The translations under genes and the position numbers were made by a program. Shown in pieces: positions 1 through 50,136 of a stretch of DNA of 50,136 bases (the first letter of the stretch is position 1; each line of letters opens with the position of its first letter). Origin of the DNA: a virus. The stretch lies in IMG/VR virus record IMGVR_UViG_3300031507_000008, positions 1 to 50,136 of that record; one strand, 5' to 3'. Below the pieces are notes generated by a model. That model was not told where the DNA came from. It saw only the letters and a list, made by a program, of their open reading frames with translations, and made no database searches.

Positions 1-78
1 TGCCGAATATGCAGATGATGTTGTCGTCAACCTCAGCAGCCCATACACAGGTTGAGCCCTGAAGATATTGAACGATAA
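1..78. repeat. Terminal direct repeat, left copy
   Basis: Positions 1-78 are identical to 50059-50136 at the other end. The open reading frame that enters at position 166 continues without interruption when the ends are joined, so this is the overlap of a circular assembly. It fits a circularly permuted, terminally redundant genome. It is less likely to be a true short physical terminal repeat, because a gene runs straight through it. Confidence 0.95.
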
Positions 79-166
79 CATCTCGCTCGGCATCCGATTG
101 TGGATTGAGACTAGGCAATAAACCCAATCGCTCTGACCGAGGTATAAGATTAATAGACTTAATCAT
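1..166 (-). CDS. GNAT-like virion protein, N-terminal part (cut by contig end)
   Basis: This is the start of a 138-aa protein whose remainder lies at 49808-50058. The ATG at 166-164 overlaps the TGA of the upstream tail gene as ATGA. The joined product begins MIKSINLIPRSERLG and has a C-terminal pattern N-P-D-S-Q-R-W-L-K-W-L-G-A, typical of the last helix and strand of GNAT acetyltransferase-like folds. In T7-like phages a GNAT-like internal virion protein (gp13 family) sits at the same place, between tail tubular protein B and the next internal virion protein. The role in virion assembly is inferred from this position. No acetyl-CoA loop is clearly visible, so enzymatic activity is doubtful. 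Confidence 0.75.
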   Translation of the reverse strand, partial: MIKSINLIPRSERLGLLPSLNPQSDAERDVIVQYLQGSTCVWAAEVDDNIICIFG

Positions 167-3003
167 CCCCCAGTCCTCTTGGCTTGATGTTCATCTACAT
201 TCAATATGACACCCAATAAAGTGGCGGGGTAAGGATTCGATTGGCGAAAGCAAGTTTGGCCATAGACGGTATAGGTTGGGTCAAGGATGGACTTGGCATC
301 ACCTGTGACGAGATCAGTGACGACTTGGGAAGGGAGACCAGTGAGCATAGAACTGATGTTACCTCGGACTAAGTCTTTCATGGCTACCAAGGTAGTGAAG
401 TCTGAGCCAACACTTAGCCCAAGAGTCTCAGCCACACGTGCGTCTACGTCTTGGATCTTCTTTACTCGGCCTTGAATGGTTGGTTCGCCAAGATCGACTG
501 CAAGGGTTTGGAGGTCACAGGTATAGCCAATGCCGACTGTTACCTTGGCGGCTGCAACTCCGAGGGTAAACTGTCCGCTAGCTGGCATAACAAACGGAGC
601 GATGATAATTCCGTCCGCAAGACCAGTAACCGTAAGGCCAGCTAGATGTTCAGCACCAGAGAAAGAAGTAGTAGGAGCACCAGTGTATTGAAGACCGGCG
701 TCGACACACCAAGCATCGGTGACTCCTGCGGTGAAGATTCGTTCGGCAAAGCGCTCGATGTATTGAACGGTGAAGCCACTGACGGTTCGTTGGACGATGG
801 AGTAAACAGCGTCAACTGTGCCTGCTAGAGTACTTTGTTCAGTGATTGAAGTAACGGATTGAAACGAGCCACCGACTGTAGTGGAATGGGCCCAGCCGAT
901 GAATTCTTGTTCTTTGAGGAAGGTAAGAGTTAGCATAGTGCCATCAGATCGCACTGCCCAAGCCATTTTAAATGGTTCTTCAGCCCATGTCCAACTGGTG
1001 ATGGAGAAGCCATAGAAGAGATGGGAAGCTAGGATGGAGATGTCTGTGCCTGTGTAGACATTGGCATAGATGTTATACGAGGAATCGCGGACGATTGAGC
1101 CTTTGGCTTGAACGTAAAGCACATCGTAGTTGGCGATAATGGGTTGAATATCGCTAACGCCATTGAAGCTTTGGGCATTGGCGACTAAGGCGGCTGGGGT
1201 AATGGCCGAGCCAGGAGAGCCACCATTGACTAACCAAGAAGCACGATCGGTTAGGACTAACAGTCCTGTGGTTTGGCTAACCATGGATTTGATTGTATTA
1301 AGTTGGCCCGAGACAAGCGTTGCGGTTATAGAATCGGTTGCCTGAGGCGGGCTGGAGACGTTGAAGTTGTAGTACGCCCCAGGTTGGGACATGTAGAATG
1401 TTTGTGGCGAAGCCGTTGGGCCAGCCAAAATTAGACGTTGTTGAAAGAACGCTGGAATAGATGGGAAGCCATTGGAACTGGTTGAAAGAACAGCAGTAGC
1501 TGCGGCTATGCCTGCGGAGAAGGTAACGGTGGGAACGGATAGATAGCCTGCACCGGAGTTGAGGACCTGAACTTGTGTAACGCCCCAGACTAGATTAGCT
1601 GTTACGCCAGCGCCAACTCCGGAGGTTGAAGTTTGGGCCACTGGATTAGCCGGGGTTGAGCCTGAGGATACGGCACCGGAGTTAGATGGCGCAACGGTAA
1701 TAGCTTGCCAAGCGGTGACAACACCAGCAGCTACCGTTTTGACGACTAGAATAACTCCGTTTGTGAGTGAAACAGTATCGCCAATCACATAACCCGCACC
1801 GCCAGCGCCGACTGTTGGTGTGCCCGTGACTTGTAAAATAGCTGACACGGAACCGGCAATGGTAGATGAGGCACCGGTTAGGGATACTGTGGGTACTGTG
1901 GTATAAGTGCCATTGACGGTGACATTAACATGATCAACCCCAGAGCCTTGAAATGGATTCTTGGCGATTGGTGGAGTTTGGGCGAAGTCTGGGGTGATGT
2001 TAGAGTCATCTAGCCTAGGAGTGGTTGCCGAGCCAATGAATCCGTATGTTTGACCAGCAGGAACAGAGCCGAAGTAAGTAACATCGGATTTGTAGACGTT
2101 GTATCCAACTGCTCCGGCAACGTTGTTCCATTGAATGGCGATGGACATGGCAACAGTACGCATGTCTTGGGATGTTATAGCCCCGGCTACGCTGGGTGAA
2201 GATTCCTGTCCATTGCCATCGATTGATGTGACTACGTAGGAATATCCAACTGCTCCGCCGCCAACTGTACTACTAATTACAGGTGCAACTGGTGCTGTGG
2301 CGCTGGTGCCGATTACAATTGGCAACAGGTTCCAATTGGCTGCGGTTACTAGGGTTAGGATATAGGTCTGATAGCTTGGATGGCAAAGCACCATTTGGTT
2401 TACGTTTTGGGCGTATTTAATCTTAGCAAGATCGGCTGCGAGATAGGGAGAGACGATGGTATAAACACGCGCGGATGTACCACCTGCGGTGTATGCGGTG
2501 AAGGCAGTTGAGTCAATGGCAACACCGTTCAAATTAGCGATTGTAACATTATTGCCCGCAACGTTGGTGACTGAGAAATATCGTCCGTTGAGTTGAGTCA
2601 TGCCACCAACAGAGGCGACGAATATCCAATCGCCAATGGTATAGGTATTGCCAACGGCAGTTATGACGCAGGGATTGGCTTTGGTTGCGGCGGTTATTGA
2701 GATTCCGGATTCAAGTACCGGTGCGCCGTTGAAGAAGAACCGCACATAGCGATCACCGAACTCGAGAATATAGCCGACGGTGAAGGAGGCTTGGAAAGGG
2801 ATTAGACGGACAGCGGTTGCGGACTTGTAGCATTGGAGGATGTATTTGGTTCCGGTTCGGGTGGATGCTCCACCGCGATAGTCCACAAACCAGTTTAGGA
2901 GTAAGGCTGCACCGGATTTGTATTTGGCAAGGTCAACGCGGGAATAGAGCTTAGGGCTCCATTCGCCGCTGTTGAAGGATGCTTGGATGTGTTGTTCAGC
3001 CAT
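163..3003 (-). CDS. Tail tubular protein B-like (T7 gp12-type) tail nozzle protein
   Basis: A 946-aa structural protein with N-terminal pattern FNSGEWSPKL, then RGGASTRTGTKYI, characteristic of podovirus tail tubular B / stabilisation proteins. It should form the distal nozzle of the short tail, attached to the tubular A ring. The start is the ATG at 3003, overlapping the upstream TAA as TAATG. Residues about 240-330 resemble a fibronectin-III-like segment (GYSYVVTSIDGNG, GYNVYKSD). Residues about 360-510 carry Gly/Thr-rich beta units (GGAGYVIGD, then NPVAQ about 50 residues later) that also occur in the neighbouring tubular A gene. The product is longer than T7 gp12 (about 790 aa), the excess being these inserted domains. 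It overlaps the GNAT-like gene downstream by 4 bases. Confidence 0.85.
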   Translation of the reverse strand: MAEQHIQASFNSGEWSPKLYSRVDLAKYKSGAALLLNWFVDYRGGASTRTGTKYILQCYKSATAVRLIPFQASFTVGYILEFGDRYVRFFFNGAPVLESGISITAATKANPCVITAVGNTYTIGDWIFVASVGGMTQLNGRYFSVTNVAGNNVTIANLNGVAIDSTAFTAYTAGGTSARVYTIVSPYLAADLAKIKYAQNVNQMVLCHPSYQTYILTLVTAANWNLLPIVIGTSATAPVAPVISSTVGGGAVGYSYVVTSIDGNGQESSPSVAGAITSQDMRTVAMSIAIQWNNVAGAVGYNVYKSDVTYFGSVPAGQTYGFIGSATTPRLDDSNITPDFAQTPPIAKNPFQGSGVDHVNVTVNGTYTTVPTVSLTGASSTIAGSVSAILQVTGTPTVGAGGAGYVIGDTVSLTNGVILVVKTVAAGVVTAWQAITVAPSNSGAVSSGSTPANPVAQTSTSGVGAGVTANLVWGVTQVQVLNSGAGYLSVPTVTFSAGIAAATAVLSTSSNGFPSIPAFFQQRLILAGPTASPQTFYMSQPGAYYNFNVSSPPQATDSITATLVSGQLNTIKSMVSQTTGLLVLTDRASWLVNGGSPGSAITPAALVANAQSFNGVSDIQPIIANYDVLYVQAKGSIVRDSSYNIYANVYTGTDISILASHLFYGFSITSWTWAEEPFKMAWAVRSDGTMLTLTFLKEQEFIGWAHSTTVGGSFQSVTSITEQSTLAGTVDAVYSIVQRTVSGFTVQYIERFAERIFTAGVTDAWCVDAGLQYTGAPTTSFSGAEHLAGLTVTGLADGIIIAPFVMPASGQFTLGVAAAKVTVGIGYTCDLQTLAVDLGEPTIQGRVKKIQDVDARVAETLGLSVGSDFTTLVAMKDLVRGNISSMLTGLPSQVVTDLVTGDAKSILDPTYTVYGQTCFRQSNPYPATLLGVILNVDEHQAKRTGG

Positions 3004-4103
3004 TAGTACATACCAAAGCAATCACCCCATTGAAAGCCATCATATGGCCCAGAGGTATAGCTATTGCCAAATGCATTGCCTCGGATGCGGATGAAGTCAG
3101 GGGTCACGTCGTTGATCACAAGGCCTTCATTGCCATCAGCAACACGAGCTTCCATGATCTTTTCGTTGACGAGTTTGATTAGGGAATTGGCCTTGTCTCT
3201 GGAGTTCTCTTTAAGGGCCATCATCATGGCACTAGCAATGAGGTTGATCCAAGCGGTTTGGAATAAGGAGTCCATTACATTTGGATCAGTGACTTGGGCC
3301 ACGTAGCTAAGTGTGGCGAACTCCTGATTGGTAAGGATTACCCGTTGCGGAGCAACTGGACCAGTGGTGAGATTAAAGGTAGCACCTGTACCAGTGCCAT
3401 TAGTGGAGCCTTGGGCAACTGGGTTGGTTTGGACTTGAAAGTATGATCCACCAGCCGATCCAGCAGCGCCATTGATTACATTCTGAATACCAACGGAGGT
3501 GATTACGCCACCTCCGCCGACGGTGGATACGATAAGTTGAACTGGTGTGCCGATTGGTGCGGAACCCTGAGGAGTGGAGGCAAGGGTAATGATGTCTTGG
3601 AGATTGTATCCAGTTCCGCCATTGGCAACTGCGGCAGCGGTAATAGGTACGAAGTAATCGGTTTGCACAGCATAACGGATTGGTTGGCCCCACCAATATG
3701 ATGAGGCACCACCGGTTACGGCTGTGGTGATTGGGATTCCGCTGGTGAAGCCGGTTTGGGTTGAGGGGATGATGAATGCTGGGCGTAGGCAATCAATGGG
3801 GTATTGGTACTCGTAGGCCCATGGAGGTGGCGGTTGGCCCGGAGCCCAAAGGGTTGTGGCAGCTGAGGTGTTTTCAGGGGTTCCGGGAGAGGAGGTGATG
3901 TAGGTGAGGTTGGCTGTCCGCATCGCACAATTCCATGGTGCTTTGCGGAGCAGGTCGTCTCGAGCGTTGGCGAAGATAAGGTTGAACTGAATGGCTTCGT
4001 TGGAGAGTGGAGTCGATCCAGGTCCAACCTCACTTGCCGCAACGGTCGTGCGGGTGCCGAGGACTTGTAGCGATCGGTTGCAGATGTCTACAAGCGCGGT
4101 CAT
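3003..4103 (-). CDS. Tail tubular protein A-like (T7 gp11-type) adaptor
   Basis: A 366-aa protein beginning MTALVDICNRSLQVLG, with the family signature of an aromatic/acidic helix then ARDDLLRKAPWNCAMR. These proteins form the ring joining the portal to the tail nozzle. Residues about 150-250 form an inserted Gly-rich beta domain (NGGTGYNLQD followed by NPVAQGSTNG) that T7 gp11 (about 196 aa) lacks and that resembles an insertion in the adjacent tubular B protein. After the insertion the helical family fold resumes (FATLSYVAQVTDPNVMDSLF, then an alpha-helical end). The gene lies directly upstream of tubular B with TAATG coupling, as expected for a tail module. Confidence 0.85.
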   Translation of the reverse strand: MTALVDICNRSLQVLGTRTTVAASEVGPGSTPLSNEAIQFNLIFANARDDLLRKAPWNCAMRTANLTYITSSPGTPENTSAATTLWAPGQPPPPWAYEYQYPIDCLRPAFIIPSTQTGFTSGIPITTAVTGGASSYWWGQPIRYAVQTDYFVPITAAAVANGGTGYNLQDIITLASTPQGSAPIGTPVQLIVSTVGGGGVITSVGIQNVINGAAGSAGGSYFQVQTNPVAQGSTNGTGTGATFNLTTGPVAPQRVILTNQEFATLSYVAQVTDPNVMDSLFQTAWINLIASAMMMALKENSRDKANSLIKLVNEKIMEARVADGNEGLVINDVTPDFIRIRGNAFGNSYTSGPYDGFQWGDCFGMY

Positions 4104-4106
4104 TGG

Positions 4107-4322
4107 TTATCGCTTTCCTTGGCTTCCACAGACGCCACAGTTGTCACCACCAAGTCCAACGGAGCCAGAAGACTGGCCGCCGGAGGGCTGTTGGCCATTG
4201 CCGAAGTTGTCACCATGGAGCCCAGGGCCATTGCCATCCATGATGTTCTTGGGCCCTTGCGGAGCCATGTAGTTGCGGACATCGCCAACGTTAGGCTTAC
4301 CGCCATCGCGAGTGAGGGACAT
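4107..4322 (-). CDS. Small Gly-rich virion-region protein
   Basis: A 71-aa protein, MSLTRDGGKPNVGDV..., rich in Gly, Asn and Gln and ending in a CGVCG pair of cysteines. Its ATG overlaps the previous stop as TAATG and it ends 3 bases before tail tubular A. Short proteins of this appearance recur beside tail tubular genes in podoviruses, but the function is unknown. Its position suggests a minor structural or assembly role. Confidence 0.6.
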   Translation of the reverse strand: MSLTRDGGKPNVGDVRNYMAPQGPKNIMDGNGPGLHGDNFGNGQQPSGGQSSGSVGLGGDNCGVCGSQGKR

Positions 4323-4558
4323 TAGATTCGCCTTCCGTTGGTTTTGGGTTCGTCATCATCGGCACCCTCTTGCACGGCACCAAGGGTCAATGGTCCGGCA
4401 GTGGGTGGGATTTCCTCGGGCTTGGGAGCCTCGGTATGCGATGAATTATGCTCCACAAGCTTCCGCATGGCTGCATCGTGGATGGCCTTCAAGCTAGGCT
4501 GATCCCGAGTTTCCTTCTGAATATGAAGAAGGGCCGCAATCTCATTCACGTCCATCAT
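4322..4558 (-). CDS. Small hypothetical structural-module protein
   Basis: A 78-aa protein with a helical N-terminal half (MMDVNEIAALLHIQKE) and a Pro/Glu-rich C-terminal half ending NGRRI. The last codons (GGAAGGCGAATCTAATG) also supply the ribosome binding site and start of the next gene, so the two are coupled. An AGAGG motif precedes the two possible ATG starts (4558 and 4555). No family recognised. Confidence 0.55.
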   Translation of the reverse strand: MMDVNEIAALLHIQKETRDQPSLKAIHDAAMRKLVEHNSSHTEAPKPEEIPPTAGPLTLGAVQEGADDDEPKTNGRRI

Positions 4559-4562
4559 GGTA

Positions 4563-4766
4563 TTACCTCTTTCCTTGTGAGCCGGCTTTGTGAGTGGCTT
4601 GGCTTACCATCGGGGCTTTGAGCCCTCGACCTTCATACATCGGCACCGAGTTGGTGCGGACTTGCTTAATGCCTAATTCAGCAGTGTAGGCAGGGTTAAC
4701 CCCACGGCTCACTGGTTCGGTCTTGGAGCTTTCGCTCATATCACGCGTTGCTCGGCCTTGTTTCAT
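4563..4766 (-). CDS. Small basic hypothetical protein
   Basis: A 67-aa polar protein (MKQGRATRDMSESS...) without clear domains, ending GSQGKR. The ATG overlaps the stop of the upstream 134-aa gene as ATGA and the gene lies 4 bases from the next start. It is probably a minor structural-operon protein of unknown function. Confidence 0.5.
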   Translation of the reverse strand: MKQGRATRDMSESSKTEPVSRGVNPAYTAELGIKQVRTNSVPMYEGRGLKAPMVSQATHKAGSQGKR

Positions 4767-5167
4767 TTGGCTTCTCCATTTGGTTTGGCGATTTGGCGAG
4801 TGTGGTCATAACGTGGCTTAACAGAATGTGTAGTCATCTCACGCCGAACCTTTTCAAAATGACCACCATCGGAATGGAGATCGTGGAGGATTTGCAAAGC
4901 TCGGTCGTGATTACGTTCCATCTCTTGATCAATCTCCCTTGGTGGTGTCAGTCCAAGTTCAACATACGCAGCCTTTACATGAACCACGTCGTGGTAGTAG
5001 TTCATGAACCGTCGCATCTTCTCAGGGACCTCCTTCTCTGCCTCTGCCATGGCGTATAGGGCTTTGGTCATACCTTGGCGGATTGTAGTGAGTTCACGAT
5101 AGATACGAAAGAGTAAGTCTCGTTCAGTAACAGAGTCGTCGAGTTTGTATTCTAGTTCGTCGACCAC
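4763..5167 (-). CDS. Hypothetical alpha-helical protein of the tail module
   Basis: A 134-aa, strongly helical, charged protein (LDDSVTERDLLFRIYRELTTI; EKMRRFMNYYHDVVHV). GTG at 5167 is chosen as the start because AGGAGG lies 6 bases upstream and the GTG overlaps the upstream TAG as TAGTG. A TTG at 5173 would sit on the ribosome binding site. No family is recognised. It may be a tail assembly or fibre-associated factor, by position only. Confidence 0.6.
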   Translation of the reverse strand: MVDELEYKLDDSVTERDLLFRIYRELTTIRQGMTKALYAMAEAEKEVPEKMRRFMNYYHDVVHVKAAYVELGLTPPREIDQEMERNHDRALQILHDLHSDGGHFEKVRREMTTHSVKPRYDHTRQIAKPNGEAK

Positions 5168-6672
5168 TAACAACCTCCTGCGGACACACCGCTATTGACA
5201 ATTACGCCTGCGGCAAACGTTGCCGCAGTATTTATACCTGCTGTTGATCCAGGGATAGCTGTGCCACTAGAGTTGCAGAGAATAGCCCCATTCAAAATCG
5301 CCCATTGGCGAGCGGCACCAAACGACCCACCAGTGAGGAAGTTCCCAGCGAACACCACACTGGAAAGCCCCCTGGCGCCGACGATCTGGGATATGGTTGG
5401 GCCGCCACTGGCGAGTAGGGTGCCATTGAATAGGAGCCTAGCTCCGCCATTGAAGTCGAATACACTGCCGATGGTGCCGGATAATACAAGCCCATTGTTG
5501 ATGTTGAACTGAGCACCACCCTGGGTGTTTTGGTCACTGCCAATGCAAAAGCCACCGGAGCCAGTATTGTCGCATTGGACAGTAGCGGCAACGGTTTCGA
5601 AGATGCCGTTATTGTGGATCTTGAACAACACACAGGGCAAGGGCACGCTGCTGAAACAAGTGGCACTGGCACCGGAGAAGATGGTCTGGGCTAGTTGAAT
5701 GTTGGCACCGTTGCCTAGCAGTAGCACATGGGGGTTGGAACCGGAAGGTTTCCATGTGAATGCCGCGCCATTGCCTGTGATGTTTAAAGTGTTGGTGCCA
5801 GGGATTGGCACCACATGAGTGGCGCTTTCGGTGATGGTTTGGGATGCAGTGTGGGAGCATGTGGGTTGGGTAAGGCCGATAGGATAGAATACAGCTTGTT
5901 CGTAAAGACTGATGCACTTTTGCATAGTAGCAAAAGGACTACCGGCAGTACCATCGCCAAGAGAATCCGATCCAGAATTATCGATGAATAGTGTCATCGC
6001 TGTGCGTGGTGAGTATAATCCTGGGCAACTAGAAACCTGCCAAGCGCCATTTATAATTTCGACTTGGAGCATTTGGCCAGGAAATATGCCATAGTTGGCC
6101 GCAACCCAACAGTTGGTTGGGAATCCAGACAGGAGTTTGCTATTAAGGGAGGTTGTATCGCCGTTGTAAATGGAGACTACGCAAACACCGCTGAACGATC
6201 CGACAGCGGGAAGGGTGATTGTCCACAGGCCACTAGAACCAGTACCTTCTTGAAGGACCTTACCGCAATCTGTGGTTAAGACGGTATCTGGGCCAGAAGT
6301 GACTGTGCGGAGAGTATTGGATGGAACACCTGCGGGAAGATCCGCAGCGACTATGGCGCGCCAAGTGGGGAAGGCAACTGCGCCAGATGATGGGCCGGAG
6401 AGGAAGGTATTGGCAGATTGTGTGCCGTAGACTTGAAGAAATGGAACGTCTTTGAGTAATGTGCCTACTGTGTTATTCCAAACCGCGGCATCACCAACCA
6501 CAGATGATACCGGGCCGACTACGATTGTACCAACTGCGGTCTGAGCAGAGGGAATTGCTGGTGAGCCGGTTAGGTTGCCGCAGACAGTATTGGCGGGAAA
6601 TACGCCATTGCATTGGGCCCAGGTTGCCGAAGGTAGAAGAAATAGGGCTAGAGTGAGAAGCAGACGTTTCAT
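5167..6672 (-). CDS. Exported beta-helix tailspike-like protein
   Basis: A 501-aa protein with a clear Sec signal peptide (MKRLLLTLALFLLPSATWA|Q). After it come a tail-fibre-like N-terminal region, a beta module (about 120-210) shared in style with neighbouring appendage proteins, and a segment SDSLGDGTAGSPFATMQKCI typical of the entry to right-handed parallel beta-helices of tailspikes and pectate-lyase-like proteins. Repetitive short strands follow (GNGAAFTWK, LFNGTLLAS). The mature protein has 14 cysteines, unusual for a phage spike but compatible with folding in the periplasm. The ATG overlaps the previous TGA (ATGA). Host-receptor or polysaccharide binding is inferred; no catalytic residues can be assigned. 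Confidence 0.65.
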   Translation of the reverse strand: MKRLLLTLALFLLPSATWAQCNGVFPANTVCGNLTGSPAIPSAQTAVGTIVVGPVSSVVGDAAVWNNTVGTLLKDVPFLQVYGTQSANTFLSGPSSGAVAFPTWRAIVAADLPAGVPSNTLRTVTSGPDTVLTTDCGKVLQEGTGSSGLWTITLPAVGSFSGVCVVSIYNGDTTSLNSKLLSGFPTNCWVAANYGIFPGQMLQVEIINGAWQVSSCPGLYSPRTAMTLFIDNSGSDSLGDGTAGSPFATMQKCISLYEQAVFYPIGLTQPTCSHTASQTITESATHVVPIPGTNTLNITGNGAAFTWKPSGSNPHVLLLGNGANIQLAQTIFSGASATCFSSVPLPCVLFKIHNNGIFETVAATVQCDNTGSGGFCIGSDQNTQGGAQFNINNGLVLSGTIGSVFDFNGGARLLFNGTLLASGGPTISQIVGARGLSSVVFAGNFLTGGSFGAARQWAILNGAILCNSSGTAIPGSTAGINTAATFAAGVIVNSGVSAGGC

Positions 6673-7094
6673 TGGGTTAAGGTCCATCCACCAGTTTCGA
6701 GAATGGGTTTAAGGATAAAGGCACCGTAGTTGGCACTAAGACGTATGGTGGCTAAGCCAGAGATTGTTTCGGCACCATTTGGGTTGATAGTGTAGGTGTT
6801 GGCCGAGGCAAAGCCACCAATGTCGACAATAGTGAGTGGAACTAGAACCCATTGGCCAGGGATGGCTTGAGGGGTTTGCGCCGAGGCTTTGGATGAAGGG
6901 AGACTGATGGTTACGTTGGAGTTGGTGTTGATGGTGATTAGATTGGTGCCACGGGAGATGGTATAGGTCCCCGTGGCAACTATTGGCAGCACAGCTTGTT
7001 GCGGAACGTTAATCCAACCAACTGATGGACCGAGGTAGATTCGTTCCAATTGGCGAAACGTCCCGCCTTGGTCGAGATCAGTCTGAGATGACAT
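6669..7094 (-). CDS. Small beta-module appendage protein, not exported
   Basis: A 141-aa protein with no signal peptide and no cysteine. After a short head (MSSQTDLDQGG) it consists of one beta module with the pattern YTISRGTNLITI ... TYTINPNGAETI ... GGWTL. A similar module (LTITPASGETINGA) lies at the N-terminus of the exported Gly-rich protein at 9366-10694. Such modules are common in head fibres and tail fibres. It is coupled upstream by TAATG. It is probably a structural accessory of the tail or capsid. Confidence 0.6.
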   Translation of the reverse strand: MSSQTDLDQGGTFRQLERIYLGPSVGWINVPQQAVLPIVATGTYTISRGTNLITINTNSNVTISLPSSKASAQTPQAIPGQWVLVPLTIVDIGGFASANTYTINPNGAETISGLATIRLSANYGAFILKPILETGGWTLTQ

Positions 7095-7624
7095 TACACT
7101 CTCCGTTCAACCGTCTTGGTTGCAGCGAGGGCCATGATAAGTTGTTGGTTTTGGACAAGCATATCGGACATGGTTTTCATAATCTCTGCCATGCCCTCGA
7201 TCTTGACGACGTTGGCTTCGGATTGGATACGGGCTTGCTCGGCTTGGAAGCTTTCCATGACGTGTTGGCCGAAGGACATGTCGACATTGGGTGCCATTCC
7301 CCAACGCTTGGAGAAGGTTGCGGATACGGCTTTGGCCTCGTCATCGACAGGGATCATGTCAGGGGTCGGGTCGCCGATGAAGATGATGTCGTCCTTGTGT
7401 TCTTCGCCAGTACGCCTAGCGACGATGATTTCCCCTGCGACTACCTCGCCTCGGGGATTGCGGTATTGAACGTTCCAACAATTGGGATCGTCAACATCGA
7501 GTTGGAGAGGGACTTTTAGTCGAGTACGGATCTGCTTGCCCGTAGCACGGTCGGTTTCGTTATACTCCCATTCGTTGTTTTCGACTGAGAGGTAGTGAGA
7601 AGTGGAGAGACGCCAGCGAGCCAT
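7094..7624 (-). CDS. Hypothetical structural-module protein
   Basis: A 176-aa protein beginning MARWRLSTSHYLSV. The first ~90 residues form a compact mixed fold with a repeated hydrophilic strand pattern (NEWEYNETDR; WNVQYRNPRGEVV). The C-terminal third is a long helix (FQAEQARIQSEANVVKIEGMAEIMKTM is part of it). It has no signal peptide and one cysteine, in contrast with its exported neighbours. Function unknown. Its place in the appendage cluster suggests a virion or chaperone role. Confidence 0.6.
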   Translation of the reverse strand: MARWRLSTSHYLSVENNEWEYNETDRATGKQIRTRLKVPLQLDVDDPNCWNVQYRNPRGEVVAGEIIVARRTGEEHKDDIIFIGDPTPDMIPVDDEAKAVSATFSKRWGMAPNVDMSFGQHVMESFQAEQARIQSEANVVKIEGMAEIMKTMSDMLVQNQQLIMALAATKTVERRV

Positions 7625-7636
7625 AAGTAGGTCCTT

Positions 7637-8095
7637 TCAGGTTAAGTCTTGGCCAAGGATATAGACATCACAGGTGCTTGCAGAGCCTTGGGCAGTGGTT
7701 AGGGAAAGATATAGAGGTGAGGTAGTTGAACGAGTAGTGGGTAGGTTAGCACCTGCATTCAGGGTAGCGGCTAAGAGGACAGTTGCTGCGGTTAAGGCGC
7801 TGTAGACTTGGGTATTAGCCACTAAGGCAGTACCACCCTTGGCAGTTGTTGGATAGAATCCTCCAGCCGCAGTAGTCATGGAGATTGTACAATTGGTGAT
7901 CCAGATTGCCGAGATGTTATAGACCAAGGCCGAGATTGGAATTGCTTGATCTGTAGTAATGTTGAAGTTGGCAGTACGAAGGGTGCCAAGGACACGGTTG
8001 GTTCCAGCATTGACACCGGAGGAAGTAACGGTTTGGGCATTAAGCGGCCCGGTGATAAGAGCTAAGGTGAAGAGTGCTAAAAGGAGCCGCTTCAT
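7637..8095 (-). CDS. Exported small appendage protein
   Basis: A 152-aa protein with a signal peptide (MKRLLLALFTLALITGPLNA|Q) and a Thr/Ala-rich beta-type mature part with two cysteines (ITNCTIS, STCDVY), likely one disulfide. The start at 8095 is chosen because the ATG overlaps the upstream TGA (ATGA) and places the signal peptide at the very N-terminus. Longer starts upstream would bury it. No family recognised. Confidence 0.65.
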   Translation of the reverse strand: MKRLLLALFTLALITGPLNAQTVTSSGVNAGTNRVLGTLRTANFNITTDQAIPISALVYNISAIWITNCTISMTTAAGGFYPTTAKGGTALVANTQVYSALTAATVLLAATLNAGANLPTTRSTTSPLYLSLTTAQGSASTCDVYILGQDLT

Positions 8096-9354
8096 TGGAC
8101 TGTTCCGTGGATGAAGCCAACGGTGGAGAGCGTTAGCGTTCCGCAAGCGGTGGAGGATATTGCGGCGGTTATGCCAGCGGAGAAGAACTCAAAGGGTTGC
8201 GGAGTGTAGTTGATACCGCCAACTCCACCTGCGGCGATTGGAATACAGTCTTGCAAGGCGTTGGCAGCGGTTCCAGCGGTGGTTGCACCATTGCTTGGAG
8301 CGGCGATGGAGTTGAAGATCATAAGCCAGCAGGCGGCGGTGCAATTGGCATATGCGCCGATTAAGTGGCCGGGGGAGGCTTTGAGGACGGAACTAGATGC
8401 AGCTGAGCCAGCTATGGTGGAGATTGCGGTAATTGGATTGCCTGAGGAGTCACCGACGGTTACTTGGTTGATTTGCATCGTCGAGCCCACCGTAGGTCCT
8501 ACGGTGTTATTGACGACGACGAATGAGGCAGGGAGTTGGTTAACGTCAGGGCCTAAGGCTCCGCGGGTGGTATAGGCTACGAGAAGGAGTTGGCCATTTA
8601 CTTGGTTCTCCATGTACCAGAGGATGTTGTCACCACGGAAGTAGATGACGTATTTGTAAGAGCCAGTGTCGGTGTGTTGCGGAGTGCAAGCACATCCTGC
8701 ACTGAATGATCCAACTGCACCGGAGAGGGATTGAGTGGAGGCTGGGGTTATGCCTTGAGCCACGGAGAGGTCGGCAATAATGGTTTTGGTACCTGAGGCC
8801 CAGGTTACTGCACGGAGCTTGCCATCGATTCCATCTTCAAAGCCTACGCAGTTGGTGCAATAGGCTGCGGCCGTGGGAGTGGTTGGGATTGTGCCGAAGC
8901 CGATGTATTCAACGGTGTTGGTTGTGGACGGGTTGGAGAGGTTGATGTTGGCTTGGAAGAAGACGTAGCCGGGATTCTTGTCGAAGAAGATCAGTTGGGT
9001 GGTGAGGGCTGAGAAGCCATTAGCGGTTGTGTTACCAACCAGGGTGGTTTGACCCACGGCGTTAGAGGCAACAGTACCGCCAGACCCAGAGGTTGGAGTT
9101 TGCCAACGATTGATGGTATTGAGAGTACCGGCAGAGAAATCGTCAACGAAGAGTTGTTTGGTTTGATCGGGCCAGTTCTGAACCCAACCACCGTTGGTAG
9201 TGGGAACGGCACCGATAGGGACACCTTGGGAGCCGTTGGAGAATGATCCGGCTTGAGGGACGACGTTGGCGCCGCCTTGGATTGGGAATTGCTGGGCCAG
9301 CAGCGGCGATGCCAGCCCGAAGAGAAGGATAGATGCCGCTACTAGCTTTCGCAT
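8092..9354 (-). CDS. Exported lectin-like/jelly-roll appendage protein
   Basis: A 420-aa protein with a signal peptide (MRKLVAASILLFGLASPLLA|Q). Residues about 60-260 have strand-rich segments (LFVDDFSAGTLNTINRWQT; GYVFFQANINLS; YKYVIYFRGDNILWYMEN) reminiscent of concanavalin-like or laminin-G-like sandwich folds. The second half is Ala/Thr-rich. Eight cysteines in the mature part fall in close pairs (CTNC, CAC, CTAAC). AAGGA lies 9 bases before the ATG at 9354. A sugar-binding role is a guess from fold style. It belongs to the run of six exported proteins. Confidence 0.6.
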   Translation of the reverse strand: MRKLVAASILLFGLASPLLAQQFPIQGGANVVPQAGSFSNGSQGVPIGAVPTTNGGWVQNWPDQTKQLFVDDFSAGTLNTINRWQTPTSGSGGTVASNAVGQTTLVGNTTANGFSALTTQLIFFDKNPGYVFFQANINLSNPSTTNTVEYIGFGTIPTTPTAAAYCTNCVGFEDGIDGKLRAVTWASGTKTIIADLSVAQGITPASTQSLSGAVGSFSAGCACTPQHTDTGSYKYVIYFRGDNILWYMENQVNGQLLLVAYTTRGALGPDVNQLPASFVVVNNTVGPTVGSTMQINQVTVGDSSGNPITAISTIAGSAASSSVLKASPGHLIGAYANCTAACWLMIFNSIAAPSNGATTAGTAANALQDCIPIAAGGVGGINYTPQPFEFFSAGITAAISSTACGTLTLSTVGFIHGTVQ

Positions 9355-9365
9355 TTGGTTGATCC

Positions 9366-10694
9366 TTACCAAGAGGTTACAGCGATGAATCCGTCACCGC
9401 CTTTGCCACCAGTGCCGGTTGTGGCAACGGCAGTACAGGCGCCACCAGAGATACAGGCTACGCCTCCTCCACCGCCACCACCACCATGGGTACCAGCACC
9501 GCCAGCACCTGGGTTGATTGTGGATAGGGTTGAGGATGCTCCTCCACCGCCACCGCAACCGATTTGGTTGGCAGCGAATGCGGCGGTTGAGACACCTGGA
9601 GTTGTGGCTGAGGAGGTTACAGCGCCGCCAGCAGGGGCAGTGTTGCAGCCTGTGGATCTACCTCCGGCTCCGCCAGCAGTGGTTGCGGGGGCAGTTGTGA
9701 TACCACCACCAGAACCTCCGCCCGGTGCGGAGAAGGTAGAATCACCTCCAGCCACACCAGCGGCGCCAGCGGCTGTACCACCAGCACCACCGGCTCCACC
9801 ACCGATGCTTTGAGAAGTGCCGCCGGTGAGAGATGATCCACCAGCGCCACCAGCAAAGACAGCAGCGCCACCAGTGGATGTGCCAACGTTGCCAACTGCG
9901 GCAAAGCCACCACCTGAGCCACCTCCAGAGCCACCAGCACCGGTTAGGCCAACACCACCTCCACCCCCGCCAAAGGCTTGGATGATTGGTGTGCCACCGC
10001 AAGCGGCTGTTCCGCCGAAGCAGGTGTTGCCGCCGACGGTTCCTGATGCGGTATTAGCCGCAGCAGCCGCAGCAGCACCAATGGTGAGGACTTGACTGGC
10101 GCCGAGGTCGGATGCGCGGAAGACTTGCTCGATACAAGCTCCACCTCCGCCTCCTCCACCTCCGCCCCAAGCAGTGCCTGAGGCAGGACCAACTCCAGCG
10201 CCTCCGCCTCCTCCTCCGGCTCCGCAAGCGAGGACTCTAGCCCAGGCAATGCCTTTGCGTGCGGTCCATGTTGCGGCACCAGCGGTTTGGAAGACTTGAA
10301 CATCGGATGCGGAGATAGTTGCGGCCCAGTTTGAGCCGTTGGTTGGGGTTAGGGATACGCGAGAGAATGCGCCGGTGAGGACAATGGAGGTTGTGGCTCC
10401 GTTGATGGTTTCGCCCGAGGCTGGGGTGATGGTGAGGGTGTTGGTTGAGGTCACGCCACCGATTACATCGATTACGTCGAGGGAGATGGCGGGACAGGTT
10501 TGGCCGACACAAGAAGCACCCGCGGAAGGCAGGGTCCAGATACGTGCGGCGGTGAGGGCCACGGAGGTAATGACGCGTTGATCCGTGGAGAGCATGGTGT
10601 AGGCTGCGTCACCGATGGGAGTTGAGGAGGTGACGGCAAGTGTGGGAGATGCCCATAAGGCAAGCCCCAGGACAAGTGCAAGGATCTTGTTCAT
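9366..10694 (-). CDS. Exported glycine-rich tail-fibre-like protein
   Basis: A 442-aa protein with a signal peptide (MNKILALVLGLALWASPTLA|V), a beta module at about 25-135 (LTITPASGETINGA), and then a large glycine-rich domain from about residue 150. That domain is introduced by WTARKGIAWARVLACGAG, which matches the start of glycine-rich domains on many tail-fibre tips. The glycine tracts resemble polyglycine-II sandwich adhesins (S16-type tips). Ten mature cysteines are often paired (CFGGTAAC, CISGGAC). It ends with the usual GGKGGDGFIAV. Receptor binding is inferred from domain type. The signal peptide is unexpected for a fibre. Confidence 0.65.
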   Translation of the reverse strand: MNKILALVLGLALWASPTLAVTSSTPIGDAAYTMLSTDQRVITSVALTAARIWTLPSAGASCVGQTCPAISLDVIDVIGGVTSTNTLTITPASGETINGATTSIVLTGAFSRVSLTPTNGSNWAATISASDVQVFQTAGAATWTARKGIAWARVLACGAGGGGGGAGVGPASGTAWGGGGGGGGGACIEQVFRASDLGASQVLTIGAAAAAAANTASGTVGGNTCFGGTAACGGTPIIQAFGGGGGGVGLTGAGGSGGGSGGGFAAVGNVGTSTGGAAVFAGGAGGSSLTGGTSQSIGGGAGGAGGTAAGAAGVAGGDSTFSAPGGGSGGGITTAPATTAGGAGGRSTGCNTAPAGGAVTSSATTPGVSTAAFAANQIGCGGGGGASSTLSTINPGAGGAGTHGGGGGGGGVACISGGACTAVATTGTGGKGGDGFIAVTSW

Positions 10695-11137
10695 GATGAG
10701 CTCATGCAGTTATAGGCAATGATCAAGCTAGTTGCTGAGGCATAGTTGAAGGTTGCCGTGGTTGTGGTTGTGGCTAGGAATAGAGGCCCAGCGTTGGTCA
10801 CAGCGGTTGAGAGTTGGCAAGCAGGGGCAGTAACATAGGCTGTGCCAAAGGTTAGGACACAGGAGGTGGATGCACCTGAACCTGTGGTGATCTTGCCCGC
10901 CACATCAGTGCCGGCGACGGTTGGTGAACCAGTGCCACAAGATGTAATAGTTGGTACTGGTCGTACACTAGGAGTGATAAGGATGTGGCCTTGGAAGTAG
11001 GTATTGAGTAGGGTATCAAATCCAATCGGTCCGCTAGGGTCTTGAGAGAGTTGGACCGATTTGGTAACGTTCTGGGCATAGACAAGGCCAATGGACAGGC
11101 CAAGGATGAGGAGGATTGGGGCTAGGATTCGACGCAT
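10691..11137 (-). CDS. Exported small beta-domain protein
   Basis: A 148-aa protein with a signal peptide (MRRILAPILLILGLSIGLVYA|Q). The mature domain has the pattern SCGTGSPTVAGTDVAGKIT followed by SCVLTF and APACQL, a module found at tail-fibre ends and in phage hypothetical proteins. Four cysteines suggest two disulfides. Its TGA overlaps the next ATG as ATGA. It is probably an exported relative of a fibre tip domain. Confidence 0.65.
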   Translation of the reverse strand: MRRILAPILLILGLSIGLVYAQNVTKSVQLSQDPSGPIGFDTLLNTYFQGHILITPSVRPVPTITSCGTGSPTVAGTDVAGKITTGSGASTSCVLTFGTAYVTAPACQLSTAVTNAGPLFLATTTTTATFNYASATSLIIAYNCMSSS

Positions 11138-11140
11138 GGG

Positions 11141-11785
11141 TTATTCCTCCATCCAAGTGACAGAGCCATTTAGCACGCCAGAGGAGATTGAGATGGTGTT
11201 GAAGTTCAAGCACAGTTGCTGGGCAACGCCACGAAGAGTTGGGACTTGGACGTTGTTCTCAATGTCACGACCCCAGTCGAAGACAGTCATGGCTGGTTGG
11301 GTTGCTACAGAGGTGACAGACAAGGCCATGTTTGCCGAATCGATATAAACCGGTGCGGCGTCGTTGATGGTTGGCACTGCGGTGTAGGAGACAAGAACCG
11401 CAGAGGCTGAGGTGTTGGCAGCTTGGCCAGTATCGCGAGAGGCGATTTGGGTTGTGATACCGGGGTTAGCTGTGGTTGTGCCAATGGTACCGCCAGTGTC
11501 AGCAGTGGCACGTTTGACCACGGTGACTGGGAGTTGGACCAAGGTACCGGCTGAACCGCCGATCACCATGCGTACTACACGCACGACTTTGGTTGCGGAG
11601 CCAGCGATGCAGACTTCATCGGTTGCCGAGGCAGGTGGGACTAGGCCGATGAAGGCCGAGGAGTAGGTTACCTTGGGGAGATAGCCAGTGGTGAGGCCAA
11701 TCTGAGGCACAGCATTGATCTGTGCCGATGCGGGACAAAGGGCCAATAGGCCCAATGCCGCAGATGCAAGGAGGAGCTTTTTCAT
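11141..11785 (-). CDS. Exported structural-module protein
   Basis: A 214-aa protein with a signal peptide (MKKLLLASAALGLLALCPASA|Q). The start at 11785 is preceded by GAGGAG; a longer frame upstream would hide the signal peptide and overlap the cement gene. The mature part is strand-rich and Ala/Thr-rich with two cysteines (DEVCIAG, QQLCLNF), one likely disulfide. It is the first of the exported series after the capsid genes. No family recognised. Confidence 0.65.
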   Translation of the reverse strand: MKKLLLASAALGLLALCPASAQINAVPQIGLTTGYLPKVTYSSAFIGLVPPASATDEVCIAGSATKVVRVVRMVIGGSAGTLVQLPVTVVKRATADTGGTIGTTTANPGITTQIASRDTGQAANTSASAVLVSYTAVPTINDAAPVYIDSANMALSVTSVATQPAMTVFDWGRDIENNVQVPTLRGVAQQLCLNFNTISISSGVLNGSVTWMEE

Positions 11786-11795
11786 GATTGGCTCC

Positions 11796-12323
11796 TCAGT
11801 TGGCAATCGCAATACCCGGTGGATAGCCACCAAGCACAGCGTTGTTGGTTGATTGATACATCTGATCATGACGATCAAGGACGATGAAGGACGAGATGTT
11901 GCCAGACACCGCGCCGACTGAGGTGTAGACTAGGCGAAGGAAGCGAGGGATGGCAACACCAGCGGGAGGACGGGGCATGTCCATGTCAAGGAGACGTGCA
12001 CCGGCTACAAGTTGGGCCGTGGTGTAGACTGCCGAGACGTACCAAGTGGAGTAGGTGCCAGGGGCGCCAGAGCCGTTGTCGGTTGCGCCTTGGAGGGTTA
12101 CAGAGAGGGAGGTGCCACCGGTGTAGGCAGTGGTAACCTGAACCAAGAGTTTGAGTGCGGGATCGTCACCGATGCCGATGTCCCTTGCGCCTTGAAGGTT
12201 GGCAAGGACAGGCAGACCACCACCAGAGATGTGGAGATCAATGACGTTGGTGGAGTTTTGCGTTGTGCCGTTTGGGTTGACCAAGGCCGCAACGTCGAAT
12301 GCTAGAAATCCATCGAGAATCAT
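11796..12323 (-). CDS. Bbp16-like capsid cement/decoration protein
   Basis: A 175-aa protein beginning MILDGFLAFDVAALV, with STNVIDL, ARDIGIGDDPALKLLVQVTTAY and a C-terminal FIVLDRHDQMY. These features match the Bbp16 family of BPP-1-like podoviruses, whose jelly-roll cement protein stabilises the head at capsomer contacts. It has no cysteine and no signal peptide. It lies immediately downstream of the major capsid gene, as in that phage group. Family assignment is from remembered sequence patterns, not a search. Confidence 0.75.
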   Translation of the reverse strand: MILDGFLAFDVAALVNPNGTTQNSTNVIDLHISGGGLPVLANLQGARDIGIGDDPALKLLVQVTTAYTGGTSLSVTLQGATDNGSGAPGTYSTWYVSAVYTTAQLVAGARLLDMDMPRPPAGVAIPRFLRLVYTSVGAVSGNISSFIVLDRHDQMYQSTNNAVLGGYPPGIAIAN

Positions 12324-12335
12324 GGGGTTGCTCCT

Positions 12336-13379
12336 TCAGGTAACCTGGGCTTCATTGTTGAGGATCGCGTCACAAGTGCGGACTGGGAGACCACGGAAGG
12401 TGGTGATGACCTTACCTTGGAATTCCTCGAGGCGGAGCAGGACGTTGGTTTTGTTCATCGCCTGGAGGTCGAGATAGGTTCGGATGACGCGATTGCAGTA
12501 CATAACAACCCGGCCCATGTTGGCTCGGATGTCAGGGGTGTCGCTCGATTGAATTGCGGTGGCACTGGCAGGTGCGGTAGGTAGGCGATAGAGCGCACGA
12601 ACCAATAAGTTGATCAGGTTCGCGGCAGAGACGCCGGTAAGCTGAGTCACGTCGATGTTCGCCACACGTGCGGTGTATCTCCAATCACGAAGGACGAGAC
12701 CGATCTCCCATTTGAAGTGATCGCGGTAGGCCTGATATGTGTTGCCAGATGCGTCTTGCACAGGCCATTCACCCATATCGCGATGTTGGAGACCAGTGAT
12801 CTTGCCCTTGGGGAATGTGGCATGGGTGGTGTCGGATCCCCAAGTCGTGATCCAGATTGAGGAGTTGGTTGTGGATACACCACCGCCATCGAGGACGTTG
12901 TTGGCGGTTTGGGATGCGGAGGTGGTCTTGGTTGAGTAGCGCGGGGCGAAGCCAGTGAAGCGCTCGGGGTTGGTGAACTGATTGCCATAGATGAGCGTTG
13001 CGGCGATCTGTTGGGACATGCCTTCGAGGAAGGCGCGGACTTCACTGAGGCGGAACTCAGCGGTATTGCCGTTAAGGTCGGCAATGTCTTTGTCGATAAC
13101 CGCATAGGTTTCAAGGTTGCCGCAGGTGTCAACAATCTGGGCAGTGGTGGATTTGGCATTGGGAACGCCTTGGTTGAGGAGTCGCCAAGTAGCCTGAGGG
13201 AGACCCGTGCGGACGGTGGTCTTATGCCCAGTTGGGAGGTTGCCTTCGACAACGAGCATGTCATCGAGGATCTCATTGGTTTGGGAAAGGAGTTCGATGA
13301 TGGAGGCGATGCGGTAGCCGTCTTCGAGCCGCTTCGCCCAATCGGCGTAGGTTAAGGCTAGTGAGCCAAGAATTGCCAT
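12336..13379 (-). CDS. Major capsid protein (epsilon15 gp7 / BPP-1 type)
   Basis: A 347-aa protein starting MAILGSLALTYADWAKRL, followed by QTNEILDDML, EGNLPTGHKTTVRTGLP, WRLLNQGV and DKDIADLNGN. These motifs belong to the GP7-type major capsid proteins of epsilon15- and BPP-1-like podoviruses (HK97 fold). Length agrees with the family (about 330-350 aa). The gene follows the scaffold gene and precedes the cement gene. A long inverted repeat in its leader (13395-13459) and an AAGGAAC ribosome site upstream are consistent with high, separately tuned expression. Confidence 0.9.
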   Translation of the reverse strand: MAILGSLALTYADWAKRLEDGYRIASIIELLSQTNEILDDMLVVEGNLPTGHKTTVRTGLPQATWRLLNQGVPNAKSTTAQIVDTCGNLETYAVIDKDIADLNGNTAEFRLSEVRAFLEGMSQQIAATLIYGNQFTNPERFTGFAPRYSTKTTSASQTANNVLDGGGVSTTNSSIWITTWGSDTTHATFPKGKITGLQHRDMGEWPVQDASGNTYQAYRDHFKWEIGLVLRDWRYTARVANIDVTQLTGVSAANLINLLVRALYRLPTAPASATAIQSSDTPDIRANMGRVVMYCNRVIRTYLDLQAMNKTNVLLRLEEFQGKVITTFRGLPVRTCDAILNNEAQVT

Positions 13380-13394
13380 GGGTTATGGTTCCTT

Positions 13395-13459
13395 AGAGAG
13401 GTTGAGGGGATAGGCGTGGGTCGTCAGGATGAGTCTGGGCATTGCCGTTCAACCTCTCT
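13395..13459 (-). promoter_or_regulatory. Long stem-loop in the capsid gene leader
   Basis: AGAGAGGTTGA at 13395-13405 pairs perfectly with TCAACCTCTCT at 13449-13459, an 11-bp stem with a 43-base loop. It lies between the scaffold stop and the capsid start, with the ribosome binding site just downstream of the stem. There is no U-tract, so it is not a classical terminator. An mRNA processing or stabilising element that raises capsid output is plausible. Confidence 0.6.
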
Positions 13460-13468
13460 GAGGTCTCA

Positions 13469-14155
13469 TCATGATTGCTTAAGGTTAGGGAACATCGCTG
13501 CGGCGATGGAAACTGGTTCCTTGGAGCCGGGTGCTTTTTGGCCTAGAGGAGATGGACCGCCTCCGGCTACGTGTTTGCCTTCGCTCAAGGACTTGCCCCA
13601 GGAGTTGAGGGCCTTGACGATTGTTGGGTGATTGCCGAGACCGGATAGGTTCATGACTTCGTCGAAGGAAGCACGTTGATCGGCAGGTAGGGAGGCTTTG
13701 AGTTTGCCAATGTTCTCACGCACGTCGGTGCGGAGGCCATCGCCGGAGGCGAGAGTGGAGTCCTTGAGGACGTCTGCTCGCCATCCAGAGACCATGTCAT
13801 TGAAGGCGGTTTGCGGAGCGCCTAGGGTTTTGGTCATGTCCTTGCCGTAGAAGTCGACGAGTTTCTGGGCTTGGTCTTGGGTGAGACCTAGGTCTTTGAA
13901 GACAGCGGAGGCTTCCTTCAACGTGTCTGGGTTGAGGGTCTGGCCATCGGCGAGTTTGAAGTCTGCATAGGTTTCGGGGACAACCGGTGCGTCAGGCGTC
14001 TTCGGTTCGGTAGGGGTCGTAGTCGTCCCCGCCAAGGATGTCGATTGATCCTTCAGCGTCCCGTCGGGAAGGCGAGCTTCCGGGGTATTGTTCAACACTG
14101 GTTCCTTCGGAAGATCGAGGACCGGAGGTTCGGTTGTCACTGTCACGTCGCTCAT
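13469..14155 (-). CDS. Capsid scaffolding protein
   Basis: A 228-aa acidic, Pro/Thr-rich protein with a central segment YADFKLADGQTLN ... FKDLGLTQDQAQKLVDFYG typical of scaffolding/assembly proteins placed between portal and capsid genes in podoviruses. The C-terminal end is polar and basic (HVAGGGPSPLG, NLKQS). It should guide capsid assembly and leave the mature head. Its first 55 codons overlap the end of the Bbp19-like gene in another frame. Confidence 0.75.
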   Translation of the reverse strand: MSDVTVTTEPPVLDLPKEPVLNNTPEARLPDGTLKDQSTSLAGTTTTPTEPKTPDAPVVPETYADFKLADGQTLNPDTLKEASAVFKDLGLTQDQAQKLVDFYGKDMTKTLGAPQTAFNDMVSGWRADVLKDSTLASGDGLRTDVRENIGKLKASLPADQRASFDEVMNLSGLGNHPTIVKALNSWGKSLSEGKHVAGGGPSPLGQKAPGSKEPVSIAAAMFPNLKQS

Positions 14156-14444
14156 TGAATTCTCTCATGGCTAGGATGAATTGGTCTGGGGTGAAGGCGA
14201 TTATGTCGTTAAGGAGACGTAGGCCTGCGTTGCGTTCGCCATCCCATATTGCAGATAGGCGAACGGATTCGATGGTATTGATTTCGAATATATGGCATGC
14301 GGTGAGTTGGTCCCAGATATAGCGTCTGCCGATTGGGGTGAACATAAGGGTTTGGAGAACGGATGCGCGTTCGAGGTCGGCGATCTTTGCGGCCTTTTCT
14401 TGGGCGCGGATGGATTTGCGATCGGCTGCGGAGGCTTGGGACAA
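13992..14444 (-). CDS. Bbp19-like phage protein
   Basis: A 150-aa protein with the core pattern LQTLMFTPIGRRYIWDQL ... NAGLRLLNDII ... FILAMREFNE, which matches the small Bbp19-like family found next to portal genes in BPP-1-like phages (function unknown, presumed morphogenesis). The start is TTG at 14444, 8 bases after GGAG and directly after the portal TAA. No ATG is available. Its last ~55 codons overlap the scaffold gene by 164 bases, and that tail (SSEGTSVEQYPGSS...) looks low-complexity. Confidence 0.65.
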   Translation of the reverse strand: MSQASAADRKSIRAQEKAAKIADLERASVLQTLMFTPIGRRYIWDQLTACHIFEINTIESVRLSAIWDGERNAGLRLLNDIIAFTPDQFILAMREFNERRDSDNRTSGPRSSEGTSVEQYPGSSPSRRDAEGSIDILGGDDYDPYRTEDA

Positions 14445-16184
14445 TTATTGAACTCCGATCTGTTGCGCTGCGGGTTGGCCATTGCCGATGTTTGCGTCGG
14501 CCATGTTCTTTGCGGACTTGGAGAGTTGCTCCGCCATTGCGGCTTGTTGCATCTGCTGTTGCTGTTGGGCTGCGGCGTCGCGAATTGCTTTGAGTTGTTC
14601 TGGACTGCGGATCATCTTCGGATCGTTTTGAAGGAGCTTGGAATACTTTTCGATCATGAAGTCTGTGTCGATGTTGTCCATTGTGCCAGGCTTAATGCCT
14701 TCAAGGGTGCCAGCGAATTGGGCCACACGTTCGATTCCACCTGCGGCTGCGGCTTGTTGGCTTTGGCTGAGCATGGAGACGTAGTCGATGGTGATCATTT
14801 GTCCCGCGATCTCTGACGGAGCAGGAGGTAGAAACCCAGGAATACGAGAAGCAATAGCGAACACGCGATCAATAGCGGGTCCCAAGACTTCGTAATCAAT
14901 ACGCTCCAAAGCCGGGCCCAACAGAACCATAGATTCAGCCCGTCGCATATCCCATTCCATTGCGGTGACATTACTTCGCGTCTCAAATTGGCTGGCAGTC
15001 ATTAGCACGTCGTTGAAGAAGGTTTTGACAACGCGTTGGTAGACTTCCTTGAGGTCTTCGACGATTTCCTGAACGGGGAATTTGGTATCGTAGACGGAGG
15101 AGAAGCCGGGTTTGCCAGAGGTAGTGTAGCCTGAGACATAGGTGATGCCACCTGGAAGAAGGGAAGCTGGTTGGTTTTTGAGTTGCATGTCGGCAACGAG
15201 AGGTGGGTTCACCATTTTGTCGATTGCTTGAGCTTTACGCCGTTGTTCAAGTTGAATTTGCTTCTGTGCTGGAAGAGCATCCATGGCAGGCGATCGACCA
15301 TAGGCGTCGTTGGAAACAAGGTCCCAGCGGCCGATGATTGCCATTTGTTCATGGAAGCCACCGATGTAGAGGAATCCTGGACCTTGGCCCGGTGCGCCGC
15401 CTTGGGGGGATGTGGAGCCACCCCATTCCCAATAGACTTCCCAGAAGGACCATTTTGGAGATAGGTCGAAGCGTTCGGCATCGCCTGGGGTTAGGGGTTC
15501 GATTGCATGGGCGACGATGATTTCACGGGTGCGGTTTGCGCCAGATGGGTCGTCGTACAATGTCAGGCAAGAGGCAGAGCAGTTCTCACGACCCCAACGA
15601 TTGACGACTGCATCGACAGTCATAGTGAATTCGCGATAGAATATGCGGGGGCGATATTGGCCATCAATGTCGACGTAGTATTCGCCAAAGCATGGATTGT
15701 AGCAGTTGATGACGTTGTCGTAGTCCTCATAAATCAATAAGACGGCGGTGCCAAAGATTACGAGGTCGAAGTAGAAGGTAGCGATACAGTTGTAGAAGTT
15801 GCTCTCTCCAAAGATGAGATATAAGAGACGCTCGCACTCGGCCAACCACAGAGACACAGGCGAGGTCTGGGTGGAGTCGATCTTGCCGACGCGGAGCTTG
15901 AACCAAGGTCGGGTTGGGGAAGACTTGCCGGACACCAGTCCTGATGCAAGGTTACGGGCACAGATGACTCCTGTTTCATCGAGGATGTGTTGGTTGATTG
16001 GCGAACCACGGTAGGCTTGGTTTGGGGTTATGATCCATTTGTATCTCCGTGGGAGGAAGTAGTCGGCGAGTTCCCGTGCGTGGGTCCACCACGAATAGCG
16101 GTTCACCCGTAGGCCCATGAGTCGGCCTACACAGAAGGTGTAGAGGGATTCGTGTTTAGGACTTAGCGTGCGGGGTGTTGGCAC
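14445..16184 (-). CDS. Portal (head-tail connector) protein
   Basis: A 579-aa protein matching podovirus head-tail connector proteins: SWWTHARELADYFLPRR, NQHILDETGVICARNLASGL, SSPTRPWFKL, then GRSPAMDALPAQKQIQ and LMTASQFETRSNVTAME. It forms the dodecameric ring through which DNA is packaged and ejected. The C-terminus has a Gln-rich helix (AAQQQQQMQQ) like the barrel of other portals. A GTG at 16184 is used as start. This overlaps the end of a 49-aa gene by 29 bases. It lies downstream of the terminase genes in the usual order. Confidence 0.9.
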   Translation of the reverse strand: MPTPRTLSPKHESLYTFCVGRLMGLRVNRYSWWTHARELADYFLPRRYKWIITPNQAYRGSPINQHILDETGVICARNLASGLVSGKSSPTRPWFKLRVGKIDSTQTSPVSLWLAECERLLYLIFGESNFYNCIATFYFDLVIFGTAVLLIYEDYDNVINCYNPCFGEYYVDIDGQYRPRIFYREFTMTVDAVVNRWGRENCSASCLTLYDDPSGANRTREIIVAHAIEPLTPGDAERFDLSPKWSFWEVYWEWGGSTSPQGGAPGQGPGFLYIGGFHEQMAIIGRWDLVSNDAYGRSPAMDALPAQKQIQLEQRRKAQAIDKMVNPPLVADMQLKNQPASLLPGGITYVSGYTTSGKPGFSSVYDTKFPVQEIVEDLKEVYQRVVKTFFNDVLMTASQFETRSNVTAMEWDMRRAESMVLLGPALERIDYEVLGPAIDRVFAIASRIPGFLPPAPSEIAGQMITIDYVSMLSQSQQAAAAGGIERVAQFAGTLEGIKPGTMDNIDTDFMIEKYSKLLQNDPKMIRSPEQLKAIRDAAAQQQQQMQQAAMAEQLSKSAKNMADANIGNGQPAAQQIGVQ

Positions 16185-16305
16185 TTGGGACCATTGGCGG
16201 TTGGCGTTCGGCGGACATTTGGGCTGCGGCCATGAGAATCATTGGGTCGTCGGGTTTAGGCCGGGAGGCTTGGGATGGGATTGAGGAGAAGGGGACTACG
16301 GGCAT
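16156..16305 (-). CDS. Small hypothetical protein upstream of portal
   Basis: A 49-aa protein, MPVVPFSSIPSQASR..., with KPDDPMILMAAAQMS in the middle. Short proteins of this composition occur just before portal genes in related phages. The ATG lies 1 base after the preceding TGA. The end overlaps the portal start by 29 bases, suggesting coupled translation. Function unknown. Confidence 0.55.
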   Translation of the reverse strand: MPVVPFSSIPSQASRPKPDDPMILMAAAQMSAERQPPMVPSANTPHAKS

Positions 16306-16306
16306 C

Positions 16307-16567
16307 TCATTGGCCTACAAGGGTCTTCTGCCCAGTCTCACCACTTGGCACCGCGGAGGAGCCGACGAAGGATGGTTGGGCGGATTGGCCTCCCCCAGGT
16401 TTGCCGGTTGGGGATTGGGCTGGCGGTGCGGATGTGGGAGGAGGTGGTGGAGCAGCTTGAGGAGTTGCGGTTGGGGCAGGGGATGAGCCGCCACCGATTG
16501 CGGCAGAGGCACCGGCGCCTGCGAGACCAGCGAGGGCGAGGCCGGTTAGTGTGACGGGGTCGACCAT
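16307..16567 (-). CDS. Small Pro/Gly-rich structural-module protein
   Basis: An 86-aa protein with an Ala/Gly-rich hydrophobic N-terminus (MVDPVTLTGLALAGLAGAGA) followed by a Pro/Ala/Ser-rich disordered tail. The ATG overlaps the terminase stop as TAATG. Similar two-part small proteins lie between terminase and portal in other podoviruses. The hydrophobic segment could be a membrane or packing helix. Function unknown. Confidence 0.55.
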   Translation of the reverse strand: MVDPVTLTGLALAGLAGAGASAAIGGGSSPAPTATPQAAPPPPPTSAPPAQSPTGKPGGGQSAQPSFVGSSAVPSGETGQKTLVGQ

Positions 16568-18108
16568 TATGCACTCATCCTTTCATTGGAGTATGGGTTG
16601 TATTCATGTTCAGCACCGGCAGGTTTGGCGACTGCACCAGCGAACTCCCAGCCAGCGTCAATGGATTTGGCTAAGGGCCCGCCGAAGGTAAGGCACAGGG
16701 CATCGAGATCGTCGAGGATTAGGTTTGGGTTGTCTTCCATTAGGTCTTCTTTGGAGACCAGTTGGATGGCGTCTTGTTTGTTGAAGGTGTAGCGGATAGC
16801 GAGCATTGCGATGCGGAGTTCGGGGTCGTTGGGGAGGATACCGGTCTTGAGCCAAGCGCGACAAGCGCCGGCCATTGCTGAGCGCATGTTGGCATACTTT
16901 TCACCGGAGTTGTCGTTGGCAATGCCGGTGATGGAGTCTTTGGCGCCGAATTGAACTTCGGTGATGAACATGCGTTGTTGGCGACAGTTGTCGACTACAC
17001 CACCCCCAACGCCGCCACCGTCGATGAAGATTCCGTCTGGGTGCCATTCGTAGGCTGCGTCGTGGATACGATTGGCTAGTTCGACGGTGTTGATGCCGTT
17101 GTAGCGGCGACGCTGTATCGAACGCGCATCCCTACCTTTACGCGGGAAGATGACAGAATTGTTCTGTCCAAACCTGGCGACGTCAACGCCAAGCGCCAGT
17201 GGTGTGAAAGCATCGACAAAGACCTCACGATCAGGCGACATAGCCGCATCGATATCAGCGGCGCTGAAGAACTCCATCTCGCCGACTCTTGGGAATTGGC
17301 CCAAGACACGGATACGAACAAAGTCGGAATCGAGACCGTATGCTTTAATCCACTTGTCGAAGCGAGGTTTGTTGGTGACTTTGACGGAACGGGAGTCGAT
17401 TTGTCGCGTGTGCCAGAATTCGTGATGTCGGCCTCCTTCAAAGCATTCTTTGAACCGCCCGGAGTTTCGGGTTGGGTTGCCGAAGACGAGCCAGAGGATT
17501 TCGGTGTTGTCATCGGTGAGTGCGCCTTCTGCGGTTTCCCAGATTACGTCACTGATTTCGCTGGCCTCGTCGAAGATGAGGAGAATGCGTTTGCCTTGGT
17601 TATGGAGTCCGGCGAAGGCAGCAGGGTTCTTCTCCGACCATGGGATCATGTCTATGCGCCACGTACGTTCCCTATCCGGGTCTTTGGAGAAGAGGGCCGT
17701 GGCAGTGAGTTGGAAATGGTCACGTGTGAACCAGCAAAGGTTGAACCACTTGCCGAGCTCAGCCCAAGTTTTTGTCTTGAGTTGGGTTTCAGTGTTGGCT
17801 GTGATGACACCGCGACAGTCGGGAAATGTACAGAATGCCCAGAGGATGATCCAGGCGACGGTAGCGGACTTGCCAATGCCGTGCCCGGAGGCGGTGGCAA
17901 TTTGGATCGCTTCGGATGGATTGAGTAGGCCAAGGCGAATGAGCTCCATTAGGTCGCGGGACCAATCGTCTGGGCCGGTGAATCGTTCTAAGACTGTGCC
18001 GGATTGGCCCCAGGGGTAGGCACCGAGGGTAAAGGCGAGAGGGTCGCCGCTAACGCTTGCAAGCCATTCATGGAGACCGTCAGATGAAAGGCCGCTTTCG
18101 ATATACAT
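16567..18108 (-). CDS. terL: Terminase large subunit
   Basis: A 513-aa packaging motor. The ATPase domain carries a Walker A-type loop ASGHGIGKSA (about residue 73), a Walker B segment ILLIFDEASEI (about 175) and a coupling motif FGNPTRNSG. The RNase H-like nuclease domain shows GVDVARFGQNN, FIDGGGVGGGV and a late acidic pair LDDLDAL. It cuts concatemeric DNA and pumps it through the portal. The ATG overlaps a TGA as TGATG, coupling it to the short reading frame between the two terminase genes. Confidence 0.93.
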   Translation of the reverse strand: MYIESGLSSDGLHEWLASVSGDPLAFTLGAYPWGQSGTVLERFTGPDDWSRDLMELIRLGLLNPSEAIQIATASGHGIGKSATVAWIILWAFCTFPDCRGVITANTETQLKTKTWAELGKWFNLCWFTRDHFQLTATALFSKDPDRERTWRIDMIPWSEKNPAAFAGLHNQGKRILLIFDEASEISDVIWETAEGALTDDNTEILWLVFGNPTRNSGRFKECFEGGRHHEFWHTRQIDSRSVKVTNKPRFDKWIKAYGLDSDFVRIRVLGQFPRVGEMEFFSAADIDAAMSPDREVFVDAFTPLALGVDVARFGQNNSVIFPRKGRDARSIQRRRYNGINTVELANRIHDAAYEWHPDGIFIDGGGVGGGVVDNCRQQRMFITEVQFGAKDSITGIANDNSGEKYANMRSAMAGACRAWLKTGILPNDPELRIAMLAIRYTFNKQDAIQLVSKEDLMEDNPNLILDDLDALCLTFGGPLAKSIDAGWEFAGAVAKPAGAEHEYNPYSNERMSA

Positions 18109-18227
18109 CAGGTGACTCCGGTTGGGAGTCGGCCAGCGGCGCAGAGGTTGTTCCGTTCAAGACAACCCCGCAGCCTGCTGGCCTTCCCTAGGCCCTTGGC
18201 GCGCAGACTCACCGAGGACTTAGCCAT
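18108..18227 (-). CDS. 39-aa basic peptide between the terminase genes
   Basis: The reading frame MAKSSVSLRAKGLGK...LPTGVT starts inside the end of the small terminase gene and stops in TGATG with the large terminase start. It fills the otherwise empty 111 bases. An AGAGAG purine run precedes the ATG. The peptide is strongly basic. It may serve only to couple translation of the two subunits, or be a small accessory packaging protein. Confidence 0.45.
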   Translation of the reverse strand: MAKSSVSLRAKGLGKASRLRGCLERNNLCAAGRLPTGVT

Positions 18228-18804
18228 TCTTGCTCTCTAATAGTTGGGGTTCGACATCGATTACCTGGGCTCGGGAGGCGTCACGGAGTTGACGAGCACG
18301 CTCGAGGTTCTTGGCGAAGTCTACGTTGATATTGGTTACGGTGGACTTCTTAACCAGGCCAGTACGATCGGCGGTGTCGGCAAACACACGCAGCGCGCGA
18401 TCCATTGGAATGAGTTCACCTTCTTCATCAGCTTTGTCAAAGTGCTCGGCAATGGTACGCAGGGCTTTGACGTTGACTTCGTTGGCAAGGGCATAGCGTT
18501 CGGCCTCGGCATCGATGTAGGCCTCGTCGACGTCCTTGCGGTATTTGGCGACGAGGTCCATGAAGGATGGGTCGGAGTGGAGGATGTAGACCCGAGCGAT
18601 TGAATAGCCAGTTTGCTCAGCAGCGAGCTTAGGCCGAACGCCCATAGCGATGAGACGAGCAAGGCGATGATGCGGATCACGGAATCGTTGAGGCCCAAGA
18701 GGAGTAGTACGCTTCTCACGTAGGCAAGCAAGATCATCCACCGTCAGCGAGCGGATGGGGCCAAGTTCAAGTTTAACTCGCGGGAGACGGCCGCGGGTGA
18801 GCAT
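18220..18804 (-). CDS. terS: Terminase small subunit
   Basis: A 194-aa protein with an N-terminal helix-turn-helix region (HHRLARLIAMGVRPKLAAEQTGYSIARVYI) of the type that binds pac sites, followed by a helical oligomerisation part and a polar tail. The start at 18804 (MLTRGRLPRV) is chosen because AGGAGA lies just before it and the ATG overlaps the upstream TAA (TAATG). The longer frame upstream lies within the GIY-YIG gene. It recognises phage DNA and recruits the large subunit located 110 bases downstream. Confidence 0.8.
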   Translation of the reverse strand: MLTRGRLPRVKLELGPIRSLTVDDLACLREKRTTPLGPQRFRDPHHRLARLIAMGVRPKLAAEQTGYSIARVYILHSDPSFMDLVAKYRKDVDEAYIDAEAERYALANEVNVKALRTIAEHFDKADEEGELIPMDRALRVFADTADRTGLVKKSTVTNINVDFAKNLERARQLRDASRAQVIDVEPQLLESKNG

Positions 18805-19241
18805 TAGATTCTCCTGTTGATCTTTCCGACGATATAGGGGTGAGCACCTGGCTCGCGATTCATTACAAGATTCACGATCCAATTCTCTTTGGGTAGAAGT
18901 AGATTCTCAACTTTGCCTGCGGGCGTCTTTGTCTGCATGTTATGTCTAACATTGTACCTTGGTTCGTACTTCTTAATCATAGCGACTTCTACTGCGTCCA
19001 TCTCACCAATTGGCAATGGGCGTATCCAGACATCATCAAACGGGATATGACTTACGTATCGCTTACCTAAGTCAGTATTGAATGCTCGCTTAGCTCCAGG
19101 TTTCGTCTTTTGATCCAAGTGAAAGGCAAGGCGAGTTAAGAACTTCTTCGCCTTGCCTACATACACCACCGAGCCCTTGTATACCAACATGTATACCCCA
19201 GACTCAAGTAACTCTCCCATATTGATAAAATCAGGTTCCAT
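18804..19241 (-). CDS. GIY-YIG family endonuclease
   Basis: A 145-aa protein with the signature GVYMLVYKGSVVYVG, a following arginine (FLTRLAFH) and the catalytic glutamate in AVEVAMIKKYEPRYN. This is the GIY-YIG nuclease core and almost the whole protein, so it is a compact enzyme without an obvious DNA-binding tail. The ATG at 19241 is preferred: the longer frame would need a TTG that forms the -35 box of a good promoter. It is the first gene of the leftward block, directly before small terminase. The C-terminus HPYIVGKINRRI is shared with an unrelated protein ending at 27339. It could be a homing-type or host-attacking nuclease. Confidence 0.75.
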   Translation of the reverse strand: MEPDFINMGELLESGVYMLVYKGSVVYVGKAKKFLTRLAFHLDQKTKPGAKRAFNTDLGKRYVSHIPFDDVWIRPLPIGEMDAVEVAMIKKYEPRYNVRHNMQTKTPAGKVENLLLPKENWIVNLVMNREPGAHPYIVGKINRRI

Positions 19242-19272
19242 GAGAACGGACTTCCATTGTTCACCTCCCAAG

Positions 19273-19301
19273 AGTATGAACTTCCTAGTTTCATTTGTCA
19301 A
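19273..19301 (-). promoter_or_regulatory. Sigma70-type promoter for the leftward (late) block
   Basis: On the minus strand TTGACA (19301-19296) is followed after exactly 17 bases by CATACT (19278-19273), a perfect -35 and a 4/6 -10 box. It faces the terminase-capsid-tail genes. A palindrome abuts the -35 box on its upstream side, so it may be regulated. Confidence 0.65.
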
Positions 19302-19324
19302 GTGTTATTTATAACACCCGGGTG
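19302..19324. promoter_or_regulatory. Double palindrome next to the leftward promoter (operator-like)
   Basis: GTGTTAT-TT-ATAACAC (19302-19317) is a perfect 16-base inverted repeat. It overlaps by three bases a second perfect palindrome, CACCCGGGTG (19315-19324). The pair touches the -35 box of the leftward promoter. A repressor or activator binding site is likely by position. No cognate regulator gene was recognised in the window. Confidence 0.55.
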
Positions 19325-19539
19325 ATTCACAAATCCACACAATTTGCCGTGAGGAGGTATGGGCGCTGGCGAGAGGCGACTTTTTGGCCCCGCCCCCGAC
19401 TCAAGCGAACCTAATAGCAACCACGGGATCGTGAGAAGGCGTGATCGGATCGTGATCACATGGTGCACTGCACACGTGCTATGCTTAGCGTGTCGACCAA
19501 CACGGCGACGAGCAACAGCCTACGGGCAAGGATGCACAC
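19325..19539. promoter_or_regulatory. Divergent intergenic control region
   Basis: No convincing gene. It holds two copies of GGATCGTGA (19426-19434 and 19447-19455, 21 bases apart, two helical turns), the palindrome GTGATCAC (19452-19459) and GCACACGTGC (19470-19479). A TATGCT box at 19480-19485 could be a -10 element for the rightward early gene, but no good -35 is visible, so an activated promoter is possible. Confidence 0.45.
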
Positions 19540-19848
19540 ATGGCACAGGCAAAGCGGACGGATGCACAGTGGATTGTGATTGATCCAACAACGCTGAATG
19601 ATCTACCCCGAGCGGCGTATGATGTGTATAAGGATGCATACAAGACTGCACGAAAGGCGCGAGAAGATTTTGAAACGCTAATGGCTGAAAGTGTGGAGGT
19701 GCCCGAGGGCAAGCGGTTGGTGTTTGGGTACAACTTCGGCAAGCTCAGTGTGGCCGTGGTGGATGATGATCGTAAGCCTGCGGCTAAGGCCAATGTGCCG
19801 CAGTCATTGTCGAGCTATCTCGCGGGGATGACGCAGAAGGGGCGATAG
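19540..19848 (+). CDS. Early hypothetical protein
   Basis: A 102-aa protein, first gene of the rightward direction. AAGGA lies 8 bases before its ATG. The central part is a charged helix (AYDVYKDAYKTARKAREDF). The second half has a short strand pattern (KRLVFGYNFGKLSVAVV), and the Lys-rich end suits a small regulatory or nucleic-acid-associated protein. It stands alone, followed at once by a strong terminator, so it is a monocistronic early unit. No family recognised. Confidence 0.65.
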   Translation: MAQAKRTDAQWIVIDPTTLNDLPRAAYDVYKDAYKTARKAREDFETLMAESVEVPEGKRLVFGYNFGKLSVAVVDDDRKPAAKANVPQSLSSYLAGMTQKGR

Positions 19849-19873
19849 GCTCAATCTCACATCAATTGCGTTC

Positions 19874-19901
19874 AAGGCCGGGCATTGTCCCGGCCTTTTT
19901 A
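19874..19901 (+). terminator. Rho-independent terminator
   Basis: GGCCGGG (19876-19882) pairs with CCCGGCC (19889-19895) around a 6-base loop, extended by flanking A-T pairs, and is followed by TTTTTAT. It ends the short early transcript. Confidence 0.9.
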
Positions 19902-20331
19902 TTAGGAAGGTTTGTTCACGTTTTGTCGAGCTCGCTGGTGCGGGCAATGGGTCGGGGCGGGTATGGTAGCGGCCATGCTAATCAAACGCATCACGGCTCA
20001 CGCTAGGCTCGGCAATCGGCAATCGGCAATCAACGGATACCCGATGCGTCGGATCGATCGCGTTAAGTCCCGGTTCGATCCTTATTTCGCTTGCTCGGAG
20101 CAAGGTCGACTTGTCGTCTTTCGTCATCCGTTCGTCTTTGCGTCAATTCTCGCCCCTTCCCTTCTTTCGTGTATATATGTGTTGTAGAAGAGGTAGAGAG
20201 GGATAGACCGAGAGAGGAGAGGTGGGCTCTACTGCGAGTGAGGCAGATAAGCGTTGAACCGGGATGTATCAGGATCGATCCGACTGACCGGATATCCAAG
20301 ATGGATAAGGGAAATAGGGTAAAGATTGTTG
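19902..20331. other. Gene-free region, possible origin or early control region
   Basis: No supported gene in 430 bases. It contains three tandem copies of CGGCAAT (20010-20030). It also has a pyrimidine-rich stretch (about 20110-20170, e.g. CGCCCCTTCCCTTCTTTCG) that switches across an AT-rich centre (TGTATATATGTG, 20170-20181) to a purine-rich stretch (20187-20230). Base-composition switches with short tandem repeats are seen at some phage origins. This is only suggestive. Confidence 0.35.
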
Positions 20332-20360
20332 TTGACGAATGGGGCGGGATGTGATATAAT
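20332..20360 (+). promoter_or_regulatory. Strong sigma70 promoter for the rightward operon
   Basis: TTGACG (20332-20337), a 17-base spacer and a perfect TATAAT (20355-20360). The expected transcript start near 20367 leaves a leader of about 75 bases before the first ribosome site. This is the best promoter seen in the window. Confidence 0.9.
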
Positions 20361-20441
20361 AGGGGTATGAAGGCAATCAGACCGCCAATCGTCGACCGGC
20401 TAATCGTGAGATCAACCATCGACCAGCTAGGGAGACCTAAG

Positions 20442-20687
20442 ATGCACAGTACGATTGATTATGGCAAATCACCTTCGCCAGCATTTGATGCGGTTGAGGA
20501 TGTAAGGGATTGGCTTGGTGCGGAGCGATATGCAAAGATTGCACCAGAGATGGCAAAGCTTACCAATTGTAAAGCATTTGCCATGTATTGCTCATTGACT
20601 GGGATTAGTGGATTTCCAGTTAAGGCATGGTATGAGAGCTTTCATGGTCAAGGATCGTGGAAGCAAGAGGAGTTGGATGGGTTATGA
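20442..20687 (+). CDS. Small hypothetical protein, first gene of the rightward operon
   Basis: An 81-aa protein (MHSTIDYGKSPSPAFDAV...) with a mainly helical appearance (VRDWLGAERYAKIAPEMAKL). The ATG at 20442 is chosen because GGGAG lies upstream. An ATG at 20367 would coincide with the predicted transcript start. The stop overlaps the next ATG (ATGA). No family recognised. Confidence 0.6.
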   Translation: MHSTIDYGKSPSPAFDAVEDVRDWLGAERYAKIAPEMAKLTNCKAFAMYCSLTGISGFPVKAWYESFHGQGSWKQEELDGL

Positions 20688-21049
20688 GCCGAATACCGAC
20701 ATTGGGTGAGATTGAGGCCAAAGGCAATGGGCCTAGTGGTTGTCAGGTGATGAGTGAGCTTGTGTTTCCATTGGCGCATCAAGCGGTGAGGTATGAGCAG
20801 CTATTGGCGACTAATCCAATCAAGGCCAAGGAGTATAAGCGGACCTTTGCTCGATTGCCGATGACACCAGAGCAGATTGCGGCAGATAAGGCTGCAAGGG
20901 TGAGGGAGCTTGATTTGCGTTTGCAGAATGCAATGGGTCATAAGGTTATGACCTTGCCGATGAATATTAGGGAGTTGGTGATTAAGGTCATTGAGCATAG
21001 GCGAATGGTGAATGAGGTTAATGCAAGGCCAATGAAGCGGAGGATATGA
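20684..21049 (+). CDS. Hypothetical helical protein
   Basis: A 121-aa protein starting MSRIPTLGEIEAKGN at the ATGA overlap with the previous gene. Helices dominate (FPLAHQAVRYEQLLA; IRELVIKVIEHRRMVNEV). It ends in MKRRI, whose codons AAGCGGAGGATA form the ribosome binding site of the next small gene. Function unknown. Confidence 0.6.
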   Translation: MSRIPTLGEIEAKGNGPSGCQVMSELVFPLAHQAVRYEQLLATNPIKAKEYKRTFARLPMTPEQIAADKAARVRELDLRLQNAMGHKVMTLPMNIRELVIKVIEHRRMVNEVNARPMKRRI

Positions 21050-21050
21050 G

Positions 21051-21227
21051 ATGACTGTAAACGAGCTAATCAAAGCATTGCAAGGTATTGTGGTACAAGA
21101 TGCACAGGCTACTGTTTACGAGCCTGAAGGTGATATATGGGACAAGGTTGTAATGGTACGGATTGTTGATAATGGTAATGAAGTGCAGATCATTGGTGAT
21201 ACCGCACTAAGACTGGAGAATGATTGA
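21051..21227 (+). CDS. 58-aa hypothetical protein
   Basis: MTVNELIKALQGIVVQDAQ..., an acidic protein with alternating strand-like segments (KVVMVRIVDNGNEVQII). CGGAGGA within the end of the previous gene provides its ribosome site. A 5-bp hairpin with a GCA loop begins at the base after its stop. Confidence 0.6.
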   Translation: MTVNELIKALQGIVVQDAQATVYEPEGDIWDKVVMVRIVDNGNEVQIIGDTALRLEND

Positions 21228-21240
21228 GGCGCGCAGCGCC
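21228..21240 (+). repeat. Post-stop hairpin GGCGC-GCA-GCGCC, copy 1
   Basis: A perfect 5-bp inverted repeat with GCA loop, starting immediately after the TGA of the 58-aa gene. The same 13 bases recur at 21468. There is no U-tract, so termination is unlikely. Confidence 0.7.
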
Positions 21241-21266
21241 ATTACAACAACGGAGGGGCTAACACT

Positions 21267-21467
21267 ATGATTATCTGGCAAGGAACAATCACAATCAACA
21301 CCGCAGGGGCAGAACATGACGAGCATATGGCTTCGGCTAATCTTGACGCGAGTATGTTCGATGTGCTTAAGCGGTATCCTAACGCTACCAGCGTGGTGAT
21401 GAGCCTAGCGCCGAGGGTTGTGAGGCATCCAAGGGTTAATGATTTGCCAATGAGCATATTGGTTTAA
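21267..21467 (+). CDS. 66-aa hypothetical protein
   Basis: MIIWQGTITINTAGAEHDE..., with a strand-rich start and a helix (LDASMFDVLKRYPNATS). ACGGAGGGG precedes the ATG. Its stop is followed directly by the second identical GCA-loop hairpin. Function unknown. Confidence 0.6.
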   Translation: MIIWQGTITINTAGAEHDEHMASANLDASMFDVLKRYPNATSVVMSLAPRVVRHPRVNDLPMSILV

Positions 21468-21480
21468 GGCGCGCAGCGCC
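21468..21480 (+). repeat. Post-stop hairpin GGCGC-GCA-GCGCC, copy 2
   Basis: Identical to 21228-21240 and again begins at the first base after a stop codon. Confidence 0.7.
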
Positions 21481-21505
21481 CCAGCGCACAACTGAGGAGA
21501 CTACC

Positions 21506-21682
21506 ATGCCATACAAACCTAACCCAATGGTTGGCAGGCCAGTGATTGTAAAGATACCAAATCGCCCAGTTAGAATTGGTATTATCACTGGCGAAGGACG
21601 CAAAGGCTATTGGTGGAGTGTGCGACTTGAGGGGAATAAGAGCAGTATAAGCATTAACAAGGCCTACTGTGAAATCAGATAG
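21506..21682 (+). CDS. 58-aa basic hypothetical protein
   Basis: MPYKPNPMVGRPVIVKIPN..., a basic, strand-rich protein (PVRIGIITGEGRKGYWWSVRL) resembling a small SH3-like or OB-like barrel in pattern, though no family can be named. GAGGAG lies 7 bases before the ATG. Confidence 0.6.
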   Translation: MPYKPNPMVGRPVIVKIPNRPVRIGIITGEGRKGYWWSVRLEGNKSSISINKAYCEIR

Positions 21683-21684
21683 CC

Positions 21685-21696
21685 GCGCCCCAGCGC
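21685..21696 (+). repeat. Post-stop hairpin GCGC-CCCA-GCGC, variant copy
   Basis: GCGC at 21685-21688 pairs with GCGC at 21693-21696 two bases after a stop codon. It is a weaker variant of the neighbouring post-stop hairpins. Confidence 0.4.
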
Positions 21697-21729
21697 AAGT
21701 GATCCCAGTTCACTAACAGGAGAACGCAG

Positions 21730-21933
21730 ATGAAACGTTGGGCAGTGAGTTATATTGATTGGTTTGACCACGACTTGACGACTATGATTGTCTATGCGGA
21801 TGATTGGAGTTCAGCTTTAAAGCAGCATCCCAAGGTTGGTGAGTTTGAGATTGATTGGAATTCACTTGAGAGCACAAAGAAACAGTTTTGGGATTGTGAT
21901 GCAATGGTTGAATGTGTGGAGATTGTGATATGA
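21730..21933 (+). CDS. 67-aa acidic hypothetical protein
   Basis: MKRWAVSYIDWFDHDLT... looks like a small alpha/beta protein with a first strand, an acidic loop and a helix (DWSSALKQHP). CAGGAGA precedes the ATG. The stop overlaps the next start as ATGA. Proteins of this size and start are frequent among phage early genes, but the function is unknown. Confidence 0.6.
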   Translation: MKRWAVSYIDWFDHDLTTMIVYADDWSSALKQHPKVGEFEIDWNSLESTKKQFWDCDAMVECVEIVI

Positions 21934-22175
21934 AAGGCTTTGGCCTCAACATCCTCGCTGATATGGCGAATAGGCCATGGGCGAGGTCGAAGTGTTCGGC
22001 GATTAAGCTCGATGTGATATTACCAATATCACCCAATAGCGTGAAAAAGCGCACTTCCCACCCTCGCCTGGGCTCAACCTATCGCGGAGCAAGGCGCAAT
22101 CTACGTAGGACTATGCGGATTGCGGAGCTACAGGCTAAACGTACCGCACCGCACCATCACGAAAATGTGATTTGA
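21930..22175 (+). CDS. 81-aa basic hypothetical protein
   Basis: The start at 21930 (MKGFGLNILADMANR) overlaps the upstream TGA. The C-terminal half is strongly basic (YRGARRNLRRTMRIAELQAKR), suggesting nucleic acid binding. It is followed 4 bases after its stop by a GCA-loop hairpin. No family recognised. Confidence 0.55.
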   Translation: MKGFGLNILADMANRPWARSKCSAIKLDVILPISPNSVKKRTSHPRLGSTYRGARRNLRRTMRIAELQAKRTAPHHHENVI

Positions 22176-22179
22176 TTGT

Positions 22180-22192
22180 GCGGCGCAGCCGC
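22180..22192 (+). repeat. Post-stop hairpin GCGGC-GCA-GCCGC
   Basis: A perfect 5-bp inverted repeat with the same GCA loop as the hairpins at 21228 and 21468 but a different stem, implying conservation of the shape rather than of the sequence. Confidence 0.6.
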
Positions 22193-22336
22193 TAGATCGT
22201 AGGGAGAACATCATGTGGCCTAGGTAAATAAGCCGTTCATTCGCGAGAATAATCGCTTTACAGCCAGCAGGGACATCCCCTTACTGGCCATTCTCGGTGC
22301 GAGGCTGTAAAGCCGATTAAACTCAGGAGGCATATC

Positions 22337-22354
22337 ATGATCCTTGCGTTGTAA
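22337..22354 (+). CDS. Five-codon leader peptide MILAL
   Basis: AGGAGG (22325-22330) stands 6 bases before ATG-ATC-CTT-GCG-TTG-TAA, the strongest ribosome site in the region. The stop overlaps the ATG of a 49-aa frame as TAATG. A second mini-frame (MWPR, 22213-22227) with GGGAG upstream lies before the large stem-loop. They may be translated leader peptides controlling the downstream structure. Confidence 0.4.
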   Translation: MILAL

Positions 22355-22503
22355 TGGCGCAACATATGGTGAGTGATAGTCCCAAACCCATCATTCACCA
22401 TACTGCCCCGCAGCTTCGGCTTACGGGGCTTAAGGGCGTAGGAGACATAGATCAACAGACCGAGAAGCCTCTATCCGTGCCCCGCACCTATACGCTTCTA
22501 TGA
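22354..22503 (+). CDS. Possible 49-aa coupled reading frame
   Basis: MAQHMVSDSPKPIIHHTA... starts in TAATG with the MILAL leader and ends as ATGA with an in-frame upstream start of the next gene. The coupling geometry matches real genes in this operon. However, the frame lies across strong RNA hairpins, so it may be fortuitous. Confidence 0.3.
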   Translation: MAQHMVSDSPKPIIHHTAPQLRLTGLKGVGDIDQQTEKPLSVPRTYTLL

Positions 22504-22592
22504 CGTCGCTCGCTGATAAGCTCTCCCCGAGGCATAAGCCTCAACAGCCATGGGTCTGCAACCCATATGAGATAATAGCGAGTATCAATCCA

Positions 22593-23243
22593 ATGGCTAT
22601 TATGACTATCCCGATTGTCAAAGGTAAAGGCGTGGTTGAGATTGACACTGACGCCCTACCCGAGGCTGTCTTCGCCGAGGCTGTTCTTCAGGGCCTCAAG
22701 ACCCTCCTCAATCGCGGAATGTCCAAGGTCACGATCAAAGACCTTGGTGACGAAGCTACGGTGCGGAAGGAAGCGATGATTATCGCTGAGCAGACTAAGG
22801 CGAAGGTACTTAGCGGGGATATCAAATTCTCCGGCAAAGCCTCTGCCAAATCCGAAGCCAAGCTCGACAAGGCAGTATCCACCGAAGCCCTACGGATTGC
22901 CCGTGAGCGTGTTCGCGACGCGCTTAAGGCCGCAGGGAAGAAGCTCTATGCCGTCAAGGCATCTGAGATCACTACCGCTGCTAAGGAACTGCTTGGTCTC
23001 GATCCTTCCATCATTGTAGCCGCTGAAGCTGCGATTAAGGCCCGGAGTGAAGCTCCGGCTACTGTCGATCTTTCCGCACTCATCGGTGCGGTCAAGGAAG
23101 ACACTGCCAAGATTGCCAAGGAAGAGGCAAAGAAGGCCGAAGCTAAGGCCAATAAGCCTCTCTCTGCCAAGCAGGCGGGATTGGTTAAGGGTCGCAAGAC
23201 CCCTGCCAAGCCGACTGTGCAAGGGACTTCCACCGCGCACTAA
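22593..23243 (+). CDS. Conserved phage protein, Lys/Ala-rich C-terminus
   Basis: A 216-aa protein starting MAIMTIPIVKGKGVVEIDTDALPEAV, a start typical of a conserved but uncharacterised phage family that continues with QGLKTLLNRGMSKVTI and ends in a Lys/Ala-rich helix and LSAKQAGLVKGRK. The reading frame is open to an ATG at 22500 (247 aa). The shorter form is preferred because family members begin with the IPIVKGKG segment and because the upstream part is full of RNA hairpins. The initiator region lies in the hairpin 22572-22603, so translation may be structure-controlled. The basic C-terminus suggests nucleic-acid association. Function unknown. Confidence 0.65.
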   Translation: MAIMTIPIVKGKGVVEIDTDALPEAVFAEAVLQGLKTLLNRGMSKVTIKDLGDEATVRKEAMIIAEQTKAKVLSGDIKFSGKASAKSEAKLDKAVSTEALRIARERVRDALKAAGKKLYAVKASEITTAAKELLGLDPSIIVAAEAAIKARSEAPATVDLSALIGAVKEDTAKIAKEEAKKAEAKANKPLSAKQAGLVKGRKTPAKPTVQGTSTAH

Positions 23244-23485
23244 TTGCCGTTAGTGCGCTAACTATCCATATCGAGTAATAGGAACCAGCCGAAGGGATAC
23301 GCAAGACGGGGACCTTGCTTTGTTAGCGACTGTGCCCCTGATCTATCCCTTCCGACTCGCACAGCCTAGGATCGAATGGCCGCAGATATCCCAAGGGCAC
23401 TGGAGGGTATATCCCTTACAGCCCCTTGGGCTTCCTTTCCCGTCAAAGCTAGGTGTAAGCATCGCTTGCGATCAGAGACACCTAG
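23235..23485 (+). ncRNA. Second candidate structured RNA region
   Basis: No supported gene between the stop at 23243 and the start at 23513. Perfect inverted repeats fill it. GCGCACTAA (23235-23243, including the stop codon) pairs with TTAGTGCGC (23250-23258). GAAGGGATA (23291-23299) pairs with TATCCCTTC (23344-23352), enclosing GGGG/CCCC (23308-23311/23335-23338) and GCT-TTGTT-AGC. CCCAAGGG (23390-23397) pairs with CCCTTGGG (23423-23430), enclosing AGGG-TATAT-CCCT. CTAGGTGT (23449-23456) pairs with ACACCTAG (23478-23485), enclosing ATCGC-TT-GCGAT. Nested arms suggest a folded RNA rather than terminators, since no U-tracts follow. Confidence 0.5.
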
Positions 23486-23512
23486 ATGACAAACCCAAAA
23501 GGACGCAGACAA

Positions 23513-24283
23513 ATGTCAAACGATGTAACCAATTTCGCCGCAAGCCTTGTGGAGATGGCGAAAGCCATGGAGCGAGTGCCGGAGCTAGAACGGGAGGTCA
23601 CAGACCTCAATGAGATAGCTACTGAAAGATTGTTTGAACTCATTGAACGAGATAAGGCCCTGGAAGCCTCCCGCCGCTATGCCGCTTCCCTCGAACAGCG
23701 TTGCCACGACTTGGAGGTTAGTCGTGATGCCGCAGAGCTTCGGTTTCTCGAAGCTGATGACGTTGTCAGCACTATCAAAAGCGTTCTTCGTCGTACTATG
23801 GAAGACACTGATTCGGCGCTAAAGGCTATTGAGCCGGTGGTTGAGCCTACGCCGGATGTGGCTTTTGATGTTGGCACAATGACGCCTATTGAGCCGGTTG
23901 CAGAGACCTATACCTATGAAGACGCCGTTCGAGGTATGGAAAATGTGGTTGAGGCTCCGTCACCTAGCCCTTTCCCCGATACCACTCCTTCCACCGCTCC
24001 ATCTGCCGACGAAGGCATCTTTAAAGTCGATATGGAATGGTCTGCGGCTGAGGATAAGGGTAAGAGTGAAACCCCTTTTGCGCCCACTTCCACTCCCCCA
24101 AATCCTGCCCATCTAAGTCCTGTCACTACTTCGGATGTTGGTTCCAGCCAAACGGAAGCCGCAGACGCTAAGCCTAAGGGCCCGTACTTCGGCCGCAACT
24201 ACATGTCAGTTCCCGGTTTCATCTCCCGCCTAGATTGGCTTGCTGGCGGTGGCACTAACGAAGGTTACGACTGGCGCCCCTAA
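23513..24283 (+). CDS. Coiled-coil protein with conserved C-terminal motif
   Basis: A 256-aa protein. Residues about 10-85 are a charged coiled coil (MAKAMERVPELEREVTDLN; LEASRRYAASLEQRCHDLE). Then comes a Pro/Thr/Ser-rich linker (about 95-215) and a compact hydrophobic end YFGRNYMSVPGFISRLDWLAGG. The ATG at 23513 has AAAGGA 9 bases upstream. The ATG at 23486 directly abuts a hairpin arm and lacks a ribosome site. A two-headed adaptor or protein-interaction role is possible. No family recognised. Confidence 0.6.
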   Translation: MSNDVTNFAASLVEMAKAMERVPELEREVTDLNEIATERLFELIERDKALEASRRYAASLEQRCHDLEVSRDAAELRFLEADDVVSTIKSVLRRTMEDTDSALKAIEPVVEPTPDVAFDVGTMTPIEPVAETYTYEDAVRGMENVVEAPSPSPFPDTTPSTAPSADEGIFKVDMEWSAAEDKGKSETPFAPTSTPPNPAHLSPVTTSDVGSSQTEAADAKPKGPYFGRNYMSVPGFISRLDWLAGGGTNEGYDWRP

Positions 24284-24330
24284 CTCCCACCGGGCAAGCA
24301 ATCCGTCTCCCTGCCCAGCTTGCCCAAACT

Positions 24331-24363
24331 CTCCGGAGGGCGCAAATGCCTCCGGAGCCTTTT
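24331..24363 (+). terminator. Rho-independent terminator
   Basis: CTCCGGAGG (24331-24339) pairs perfectly with CCTCCGGAG (24349-24357), then CC and TTTT. An additional stem GGGCAAGC (24292-24299) / GCTTGCCC (24318-24325) precedes it. It ends the first rightward transcript segment; a new promoter lies 250 bases downstream. Confidence 0.85.
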
Positions 24364-24390
24364 CATTAGATCATTTTCAACGGCACGCCA

Positions 24391-24603
24391 ATGACCCAAA
24401 TCACATACATCGGCCGTTCCTACACCGATATGTCAGTCACAATTGCCGTCTCTGGCATCCGTTATGAATATTACTTCCCCACTTGGCAAATCTGCTATCG
24501 TGCCCAATACATAACCCTCCGCTGGCCCGGTCGAGGGCTCAACTACGCCAAGCGCAAGGCCTTACGCACAGAACGTATGGATAAGGTAGCATCAGCCAAA
24601 TAA
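24391..24603 (+). CDS. 70-aa hypothetical basic protein
   Basis: MTQITYIGRSYTDMSVT..., a small strand-rich protein with several aromatic residues (YEYYFPTWQICY) and a basic helical end (YAKRKALRTERMDKV). It lies between a terminator and the next promoter with no obvious ribosome binding site, so expression is uncertain. Confidence 0.45.
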   Translation: MTQITYIGRSYTDMSVTIAVSGIRYEYYFPTWQICYRAQYITLRWPGRGLNYAKRKALRTERMDKVASAK

Positions 24604-24607
24604 GGTA

Positions 24608-24636
24608 TTGCGTAATATCACCAAATATGGTATAAT
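24608..24636 (+). promoter_or_regulatory. Extended -10 promoter
   Basis: A perfect TATAAT (24631-24636) preceded by TGG (24628-24630), the extended -10 element. A weak -35 (TTGCGT, 24608-24613) stands at exactly 17 bases. It drives the replication gene block after the terminator at 24.35 kb. Confidence 0.75.
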
Positions 24637-24666
24637 AAGGGGTAAGGCCAAATCAGGAGCCTAATC

Positions 24667-24897
24667 ATGGACTATCGTAACAAGCTTCACAAACTATGGG
24701 AAACCCAAGGCCAAGTACGCGGTGCGGCCAATATCCGTGAGCATACGCCCACAATGGATGTAAAGCACTCGCGTTATGGTTTCCTACCAACCACAGGCGA
24801 CACAACCACCACCGAAATCACCCTACGCCGTGCGTCTAATCAAAAAACCACTCGGAAGCCGAGCATGCCTAAGATGCCGTGGGACAACCAATCATGA
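24667..24897 (+). CDS. 76-aa basic hypothetical protein
   Basis: MDYRNKLHKLWETQGQVRG..., a polar, basic protein rich in Thr and Arg with a Pro-Met-Pro-Lys tail. CAGGAG precedes the ATG by 8 bases. It is the first gene after the extended -10 promoter. Its end overlaps the next start. Function unknown. Confidence 0.6.
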   Translation: MDYRNKLHKLWETQGQVRGAANIREHTPTMDVKHSRYGFLPTTGDTTTTEITLRRASNQKTTRKPSMPKMPWDNQS

Positions 24898-25043
24898 CCC
24901 TATTCCGTATCCTATTCTTAGCTGCATTCAGTTGGTGCATATTCGTTCTCATAGGCTGCATCAGCTTTGAGCTTTGGCAATTGGCGTTGCCTATTCGTGC
25001 AATACTTTGGTGGTCATTTGGCACAGGAGAACCTCCGCAATGA
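24894..25043 (+). CDS. 49-aa membrane peptide
   Basis: MTLFRILFLAAFSWCIFVLIGCISFELWQLALP has one or two membrane-spanning segments and a short polar tail. Start and stop both overlap neighbours as ATGA. Small inner-membrane peptides in phage early operons often alter host membrane functions, but nothing specific can be said. Confidence 0.6.
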   Translation: MTLFRILFLAAFSWCIFVLIGCISFELWQLALPIRAILWWSFGTGEPPQ

Positions 25044-25216
25044 GTGTGTTTATCCTATTCGTCGTCTTCCATGCAAGCACTCTAGCACCAACACGCACAG
25101 ATTTCATCGCAGTCTTTGCCACCATGGAATTATGCAATCAGGCAGCAAGCACGCTAGTTGATCCTGATACTAAGATCCTACACGTAGAATGCAGAATGAC
25201 GCGAGTATTCCAATGA
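25040..25216 (+). CDS. 58-aa protein with hydrophobic N-terminus
   Basis: MSVFILFVVFHASTLAPTR begins with a short hydrophobic segment that could be a signal peptide or anchor. The rest contains a cysteine pair (MELCNQAAS and HVECRMT), compatible with an exported, disulfide-linked micro-protein. The start is set by ATGA overlap with the preceding membrane peptide. Function unknown. Confidence 0.55.
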   Translation: MSVFILFVVFHASTLAPTRTDFIAVFATMELCNQAASTLVDPDTKILHVECRMTRVFQ

Positions 25217-25413
25217 CCCAATCGACCTTCGACTATTCCCACCACTTCAACAACCATGTGATTGATTGGTATTTGTGGAACGAGCTTCAACTTCGTACTG
25301 ATCGTTTACTATATGGCACATCATTCAGCATGGGGGGACGCAGAATCCCCCCATGGGAAGTGATTATCTATGACTCCGAAGACTGGACCCGATATGATGG
25401 AGAATTGTTGTGA
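25213..25413 (+). CDS. 66-aa hypothetical protein
   Basis: MTQSTFDYSHHFNNHVIDW... is rich in Tyr, Trp and Asp, with alternating helix and strand (RLLYGTSFSMGGRRIPPWEVIIY). It has ATGA overlap upstream and GTGA overlap downstream. No family recognised. Confidence 0.55.
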   Translation: MTQSTFDYSHHFNNHVIDWYLWNELQLRTDRLLYGTSFSMGGRRIPPWEVIIYDSEDWTRYDGELL

Positions 25414-25598
25414 AAGCCAGCATTGAATTAACCGAAGATGATATCCGCAGTGCAATATCAGGCCATATTAGTGGCGTATTGGGTATAACCATTGCATCAA
25501 AGGATGTAATAATCGAAGTTAAGTCTAAGCAAAACTACAAGAGCGAATGGGAGCAAGCATCTATCCGCGCTCATTTTCAGGCGAGGCCAGAAACATGA
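25410..25598 (+). CDS. 62-aa hypothetical protein
   Basis: It starts with GTG at 25410 overlapping the previous TGA (GTGA): KASIELTEDDIRSAISGHI... followed by strand KDVIIEVKS. It ends in ATGA with the zinc-finger gene. It looks like a small alpha/beta protein. Function unknown. Confidence 0.55.
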   Translation: MKASIELTEDDIRSAISGHISGVLGITIASKDVIIEVKSKQNYKSEWEQASIRAHFQARPET

Positions 25599-26143
25599 CC
25601 CTATACAACCTACGAAACCGTGGCGATCAATATCGCATCACTAAATTCACCAACGACCTCGATGTCGAATCCTCCTACCTCTTAACCGAAACCGAATGTG
25701 AATGTCCCGCAGGTCACCGTCCAACCTGTCGGCATCGCCAGATGCTTCCTGAGATGTTAGCCTATGACATGGCAAACACGAGAATGTTTTACGACTTCGA
25801 AACCAAGGTCGTCCTCGAACAGACCTTCGACAATGCGGATGAAGTAGAACCAGAGCCATTAGCCGAAGTCGAGGCTGAGGTTGTGGATATCCCAACCGAC
25901 GCTAATGGCAATATCGACTTCGACACAATCGCCACAACACAGCCTCATAGCACAACGGTCAGTGCATCGGACTTTGACTCCGAGGATGGTGGTTCGAATC
26001 CACCTGAGGTTGCCAAATCCATCAACACCCAAGCATTCCTCAATAACGAAATTCCAATGAACGATGAGATATTCAACGAACAGATATATGGCATAAAGCC
26101 AACACCTCACCCTTCCATCGGCCCAATCAAACGGAGGATCTAA
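25595..26143 (+). CDS. SWIM-type zinc-finger protein containing an embedded tRNA gene
   Basis: A 182-aa protein. Near the N-terminus ETECECPAGHRPTCRHRQ gives the CxC...CxH pattern of SWIM zinc fingers, which bind DNA or proteins. An acidic linker follows (about 80-115). Residues about 116-140 (QPHSTTVSASDFDSEDGG, SNPPEV) are the translation of a complete tRNA-Gln gene on the same strand. The C-terminus HPSIGPIKRRI overlaps the ribosome site of the next gene. The start overlaps the upstream TGA. The frame is open through the tRNA without a stop. A role in DNA transactions is inferred only from the finger. Confidence 0.65.
   Translation: MTLYNLRNRGDQYRITKFTNDLDVESSYLLTETECECPAGHRPTCRHRQMLPEMLAYDMANTRMFYDFETKVVLEQTFDNADEVEPEPLAEVEAEVVDIPTDANGNIDFDTIATTQPHSTTVSASDFDSEDGGSNPPEVAKSINTQAFLNNEIPMNDEIFNEQIYGIKPTPHPSIGPIKRRI
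25941..26015 (+). tRNA. tRNA-Gln (anticodon TTG) with encoded CCA
   Basis: A full cloverleaf is readable. Acceptor AGCCTCA (25941-25947) pairs with TGAGGTT (26005-26011), with one G-T pair. T8-A9 follow. The D stem is GCAC/GTGC with loop AACGGTCA containing GG. The anticodon stem is TCGGA/TCCGA with loop CTTTGAC (anticodon TTG at 25974-25976). The variable loop is GGAT. The T stem is GGTGG/CCACC with loop TTCGAAT. Discriminator G and CCA end it at 26012-26015. A and T at positions 15 and 48 also fit. The G discriminator agrees with tRNA-Gln identity. The gene lies in the sense direction inside the SWIM-finger reading frame. Confidence 0.92.
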
Positions 26144-26244
26144 TGTCACGGAACGATATATTTGGACTAATTATATCAGGTGAAATGGTCTTCATTGGTA
26201 TGTGTATGTATATAGCATCTGCAATACGCCAGTTAAAGAAATAA
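26143..26244 (+). CDS. 33-aa membrane peptide
   Basis: MSRNDIFGLIISGEMVFIG... has a single hydrophobic span (GEMVFIGMCMYIASAI) and a basic end. The ATG overlaps the upstream TAA (TAATG), with ACGGAGGA encoded inside the previous gene as ribosome site. Function unknown. Confidence 0.55.
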   Translation: MSRNDIFGLIISGEMVFIGMCMYIASAIRQLKK

Positions 26245-26262
26245 CCGCGGAGGATCTAACCC

Positions 26263-26517
26263 ATGTCCATCATCGACGATTTCGCAGACATCGCAAAGAG
26301 AATGAAAGGGGAGTTGGCGCCGAAGCCAAAGGTTGAGGAATTGGTTGAAGTTGTTAATATCCCTCAGGCCAATTGGCGTATGCTTAATAGTGACGCTGAC
26401 TCAATGCCTCCTATTCAAGCTCCAAAGCCAGTACTATGTCTGGTCTGTCGAGGATCGGGCCTAGATCCAACTGGCCATCAATGCTATTGTTGCAAAGGCC
26501 AAGGCCTAGCCCCATGA
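26263..26517 (+). CDS. DnaJ-type zinc-finger small protein
   Basis: An 84-aa protein. An acidic helical N-terminal half precedes CLVCRGSGLDPTGHQCYCC and KGQG, which repeats the CxxCxGxG pattern of DnaJ cysteine-rich domains (one zinc site). CGGAGGA precedes the ATG. The stop overlaps the next ATG. Possible chaperone-adaptor or zinc-ribbon role; not more certain. Confidence 0.65.
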   Translation: MSIIDDFADIAKRMKGELAPKPKVEELVEVVNIPQANWRMLNSDADSMPPIQAPKPVLCLVCRGSGLDPTGHQCYCCKGQGLAP

Positions 26518-26855
26518 CCCACCAACTCCCCACCGCACGCCCATCCTGGGCCATCACAACATGGATCGACGACAACCATATCTACGCCGAGATCCCATCC
26601 ACCATGGGCAATCCTTACATCACCAAATTCCCAATCACCGAAGGGGGGCTAAGCCAAGCCCTTAACTTCCTCCGCAAGCGATACGAACTCGCCCCTAGCG
26701 CCGAAAAGGACTATACCAAGCCTCCAGTCGAGCCCGGCTATGTTTGCCAATCAGCAGGCGCATCGGTTGTGTATCGAAAGCAGAACAAGGTTGTACAGAC
26801 CGATACTGAACGGGCAACTGCGTTGAATGTGTTGCGCAAGCTGGGGTTGGTCTAA
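26514..26855 (+). CDS. 113-aa hypothetical protein
   Basis: It starts MTHQLPTARPSWAITTW in the ATGA overlap. A first half rich in strands (NHIYAEIPSTMGNPYITKF) precedes a helix (GGLSQALNFLRKRYELAP) and a second domain ending ATALNVLRKLGLV. No family recognised. It ends in TAATG with the next peptide. Confidence 0.6.
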   Translation: MTHQLPTARPSWAITTWIDDNHIYAEIPSTMGNPYITKFPITEGGLSQALNFLRKRYELAPSAEKDYTKPPVEPGYVCQSAGASVVYRKQNKVVQTDTERATALNVLRKLGLV

Positions 26856-26971
26856 TGATCGAACACATATTCGCAGTGATTGGACTTATATCCTTAGCCA
26901 AATGGCTCCACGAACGTTGGCAAACACGCCATGACAAAGGCTATGACTCTAGCAAATGGGGTGCGTTTTGA
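26855..26971 (+). CDS. 38-aa membrane-anchored peptide
   Basis: MIEHIFAVIGLISLAKWLH... has one short hydrophobic helix followed by a basic, polar tail (RWQTRHDKGYDSSKW). The TAATG overlap supports translation. Function unknown. Confidence 0.5.
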   Translation: MIEHIFAVIGLISLAKWLHERWQTRHDKGYDSSKWGAF

Positions 26972-27339
26972 GTGAACCCTATCTCATAGCCCACAAAGTC
27001 CGAGGCGAAGCCGCATTCGACGTTGCCATTCGCATGGATTGCCCTGAATGTATGGATGCAGGTGGATGTAATTACGGCTGTGCTGAATGTGACAACCTCG
27101 GCTATTGGTGGATCATCCCTACCAGTGGCCATCGGGCGTATCCGTATGAATACGCTGAACTTGGTGTGTTAACAGATGGTTGGATACATGGTATACGGAC
27201 TATACCCGACTCCCTCTCCGACCACTACCCACCCAAATCCGAATCCAAATCCCCCAAACGCTCTCTACTCGCTGAACTTGGCCTTGCCAAACCCCAAGGC
27301 CACCCGGCGATTGTGGGGAAGATTAATAGGAGAATATGA
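26968..27339 (+). CDS. Zinc-ribbon-like protein with shared C-terminal motif
   Basis: A protein of about 123 aa. The segment CPECMDAGGCNYGCAECDN holds five cysteines arranged like a rubredoxin/DnaJ-type zinc site. The middle is rich in aromatic residues and the linker in Ser/Lys/Pro. The end HPAIVGKINRRI matches that of the GIY-YIG protein on the other strand in 11 of 12 residues. The start is uncertain: TTG at 26968 overlaps the previous stop (TTGA), while ATG at 26956 lacks a ribosome site. Function unknown. Confidence 0.6.
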   Translation: MSEPYLIAHKVRGEAAFDVAIRMDCPECMDAGGCNYGCAECDNLGYWWIIPTSGHRAYPYEYAELGVLTDGWIHGIRTIPDSLSDHYPPKSESKSPKRSLLAELGLAKPQGHPAIVGKINRRI

Positions 27340-27723
27340 ATGAACTTATTTGGTAGTAAGCGAATCGGAGATTTAGAAATCGAAGTATCACGTTTGCGGA
27401 CAAACCTTAGGAATGAATCAGATGCTCATCACACTGAGGAAACCGCACTCCGCAACCAAATCGAATACCTCGTCCGCACAATCCGTGACATGGACGAGCA
27501 GATTTATAAGATGTCTCAATGCACAGACTTTTACCAAATGCGCCCTCATGCAACTGATTTAATCGAAAGCATGTCCGTCCGCAAGCGAGCCGAGAGTGAT
27601 CGTATTAGCGAATTGATCCGACCGGAGTTGATTAAGACCTATGCTACTGATCCACTATACGATGGGCGTAATCCAAATCATGGCCGTATTGGCGGACTAC
27701 GTAATAAAGGACAAGAATCGTGA
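27340..27723 (+). CDS. Coiled-coil hypothetical protein
   Basis: A 127-aa protein with a long coiled coil (DLEIEVSRLRTNLRNESDA; LRNQIEYLVRTIRDMDEQI) and a polar C-terminus (DGRNPNHGRIGGLRN). AGGAGA is encoded in the end of the previous gene, 8 bases before the ATG. It is probably oligomeric. Function unknown. Confidence 0.6.
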   Translation: MNLFGSKRIGDLEIEVSRLRTNLRNESDAHHTEETALRNQIEYLVRTIRDMDEQIYKMSQCTDFYQMRPHATDLIESMSVRKRAESDRISELIRPELIKTYATDPLYDGRNPNHGRIGGLRNKGQES

Positions 27724-27959
27724 GTGGATATAGCAAATATGAGACCGAAGCAGGTCAAGCATCTGAAGCCATGACTTATGGAGTCATGCTGGAGCATTTA
27801 CGTCTAGCCGCTGAAGCTGCCTATGTCCTCGGCCATCTCCGCAAAGCTAACGATGATGAAGTCATCGGCTCAGGGTTCCTTGGTATTGGGCAGCTACTGG
27901 AGAAAGTCGTTGGCCAAGTAACGAAGTTGGCAACTGGATCGAGAATGAGGATGAATTGA
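27720..27959 (+). CDS. 79-aa helical hypothetical protein
   Basis: GTG start overlapping the upstream TGA (GTGA). Two amphipathic helices (MLEHLRLAAEAAYVLGHLRKA; IGQLLEKVVGQVTKLA) suggest a small helical bundle. Function unknown. Confidence 0.6.
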   Translation: MSGYSKYETEAGQASEAMTYGVMLEHLRLAAEAAYVLGHLRKANDDEVIGSGFLGIGQLLEKVVGQVTKLATGSRMRMN

Positions 27960-27960
27960 G

Positions 27961-28170
27961 ATGACACCAAAGCAAAAGGCCAATTCACAACGAGCGTGGG
28001 ATATTCGAACTCTGTGTGGAATCTATGCACAAGCATATAAGCATGGTGATCTTACGACAGCCGAATCAAAAGCCATTCTCGCCGCATGTGATAGTGCTCT
28101 ACAACGTATTCGTGGTGAGTCCGAGACAGCCAAGCGCAAACGAGAACGTGAAGAGGCAATGAGTGCATGA
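27961..28170 (+). CDS. 69-aa helical hypothetical protein
   Basis: MTPKQKANSQRAWDIRTLC..., mostly helical with a basic C-terminal helix (ETAKRKREREEAM). It ends in ATGA with the helicase gene, so it is co-translated with it. Function unknown. Confidence 0.55.
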   Translation: MTPKQKANSQRAWDIRTLCGIYAQAYKHGDLTTAESKAILAACDSALQRIRGESETAKRKREREEAMSA

Positions 28171-29591
28171 CCCACCCACCCACCGAAGAACAACAACTCA
28201 TAATCTCCGCAACCAAAACCAACACCTCCAACCTAATGGTCAACGCCCTTGCAGGCACAGGTAAGACCTCAACTCTCGAAATGCTCGAAGGTGTAGCCAA
28301 ACAAAAGCCAATCCTCTACCTCTGCTTCAACAAACGCAACGCAGACGAAGCCACTACCCGTATGCTGGGCTCAACTACCGTTCGCACGTTCAACGCCCTT
28401 GGTCATCGCATTTGGGCTTCAGCCATAGGCAAAGGCATATCCCTCGACACCAAGAAGACCTACAACATATTCAAAGGCATAACCGATGAAGTCAAAGGCA
28501 AAGAAGCCAGGACAATGTGGACCGTCTACGATCAAGTCCGGCAAGGAATTGAAATCGCTAAAGCCATTGGTTACGTCCCAGATGGCGTGCACCCAACTGC
28601 AACGAGACTCGCGACAAAGACTCAATATCATATACGATTGGACGAAGAGCCTGATGACCTTACATCCGATCTTATCGATGCAGTACTCCGACAGTCGATT
28701 AAGTTATCGTACGACGGAACCATTGATTATAACGATCAGGTATATATGTCCGCATTGTTCGGTGGTGCATTCCCTAAGTTTCCCCTCACCCTCGTCGACG
28801 AATACCAAGACCTAAACCCTATAAACCACGAAATGATCCGCAAGCTAGTTGGCGATAGGAGATTGATCGGTGTTGGAGACCCACATCAGAACATCTATGG
28901 ATTTAGGGGAGCTAAGTCTAACGGAATGGCTGAGGCAGTTACCCACTACGCTGCTAGTGAACTCGATCTTAGTGTATCGTTTCGATGCCCCGAGAGAATC
29001 GTACGTAATGCTCACTGGCACGTCCCCCACTTTAAATGGTTCAATCCCGGAGGAGAAGTAGGTGTCAGAGATTACCACGCCGCAAGCGAGTTTGAGCCAA
29101 ATGCAGTCTTCATCTGCCGAAACAATGCACCGTTACTTTCTCTTGCGTTTAAGCTTATTGCTCATGGATTTGGTATCAACTTGGTCGGTAGCGAAATCGG
29201 TCCAAGAATCGTTACAACTCTCAAGAAGTTGGGGAGCACCGAACTACAACAAGGAGCATCTCTTCAAGCAGTTGATGAATGGCTCGCCACCAAGCTAGCC
29301 AAAGGCTCCAAAACCGCTCCAGACATGGCCGAATGCATGCGGATCATCATTCGCCAAGGCTCCGACCTAGGCCAAGCCATTGGCTATGCGGAGCACCTCT
29401 TTAAACAGCGCGGTGCGATCCAACTCATGACTGGACATAAGTCTAAGGGGCTGGAGTTTCCTCTCGTCTACCATCTCGATCCGCATCTGATTGGCGAAGG
29501 TCCGCAAGACCGCAATGTGAGGTATGTGATACAGACCCGATCCAGTGACCGCTATTTCGAAATCGACTCCCGAACCATCCAATGGAGCTAG
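28167..29591 (+). CDS. UvrD/PcrA-like superfamily 1 DNA helicase
   Basis: A 474-aa helicase with Walker A ALAGTGKTST (about residue 28), motif Ia (FNKRNADEA), Walker B VDEYQDLN (about 210), motif III GDPHQNIYGFRG, motif IV SFRCPERI and motif V MTGHKSKGLEF. It unwinds DNA 3'-to-5' in this family and may act in replication or recombination repair. It is much shorter than cellular UvrD (about 720 aa), with reduced 1B/2B domains, as is usual for phage versions. The start overlaps the previous stop (ATGA). Confidence 0.9.
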   Translation: MTHPPTEEQQLIISATKTNTSNLMVNALAGTGKTSTLEMLEGVAKQKPILYLCFNKRNADEATTRMLGSTTVRTFNALGHRIWASAIGKGISLDTKKTYNIFKGITDEVKGKEARTMWTVYDQVRQGIEIAKAIGYVPDGVHPTATRLATKTQYHIRLDEEPDDLTSDLIDAVLRQSIKLSYDGTIDYNDQVYMSALFGGAFPKFPLTLVDEYQDLNPINHEMIRKLVGDRRLIGVGDPHQNIYGFRGAKSNGMAEAVTHYAASELDLSVSFRCPERIVRNAHWHVPHFKWFNPGGEVGVRDYHAASEFEPNAVFICRNNAPLLSLAFKLIAHGFGINLVGSEIGPRIVTTLKKLGSTELQQGASLQAVDEWLATKLAKGSKTAPDMAECMRIIIRQGSDLGQAIGYAEHLFKQRGAIQLMTGHKSKGLEFPLVYHLDPHLIGEGPQDRNVRYVIQTRSSDRYFEIDSRTIQWS

Positions 29592-29592
29592 C

Positions 29593-29766
29593 ATGGCTAG
29601 ATTACTAATCGCCTATGATCCTGACGAGCGCATAACTTTATGTCCGCCGGAGTATAAACGAGGACGAATTAAAGAAGCCGTACTAGATATATCGAATGAT
29701 ATTGAAGCATCTGACATCTACACCTTAGCGCGTAAGCTAGCTGAGCTTTTACTGGAGCAACTGTGA
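29593..29766 (+). CDS. 57-aa hypothetical protein
   Basis: MARLLIAYDPDERITLCPP..., an alpha/beta micro-protein ending in an acidic helix (YTLARKLAELLLEQL). GGAG lies upstream within the helicase stop region. It ends in TGATG with the next gene. Function unknown. Confidence 0.55.
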   Translation: MARLLIAYDPDERITLCPPEYKRGRIKEAVLDISNDIEASDIYTLARKLAELLLEQL

Positions 29767-30107
29767 TGCCAATCCCTTCCAATCGGATGTCCTATCGCGA
29801 CATCTACGAAATCTACGACAAAGCCCTAGACGACCCTAAAGGCATTCGCCTAGTGTTCGACAACCATGCCTCCGCACGCAACTATCAAATGCGGATGAAC
29901 AACGCACGGGCGATTGATCGCAAGGAAAACCTCCGCACGTATCCGATTGGCGACCCTATGCATGGGCAGTCACAGTATGATGTGCTGCAAGTTCGTATTC
30001 GGCATGGGGAAGATGGGTCGATATTCCTCTACGTGGAACCAAAGGACAAGAACGCGCCGGAGATTGAGTCGTTGAGTGAGATTGAAGCCGAAGGAGATGA
30101 GGTATGA
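29766..30107 (+). CDS. 113-aa hypothetical protein
   Basis: It starts at ATG 29766 in TGATG (a GTG three bases earlier is also possible). The segment KGIRLVFDNHASARNYQMRMNNAR suggests a small alpha/beta domain handling nucleic acid or protein. The C-terminus is acidic (ESLSEIEAEGDEV). No family recognised. Confidence 0.55.
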   Translation: MPIPSNRMSYRDIYEIYDKALDDPKGIRLVFDNHASARNYQMRMNNARAIDRKENLRTYPIGDPMHGQSQYDVLQVRIRHGEDGSIFLYVEPKDKNAPEIESLSEIEAEGDEV

Positions 30108-30280
30108 TGAGAGTGCATGAGAAATACAAATCGTTCTATCATCAATTGATGGCGATTGCAGATGAGCTAGATTTGATCATTATCGTGGATAGAATGTACG
30201 TTATTGATCGCAAGACTAACGAATCGACGACTGCACAGATACTGCCTCGTGAGAAGTCCCATGCCCAAACTCTCACCTGA
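30104..30280 (+). CDS. 58-aa hypothetical protein
   Basis: MMRVHEKYKSFYHQLMAIA... with a helix then strand (ELDLIIIVDRMYVIDRK). ATGA overlap upstream. Its last 20 bases overlap the next gene. Function unknown. Confidence 0.5.
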   Translation: MMRVHEKYKSFYHQLMAIADELDLIIIVDRMYVIDRKTNESTTAQILPREKSHAQTLT

Positions 30281-30503
30281 ACTCCTCCGCGCAATATGGG
30301 AACGTGCTCAGACCGAGGAAATCGGCATCGGCATTCCAGCCACCGACCCGATCTTGTTTCGCCATAAGCTAATCATGGCGCGGGATTCTTGGGCTGATAA
30401 AGAATCCTTCACTAATCTTATGACCTTCTGCCCAGAAGGAATCAAAGAGGTATTCATTGTCCGGAAAACAACGGAGATACCTGATGCCACGCCCCTCCCT
30501 TGA
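30261..30503 (+). CDS. 80-aa hypothetical protein
   Basis: It starts MPKLSPELLRAIWERAQTE, with GAGAAG upstream. The middle (RHKLIMARDSWADKESFTNLM) is helical and the end (IKEVFIVRKTTEIPD) is a strand. The start chosen avoids a longer overlap with the previous frame. Function unknown. Confidence 0.55.
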   Translation: MPKLSPELLRAIWERAQTEEIGIGIPATDPILFRHKLIMARDSWADKESFTNLMTFCPEGIKEVFIVRKTTEIPDATPLP

Positions 30504-30672
30504 CGTTACCCGAGCCGAGATCAACCTATTCACCAAAGACAAGGCCACGATGATTGCCCATTATGGCTCAGGCCAGTGGACTGGGGTTATAAGGGAGTTG
30601 GTGCAGAATCATTGCCGAATGATTAGGGCGAATGTGAAACCAAGAACGGTAGGAGATTTGAACAATGATTGA
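30484..30672 (+). CDS. 62-aa basic hypothetical protein
   Basis: MPRPSLDVTRAEINLFTKD..., a basic helical protein with GQWTGVIRELVQNHCRMIRA. ACGGAGA lies before the ATG. The pattern resembles short ribbon-helix-helix-size DNA-binding proteins, but assignment is not secure. Confidence 0.5.
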   Translation: MPRPSLDVTRAEINLFTKDKATMIAHYGSGQWTGVIRELVQNHCRMIRANVKPRTVGDLNND

Positions 30673-30817
30673 AATTCCGCCATCAGTAGCATTTGCCTTA
30701 ATTGGCTTAGGTATTATGTGGGTAGGATTCGGTGTTGGTGAGATAATTCGAGCCGTTGGTTACTACAACTATTACAGTGAACCAGCTTTGGATAATAAAG
30801 AGGCCAGTGATGACTGA
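30665..30817 (+). CDS. 50-aa membrane peptide
   Basis: MIEIPPSVAFALIGLGIMW... has a single clear transmembrane helix and a polar, Tyr-rich then acidic tail (YYNYYSEPALDNKEASDD). Both ends overlap neighbours. Function unknown. Confidence 0.55.
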   Translation: MIEIPPSVAFALIGLGIMWVGFGVGEIIRAVGYYNYYSEPALDNKEASDD

Positions 30818-31052
30818 CGAACTCAACGATATCGACTACCTCATGACCCTAGATCCAATGTCCCTATCCACCGCCGAGGGCACCCTAGGCCGCAAGCGCC
30901 TAGACGCTATCATCGCCTACCATCGTAACCAACGTGCGGTTAAGGAAGCTGGTGGCAAACGACCGAAGAAGGACTCAGGTCCTGCGGTGAAGATTGATCT
31001 ACAGGCGCTTGGGTTGAAGCCAGTGATGCCGACGATTAAGAGGAGGATTTGA
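30810..31052 (+). CDS. 80-aa basic hypothetical protein
   Basis: It starts MTDELNDIDYLMTLDPMSL, with AAAGAGG upstream. The pattern STAEGTLGRKRLDAIIAYHRNQR is helical and the C-terminal half is basic, ending LGLKPVMPTIKRRI. The last codons (AAGAGGAGGATT) form the ribosome site of the next gene. Function unknown. Confidence 0.6.
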   Translation: MTDELNDIDYLMTLDPMSLSTAEGTLGRKRLDAIIAYHRNQRAVKEAGGKRPKKDSGPAVKIDLQALGLKPVMPTIKRRI

Positions 31053-31288
31053 TGGAAGTTAAGATCGCTAACTATGAGGCTATGGCATTAATCAAGCTTG
31101 AAACCATGCTAAGACAAGCAGGGACCCCAATACCGCAGTTCTTACACTGGGTCGCTGATCGCTTAACATTAGTCTACGGAGACCCAGAGCAAGTTGATTA
31201 TATTCAAACTCTCCGCGAACGAGCAAAACAACTCCATGAGATTAGCTTACATCTAGGAATTGAACGTGGTCCTGAGCGCACACCATGA
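31052..31288 (+). CDS. 78-aa helical hypothetical protein
   Basis: MEVKIANYEAMALIKLETM..., almost entirely helical (FLHWVADRLTLVYGD; IQTLRERAKQLHEISLHLG). ATG in TGATG overlap with a perfect AGGAGG upstream. Function unknown. Confidence 0.6.
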   Translation: MEVKIANYEAMALIKLETMLRQAGTPIPQFLHWVADRLTLVYGDPEQVDYIQTLRERAKQLHEISLHLGIERGPERTP

Positions 31289-31530
31289 AACAGGCGACGC
31301 ATATGAAACACCTTTTATTTCTATGGTGCATCAGCACGGGTGATATTGGCTCCTTAAAATATCTCACCTGTGATCAAAATACAGCAGTCAAAGTTATGGA
31401 TGCAGGGCCGATGTTCTATGGCGAAAATGATAACTGTTTAGCAGCACTTGATAGGTGGATTTCATTAAAGAGATCCGCAAGTGTGCACAATGAAGAAGCT
31501 TTATATTTAGTTTGTGAGGTACCAAAGTGA
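31285..31530 (+). CDS. 81-aa hypothetical protein
   Basis: MKQATHMKHLLFLWCISTG begins with a short hydrophobic segment that may be a signal or anchor. The rest is mixed alpha/beta (AVKVMDAGPMFYG; NCLAALDRWISLK). ATGA upstream, GTGA with the nuclease downstream. Function unknown. Confidence 0.5.
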   Translation: MKQATHMKHLLFLWCISTGDIGSLKYLTCDQNTAVKVMDAGPMFYGENDNCLAALDRWISLKRSASVHNEEALYLVCEVPK

Positions 31531-32519
31531 AAGCGGTCCTCAGTCCATTCCTTCCAGGCACCAAAATCCAATACGCATGGGACTCAACCTCAATCGGCTA
31601 TATAAAGACCTGCCCTCGCCTATACCAATACATCATGCTCGATGGCTGGACGCCAAAGGAAGACTCCGTTCACCTTCGCTTTGGGCAGGAATATCACAAG
31701 GCATTGGAGGAATATGATGGAGCAAAGATTACTGGTCAGAATCATGAAGACGCTGTGCGAGAGGCCATTAGACGGCTTATTATTCGCGTGCATGATTGGA
31801 ATCCTGATGTTAACACTCGGGCAGGTAATTATAAGAATCCTCGGACACTATTGCAGTTGTTGATCGACTACCTCGACAAATACCGCGACGACCCCGCTCA
31901 AACCATAATCAGAGAAGATGGTTCCGCGGCAACTGAGGTGAGTTTTAGGTTTGAGCTTGATTGGGGACCCAAGGTTGATCTTACCGAATATGGTAGCGAT
32001 GGAGAAGTATTCCCTGAGTATTCTATGCCACAGCCATATGTCCTCTGCGGCCACCTCGACCGTGTCGTCACGTTCAATGACCAGATCATGGTGATGGATC
32101 ATAAGACAACTACCACCGCCGCGGGTTCATACTACATGAATCAATGGTCGCCAAACAACCAAATGTCCCTCTACACCCTTGCAGGCCAAGTGGTACTCGG
32201 TGGGGTCATCAAGGGAGTGATTATCTCCGCAGCCCAGATCCTCCTCGACAAACCCAATGCCTTCGAACGTGGGTTCACATTCCGCACCCCACACCAAACC
32301 GAGGAGTGGATTCAGGACCTCCGCATCCACCTCCACATGGCGGAGCAATACGCCACTATCAACTATTGGCCACAGAATGACACGGCGTGCGACAAGTTCG
32401 GTGGGTGTAAGTTTCGTGGAGTATGTAGTAAGGACCCATCCGTTCGTGAAGCGTTCTTAAAAGCCGACTTTATCAAACTACCGGAGGAAGAGAGATGGAA
32501 TCCCTTGAAGCCAAGATAG
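31527..32519 (+). CDS. Cas4/RecB-like PD-(D/E)XK exonuclease with iron-sulfur cysteines
   Basis: A 330-aa nuclease. SIGYIKTCPRLYQY near the N-terminus carries the first cluster cysteine and family helix. GHLDRVV and IMVMDHKTT supply the catalytic Asp and D-x-K residues. The C-terminal ACDKFGGCKFRGVC supplies the remaining cysteines. This arrangement is that of RecB-like/Cas4-like (PDDEXK_1) nucleases. It likely trims or resects DNA ends during phage recombination and works with the Sak4-like ATPase downstream. GTG start overlapping the upstream stop. Confidence 0.85.
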   Translation: MKAVLSPFLPGTKIQYAWDSTSIGYIKTCPRLYQYIMLDGWTPKEDSVHLRFGQEYHKALEEYDGAKITGQNHEDAVREAIRRLIIRVHDWNPDVNTRAGNYKNPRTLLQLLIDYLDKYRDDPAQTIIREDGSAATEVSFRFELDWGPKVDLTEYGSDGEVFPEYSMPQPYVLCGHLDRVVTFNDQIMVMDHKTTTTAAGSYYMNQWSPNNQMSLYTLAGQVVLGGVIKGVIISAAQILLDKPNAFERGFTFRTPHQTEEWIQDLRIHLHMAEQYATINYWPQNDTACDKFGGCKFRGVCSKDPSVREAFLKADFIKLPEEERWNPLKPR

Positions 32520-32647
32520 AGGAATCATTATTGGAATACTTTGAGAACTTCTTTCCCTGCTATGACATGACTAAATACACCGCAGAGCTATTGAAATGGC
32601 TCAAAGATGATGGGTTAGAAATATGTCAAATAAATCCAGACGAATAA
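32495..32647 (+). CDS. 50-aa acidic hypothetical protein
   Basis: MESLEAKIEESLLEYFENF..., an acidic helical peptide with two cysteines. GGAGGAAGAG lies upstream inside the nuclease gene. It overlaps both neighbours by about 25 bases. Function unknown. Confidence 0.5.
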   Translation: MESLEAKIEESLLEYFENFFPCYDMTKYTAELLKWLKDDGLEICQINPDE

Positions 32648-32826
32648 TCCTCCCACTGCTCAAAGCCCGCATCACCGACCGATCGCCAACCCACTTCACC
32701 ATTAGCTTCGGTGCGGAATATGGTTCGCCAACGACCATTCGACTGGCAATTAATACCGGAATGCTCGATCTACGTGATGGAGATTTGTTAACCTTATACA
32801 CAGAGGTGCTACTTGCCAAATCCTGA
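32623..32826 (+). CDS. 67-aa hypothetical protein
   Basis: MSNKSRRIILPLLKARITD..., a basic N-terminal strand region, then alternating strands (HFTISFGAEYG; TIRLAINTGMLDL). It could be a small beta protein. It overlaps the preceding acidic peptide by 25 bases. Function unknown. Confidence 0.5.
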   Translation: MSNKSRRIILPLLKARITDRSPTHFTISFGAEYGSPTTIRLAINTGMLDLRDGDLLTLYTEVLLAKS

Positions 32827-33019
32827 CACAACACCATCATGGCAGCGTTGGCCTCCAAACTGTTGTGAAACATGCACTGGATGGGCCCCAATTGATGAAT
32901 GGACAGGCCGGTGTAATCAATCACCAGTTAACTCAGGAGATGTAACCGACGCAAGATTCCGTTGCCAAGACTTCAAAAGGAAATCAGATGCCCAGCTTAA
33001 GCCAACATCAGAGCAATGA
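32813..33019 (+). CDS. Cysteine-rich zinc-ribbon-like small protein
   Basis: A 68-aa protein, TTG start with AGAGGTG 4 bases upstream. Pattern NCCETCTGW ... RCNQSP ... FRCQDF matches small phage zinc-binding proteins with C-x2-C ... C ... C. The protein at 35996-36175 has the same layout, so the two may be paralogues. Function unknown. It sits directly before the Sak4-like gene. Confidence 0.5.
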   Translation: MPNPDTTPSWQRWPPNCCETCTGWAPIDEWTGRCNQSPVNSGDVTDARFRCQDFKRKSDAQLKPTSEQ

Positions 33020-33869
33020 ATACACCAAACTCCTTATCGAAGGCGACTCTGGCTCTGGCAAAACCGGCGCACTCGCCTCCCTTGTCTCTGCCGGCTTCTC
33101 CCTCCGCATCCTAGACATGGACAATGGCCTCGATGGGCTCAAACAATTCATACTCCGAGACTCCCCAGACAAGATCGACAACGTCGAATACCGCACGCTT
33201 CGAGATAAATATAAATCTGGCCCCGAAGGCCCTGTCATCGCCGGTACCCCCAAAGCGTTTGTGGATGCTGTTAAACTACTTGACCGTTGGAAATACACCG
33301 ATGGAGGGAGTGAGACTGACCTTGGTGTACCAAGCGAGTGGGGATCAAACTGCATCCTTGTCATTGATTCCCTCACGTTTCTATCGGACGCCGCATTTGC
33401 GTTTCGCGAGCCTTTGGCCCCGCGTGGTAAGGATGGCAAGTACGATGCGCGGGCGGTCTACAAAGACGCTCAGGATGCAATTGAGAGTGTCTTGGCCTTC
33501 GTCACTGGCGAAAGCTTTAGAACCAACGTCATCGTCACGAGCCATATACGATATATCGAGAATCCCGATGGATCAAAGAAAGGATATCCCACAAGCGTGG
33601 GGAGTGCGTTGGGGCCAATCATCCCTCGTTACTTTAACTCCGTTGCCCTCTGTCAATCCGTTGGAGGTAAACGAACGATTCAAACTGCCGCCACGGCGAT
33701 GATTGACCTCAAGAACCCAAAGCCATTCGACATGGCAAAGTCATACCCAATCGACATCGGACTTGCAGAATTCTTTGGGGTCCTCCGGGCCGCCCCAAAG
33801 GTTGCCGAAGCCACTAAGGTGGTTGAGGTGGTTAAACCAAAGGCCCTTACACTAGCACGTAAAATCTAA
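32988..33869 (+). CDS. Sak4-like RecA-family ATPase (single-strand annealing/recombination)
   Basis: A 293-aa protein with Walker A EGDSGSGKTGAL (about residue 18) and Walker B NCILVIDSLTFLS (about 122), followed by VIVTSHIRY (sensor strand). This is the phage nucleotide-binding (AAA_24, Sak4) type. Such proteins bind single-stranded DNA and promote annealing together with an SSB-like partner, here the next gene. AAAGGA stands 8 bases before the ATG. It groups with the Cas4-like nuclease as a recombination module. Confidence 0.85.
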   Translation: MPSLSQHQSNEYTKLLIEGDSGSGKTGALASLVSAGFSLRILDMDNGLDGLKQFILRDSPDKIDNVEYRTLRDKYKSGPEGPVIAGTPKAFVDAVKLLDRWKYTDGGSETDLGVPSEWGSNCILVIDSLTFLSDAAFAFREPLAPRGKDGKYDARAVYKDAQDAIESVLAFVTGESFRTNVIVTSHIRYIENPDGSKKGYPTSVGSALGPIIPRYFNSVALCQSVGGKRTIQTAATAMIDLKNPKPFDMAKSYPIDIGLAEFFGVLRAAPKVAEATKVVEVVKPKALTLARKI

Positions 33870-33887
33870 CCGAAAGCAAACAACCAA

Positions 33888-34352
33888 ATGGCAAATCAAA
33901 TCTCTGACATCCTCGACAAGCCCTCAACCCAGATCGACAAGCCCAAGCCCCTGCCTGTTGGCACCTATCTTTGGTCCGTTCAAGGCTTGCCAAAGCATGA
34001 CAAGTCGACGAAGAAGCAGACGCCATACGTGGAATTCACCTGCAAATGCCTCTCCGCATACGACGACGTTGACGAAGAGGCCCTTGCGGAATGGGCAACC
34101 AAGGCAGATGGCACCATGCGTGCGCTGCAAGACTATACCACGCGGCTTACATTCTACATCACCCCTGATTCCGTCTATCGGCTTCAGGAGTTCTTGGATC
34201 ATTGCGGCGTGGCGGATGAGGAGAAGTCCACTCGGCAGTGCATCGACGATACACCTAACTGCCAGTTTGTGGCGAGCATCGTTCATTCTGCATCTGACGA
34301 TGGCACCACGGTCTATGCCAATATCGGCAAAACCGCACCGGTTGAGGAATAA
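33888..34352 (+). CDS. SSB-like protein partner of the Sak4-like ATPase
   Basis: A 154-aa protein with an OB-fold-like pattern (PLPVGTYLWSVQGLPK; PYVEFTCKCLSAYDDV; ARLTFYI-type strands) resembling the DUF669-type single-stranded-DNA-binding proteins that accompany phage recombinases. The acidic surface and C-terminal VYANIGKTAPVEE are compatible with that. It lies 18 bases after the ATPase gene. Assigned from gene order and strand pattern, not from a definitive motif. Confidence 0.6.
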   Translation: MANQISDILDKPSTQIDKPKPLPVGTYLWSVQGLPKHDKSTKKQTPYVEFTCKCLSAYDDVDEEALAEWATKADGTMRALQDYTTRLTFYITPDSVYRLQEFLDHCGVADEEKSTRQCIDDTPNCQFVASIVHSASDDGTTVYANIGKTAPVEE

Positions 34353-34355
34353 CCA

Positions 34356-34505
34356 ATGACGATTACGCTAAATGATTGGTTTAACTGGCATGACTATTTA
34401 ACAAAGAAGGCTGATCTTTCTCCTAAGATGAAAGAAGTCTTGGAAAAGGTCGAAGAGCAAATTCACTTAGATGTTATGTCAGTTAAGCGTATGAAATACG
34501 AGTAA
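34356..34505 (+). CDS. 49-aa hypothetical protein
   Basis: MTITLNDWFNWHDYLTKKA..., a helical, charged peptide. It starts 3 bases after the SSB-like stop. A terminator-like hairpin follows. Function unknown. Confidence 0.5.
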   Translation: MTITLNDWFNWHDYLTKKADLSPKMKEVLEKVEEQIHLDVMSVKRMKYE

Positions 34506-34516
34506 CCACTAACCCT

Positions 34517-34545
34517 TGGGAGGTCAGCAATGGCCTCCCATTTTA
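34517..34545 (+). terminator. Possible Rho-independent terminator or attenuator
   Basis: TGGGAGG (34517-34523) pairs with CCTCCCA (34534-34540) and is followed by TTTTAC. The U-run is short, so partial read-through to the polymerase genes is likely. No obvious promoter follows. Confidence 0.6.
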
Positions 34546-34557
34546 CATGGAGCCAAG

Positions 34558-34899
34558 ATGGTAAACAAACCAAATCAGGTAACCGAGATGCTGAAGAACT
34601 TAGGCCTTCCTACACAATATGAACTCCCAGTCGATATGCCTTATGCCCCAAAGCCAAACCTTCTCCAAGTCCGTGAAACCACTCACGGAGACTTTAGCGA
34701 GAACGCACGGCTTAGTCAAGCAATTAAGGAAATCCTTCGTTCATCTCCAGGCTGGAGCCATATCGTCGACGTTGAACGTGAAGCAATGGATATGATTGCG
34801 CTCAAGTTCAGCCGAATCCTCTCTGGCAAATCTCTAGAACGTCAGCATTGGGAGGATGTTGTGGGATATGCGAAGTTAGCCGAGCGGATGTGTCCGTGA
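34558..34899 (+). CDS. DUF6378-like phage protein
   Basis: A 113-aa protein whose second half, GDFSENARLSQAIKEIL ... HWEDVVGYAKLAERM, fits the small phage domain DUF6378, which is often found near nucleotide-metabolism and replication genes. TGGAG precedes the ATG at 34558; a longer frame would run through the hairpin. GTGA overlap couples it to the UDG-exonuclease gene. Biochemical role unknown. Confidence 0.6.
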   Translation: MVNKPNQVTEMLKNLGLPTQYELPVDMPYAPKPNLLQVRETTHGDFSENARLSQAIKEILRSSPGWSHIVDVEREAMDMIALKFSRILSGKSLERQHWEDVVGYAKLAERMCP

Positions 34900-35999
34900 C
34901 TCCCCTAGTCATCGTCGGCGAAGCTTGGGGATCTGAGGAAGCTCGCATTCAGCAACCCTTAGTCGGCCCTTCCGGCATCGAACTCCTCACCCAACTCGAC
35001 GAAGCGCAAATCCTTTCCTTAACGGGAGAGGATAAGTCGTATCTCAGACGTTATTGGGACACCCGCGACCCCAACTGTCTTGATGCAATATGGAGATTAC
35101 ACGCCGATGAAATCCACCGAACCAACGTCCTCAACTTCCACCCTCACGCCAATAAGCTCGAATATGTCTGCGGACCCAAAGCCGACGGAATCCACGGATA
35201 CCCAGCTCTTATCAAATCTGGATATCTCAGTAGAGTTCATGAGTGTGAGCTTGAGCGGCTTGGAGAGGAACTTCTGGCTCATAATCCTAACCTTATTCTT
35301 TGCCTCGGCAACACTCCTCTTTGGGCTCTGGCAGGTAAGACAGGAGTTAGTAAGCTTAGAGGGACAACTCTCTATTCGACTCATTGTGCCACCGGCTTCA
35401 AGCTCCTCCCCACTTATCACCCCGCCGCAGTCCTTAGACAGTGGGAGCTTCGACCAACGGTTATAATGGACCTAATGAAAGCCAAAAGGGAATCAGCATA
35501 TGCCGAAATCATCCGTCCGAACTGTGAGATCTGGATCGAACCAACGCTGGAAGACATTACCAAATTCTGTGTGGATCACGTTGAACAATGTGAGCTCCTC
35601 AGCGTGGATATTGAGACCAGCGGAAACAGAATTACGTGCATTGGCTTCGCTCCCAGAGCCGACCTTGCGCTCGTTGTACCTTTCGATGACGCCCGTTCAT
35701 CGAAAGGTTGTTATTGGTCTACTCCACAGCATGAACAACAGTGCTGGGAAATTATACGTCGAATTCTTGAGAATGGCTCAATCCCCAAGCTCTTCCAAAA
35801 CGGCGTCTACGACATTGGCTTCCTCATGCGAAGCTACGGAATTCTTGTCAAAGGCGTTAAGGAAGACACGATGCTCGCCCACCACGCGAGGCAGCCGGAA
35901 AGCTTGAAGGGCTTGGGTTATCTGGGCTCCATTTATACGGATCATGGATCATGGAAGCATATGCGGAAGAAACACGAAACAGTGAAGCGGGACGAGTGA
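34896..35999 (+). CDS. UDG-like domain fused to 3'-5' exonuclease (N-terminal part of a split DNA polymerase I)
   Basis: A 367-aa protein, GTG start overlapping the upstream TGA. Residues 1-210 resemble family 4/5 uracil-DNA glycosylases: VIVGEAWGSEEA ... PLVGPSG, TNVLNFHPHANK, LILCLGNTPLWAL and LLPTYHPAAVLR. Residues about 230-350 are a DnaQ-like proofreading domain with ExoI (LLSVDIETSG) and ExoII (FQNGVYDIGFL). The third exonuclease motif is absent here and instead begins the polymerase protein encoded 160 bases downstream. UDG-like domains fused to phage family A polymerases are known (SPO1 type). Here that polymerase is divided into two polypeptides. Confidence 0.8.
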   Translation: MTPLVIVGEAWGSEEARIQQPLVGPSGIELLTQLDEAQILSLTGEDKSYLRRYWDTRDPNCLDAIWRLHADEIHRTNVLNFHPHANKLEYVCGPKADGIHGYPALIKSGYLSRVHECELERLGEELLAHNPNLILCLGNTPLWALAGKTGVSKLRGTTLYSTHCATGFKLLPTYHPAAVLRQWELRPTVIMDLMKAKRESAYAEIIRPNCEIWIEPTLEDITKFCVDHVEQCELLSVDIETSGNRITCIGFAPRADLALVVPFDDARSSKGCYWSTPQHEQQCWEIIRRILENGSIPKLFQNGVYDIGFLMRSYGILVKGVKEDTMLAHHARQPESLKGLGYLGSIYTDHGSWKHMRKKHETVKRDE

Positions 36000-36175
36000 A
36001 GCTTTGTACACATTGTAAATGGTTTAAGTTTGCATTCTTAACGCCTGCAAGATATGGCCGATGTAATGCGCCGCAGAATATGAAATTGAATTTAGTAGAT
36101 GGAAGTATGCGTCGTGAGATAGAGTTCGCAGTCAATGTCCGCCAATATAAGTGTCGTGGCGCATGGTACGAATAA
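35996..36175 (+). CDS. Zinc-ribbon-like small protein inside the polymerase locus
   Basis: A 59-aa protein starting with GTG in GTGA overlap. Pattern LCTHCKWFKF ... YGRCNAP ... YKCRGAW gives four cysteines in a zinc-ribbon arrangement, the same layout as the protein at 32813-33019. It separates the two polymerase pieces and overlaps the second by 13 bases. It may have been inserted, or it may help assemble the two pieces. Function unknown. Confidence 0.6.
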   Translation: MKLCTHCKWFKFAFLTPARYGRCNAPQNMKLNLVDGSMRREIEFAVNVRQYKCRGAWYE

Positions 36176-37683
36176 TCTCCACCCAAACCTCCAACCCAAA
36201 CGACTTCACTCCGTTCGAGCAGGATCAAATCTACAACGGACTGGACTGTTGCATCACCAGCGAGGTCTGGAACGCAATCAAATTCGGCCACAACGAACAA
36301 ACCATGGAGGAGGCACAGACGTATGCATTCTCCAAGGCTCTTCAAGGCCCTGTCCTCGAAATGAATGCCCGAGGCATCCTCGTAGACCAAGCCCGGCGAA
36401 ATGAGGTCCTTGAGGAATACCACGACGCATTGGATCAACTCGAACGCCAGTTAACGCTCATTGTCCTCGAAGGTGTGGGGATGAAGTGGTTTAACTGGAG
36501 GTCGAATGATGATCTTAAAGCTCTATTCTACACCCACCTTCAAATCCCGGAGATCAAACGCTATGGCAGGCCTACAGTCGATCGTGATGCTTTGGAGAAG
36601 ATGGAGCAGTACACCGTTACCAAACAAATCATCGCCCACCTCAATGCAATGCGAGAATTGGGTAAAGATATCGGGGTACTTAAAACAGACATCGATACCG
36701 ACGGACGGATGCGAACCTCTTACAATATTGCTGGGACCAATACAGGACGATTTAGCAGTTCGTATTCAGAATATGGCACCGGAGGCAATGTACAGAATAT
36801 CAAGGAGTCCCTCCGGTCCGTATTTATTGCTGATCCCGGCTTCAAATTCGCCAAATTCGACGCAAAGTCCGGCGAGTCCTACGTCGTCGGCGCAATAGAA
36901 TGGAACCTGTTCAATGATCCGGCATATCTTGAGGCTGTCGATTCCGGTGATGTCCATACAGCAGTTGCACGAATTTGTTGGCCAGAACTTAAATGGACTG
37001 GAGTATTGGACCAAGATAAGGATATTGCGGAGACACCCTACTATCGCCATTATACATATAGATTTATGTGCAAGAAGCTTGGCCATGGCTCAAACTATGA
37101 AGGACAACCTACTACTCTGGCTCAACAGTCAAAACTCCCAGTTAATGTCGTCAGGCAATTTCAACCCAAGTACTTCACCGCATTTCCAGCTCATCTCCAG
37201 TGGCACGCGTGGGTCAAGGCGCAGGTATGGGCTAAAGGCTATATCGTCAACCTCGTCGGGCGGAAGCGATGGTTCTTAGGTCGGCGGAACGATGCGGATG
37301 TGATTCGTGAGGCGATTGCTTATGATCCGCAAGGGTCTCTTGCCGACATCGTCAACCGAGGAATGCTCAATACATGGCGCCAGCGGCCAGCTATACTCAT
37401 GGCCCAAGACCACGACGCAACAACATGGATGTACCCGGAGGAGATGGAAGATGAAGTTGTTCCGAAGCTACAACGTATGCTCGCGGTGGAGGTGCCGCTC
37501 AACAACGGTCGCCTATTGGCAATCCCATATGATTGCCAATTAGGTTGGAACCGAGGGAAATATGATGCACGGAAGAATCCCAACGGACTCGTCAACTACA
37601 AAGGGCATGATAATCGCCAAAGACAAACGGAAGCTGGAATCTTGGATAGACAGTTTCGTCGAGCAGACAGGAAATCTAGATAG
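36163..37683 (+). CDS. Family A DNA polymerase, polymerase part
   Basis: A 506-aa protein starting at ATG 36163. It opens with the third exonuclease motif (IYNGLDCCITSEVW, about residue 20), then thumb helices and TGRFSSSYSEYGTGG / NVQNIKESLR. Motif A is KFDAKSGESYV (catalytic Asp, Glu at +5). Motif B is RFMCKKLGHGSNYEG, with His where E. coli Pol I has Phe762. Then follow GRKRWFL ... DPQGSLADIVNRGML and motif C AQDHDATTW. Catalytic aspartates are present, so it should replicate phage DNA, needing the upstream protein for full proofreading. The end overlaps the next gene by 77 bases. Confidence 0.88.
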   Translation: MVRIISTQTSNPNDFTPFEQDQIYNGLDCCITSEVWNAIKFGHNEQTMEEAQTYAFSKALQGPVLEMNARGILVDQARRNEVLEEYHDALDQLERQLTLIVLEGVGMKWFNWRSNDDLKALFYTHLQIPEIKRYGRPTVDRDALEKMEQYTVTKQIIAHLNAMRELGKDIGVLKTDIDTDGRMRTSYNIAGTNTGRFSSSYSEYGTGGNVQNIKESLRSVFIADPGFKFAKFDAKSGESYVVGAIEWNLFNDPAYLEAVDSGDVHTAVARICWPELKWTGVLDQDKDIAETPYYRHYTYRFMCKKLGHGSNYEGQPTTLAQQSKLPVNVVRQFQPKYFTAFPAHLQWHAWVKAQVWAKGYIVNLVGRKRWFLGRRNDADVIREAIAYDPQGSLADIVNRGMLNTWRQRPAILMAQDHDATTWMYPEEMEDEVVPKLQRMLAVEVPLNNGRLLAIPYDCQLGWNRGKYDARKNPNGLVNYKGHDNRQRQTEAGILDRQFRRADRKSR

Positions 37684-38803
37684 CCCGTTGTTGTTTAGGA
37701 AGTGGTCTGCGATTAGTACTATTGCAGCAGTTGTGGAGCAGAAGGTTTGGGTACGGACATCACGGCCTATGCACCCAAACCTTTACGTGTTAATCCTTGG
37801 CCACCCAGGAGTTGGCAAAACCCGAACCATCCGTGAAGCGAGGTCCTATGTTATCGACTTACCAGATTTCCATCTTGCTCCTATCAGTCTTACTTTCGCT
37901 TCCCTTGTTGATAGTCTGGTCCAAAGCAAACGCTTTATGGTTAGACTTCCCGATCCGCCTCTTGAGTATAATAGCATGTATATTGCTGCTGATGAGCTTG
38001 GTGCTTTTGTTCACAAGCACGAAGATGACATGATCGCAGGCCTATCCGCCTTCTACGACCCTGATCCTTATACCCAATCCCGACGGATGTTTAAGGGCGA
38101 CAATATCAAAATCAAATCCCCCCAACTCAACATGCTATGCGGCTCAACCCCCTCAAACCTAATGAAGTTCATGCCCGAGGGTGCTTGGGAACAAGGGTTC
38201 ACCTCACGACTGTTAATGATCTTCAGCGATGAAAGGATAGTTGGCGATGACTTTGCTCCCAAAACCATCAACCATTCAACTGGACTTGAATACGACCTAC
38301 GCATTATCAATAGTCTCACAGGGGAGTTTGAAGTTACTGAAGATTACAGGGATGCAGTCAATAACTGGCGGAGTATGGGAGAGATCCCAATACCTTCTCA
38401 CCCCAAACTCATTCACTATGTTACTCGAAGACGGGCACATCTCTATAAGCTTTCAATGATCGCCTCACTAGATAAATCAAACAGCCTCATCCTTACAAAA
38501 GCAGACTTCAATCGCGCAATGGGTTGGTTGCTTGAAGCCGAATCCGCAATGCCACAGATCTTTAAAGCCGGTGCAGGCTCCGCTGATGGCCAAGCCCTGG
38601 AAGAGATCATGTACTACATCCAAACCTCCGACGTGGGCAAAGGGGTGCCAAAGCACCGTATCATCAACTTCGCCAAAGACAAAATCCCACTGCACTCAAT
38701 CCTCCGTATTGTGGAGATCCTTGAGGGGAGTGGGAAGATTCAGGCGATTGGGGTGGATAAGAGGACTGGGCAGCAGGTTTATAAGGTCATCGGCGAGACT
38801 TAA
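37607..38803 (+). CDS. DUF3987-like replicative helicase/ATPase
   Basis: A 398-aa protein with Walker A ILGHPGVGKTRTI (about residue 65) and a Walker B-like IAADELGAFV, then CGSTPSNLMKF and FTSRLLMIFSDE. This follows the DUF3987 family of phage/plasmid ATPases related to replication helicases. The C-terminal ~80 residues look like a winged-helix (GVPKHRIINFAKDKIPLHS; RTGQQVYKVIG). The ATG at 37607 with AAAGGG upstream is preferred over 37562. It is the last gene of the rightward block and converges on the lysis genes. Confidence 0.75.
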   Translation: MIIAKDKRKLESWIDSFVEQTGNLDSPLLFRKWSAISTIAAVVEQKVWVRTSRPMHPNLYVLILGHPGVGKTRTIREARSYVIDLPDFHLAPISLTFASLVDSLVQSKRFMVRLPDPPLEYNSMYIAADELGAFVHKHEDDMIAGLSAFYDPDPYTQSRRMFKGDNIKIKSPQLNMLCGSTPSNLMKFMPEGAWEQGFTSRLLMIFSDERIVGDDFAPKTINHSTGLEYDLRIINSLTGEFEVTEDYRDAVNNWRSMGEIPIPSHPKLIHYVTRRRAHLYKLSMIASLDKSNSLILTKADFNRAMGWLLEAESAMPQIFKAGAGSADGQALEEIMYYIQTSDVGKGVPKHRIINFAKDKIPLHSILRIVEILEGSGKIQAIGVDKRTGQQVYKVIGET

Positions 38804-38906
38804 GATGGTCCCTAATTTGGCACACCCGAAGGACTGCCAGTCCCAACATCGGCAACCCAACCAATGTGTTAATGACGAGGCAAATCGTCCTGATGTGTTC
38901 TTCCAC
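38787..38906 (-). CDS. 39-aa membrane peptide at the end of the late operon
   Basis: GTG start with AAAGGAG 5 bases upstream; EEHIRTICLVINTLVGLPM continues into LGLAVLRVC and a basic tail. One transmembrane helix. Its last 17 bases overlap the end of the helicase gene on the other strand. It may be a small lysis accessory. No lipobox is evident, so it is not a typical Rz1 lipoprotein. Confidence 0.5.
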   Translation of the reverse strand: MEEHIRTICLVINTLVGLPMLGLAVLRVCQIRDHLKSRR

Positions 38907-39213
38907 GGTTGCTCCTTTGGACACTTGTCGTTAGCCGACTTCCATTCTCATCCGGCGTTTTCCGCAAAAACAACGCAACGGCATTGATCATCATCACAAT
39001 CAACCCATCCCATTCAAGCAAGCGCAATGACATTGTCGAACCATCTTGCCTTACGGCATTGCAAAGCAAAAACACCAATGACCCAAGTGATGCTCGACGT
39101 AGCCATTGAAGCCAAGTTGGTGCGACTTGATTAATAACATCATGCTCAGTTAGCGTCATTACAACCAGTACCAAAACCACCCCTGCGATATCAATCCATC
39201 CATACAGATTCAT
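38869..39213 (-). CDS. Three-span membrane protein of the lysis region
   Basis: A 114-aa protein starting MNLYGWIDIAGVVLVLVV at an ATGA overlap. Hydrophobic segments lie at about 8-22, 48-62 and 80-95, followed by a basic, polar tail (RSNRGRTHQDDLPRH). Number of spans and position suggest a holin or antiholin role, which is inference. Confidence 0.5.
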   Translation of the reverse strand: MNLYGWIDIAGVVLVLVVMTLTEHDVINQVAPTWLQWLRRASLGSLVFLLCNAVRQDGSTMSLRLLEWDGLIVMMINAVALFLRKTPDENGSRLTTSVQRSNRGRTHQDDLPRH

Positions 39214-39503
39214 TCCTTGGACCTTTCGTATGGTCGCGAATAAAGGTCGAGCCATCTAAGTACACCAAGGCAGATGACCCAACCCCCTAACCCACAAAAG
39301 TAAACAATTAGGTCATGGTAATCGGTTAGGTTCCAATATCGAGCCAAAGCAGGACCGGCATAGTTAGCGGTTAGTGCACCAACTATGATAGTTCCAAGTA
39401 CGTCCTTCAGCTTCGTACGGCGTAGAATAAATACCCCCGAAAATGCTCCCTGTATACCAATGGCAACGTCTTTCAGATTCAACCCATAGAAGTCATTGGC
39501 CAT
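39210..39503 (-). CDS. Small membrane protein, holin-like
   Basis: A 97-aa protein with hydrophobic segments VAIGIQGAFSGVFIL, VLGTIIVGALTANYAG and VYFCGLGGWVICLGVLRWL. This topology is common in phage holins. ATG at 39503 is preferred because GAGGA lies 6 bases upstream; an ATG at 39509 would touch it. It is coupled to the next membrane protein by ATGA. Confidence 0.5.
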   Translation of the reverse strand: MANDFYGLNLKDVAIGIQGAFSGVFILRRTKLKDVLGTIIVGALTANYAGPALARYWNLTDYHDLIVYFCGLGGWVICLGVLRWLDLYSRPYERSKE

Positions 39504-39512
39504 TTCCATTCC

Positions 39513-40007
39513 TCAATGTGGTATCTCCACGTGGGTTGATAGGATCATCATTAGGTCACGAGGGTCGACTAGGTGGGCTGGAACTGTGATTGGCCAACGG
39601 AAGAAGCCGACTTCGCGAAGCAAGAGGAACATCTTTGCCGAGCAGACTGAGTGATATTTCTTATGGTGATGGCCAGGGAATAGAAAGCCCCAAGGTGCGG
39701 ACCAGTCATAGGGTTCGCCAATGGCCTTACGGGCAGAGGTGTAGAATTGATCGGATTGGGCTTGGCTGACTGGCAGTTCTATTACGATGGCACATGGTCC
39801 ATAGTTCCGATCGATATAAATCTCCTTCGCATCATATCCCATCGGCCGCTCTTGCATTCCTCCATGGCCGAACTGCCCAATACAAGTCCCTTCCGGCGTA
39901 ACGCATTCGGCATGGGTGGGGATAAAAGGCATCCCCACCATACCAGATCGCCAGACAATTGCGCCACAAGCAAAGCCTTTATGGCGAACGAAGCGGATGC
40001 GGATCAT
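39513..40007 (-). CDS. Papain-like (permuted NlpC/P60-type) peptidase-like protein
   Basis: A 164-aa protein. A histidine-containing strand FIPTHAECVTPEGTCIG is followed much later by YDWSAPWGFLFPG and a cysteine segment HSVCSAKMFLLL. Order His-before-Cys is that of circularly permuted papain-like (YiiX/DUF830-like) proteins seen in phages. A peptidoglycan or protein-processing role is possible. The start at 40007 overlaps the upstream TGA (ATGA). The longer frame upstream runs through another gene. Confidence 0.55.
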   Translation of the reverse strand: MIRIRFVRHKGFACGAIVWRSGMVGMPFIPTHAECVTPEGTCIGQFGHGGMQERPMGYDAKEIYIDRNYGPCAIVIELPVSQAQSDQFYTSARKAIGEPYDWSAPWGFLFPGHHHKKYHSVCSAKMFLLLREVGFFRWPITVPAHLVDPRDLMMILSTHVEIPH

Positions 40008-40495
40008 AAGCCAGGGACCAAGGTAGCAAGCCCAGCACCGCCTGAGATCACGATCCCAATAAACCCAACAATATCCTTCTTCACCATAGATGCCACTGGG
40101 GAACACGCAATCATGAATGCCGAATCAGGTTGCAAGGCATTGCGAAGCTCTACAATCCGTTCGAACTTGGTTATGATCGCAGGATCAGGAACTGGTAATG
40201 GTTGGCCATCAGGGCCGTTTATTGCCTTTTGACGAATGTTGATCAAGTCAATCCATGCACCATAGCACGGTGCGGTGACCTTAGACCCTGATGCATCGGC
40301 CATGAGCTTGGCATACTTCAAGTCGTCTAGTAGCTTCACATCTAGTGCACCGATTATATTCTCCAACGGATCGCTGGAGGTTGGAGCTTGGCGAGCATTA
40401 AGCCCCAAGGGATCTATAGGGAGCTTGAGCTTGTTCTGCGCGAATGCTGATGTCGACACCAATATCATCACCAATAGGCTAATGAACCGCAACAT
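40004..40495 (-). CDS. Exported protein of the lysis cassette
   Basis: A 163-aa protein with a signal peptide (MLRFISLLVMILVSTSAFA|Q), a periplasmic middle with two cysteines (APCYGAW, IACSPV) and a hydrophobic C-terminal helix (IVGFIGIVISGGAGLATLV). A periplasmic domain anchored at its end near the endolysin could act in outer-envelope disruption, but it does not look like a known spanin. Confidence 0.55.
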   Translation of the reverse strand: MLRFISLLVMILVSTSAFAQNKLKLPIDPLGLNARQAPTSSDPLENIIGALDVKLLDDLKYAKLMADASGSKVTAPCYGAWIDLINIRQKAINGPDGQPLPVPDPAIITKFERIVELRNALQPDSAFMIACSPVASMVKKDIVGFIGIVISGGAGLATLVPGL

Positions 40496-40775
40496 GATCT
40501 ACCTCCTTTGCTGCCACGGGAGGCACGACTGCTTCCACAACAGCCTTCAATGTCTCATCCTTCGCCTTCGATCCGCTGGATGAACTGAAGTAATAGGAGT
40601 AGACCTCCTTCAATGTACCAGCCAGCACACCGATGATTGTCATCAGCACACCCTGAACGGTGTCAGTCATCTGCACTGCGTGGAGAAGTAGGATCAGCAC
40701 AATAGCTGACATTATCGTAATGATCGCCACTGCTAGAAAGCCCTGAGTATCGGGCCAGTACCATGGTTTGTTCAT
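40479..40775 (-). CDS. Holin
   Basis: A 98-aa protein with two hydrophobic helices (FLAVAIITIMSAIVLILLL and VQGVLMTIIGVLAGTL), then VYSYYFSSSSGSKAKDETL, a juxtamembrane pattern found in many phage holins. It forms membrane lesions that release the endolysin encoded immediately upstream, with which it overlaps as ATGA. Confidence 0.7.
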   Translation of the reverse strand: MNKPWYWPDTQGFLAVAIITIMSAIVLILLLHAVQMTDTVQGVLMTIIGVLAGTLKEVYSYYFSSSSGSKAKDETLKAVVEAVVPPVAAKEVDHVAVH

Positions 40776-41254
40776 GTCTGCGGTCCTTTCGCCAACTTCA
40801 ATGCCTCATCAACTCGGCCAAGAAACATCAATCTCTCAGCCTGTCGTCTGCGTGTTAACCCAGCCAATACCTTACCTCCTGCATGATTGTAGAGTTGTAG
40901 AGTAGACATAGCATGTTGTACATGGCCGGATTTGATATCATCGTCAATGGAACTTGAGAGCAAATCCCCGGTGTTGAAGTCAAATGAGACCAGGGCATCG
41001 AACTCACATTGCTGCAAGGTAACAGGTGCCATAATCTTCATTACCCTTGCCTCAAACTTAGCCAGATCATTACTCAATGCCTGATCAGCTTCCTCCTTTG
41101 TAATCTGCATCCCGGGTGCAATATACGGAGGGATATTGCCAATGTTGGTATGGCCATAGCCAATGGTTAATACGTGAACTGAGTCGTAGTAGGAATGAAG
41201 AAATAGTCCTTCAAAGTCCTCAATCAGTTGTCTTCCAGCTGCACTTGTCTGCAT
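40772..41254 (-). CDS. GH24 (T4-type) endolysin
   Basis: A 160-aa lysozyme. LIEDFEGLFLHSYYDSVHV followed by LTIGYGHT gives the catalytic Glu, Asp and Thr of glycoside hydrolase 24. Further family features are CEFDALVSFDFNTG and LTRRRQAERLMF. It cleaves the glycan strands of peptidoglycan. There is no signal peptide, so it depends on the holin. The start overlaps the stop of the 1971-aa gene (TAATG). Confidence 0.92.
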   Translation of the reverse strand: MQTSAAGRQLIEDFEGLFLHSYYDSVHVLTIGYGHTNIGNIPPYIAPGMQITKEEADQALSNDLAKFEARVMKIMAPVTLQQCEFDALVSFDFNTGDLLSSSIDDDIKSGHVQHAMSTLQLYNHAGGKVLAGLTRRRQAERLMFLGRVDEALKLAKGPQT

Positions 41255-44200
41255 TACTTTTCCTCTCTTGGTTTAGTCGTGCCTTTAAGTGTCCCCCGTG
41301 CAATGTCCCCAAATGTCTTGGGGTGAGCTTGTTGATTAACGAGATCGATGCCAAAGCGAATAGCGTTGTCGACTGTCTTTGGCGCCATACCGGTGCCGTG
41401 ACCTAAGGCAGTGAGAGTGTCCCCCACCGTCTTGCCCATTCGGGCTTTGGTGAATGCGTCCTTGCGGCCAAGGTCCTTTGCGGCTTTGACAATATCATGG
41501 AGGGGGCTGGAGATCAGCCCCACACCCACATCCTGACCGCTAAGAATACCATGCACAATATCACGAGCATAGAGAACTGATGAAGAAAGCCCAAGAAGGG
41601 ATGCGGTTGCGGCATGCTCTAGCCATCCTCGTTTGTCATCGGTGGTAAGGCCAGTGACCCATTCTTCGACGAGGGTGGGCCAGATGACGTAGGCGAAGAT
41701 ATCCGCTGCAATTCCAGGCATATTCTTAGCCATGCCATTTATATCACCTTGTTTAAACAATCCCCAGGTATCGTGAACGTCTTGACATAGCTCTATCCGT
41801 CTCTGCATAACAGTACCAAAAAAACCATACACAGAAGTAAGCCAGTTGTGGAGAGCACCTCCACCTCGGACCAGAGTAGGTTGATTAGTGACCGCAGTCG
41901 AGCCGTGAGCCAGGCGCACCGCTGCGTCAGCTTCGTCGATGGATGGGCCATGGTCTAGTCCTCGTTCTTGAGCATCGCGATAGGCTGCGAGCCATGTGGG
42001 TTTGGCAGAGAACATGTCGGATTTGGCCACTAGCCATGAGCCAGCTTGAATTATATTCTCCCTTACACCTTTAGCACCCTCGATCTCCGAATGGGCACCA
42101 AAGATAGTATCCTGCCAATGGCGCTCACGACGCTGGAGTTCCTCACTCCACTTCATGGCGAACTCGTGATTGGCCTCGGTTAGGGATGGTGATCGACCGT
42201 AGAGATCTTGGACTGCTCGGAGAAAGTTAGTGGTGCCGACTTGGCGCGAGGACATAACTAGGGCAGTTGGTCCGTGCTTGAACGCAGTGAAGGGGTTAAA
42301 GCCAATGTAGGTTGAGATCACGTTCTGTCGAAGGAACTCACTGATCTGCCTACCCTTGGCTGCGGCTTTGGATGGGATAGATTCCTGTCCAGCAATAGCC
42401 TTAAGCCATGGCAGGAGGAAGTTCCGTCCATTGTACTCCGCACCATAATGACCTGTGATCGAGTTGGATAGGCCTGGGTCTTTGAATAGCTTTTGGGTTT
42501 CAAGGACGAAGCTCCTGAATGAGATATCATGAATCATCTGCCCGATGCGGACAGGGGTCATATCTGGATTTAGATCGAGAGGGTATGCTGCTCCAGATCG
42601 TTTCTTCGTATATCCATTGGAAGTACTGATATGGCCGAAATCTCCGTCATCATAAGCCCCATCTCGGATAGGAGACTTACCTTCAATATCGGGATGTTTA
42701 ATAAGTGGATGGTACCATCCTTCAAAGTTACCATGTATGTTGGATATTGGTTCGAGGGGGATTTTGTCGATGGTGATGCCATGGATGTGTTCATACTCCT
42801 GATCGGCTAGCTTAACTAGGTCGCCAAAGACATCCTTGCCAAGCTTCTGGGCACGGACCCAATCGCCTTGGCGAGTGTTGACCTCAAGCCATTTCATTAA
42901 GGCAGCAGGGTCAGCGCCATAGCCCTTGGCGAGGACGTTCCAATTGCCCTTGTTACCTGCGTTCTGTAACATGGTTGCTACATTGCCCCGGGTAAAGCGA
43001 ATGAATGGCTGCCCAGTGGTTGGGTCGTTGAATGGCGCTATGACGAGTTTGTCCTTATCCTCAATCTCGCCAATGGCTTGATACTTCCGTGCAAACTCAC
43101 GCTGGAGGGCGGATTTACGATTGGCTGCTGCGGCTGCGGGATAGGTTACGTACTTGTTAAACACCGATTGCGGATCACGGTTCCCCATACGGTTGAGGAA
43201 GGTTTCCATGTTCGTGACGGACGCAAGGAATGTCTTTGGCAAGTCCTTCAGCTTATCCCATCGGGTCTTGGTAGCGTTGATTGGATTAAGTGGAAACTGC
43301 TCAACGTGATCCCTCATCTCATCAATCACCGCCTTCCGATCCGCACTCTCTCCCGCCTTAATAATCTTCTGCTCATCCTTCGCGTTCTTAATCAGCGCGT
43401 CAACCGTCTGCTTCGCACCCATGAAGTCATGAGTGGTAAGACTATCCACGGTCGACAATTTACCATCAACAATAACATCAGCAATAGGAATATCCCTATA
43501 CCCATAGCTCTCTGCCAGTTTGGCATCGGCAAATTCCTCCAAGGTCGCTTGTCGACGATCAAGGTTTTCTTGGATATTCTCCAATGATCGGCCAACTTTG
43601 TACCCCATTTGTTGGAGGAGGTTTTGGATATGGTTTAGGTATTCGGGTTCGATACCTTTGACGTCAGCTTTGCGGAATGGCTTTGCAGCTTTGTCGAGCT
43701 TGGCTTTGGCCTTTTCTACGTCTCGGGCAAATTGGGCATAGATAGTGTTGAAGTACTGCGCCTGCTTAGAGGTAAAGGCATCAGCGGGCTTGTTGTTAAG
43801 CAAGGCTAGCTCGGCATTCTTCCCGTGCTTCCCCGCTTCCCGCAACCACTTGTCACTATCTATTGCCCGCATAGGAAGAGCGTCGAACTTCTCCTTAGCC
43901 GCAGAGACAAGTTGGTCCTTGGTGATTGATCCAAATGTTGAGCCTGCCATTCCTGCAAGGGCGTGAGTCTCTTCGTGGAGTAGGTCGAGTTGGTTTTGGC
44001 TAAGGATCTGATCTTTAGCCTCCTCGAGAATGTTCTTTTCAAGGAATCCATGTTCGACTTCCATCCTTCGGGCGATTTCTACGTCGATTAGATGGCGTTG
44101 GAATCGCTCTTTGCCGAGGCCTGTGGCTTTGCGGGTTTCATTGAGGCGGATTAGCCCAGCGACCATTTGATCTCCAGTCGGATAACCAAAGAGATGGGCG

Positions 44201-47169
44201 ATGTCGTCGGGTTTGACACCAGTTCGGCCGGTGATGTAATCATTAGGCAAGGCGGCGAGTTGCTCTTTGGTCAGGGATTCACGGTCGAGCTTATAGGTAT
44301 TGTCGAGCTTCTTCCCATTAAACTCAGCACTAGCCAAGAACTTGTCGGCGGCAACGTCTGGTCGGGCGTTGATGTCACGGAGCACGTCCGGGCGCATGGC
44401 TTCGGACTTAGCCTTCCAATCCGCGGTTTGGCGCTTGGTTTGATCCGCAAGGACTCGACGTGAGGATGCAGCCAGATCGGCCTGTTGCCTCGCTTCGATC
44501 AACTTCATATACCGCTGATACTGCGGCACGGTCATGGCTATGTCTTTAGCCGCACGGAATGGTGGGGAGGCTTCGGTGCCAGAGCCGGGTTCGAGAGGAG
44601 CGGATAGTTTAATATCAACAGGACCTCGTTTGGCCCCACTAATACGTTCGCCTGTAATATTCTTAGCATTGGGGAATTGCTGTTTAATCTGCTCTACGAT
44701 ATCTCTAATCTGAGCAGTAGATAAATCTTGCCCGTATTTGCGAGATGAAGCCCAGCCAACGTTTACAGTCTCTGCATCTTTAGCACCATGTAATTGTAAC
44801 GCCCCAACCTCTTTTCCATTAACATCACGAATACGATATGAATTATAAGTTTCATCACTACGACGTGGATCAAGAGTAAGCTTATCTTCAGGTCGTACAG
44901 CCATTTGAGCAGGCTCAGATCCAATCTCCGGCCCAAGCTGCTCACCACGTCCACGGACTTCGCCAGATTCGATCTTGCCGAACAGGTCTTGATAGGTTGG
45001 TTCAGCCCCAAGCACCCGACGGAGATGGCCTTTGATGGCCTCAATTAGTTGATCAAGCTTTTCAAATATCCGATCCACAGCAGTGAACGTCGCTGGATCT
45101 CGTTGGCCCTTCTCCGTTCGCCAAGTACGGAATGCTTCAGCTACGGATTCTTCGAGCTTGCCTCGGGAATCTAATGTCTTATAGCGTTTGTCGATATCGA
45201 ACCGCTGATTCCAACCTTCAGCTTCGGACGCAGCTTTAAGCACTCCACGTTCTTCATCCGTGAACCTATCCCACAATCCATGCACGGCTTCATGACTGAA
45301 GATCGCCGCAGGATCATCCGCACCGAGGGAGATCATGATTAGGTTGCGGCCATCGCGGAACTTCTGATGCAAGCCTGATGCACGACCACCGGGGTATTGA
45401 ATGGAGTCGACGAAATTGACTTTAGTCGAGCGTGAGAGGATTCGATCCGCGTCGTTAAGAATGTCATTGATGGTCTGATTTTCAACTCTTGTACGATTCT
45501 CACCAAACTTGGCAAAGACGTTGTAGCCGGGATATGGTTCGACCCAGGTTCCGGTGGTGAGGTCGCGGAATTGTTTGTCAGTGGCAGATGGATCGGTATC
45601 AAACTCACTAAGCTTAATCTTAGCCAATGGCGAAGACATCTCCACTCCAGCGGCTTCCCTTGCACCAGAGATGCGATGACCGGTTAAGGTTTCGGCATTG
45701 GGGAATTCGGCTTTGAGTTGGCGAATCAATGATCGCATTAAAGCTGGCCCGAAGTTATTGGGGTTGTAGTATTCCCCAAGGCCGTTAATCATTTCGACGT
45801 AGAGATCTTTGCCGCCTTTCTGTTCACTGAGATTGATAGTGCCAACTGATTGGCCGTTCTCATTAATCATGTCGAAGTCATGGAAGCCTTGCTCGGGACC
45901 AAAGGTTCCACCCTCAGACGCAAGCCGCTTAAGCTCAAGCTTCCTATCCCCGATTGAAAACATCGGCTCCATGCCATTTGCGGCACGGACTACTGGAATG
46001 GTCTCGTCAACGGTCGGGATAGGTGGCGGTGCGGCCTTTAGATCCTCAGCTTCCTTCGCCGTAATCCCTTCCGGCACAACCCGTAGATCATCATGCAGCG
46101 CCTTGTGTACCTCAGGGTCAACCTTGGCAATCCAGTCCGCCATTGGGACTGTAATATCCGCCCCTGTCTCCTTAGCCACCTCAAGCTGTTCAGCGAGATT
46201 GGGCACCCAGCCTAGAATCCCGTCGTCAGCGCTAGGAAGCTTATCGCCATAAAGGCGCAACGCCGCTTCGCCACTAATCCCCATGGTTGCGCCATTGGTG
46301 TGTTGATCCACGAAGTCACGAAGAAGCTCAGGCGCACGTTCACGGCCAGGGACAGCTTGGGCGTCTTTGATCTTTTCATCAAGGAGGTCGAGGGCAGATT
46401 GATTGAGTTCGGTTTTGAGCTTGTCGATCTCTGGGTGGATACCAGCAGGTGGAACCTTATCTGAGGCAAGCCAAGGACGGGCTTTGGCAAGGACCTGCAT
46501 TGGCCCTTCGGCTCCGCCACCAAGGCCTTTGACGCCGATATCCCCTCGCATCATAGAGTATTCGGCCATGCCAGCTACGTCATCGGCCAGCTTCTTGCCA
46601 CCGACGGATTCGAGCATGTAATGTGAGGCGTGGATTGCGCCACCGATTGACCGGGATAGGCCTTCGAAACCAACTTCACCTAGACCTACGATTTGGCCCA
46701 AGGCTCCGTATGCGGACGTTGCGGCGTGACTACCTCCGGTCATGTCGAAGGTTTTGGCAAACTCTTCGTCGGAGCCAAAACCAGTGTAGAACTTCCTTGT
46801 GTTGATTGGCTGATCGCCAAAGCCTTCACGGAATGATTTGCCAAGGCCGGTGAGGCCATCGGAGAGCTTATCGAGTTCGCCATAGGAGTCGTTGAATATC
46901 TGGCTATTGAGCGGATGCCGTTGAACGAAGTCGGCGATGTATTGATTTCGCCCTACGATCACATTCGATGCGGCGACCTTGGTGTTTCGTTCAAAGGATT
47001 CTAGATCACCAGAGATGATCGATGCTGGGATTCCAGTCACCTTCTCAAGCTGATAGGCCCGTGCGGAGTCATCAGGGTTAACATCAGCATTCGCCGCAAC
47101 GCGTGATGATGCGCCAGCGCCATAGATGTTGCGGATCGTGCCGGTGTAGTCGAGATCGTCATCGGCCAT
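41254..47169 (-). CDS. Very large internal virion/ejection protein with two HEXXH motifs
   Basis: A 1971-aa protein, the largest in the genome. Its position after the transglycosylase protein equals that of T7 gp16-type ejection proteins. Residues about 480 and 850 carry two similar domains (ITGERISGAK / LTGHRISGAR, each preceded by an FPNA segment), as in other polyvalent phage proteins. HEAVHGLW (about residue 625) and HEETHALAG (about 1063) are zincin-like HEXXH sequences in different contexts. Long helical regions fill the rest and the C-terminal third has hydrophobic stretches (IFAYVIWPTLVEEW). It is probably ejected with DNA and may act on the envelope or on host proteins. Confidence 0.75.
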   Translation of the reverse strand: MADDDLDYTGTIRNIYGAGASSRVAANADVNPDDSARAYQLEKVTGIPASIISGDLESFERNTKVAASNVIVGRNQYIADFVQRHPLNSQIFNDSYGELDKLSDGLTGLGKSFREGFGDQPINTRKFYTGFGSDEEFAKTFDMTGGSHAATSAYGALGQIVGLGEVGFEGLSRSIGGAIHASHYMLESVGGKKLADDVAGMAEYSMMRGDIGVKGLGGGAEGPMQVLAKARPWLASDKVPPAGIHPEIDKLKTELNQSALDLLDEKIKDAQAVPGRERAPELLRDFVDQHTNGATMGISGEAALRLYGDKLPSADDGILGWVPNLAEQLEVAKETGADITVPMADWIAKVDPEVHKALHDDLRVVPEGITAKEAEDLKAAPPPIPTVDETIPVVRAANGMEPMFSIGDRKLELKRLASEGGTFGPEQGFHDFDMINENGQSVGTINLSEQKGGKDLYVEMINGLGEYYNPNNFGPALMRSLIRQLKAEFPNAETLTGHRISGAREAAGVEMSSPLAKIKLSEFDTDPSATDKQFRDLTTGTWVEPYPGYNVFAKFGENRTRVENQTINDILNDADRILSRSTKVNFVDSIQYPGGRASGLHQKFRDGRNLIMISLGADDPAAIFSHEAVHGLWDRFTDEERGVLKAASEAEGWNQRFDIDKRYKTLDSRGKLEESVAEAFRTWRTEKGQRDPATFTAVDRIFEKLDQLIEAIKGHLRRVLGAEPTYQDLFGKIESGEVRGRGEQLGPEIGSEPAQMAVRPEDKLTLDPRRSDETYNSYRIRDVNGKEVGALQLHGAKDAETVNVGWASSRKYGQDLSTAQIRDIVEQIKQQFPNAKNITGERISGAKRGPVDIKLSAPLEPGSGTEASPPFRAAKDIAMTVPQYQRYMKLIEARQQADLAASSRRVLADQTKRQTADWKAKSEAMRPDVLRDINARPDVAADKFLASAEFNGKKLDNTYKLDRESLTKEQLAALPNDYITGRTGVKPDDIAHLFGYPTGDQMVAGLIRLNETRKATGLGKERFQRHLIDVEIARRMEVEHGFLEKNILEEAKDQILSQNQLDLLHEETHALAGMAGSTFGSITKDQLVSAAKEKFDALPMRAIDSDKWLREAGKHGKNAELALLNNKPADAFTSKQAQYFNTIYAQFARDVEKAKAKLDKAAKPFRKADVKGIEPEYLNHIQNLLQQMGYKVGRSLENIQENLDRRQATLEEFADAKLAESYGYRDIPIADVIVDGKLSTVDSLTTHDFMGAKQTVDALIKNAKDEQKIIKAGESADRKAVIDEMRDHVEQFPLNPINATKTRWDKLKDLPKTFLASVTNMETFLNRMGNRDPQSVFNKYVTYPAAAAANRKSALQREFARKYQAIGEIEDKDKLVIAPFNDPTTGQPFIRFTRGNVATMLQNAGNKGNWNVLAKGYGADPAALMKWLEVNTRQGDWVRAQKLGKDVFGDLVKLADQEYEHIHGITIDKIPLEPISNIHGNFEGWYHPLIKHPDIEGKSPIRDGAYDDGDFGHISTSNGYTKKRSGAAYPLDLNPDMTPVRIGQMIHDISFRSFVLETQKLFKDPGLSNSITGHYGAEYNGRNFLLPWLKAIAGQESIPSKAAAKGRQISEFLRQNVISTYIGFNPFTAFKHGPTALVMSSRQVGTTNFLRAVQDLYGRSPSLTEANHEFAMKWSEELQRRERHWQDTIFGAHSEIEGAKGVRENIIQAGSWLVAKSDMFSAKPTWLAAYRDAQERGLDHGPSIDEADAAVRLAHGSTAVTNQPTLVRGGGALHNWLTSVYGFFGTVMQRRIELCQDVHDTWGLFKQGDINGMAKNMPGIAADIFAYVIWPTLVEEWVTGLTTDDKRGWLEHAATASLLGLSSSVLYARDIVHGILSGQDVGVGLISSPLHDIVKAAKDLGRKDAFTKARMGKTVGDTLTALGHGTGMAPKTVDNAIRFGIDLVNQQAHPKTFGDIARGTLKGTTKPREEK

Positions 47170-49273
47170 CAGCTTTGCCTTTGGTTTGTAGCTGCCGAAG
47201 GACTTGGCCGGCGTAGATACGTTGGATCATGTCGTCCGTTGGCATAATCCCACGTTCGTCTTGGACTTGTTGAACAATGGCTGCGCGATGTTTGTCTGGG
47301 ACGCTGACGTTGTAGACTGGATCGGAGCTAAAGTTGGACCCAAAGTAACCTGTCCCGGGGACCCGTTGAAGAAGCTGTTGACCGATCTCGGTTATGGCCT
47401 TGGCATCGGCTGGCTTCTTGTTATCTTGGGCGTAGAACTCAAGGGCATTTTGAAGCGAGCCAACGAATCGATCGTAGCCATCAGCGTCGCCCTTGCGGGT
47501 GATTTGTGCCGATTCCATCGTTGGGCGGAGGATTTGAAGGGCATGCATGACTCGAGGATCGGCCTCGGCATTGGCTTTCTTGGAGATCTGGAGGTTGACC
47601 AGTTCCTTCCGGGCGGACATCGGCAACGCTGCACCAACTACATCCGTGTCCATAAACGCCGCTGGGTCAGATTGGGCCATGCCCTTTAGGCGTTGGTATT
47701 CGATCAAGTTGTCTTGGGTCCAAGCCGTATCGCCTTTGGCATTGTGGGCAAGTACAGTCATGTATCGGCGTTTGTCACTATCCTGCATCTTTTGCCAAGC
47801 GGCTTCGACTTCAGGGCCTTGGCCCTTCAACTCCTCAACAGTGGTTGGGATCTTGCCTCCTTTGTCTCCACCGATGAGACCACCTTCGACTGTTTGGCGA
47901 TTCTTATAATCATCATCCCGTTTGGCCGCTAGGGTCATGTTGTGATCGGTGATAATACGCGACTCGGCATAGTCGGCCAAGAGGGGATCATTCGGCGACA
48001 TGGCATCGGCTTTAGTCCGACCCGAGGCGATCTGATCCTGAAGCCCAGCGTTGCGGGCTAGGATTGCGTTAGTGTTACGTAGATAGCCTGGGACTGTAGT
48101 CCCATTGGCATCCTTAGCATTACCTGCGTCGGCTACGGATTTGCCAGAGAACCATTTCGAGGCGGCTTCGTTGAATGATCCGCCATTGGTCATGTATTTG
48201 CCAAACACGGATTCAAACAACTTATCTTGAGCACTTGGCGATTGAAGAAACTCCTTTCCAGTCATCGCTGGCATTCCAGCCTGCTTTAAAAAGTCTGGAA
48301 GAAACTCCTCCATCACTTGGTATCGACCAAGGGCCCTCCCGTGGGAAGTTTGAACTCCAAGCGATTGGTAGTTGTTACCGCTTTCGAAAGTGCCAATTGC
48401 AAGCTTCGCTTGTGGCATTGAAACTGGCTTCGATCCCCAGCTAAGATCGCTACCCGACATAACCTCGCTAGATATATTACGTGCACCAACTGTGTGAGTA
48501 GCGTCGCGGACAATCGACGTGAGCCGACCAATGTCTTCGCCATTTATCTTTCCGTCCTTTGTGGCTTGGCTGAGAAGCTTATCTGCCATGAAGGGTTGTT
48601 GTCTGGCGAGCCCGGCAATGCGGTCATACCACAGGTCGGAGACGGCTTTGTGATTGGCGTTGTCGATTGTGTCGGCGTCCGCACCCTTTTGCTGCCATTG
48701 CGCCGTGGTTTCTTTGATGGTTGTGGCGACATGTTCGTTGAAGCCTTTCTCATCGGTTGGATCTACGAGTGCGGCGTTGCGGGAGGCTTGGACTCGGGCT
48801 GCGGATGCGCCAATGGAATAGCTTTTGTTCTCAGAGGCTGCGTGGCCAGCGCCATTGAAGATAGTCCGGCCCATGGTGGAGAAGCTTTCACTCTCGAATA
48901 GCTTCTGGGACATTGGGTTAGATAGGCCGTTCTGGATATCAAGCCGGGTCTTCTTTAGACCATCGATATAACCTGGGTAGGCCTCGACCGCATCTTTGCC
49001 TTGCAATGCGCTGAAGTCCGCATGGGCCTTACCTGCTTGTTCAGCGTAGTCTGCTGCTGCGGCGTTGGCTTCGCTATGGTTCTTAAGCTGCTGCATAGCA
49101 TCAGCACGGGACCAAAGCTCATTGCCGACCTCGCGGAAGCTGCCACCGAGTTCGGTTAAGGCCTGGGCTGTGGCACCGCCAAATGCAGCGGTTGGAGTAT
49201 CAGCGGAATAGCGTGGAACTGGTGCATCTTCAGGAGCTACGCTTGGTACGCCTGAGTATGGGACATTAGCCAT
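47159..49273 (-). CDS. Internal virion protein with lytic transglycosylase domain
   Basis: A 704-aa protein. Residues about 285-380 resemble a soluble lytic transglycosylase (AIGTFESGNNYQSLG with the catalytic Glu, GRALGRYQVM, KWFSG). The flanks are long, Ala-rich helices (ANAAAADYAEQAGKAHADF). Such proteins are packed in the head and ejected to open peptidoglycan for DNA entry. In T7 the transglycosylase sits in gp16; here it is in the preceding, gp15-like protein. The start overlaps the previous gene by 8 bases. Confidence 0.8.
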   Translation of the reverse strand: MANVPYSGVPSVAPEDAPVPRYSADTPTAAFGGATAQALTELGGSFREVGNELWSRADAMQQLKNHSEANAAAADYAEQAGKAHADFSALQGKDAVEAYPGYIDGLKKTRLDIQNGLSNPMSQKLFESESFSTMGRTIFNGAGHAASENKSYSIGASAARVQASRNAALVDPTDEKGFNEHVATTIKETTAQWQQKGADADTIDNANHKAVSDLWYDRIAGLARQQPFMADKLLSQATKDGKINGEDIGRLTSIVRDATHTVGARNISSEVMSGSDLSWGSKPVSMPQAKLAIGTFESGNNYQSLGVQTSHGRALGRYQVMEEFLPDFLKQAGMPAMTGKEFLQSPSAQDKLFESVFGKYMTNGGSFNEAASKWFSGKSVADAGNAKDANGTTVPGYLRNTNAILARNAGLQDQIASGRTKADAMSPNDPLLADYAESRIITDHNMTLAAKRDDDYKNRQTVEGGLIGGDKGGKIPTTVEELKGQGPEVEAAWQKMQDSDKRRYMTVLAHNAKGDTAWTQDNLIEYQRLKGMAQSDPAAFMDTDVVGAALPMSARKELVNLQISKKANAEADPRVMHALQILRPTMESAQITRKGDADGYDRFVGSLQNALEFYAQDNKKPADAKAITEIGQQLLQRVPGTGYFGSNFSSDPVYNVSVPDKHRAAIVQQVQDERGIMPTDDMIQRIYAGQVLRQLQTKGKADGR

Positions 49274-49808
49274 TGATCAACCCTGATTGCCGACCAGAGA
49301 GCCATTTGTCGGAGACGGATCCGGCAGTGGAGACAAGACTGGACATTAAAGCTAAGTCCCCAGCTTGGCTAGCGTTGGATGAGGCCATGGTATAGAGCCC
49401 GGCTTGGTTTATGTCTTCGACGGATTTGACGTTGTAGTCATAGGCTACCTTAGATGCATTGGCACGAATCGTATCCATATCCATTGCCGTGATCTTACGC
49501 TGACCAGCTTGAACATCGGCATTGGAACCTGTGTTTACGTCAAAGCCTGAAGCTGCTTGGCCGGCTCTGATATGACCAAATTCCTGCGCACCCTTCATCC
49601 CAGCGATTACGGCTTGTTGCTCGCCTTTGTTAATTGCATAGTCTGCGTTTTGCTTATCGATGTCGGAGTTGATCTTGGCTACTTGAGATTGGTAGTTATA
49701 CACCCGCGACTGGGCTTCGTAGGACTGCTTCTTGCCCTCACCTTGCATGATCCCGCCGATGAGGGTGGACCCCATGCTAATCATGCCGATAGTTGCTGGA
49801 TCGGCCAT
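49266..49808 (-). CDS. Internal virion protein B-like (T7 gp14-type)
   Basis: A 180-aa helical protein beginning MADPATIGMISMGSTLIGGIM (short hydrophobic start), followed by heptad-like helices (YEAQSRVYNYQSQVAKIN) and GQAASGFDVNTGSNADV. These are hallmarks of gp14-type ejection proteins, which span the outer membrane during DNA delivery. The start overlaps the GNAT-like stop (TAATG). Its position before the transglycosylase protein agrees. Confidence 0.75.
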   Translation of the reverse strand: MADPATIGMISMGSTLIGGIMQGEGKKQSYEAQSRVYNYQSQVAKINSDIDKQNADYAINKGEQQAVIAGMKGAQEFGHIRAGQAASGFDVNTGSNADVQAGQRKITAMDMDTIRANASKVAYDYNVKSVEDINQAGLYTMASSNASQAGDLALMSSLVSTAGSVSDKWLSGRQSGLING

Positions 49809-50136
49809 TATGGTTTTCCTATTTCAAACGGGACTAGTTCGCCAATGGGGGAGGTGAATTTGGCACCGAGCCATTTTAGCCAACGCTGGGAGTCGGGGTT
49901 GGTGCGGACGCAATGGCCGATGATTAGTGGGTATTGAGTGAGGATTTCATCGATGACTTCCTTCGAATGCCGAGCGAAGACGAATTTGTATCGATCGAGG
50001 TTTGGGGTGTCGATGAACCAAAGATAGGCAGCGGAGCAGATTAAGGTCCCAGTCACGATGCCGAATATGCAGATGATGTTGTCGTCAACCTCAGCAGCCC
50101 ATACACAGGTTGAGCCCTGAAGATATTGAACGATAA
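49808..50136 (-). CDS. GNAT-like virion protein, C-terminal part (cut by contig end)
   Basis: The remainder of the gene that begins at 166, its frame continuing into the terminal repeat. The segment RYKFVFARHSKEVIDEILTQ and then RWLKWLGAKFTSP is the GNAT-like core/end. Joined length is 138 aa, close to T7 gp13 (138 aa). It ends in TAATG with the gp14-like gene. Confidence 0.75.
   Translation of the reverse strand, partial: IVQYLQGSTCVWAAEVDDNIICIFGIVTGTLICSAAYLWFIDTPNLDRYKFVFARHSKEVIDEILTQYPLIIGHCVRTNPDSQRWLKWLGAKFTSPIGELVPFEIGKP
50059..50136. repeat. Terminal direct repeat, right copy
   Basis: Identical to 1-78. See the left copy. The unique genome length is therefore 50,058 bp. Confidence 0.95.

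Follow-up and report, generated by a model that had tools for sequence, protein, structure and literature searches.

The window, i.e., the whole stretch of DNA analyzed here, is a podovirus genome of 50.1 kb with 78-bp repeats at its ends, and carries Sec signals, cleavable by prediction, in six of eight consecutive late genes (A–E and H, with signals called by rule). On the evidence of sequence analysis, the six products are probably tail appendages that are exported, cleaved, and oxidized in the periplasm, and docked on virions at lysis.

Gene content of the cassette

The window DNA itself was used to derive gene starts, signal peptides, and cysteine counts anew; signal calls throughout were made with a rule-based predictor, and gene calls were automated. 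The cassette and its flanking genes lie on the (−) strand. In transcription order, the major capsid protein of the epsilon15/BPP-1 type (12336..13379; 54% identity to Salmonella phage 66FD) is followed by a Bbp16-type cement protein (11796..12323; Pfam Bbp16 PF21190, above cut-off, E=4e-8), whose gene forms the upstream boundary of the cassette. Next are A, a jelly-roll protein exported by prediction (11141..11785; signal peptide 11723–11785, MKKLLLASAALGLLALCPASA^QINA), and the likewise exported B (10691..11137; signal peptide 11075–11137, MRRILAPILLILGLSIGLVYA^QNVT), C with a glycine-rich fiber-tip domain (9366..10694; signal peptide 10635–10694, MNKILALVLGLALWASPTLA^VTSS), D (8092..9354; signal peptide 9295–9354, MRKLVAASILLFGLASPLLA^QQFP), and E (7637..8095; signal peptide 8036–8095, MKRLLLALFTLALITGPLNA^QTVT). 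The non-exported F (7094..7624), a conserved cassette marker found in 47 of 81 loci of a survey subset, and the non-exported, tail/baseplate-like G (6669..7094) precede H, an exported spike-like protein (5167..6672; signal peptide 6616–6672, MKRLLLTLALFLLPSATWA^QCNG). Two small conserved non-exported genes, I and J (4563..5173), follow the spike in an order kept in related loci, and the tail tubular/nozzle genes tubA (3003–4103) and tubB (163–3021; both within 163..4103, PHROG 394/376 tail protein) constitute the downstream boundary. Also on the (−) strand, a large internal protein (41254–47169) is directly followed by a lysozyme (40772–41254; both within 40772..47169).

The re-derivation bore out the six signal peptides in eight consecutive genes noted by the first-pass annotation, and returned the same cysteine counts for the mature parts of A, B, C, D, E, and H (2, 4, 10, 8, 2, and 14, respectively), as well as the low counts in the neighbors (1 in F and 0 in both G and the cement protein). 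A positively charged n-region, a hydrophobic core, and a small-x-small cleavage site are present by rule in all six proteins. Among the ~76 genes called in the window, seven are predictor-positive; six of these are inside the cassette (Fisher p ~9e-7), and the seventh (40004–40495) is located in the lysis region.

C matched PHROG 863 'tail fiber assembly' (Gly-rich fiber tip; E=1.8e-12) and G a PHROG 20556 baseplate family (E=2e-4), and H matched a PHROG tail protein (E=0.016) and Pfam K1-lyase_N (E=0.008, under the cut-off of that family). Of the fiber-like domains previously proposed for the cassette, the glycine-rich tip of C is thus the one clearly recognized in the window, and the β-helix of H is detected weakly by sequence. 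The other PHROG-863 protein is encoded at 6672–8156 of the related locus L187, for which a BLASTP comparison with C is uninformative because of the glycine composition. The AlphaFold model of H, built from an input of 7 sequences, had a pLDDT of 38. That of A (pLDDT 86.9) is all-β with both cysteines in core strands, and in the 38-member family alignment the cysteine pair occupies positions (38,171) in 33 and (37,186) in 5, without mixing. A fold search of the PDB with A gave weak viral jelly rolls only, none at E<=0.001, and the viral fold matches of the model are uncharacterized phage proteins; RSB2 has a protein resembling A. In the B family, one cysteine pair is invariant in 25 relatives and the second is missing as a pair in 6, so that cysteines are gained or lost pairwise inside the A and B families. 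D, which by eye only appears lectin-like, has relatives in viral contigs with 76–99% identity. No match to A, D, F, or H was found in 50,697 cultured phage records.

Signals, cysteines, and fiber motifs in related loci

A survey of ~120 related IMG/VR loci revealed that the pattern holds far beyond the window, and its carriers form a sizeable group of uncultured soil phages. Between cement and nozzle, 275 of 916 nonredundant genes bear a signal; the head and tail regions have 30 among 963 genes. At least one signal-bearing gene occurs in 56 of 62 complete cassettes. In six contigs, no signal was called by rule among the cassette genes, and several of these contigs have ordinary fibers in the slot; export is therefore not universal in the clade. 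A small-x-small motif followed by Gln characterizes the cleavage site in 230 of 254 signal-bearing proteins, the predicted +1 residue being Gln in 177. In some relatives, a second island of exported genes lies between the terminase subunits, apart from the tail genes. Predictor noise was considered for these terminase-side signals and rejected, the signals representing in part a real second island; one exported gene of this island, upstream of the head genes of its phage, encodes an outer-membrane β-barrel.

Cysteine parity within the window alone is weak, because the portal (8), tubA (4), and tubB (6) are also even and six even counts would arise by chance with a probability of 1/64. The related loci make it strong: in the slot, 228 of 239 signal-bearing proteins have even counts versus 131 of 300 signal-less neighbors, and with detectable homologues collapsed into families the values are 48/55 and 41/79, respectively (p ~1e-8). 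Chance parity was rejected on these counts. A broader artefact, in which chance or composition yields both the leader-like starts and the parity, could draw on the rule-based signal prediction and automated gene calls, but is almost certainly not the explanation in view of the signal enrichment in the slot and the family-level parity.

The exported spikes begin with cysteine-stapled versions of ordinary tail-fiber motifs. The mature N-terminus of H (QCNGVFPANTVCGNLTGSPAI; 6553..6615, (−) strand) is a cysteine version of the fiber motif ANxTVxGNxTGS. For the stapled motif QNxTCPTRPxGDxSNACASTAFV, both cysteines are present in 22 of the 25 exported carriers and in 0 of 6 signal-less ones, as seen at the motif site of L187 (FVAPDRLAGDSTNAVANTRFV) compared with L190 (TTCSDRPAGDSSNACANTRFV). 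When IMG/VR was scanned with the motif only, 56 matches were obtained, and a signal peptide (47 rule-called and 8 by eye) precedes the motif in all 55 with an intact start. Exported proteins of the relatives also contain Pect-lyase spike domains (7/7 mapped matches above cut-off), together with Tail Collar, Gly-rich, and several PHROG tail-fiber/spike domains.

Ordinary signal-less tail fibers occupy the same slot in the close relatives L187, L191, L038, and L066 (PHROG E to 2e-30). The position after the internal protein, where cultured relatives have their fibers, is empty in the window, the lysozyme being directly next, and no other recognizable receptor-binding gene was found in the window. 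The H family has the layout of receptor-binding proteins, i.e., a conserved N-terminal anchor (first 20 residues of the mature protein, ~75% conserved) and a variable body (~10%), with the gene in the morphogenesis operon.

Proposed maturation of the appendages and alternative readings

The first-pass annotation had regarded the cassette products as disulfide-bonded exported proteins that may coat the host surface, act as decoys, or join virions at or after lysis. There is good support for export and disulfide bonding in the signals and cleavage motif, the parity, the paired and coupled cysteines, and the signal-linked staples, from which their actual occurrence may be presumed; even, paired cysteines point to an oxidizing compartment. 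Among the three fates, joining virions fits best because of the slot equivalence with fibers, the lack of another recognizable receptor-binding protein, and the receptor-binding layout, and we infer docking at lysis on this basis. Individual members may have a host-coating or decoy role, given the outer-membrane β-barrel in the second island of one relative.

Tailed-phage assembly is generally regarded as cytoplasmic, with appendages joined before lysis. In the proposed route, the cassette would encode the outer appendages of the phage, namely host-binding spike/fiber proteins and probably also a jelly-roll decoration or fiber component. These would be made with Sec signal peptides, enter the periplasm, be cleaved by signal peptidase I, and be oxidized there, presumably through the host Dsb system, while head, cement, and nozzle would assemble in the cytoplasm as usual. 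Lysis would then open the inner membrane and let the particles meet the periplasmic appendage pool, with docking via the short conserved N-termini that signal cleavage exposes. We know of no mechanism that brings periplasmic appendages to cytoplasmic particles. Also running against the appendage reading, the survey found cassettes with as many as eight exported proteins, a number exceeding the receptor-binding need, no family match for most exported proteins, a few spikes with odd cysteine counts, and the second island away from the tail genes with its one outer-membrane barrel.

Alternatively, the exported proteins might be accessory products, secreted or displayed on the envelope (for superinfection exclusion, or as decoys, adhesins, or free depolymerases), which never reach the virion and, in the manner of lambda Lom, are encoded within the late operon. 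This is unlikely: Lom as a signal-peptide outer-membrane protein among tail genes (PMC12309495), the exported barrel upstream of head genes, and a GH66 dextranase that has a signal peptide and is encoded at the tail locus of Bombella prophages are in its favor, but ordinary fibers alternate in the same slot, the window would otherwise have no recognizable receptor-binding protein, and the N-termini are modified phage fiber motifs. Acquisition of bacterial secreted proteins is a plausible origin of the Bombella enzyme, but an implausible one for proteins beginning with phage fiber motifs. A mixed cassette, with the spike H and perhaps also C belonging to the virion and with A, B, D, and E secreted separately for other functions, overlaps the preferred reading rather than excluding it and is possible, if doubtful; the family matches back mainly spikes and Gly-rich tips, and A has its own fold and sits beside the cement gene, yet signal type, parity, and operon position are common to all six, and the predicted folds nearest to that of A belong to uncharacterized proteins of other phages. 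Retention of an uncleaved hydrophobic N-terminus in assembled particles, where it would serve as an anchor to membrane or virion, would suit the short signals followed immediately by conserved sequence in several exported proteins, but it is very improbable considering the cleavage motif with its frequent Gln +1 and the even, paired cysteines.

Taking the appendage reading across the lineage, we lean slightly toward a joint scheme, in which host Sec, signal peptidase, and disulfide-forming enzymes would mature the receptor-binding appendages of a whole tailed-phage lineage outside the cytoplasm, with the virion finished at lysis. Cytoplasmic fiber genes would have switched route through the joint gain of a signal peptide and paired cysteines, and exported spike modules would have moved into tailed phages whose capsid protein is unrelated. 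To our knowledge, tailed phages have not been known to export host-binding tail proteins for disulfide formation. If true, this would amount to a split assembly line for Sec-exported, disulfide-stapled spikes. It would also make the phages reliant on host export and disulfide-forming functions, with possible consequences for host range and defence, and would provide a natural source of depolymerases and adhesins that are very stable and can be secreted. Signal-bearing tail genes could also be mistaken for host genes in annotation.

Comparison with known systems

Podoviruses of the Epsilon15/phiV10/BPP-1/BcepC6B type (Uetakevirus, Rauchvirus, and Ryyoungvirus) have capsid proteins 54–42% identical to that of the window, and their genes for Bbp16 cement, portal, and nozzle follow the order seen there. 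They differ in that cement and nozzle are separated by only one or two small genes and the tail fibers are located after the internal proteins; BcepC6B gp19 was the only structural gene in them for which a clear signal was found. This 'tail fiber protein' of the Burkholderia phage has a signal peptide (MKKLIAILLAVPALALGA^T), tail-fiber motifs, and 4 mature cysteines; the tail-locus orf035 of Xanthomonas phage PBR31 ('putative structural protein') similarly starts with a signal peptide and has tail-fiber motifs. Unlike the cassette genes, these two cultured leads are lone genes, and their export is not remarked upon in the accessible parts of their papers. Signal-bearing tail genes also occur in isolate prophages of Bombella, Gluconacetobacter, and Saccharibacter, the candidate laboratory isolates being Bombella apis MRM1, Gluconacetobacter entanii LTH 4560, and Saccharibacter floricola DSM 15669.

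In the open-access literature searched, no tailed-phage virion protein with a signal peptide emerged as a direct precedent. The receptor-binding pIII of filamentous phages is Sec-exported, cleaved, and disulfide-bonded; their virions form at the membrane and leave by extrusion, and belong to a virus class unrelated to tailed phages. Lambda Lom shares with the cassette a signal-bearing gene among tail genes, lying between those for the tail spike and fiber (PMC12309495), but is an outer-membrane β-barrel of the host envelope and not a fiber, and none of the six window proteins has a Pfam match to a domain of this type. The accessible part of the account of the alphaproteobacterial Agrobacterium phage Milano makes no mention of signal peptides, and describes disulfides in tail spikes, short fibers, and sheath (PMC10811340). 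Milano thus shares the virion-appendage disulfides predicted for the window, and differs in that, according to the same part, they are mainly inter-subunit and extend to the sheath and baseplate (PMC10811340).

Genome organization and the signal-bearing cassette

Because the 50,136-base window record carries a 78-base direct terminal repeat, its genome is probably complete, and it is probably that of a podovirus. The structural genes lie on the minus strand in the order terminase, portal (14445–16184), scaffold/protease (13469–14155), capsid (12336–13379; 54% and 51% identity to those of Salmonella phage 66FD and phiV10, respectively), Bbp16-type cement (11796–12323), the cassette of eight genes A–H (5167–11785), and then the nozzle genes tubA and tubB, after which the internal virion proteins and lysis genes are found at 49.8–38.9 kb. 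Elsewhere, 34848–35999 encodes a uracil-DNA-glycosylase-like domain fused to a 3'-5' exonuclease domain.

The first-pass annotation had assigned signal peptides to six of the eight cassette genes. With a purpose-written rule set instead of SignalP, and on automated gene calls, we confirmed n-h-c type signals in these six (A–E and H), located between the cement and small pre-nozzle genes, with cleavage sites at A^Q in five and A^V in one, and mature Cys counts of 2, 4, 10, 8, 2, and 14; every number of that annotation was re-derived as right. Outside the cassette, only one of ~76 called window genes is signal-bearing. This seventh gene (40004–40495), in the lysis region, adjoins holin-like and lysozyme genes, has the N-terminus MLRFISLLVMILVSTSAFA^QNKL and 2 mature Cys, and its product had no match in a family search. 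The non-exported gene F (7094–7624) is the best conserved of the cassette, being present in 47 of the first loci surveyed, and its product is a candidate adaptor or chaperone. It is also one of seven otherwise unrelated window proteins ending in -RRI/-RRV (the others at 4322–4558, 18804–19301, 20657–21049, 25547–26143, 26956–27339, and 30756–31052), two of which have the longer GKINRRI. An RR[IVA] C-terminus occurs in 107 of 2045 called proteins of relatives, 56 of them in the F family, and looks like a shared C-terminal tag.

Cysteine parity, pairs, and stapled motifs in related loci

Related loci were collected from IMG/VR with the capsid protein (best 80 of at least 598 matching stretches) and with the conserved, non-exported gene F, which brought in additional loci; genes were called on 121 cassette-bearing loci. 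By the rule set, 275 of 916 nonredundant genes in the slot between the cement and nozzle genes are signal-bearing, versus 28/714 in the head region and 2/249 in the tail region, and 56 of 62 complete cassettes have at least one such gene (range, one to eight). A cleavage motif was found in 230 of 254 signal-bearing proteins, the predicted +1 residue being Gln in 177. Twin-arginine (Tat-like) signals also occur on cassette proteins (L007 7894–8613, L040 4170–7166, L073 12635–12844, and L087 4488–7094; e.g., MYSFARRTFLISASAFVATSA), and a Pfam search with four of these gave no match.

Among proteins 100 or more residues long whose mature part contains Cys, many of them related to one another, even counts were found in 228 of 239 signal-bearing proteins versus 131 of 300 signal-less neighbours. 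When all proteins joinable by BLAST were collapsed into one family, the counts were 48/55 exported versus 41/79 signal-less families (p = 1.6e-5 by a Fisher test comparing the two classes; p = 1e-8 by a binomial test of the exported class). Some of the odd-count exceptions are likely false signals, and the rest are mostly large spikes. Cysteines are also gained and lost in pairs, given here as raw counts since kinship of the sequences would inflate any p-value. In family A (38 sequences; window gene, 11141–11785), 33 members have their Cys at mature positions 38 and 171 and five at 37 and 186, with mixtures in none; three members have one additional pair. In family B (window gene, 10691–11137), 25 members share one invariant pair, and the six that are without the second pair lack both of its partners. 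Family A is confidently predicted (pLDDT 86.9) as an all-beta, jelly-roll-like fold; the viral proteins with the nearest predicted folds are uncharacterised and come from Pantoea phage LIMEzero, Citrobacter phage CVT22, and Ralstonia phage RSB2, among other phages.

In the H slot, the signal of many exported spikes is followed directly by QNxTCPTRPxGDxSNACASTAFV, a sequence that resembles a motif of ordinary tail fibres, PxGDxSTxxATTAFV, plus two Cys; at the corresponding place, signal-less L187 has NFVAPDRLAGDSTNAVANTRFV and exported L190 has NTTCSDRPAGDSSNACANTRFV. Both Cys are present in 22/25 exported motif-bearers versus 0/6 signal-less ones, with obvious stray matches dropped and five proteins whose signals were seen by eye, though missed by the rules, counted as exported. 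Window H (5167–6672) is of a second type, QCNGVFPANTVCGNLTGS, apparently a Cys version of the fibre motif ANxTVxGNxTGS. A scan of IMG/VR with the stapled motif only gave 56 hits, of which 47 are signal-bearing by rule and eight clearly by eye, with one cut by a contig end. Eight of these contigs show no core gene of the clade; L254, L260, L279, and L283 are contigs of this kind with the same exported stapled spike. The L260 capsid belongs to another family (PHROG 9953), and the comparison thus indicates that the exported spike module has crossed phage lineages.

Probable correspondence of the slot proteins to tail appendages

In four loci (L187, L191, L038, and L066), the same slot is occupied by signal-less proteins matching tail-fibre/tail-spike families (E down to 2e-30), and signal-bearing slot proteins match the Pect-lyase spike, Gly-rich tip, Tail Collar, C1q, and several PHROG tail families. 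Pect-lyase exceeds the cut-off in eight records, and all seven mapped cases fall in signal-bearing genes, one (L149) by eye. In the H family, the first 20 mature residues are conserved and the body almost unconserved, and one relative ends in a Gly-rich tip resembling that of C (9366–10694). The tail fibres of cultured relatives are encoded after the internal proteins and before the lysis genes, where in the window the lysozyme gene directly follows that of the internal protein; no further fibre-like gene was found among the scanned window late genes. In acetic-acid-bacteria prophages, the tubA–tubB interval contains a signal-bearing spike with tail-spike matches in Gluconacetobacter entanii (L101) and a signal-bearing GH66 dextranase in Bombella (L109 13439–15796, Bombella apis; L132 13613–15592), and signal-less beta-helix proteins in their close relatives. 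Signal peptides also begin BcepC6B gp19, annotated as a tail fibre, and PBR31 orf035, annotated as a structural protein.

A possible assembly route and known systems

We propose that the appendage proteins would be exported by Sec, cleaved by signal peptidase, and oxidised in the periplasm, and that this periplasmic pool would dock when it mixes with cytoplasmic particles at lysis. The sequences show the signals, the cleavage motif, the even and coupled Cys, and the equivalence of the slot with that of ordinary fibres; actual export, disulfides, and docking are steps that we infer. The main alternative, secretion of the products as accessory proteins that do not become part of any virion, appears rather unlikely to us, the slot being filled in other loci by signal-less fibre and spike proteins. 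Quite possibly, the cassette is mixed, since signal-bearing genes form a second island between the terminase genes in some relatives, and in one relative an exported outer-membrane barrel is encoded upstream of the head genes. The island genes, mostly with even Cys, lie immediately upstream of the large terminase gene (L009 3092–5082, L016 1235–4562, L068 1544–2995, L075 1976–4739, and L168 30–2595); the signal-bearing beta-barrel protein (L066 1222–1938) is Lom-like in kind.

No report of Sec-exported virion appendages of tailed phages was found in the open-access literature searched. One of the nearest known cases is pIII of filamentous phages. Others are lambda Lom (PMC12309495) and Agrobacterium phage Milano (PMC10811340), in which the virion has disulfides, with no reported signals.

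Follow-up and report, generated by a model that had tools for sequence, protein, structure and literature searches.

How can a phage use one stretch of DNA both as codons of a protein and as a complete tRNA gene? The question is raised by a window of 50,136 nucleotides (the whole stretch of DNA analysed here, IMG/VR record IMGVR_UViG_3300031507_000008), in which a tRNA gene lies within the gene for a SWIM-like protein (Table 1). From the sequence comparisons described below, we consider it quite likely that the locus is dual-coding: the frame would be translated throughout, the disordered tail of the protein would be a tRNA slot that has been filled repeatedly, and each transcript would give either protein or tRNA. 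We infer the RNA processing, the charging of the tRNA and the competition between both products as parts of this explanation.

Genes in the window match terminase, head-tail adaptor, tail, endolysin, helicase, exonuclease and family A polymerase genes. Because these structural and replication gene matches come without a tyrosine integrase, the window fits a lytic tailed phage, probably one with a short tail. Among phage isolates, the best-ranked terminase match had 44.8% identity, and none of the 153 matching records reached 60%; a megablast search with 24 kb of the window returned no isolate match, and the SWIM-like protein of the window matched none of 50,697 phage-isolate records. The family A DNA polymerase is apparently split over two ORFs (34848-35999 and 36151-37683), with the uracil-DNA-glycosylase domain and the 3'-5' exonuclease in one and the polymerase domain in the other. 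The minus strand carries a 1971-aa ORF (41254-47169) with a sub-threshold match to LPD22, a large polyvalent protein.

The tRNA and its host gene

ARAGORN called a single tRNA in the whole window, a tRNA-Gln(ttg), and the Rfam model RF00005 matched positions 25941-26012 with 68.5 bits, far above the gathering score of 29; no other Rfam match in the window reached the gathering thresholds. The tRNA has a UUG anticodon in a 7-nt loop, the discriminator G73 and an encoded CCA. Both G73 and a weak 1-72 pair are in keeping with recognition by GlnRS. The host frame reads the tRNA in sense as approximately 26 residues (116-141), and two of the three reading frames are open across it. The original prediction of a complete tRNA-Gln(TTG) in sense and in frame within an open protein-coding gene was therefore correct.

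Table 1. Features of the locus, with positions in the window
Feature	Position	Strand	Basis
Upstream ORF, 62 aa; stop overlaps the ATG of the host gene	25410..25598	+	sequence
Host gene, 182 codons; N-terminal SWIM-like domain and long low-confidence tail	25595..26143	+	homologues, AlphaFold
tRNA-Gln(UUG) with encoded CCA, nested in the SWIM-like gene	25941..26015	+	ARAGORN, Rfam RF00005, paired stems
Part of the host gene 3' of the tRNA; last codons contain GGAGG	26016..26143	+	sequence, C-terminus common to relatives
Short downstream ORF, 33 aa (putative gene); ATG overlaps the stop of the host gene (TAATG)	26143..26244	+	by eye

The host gene had also been described as coupled to its neighbours by start and stop overlaps, and this holds at both ends: at its start an ATGA joins it to the stop of the preceding ORF, at its end stands TAATG, and its frame stays open across the tRNA. 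The Shine-Dalgarno-like GGAGG of the next gene, at 26133-26137, lies within the last codons of the host gene. An alternative ATG 16 codons upstream is possible; the homologues favour the start at 25595.

The protein begins with a SWIM-like domain of approximately residues 1-75, in which CxCx7CxH occupies residues 35-47. CxCxnCxH is the defining motif of the SWIM zinc finger (PF04434). C35, C37 and C45 are invariant, and H47 is invariant in one family alignment (A2) and nearly so in another (A3). The Pfam SWIM model (PF04434) matched only 1 of 18 family members, with an E-value of 0.74 that missed the cut-off. The window protein had no PHROG match at E 0.001 and no Pfam match at E 0.1, and none of 796 PDB matches to the domain fold reached E 0.001. 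Because the motif is present but the Pfam score is under the cut-off and a PDB fold match is absent, the protein is named SWIM-like only; the SWIM finger that had been predicted rests on the motif. In the AlphaFold model, block means are 89-95 for residues 1-70 and 48-70 past residue 80, which predicts an ordered domain of approximately 75 residues and, behind it, a tail of low confidence in which the tRNA-encoded residues lie.

The slot among relatives

A protein search and two family-alignment searches identified homologues of the host gene on 52 further virus contigs (18, 13 and 21), and three more homologue scans of virus contigs added none. In four pairs (L009/L010, L203/L204, L221/L222 and L218/L219), both contigs probably come from one virus that was sampled twice. 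We scanned the 53 whole records (1.69 Mb), window included, with a tRNA search that was positive in 14 of 14 control genomes. It found 13 tRNAs, 12 of them inside the SWIM-like gene. Because this gene makes up approximately 1.4% of the sequence (assuming 450 nt per gene in records that may be fragments), the placement is not due to chance. The thirteenth, the tRNA-Pro(TGG) of L224 (726-804), is intergenic between two ORFs upstream of a tRNA-less SWIM-like gene, and the gene slot is therefore not obligatory. No nested tRNA above the cut-off was found in 41 of the 53 records.

Nine of the nested tRNAs are Gln(UUG) (the window, L004, L005, L025, L026, L028, L040, L221 and L222); the others are a Thr(UGU) in L212, a Leu(CAA) in L189 and a tRNA with the anticodon CAU in L033, which ARAGORN calls Met and which could also be Ile2. 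Since L221 and L222 agree in both protein and tRNA, the distinct loci number 11. The tRNA of L189 (3346-3424), called Leu(CAA), has 79 nt only and a short variable region. All 12 lie on the sense strand with an encoded CCA and an open frame, which in five cases, including the Thr of L212, is the only open one. The probability that all frames are open by chance is 0.00024 if the 12 related rows are treated as independent, and approximately 0.003 for nine lineages or isotypes, counted by hand from the same table. In all tRNA-bearing genes except that of L040 (11 of 12), the stop and the next ATG overlap.

The covariance scores (RF00005) of the 12 nested tRNAs range from 53 to 71 bits. In an alignment of 10 distinct rows (A5, from which L189 is absent), 96.2% of cells were paired, 16 of 21 pairs had changed on both sides, and none of 500 shuffles reached the observed pairing; these rows mix several isotypes, so the result in part shows just that each row is a tRNA. 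L025 and L026 are nearly identical in the acceptor arm, the T arm and the 3' flank and differ in the D and anticodon stems, where pairing is largely kept. The L026 tRNA (1698-1772) looks mosaic, its acceptor and T arms being like those of L025 and its D and anticodon arms nearer to L040.

The tRNA-bearing rows are scattered over the tree, with at least eight changes between presence and absence, and a single clade of these rows was rejected (p-AU 0.0003). The tree covers 49 of the 53 rows; of the missing ones, L010 and L204 are alike to L009 and L203, while L218 and L219 match each other in part only. Because the tree rests on 77 columns, gains and losses are not firmly separable; to account for the four tRNA identities, a minimum of three replacements or independent gains is required. 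Close relatives have the SWIM-like gene with an empty site, in line with the earlier suggestion that the tRNA invaded an older linker, and the tRNA-encoded peptide is absent from the aligned tRNA-less homologues except L006. The similar stretch in L006 is a decayed tRNA in an open frame, with a recognisable 5' half, no T arm and a score of 15.2 bits. Its E-value is 0.0002 within the gene and rises to 0.13 when all 39 loci of the scan are counted together, namely L189 and those records that have no nested tRNA (38 of 41, all except L010, L204 and L219). Neither of the two outcomes named earlier as speaking against the nested tRNA, a covariance score under the tRNA threshold and homologous proteins with the same peptide but no tRNA pairing, was thus observed.

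A swap is seen between L004 and L212, whose flanks are closely similar right after the CCA, yet one tRNA is Gln and the other Thr, and the two are read in different phases. The tRNA of the window is 88% identical to that of L004, a distant relative, while its nearest relatives have no tRNA, which suggests that it came by transfer between phages; constraint on tRNAs could alternatively explain the likeness. The sequence comparison thus reveals a repeated change of state at the locus, including swap and decay.

The core pattern of the window tRNA had no exact match in genome_contigs. At E-values of 1 or less, the protein of L033 matched 34 phage records (33 Campylobacter and 1 Escherichia), and the best 20 of these 34 matches were all to Campylobacter phages and ran through the tRNA-encoded residues 90-116, where the phage annotation gives tRNA-Met in 15, tRNA-Tyr in 1 and nothing in 4. 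That the peptide of this CAT tRNA (3272-3346) matches Campylobacter phage tRNA genes by tblastn is a warning of false protein matches. The protein of L208 had one phage-isolate match (E 0.9).

Coding constraint around the tRNA

In the N-terminal domain, the proteins of the tRNA-less L001-L003 reach 91% identity with the window protein. They share the C-terminal PHPSIG(P/T)IKRRI with it and miss the tRNA-encoded residues, and the C-terminus of the window, PHPSIGPIKRRI, is found in frame also in the tRNA-less L001, L002 and L220. All 10 comparisons of the part downstream of the tRNA gave a dN lower than dS; they have sequences in common, are not independent and include short and gappy ones.

Fisher tests were performed for four of these ten. 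For L033 and the tRNA-less L011, in both of which the frame runs over 158 nt of this part, stop included, dS was 1.70 and dN 0.16 (p = 2e-8). The 13 codons after the tRNA in L025 and L026 differ by five synonymous and no non-synonymous changes (p = 0.0004), whereas inside the tRNA dS was 0.19 and dN 0.31 (p = 0.88). The window differed from L220 in the same sense (p = 2e-5), and the comparison with its closest relative L001 was borderline (p = 0.057), with uncertain gap placement. Constraint was thus found on both sides of the tRNA in L025/L026, and downstream of it in L033/L011 and window/L220.

Because dN is below dS downstream and three of the four Fisher tests are clear, we take these substitutions to show that the protein is under constraint before as well as after the tRNA; the stretch between is unconstrained in the one pair tested. 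Part of the conservation of the 3' end belongs to the Shine-Dalgarno sequence of the next gene. As the last codons contain its GGAGG, the RR(I/L/F) ending of the proteins would be at least partly a Shine-Dalgarno effect.

Proposed processing, alternatives and precedents

We propose that the disordered tail behind the SWIM-like domain is an insertion-tolerant site within a densely packed operon, where phages would have placed a tRNA repeatedly. Because the gene presumably must read on to the stop that overlaps the next ATG, only sense tRNAs in stop-free frames would be accepted. A consensus scan of 25300-26400 found one sigma-70-like site, 5' of the gene (shuffles had a mean of 2.5), and no terminator-like site. 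Because no such promoter lies inside the gene, the tRNA presumably derives from the operon mRNA. RNase P would cut its 5' end and host nucleases its 3' end, the CCA being already encoded. Each transcript would then serve for one product, the full protein or the tRNA, as excision would destroy that copy of the message and leave a 5' fragment that encodes the SWIM-like domain as a non-stop message and a 3' fragment that retains the Shine-Dalgarno sequence of the next gene. Because the upstream fragment loses the stop codon, competition should fall on the SWIM-like protein. It should be weaker for the downstream genes because the GGAGG lies 3' of the tRNA and stays with them, and the stop/start coupling would be all that these genes lose on cutting.

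The folding result is ambiguous. The acceptor stem was favoured in 11, 8 and 1 of the 12 nested tRNAs with 0, 50 and 100 flanking bases, respectively, compared with 87, 49 and 31% of 78 ordinary tRNA-Gln genes. Demand for CAA codons was rejected as a reason for the tRNA: CAA made up 42-70% of Gln codons in six tRNA-Gln records (partial sequences), 51-77% in six tRNA-less sets and 52-56% in two with another tRNA. A comparison of phage CAA usage had been suggested earlier; because relatives lacking the tRNA use CAA just as often, a link between CAA demand and the tRNA is unsupported.

The dual-coding explanation may be taken further, to a tail that is an in-frame cassette slot, accepting, swapping and losing tRNAs by phage recombination while the mRNA alternates between protein and tRNA; the exchange would suit the host tRNA pool or tRNA-cutting defences and leave the operon unchanged. 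We put this forward tentatively, as a possible extension.

Rather unlikely is a tRNA that acts mainly as a regulatory switch, with folding and cleavage setting how much SWIM-like protein is made and the supply of tRNA being secondary, a role that Mukai 2021 proposed for selB/selC. The architecture resembles that of selB and selC (see below), including the stop/start overlap and the remnants, but 41 records have the gene without a tRNA above the cut-off, and the tRNA of L006 has decayed. The isotype also varies (Gln, Thr, Leu, CAU), which differs from SelB with its tRNA-Sec; the protein therefore has no fixed tie to one tRNA. We similarly regard as improbable a neutral passenger in a tolerant tail, transcribed and of little use. 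Its patchy presence, the decay in L006 and the absent link to codon usage would agree with this, whereas the stems are maintained with double changes, the CCA is encoded in 12 of 12 cases, and the site has been occupied repeatedly and its tRNA swapped.

Many temperate phages have tRNA pieces at attP, and the nested tRNA might be such a site for integration into a host tRNA gene. We consider this very improbable: a tyrosine recombinase (PF00589) was found in none of 19 records searched, window included, the tRNAs are whole with CCA and vary in isotype among relatives, and no homologue of the SWIM-like protein was confirmed in genome_contigs. An annotation artefact or chance, by which a tRNA beside the gene would have an open frame by accident, is hardly credible: although two of three frames are open in the window anyway, there are 11 distinct loci, the in-frame coding constraint goes on past the tRNA, and none of the 12 nested tRNAs contains a stop in the frame used. 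For control, at least 120 viral-contig stretches matched a tRNA-Gln-like pattern, and 80 were examined, with 83 matches; 10 matches were too close to the stretch end, and 5 of the 73 tested lay in a sense ORF of at least 100 aa, by eye in tRNA clusters or non-coding DNA.

Phage tRNA genes are usually intergenic or clustered. The nested tRNAs resemble these ordinary genes in lying on a phage genome with an encoded CCA; the tRNA-Pro of L224, unlike them, is of the ordinary intergenic type. Gene finders as a rule forbid a tRNA and a protein from sharing one stretch, and loci of this kind are therefore easily missed. No nested tRNA in a phage protein gene was among the matches listed in a search of open-licence literature.

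The closest precedent is selC, the gene for tRNA-Sec, nested in selB of Alphaproteobacteria (Mukai 2021, PMC8124441). That paper presents itself as the first report of a tRNA gene nested in a bacterial protein ORF and proposes an either/or expression of tRNA and protein. As described there, selB/selC shares with the phage locus an entire sense tRNA in the 3' end of a protein frame, the overlap of the stop with the next start, in-frame remnants and the proposed either/or expression. It differs in being one tRNA with its own elongation factor in bacterial genomes, whereas the phage locus has four tRNA identities with repeated change and replacement, a protein that is not known to be linked in function to its tRNA, and a constrained frame of up to 158 nt past the tRNA. 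The tRNA-Lys inside cox1 of Armadillidium vulgare mitochondria (Doublet et al. 2015, cited via PMC8124441) is likewise, in the account given there, wholly within the coding region and in the same direction, but belongs to the compact organelle genome of an animal mitochondrion.

The phage locus extends the known type of nested tRNA. Evolution has tried the overlap several times here, and its empty, filled, swapped and decayed states can be compared. This puts two questions within reach of a test, namely how a cell chooses whether an mRNA is translated or has a tRNA excised from it, and why some phages have a single tRNA. The idea of the nested tRNA is thereby widened from the special selB/selC pair to ordinary elongator tRNAs.
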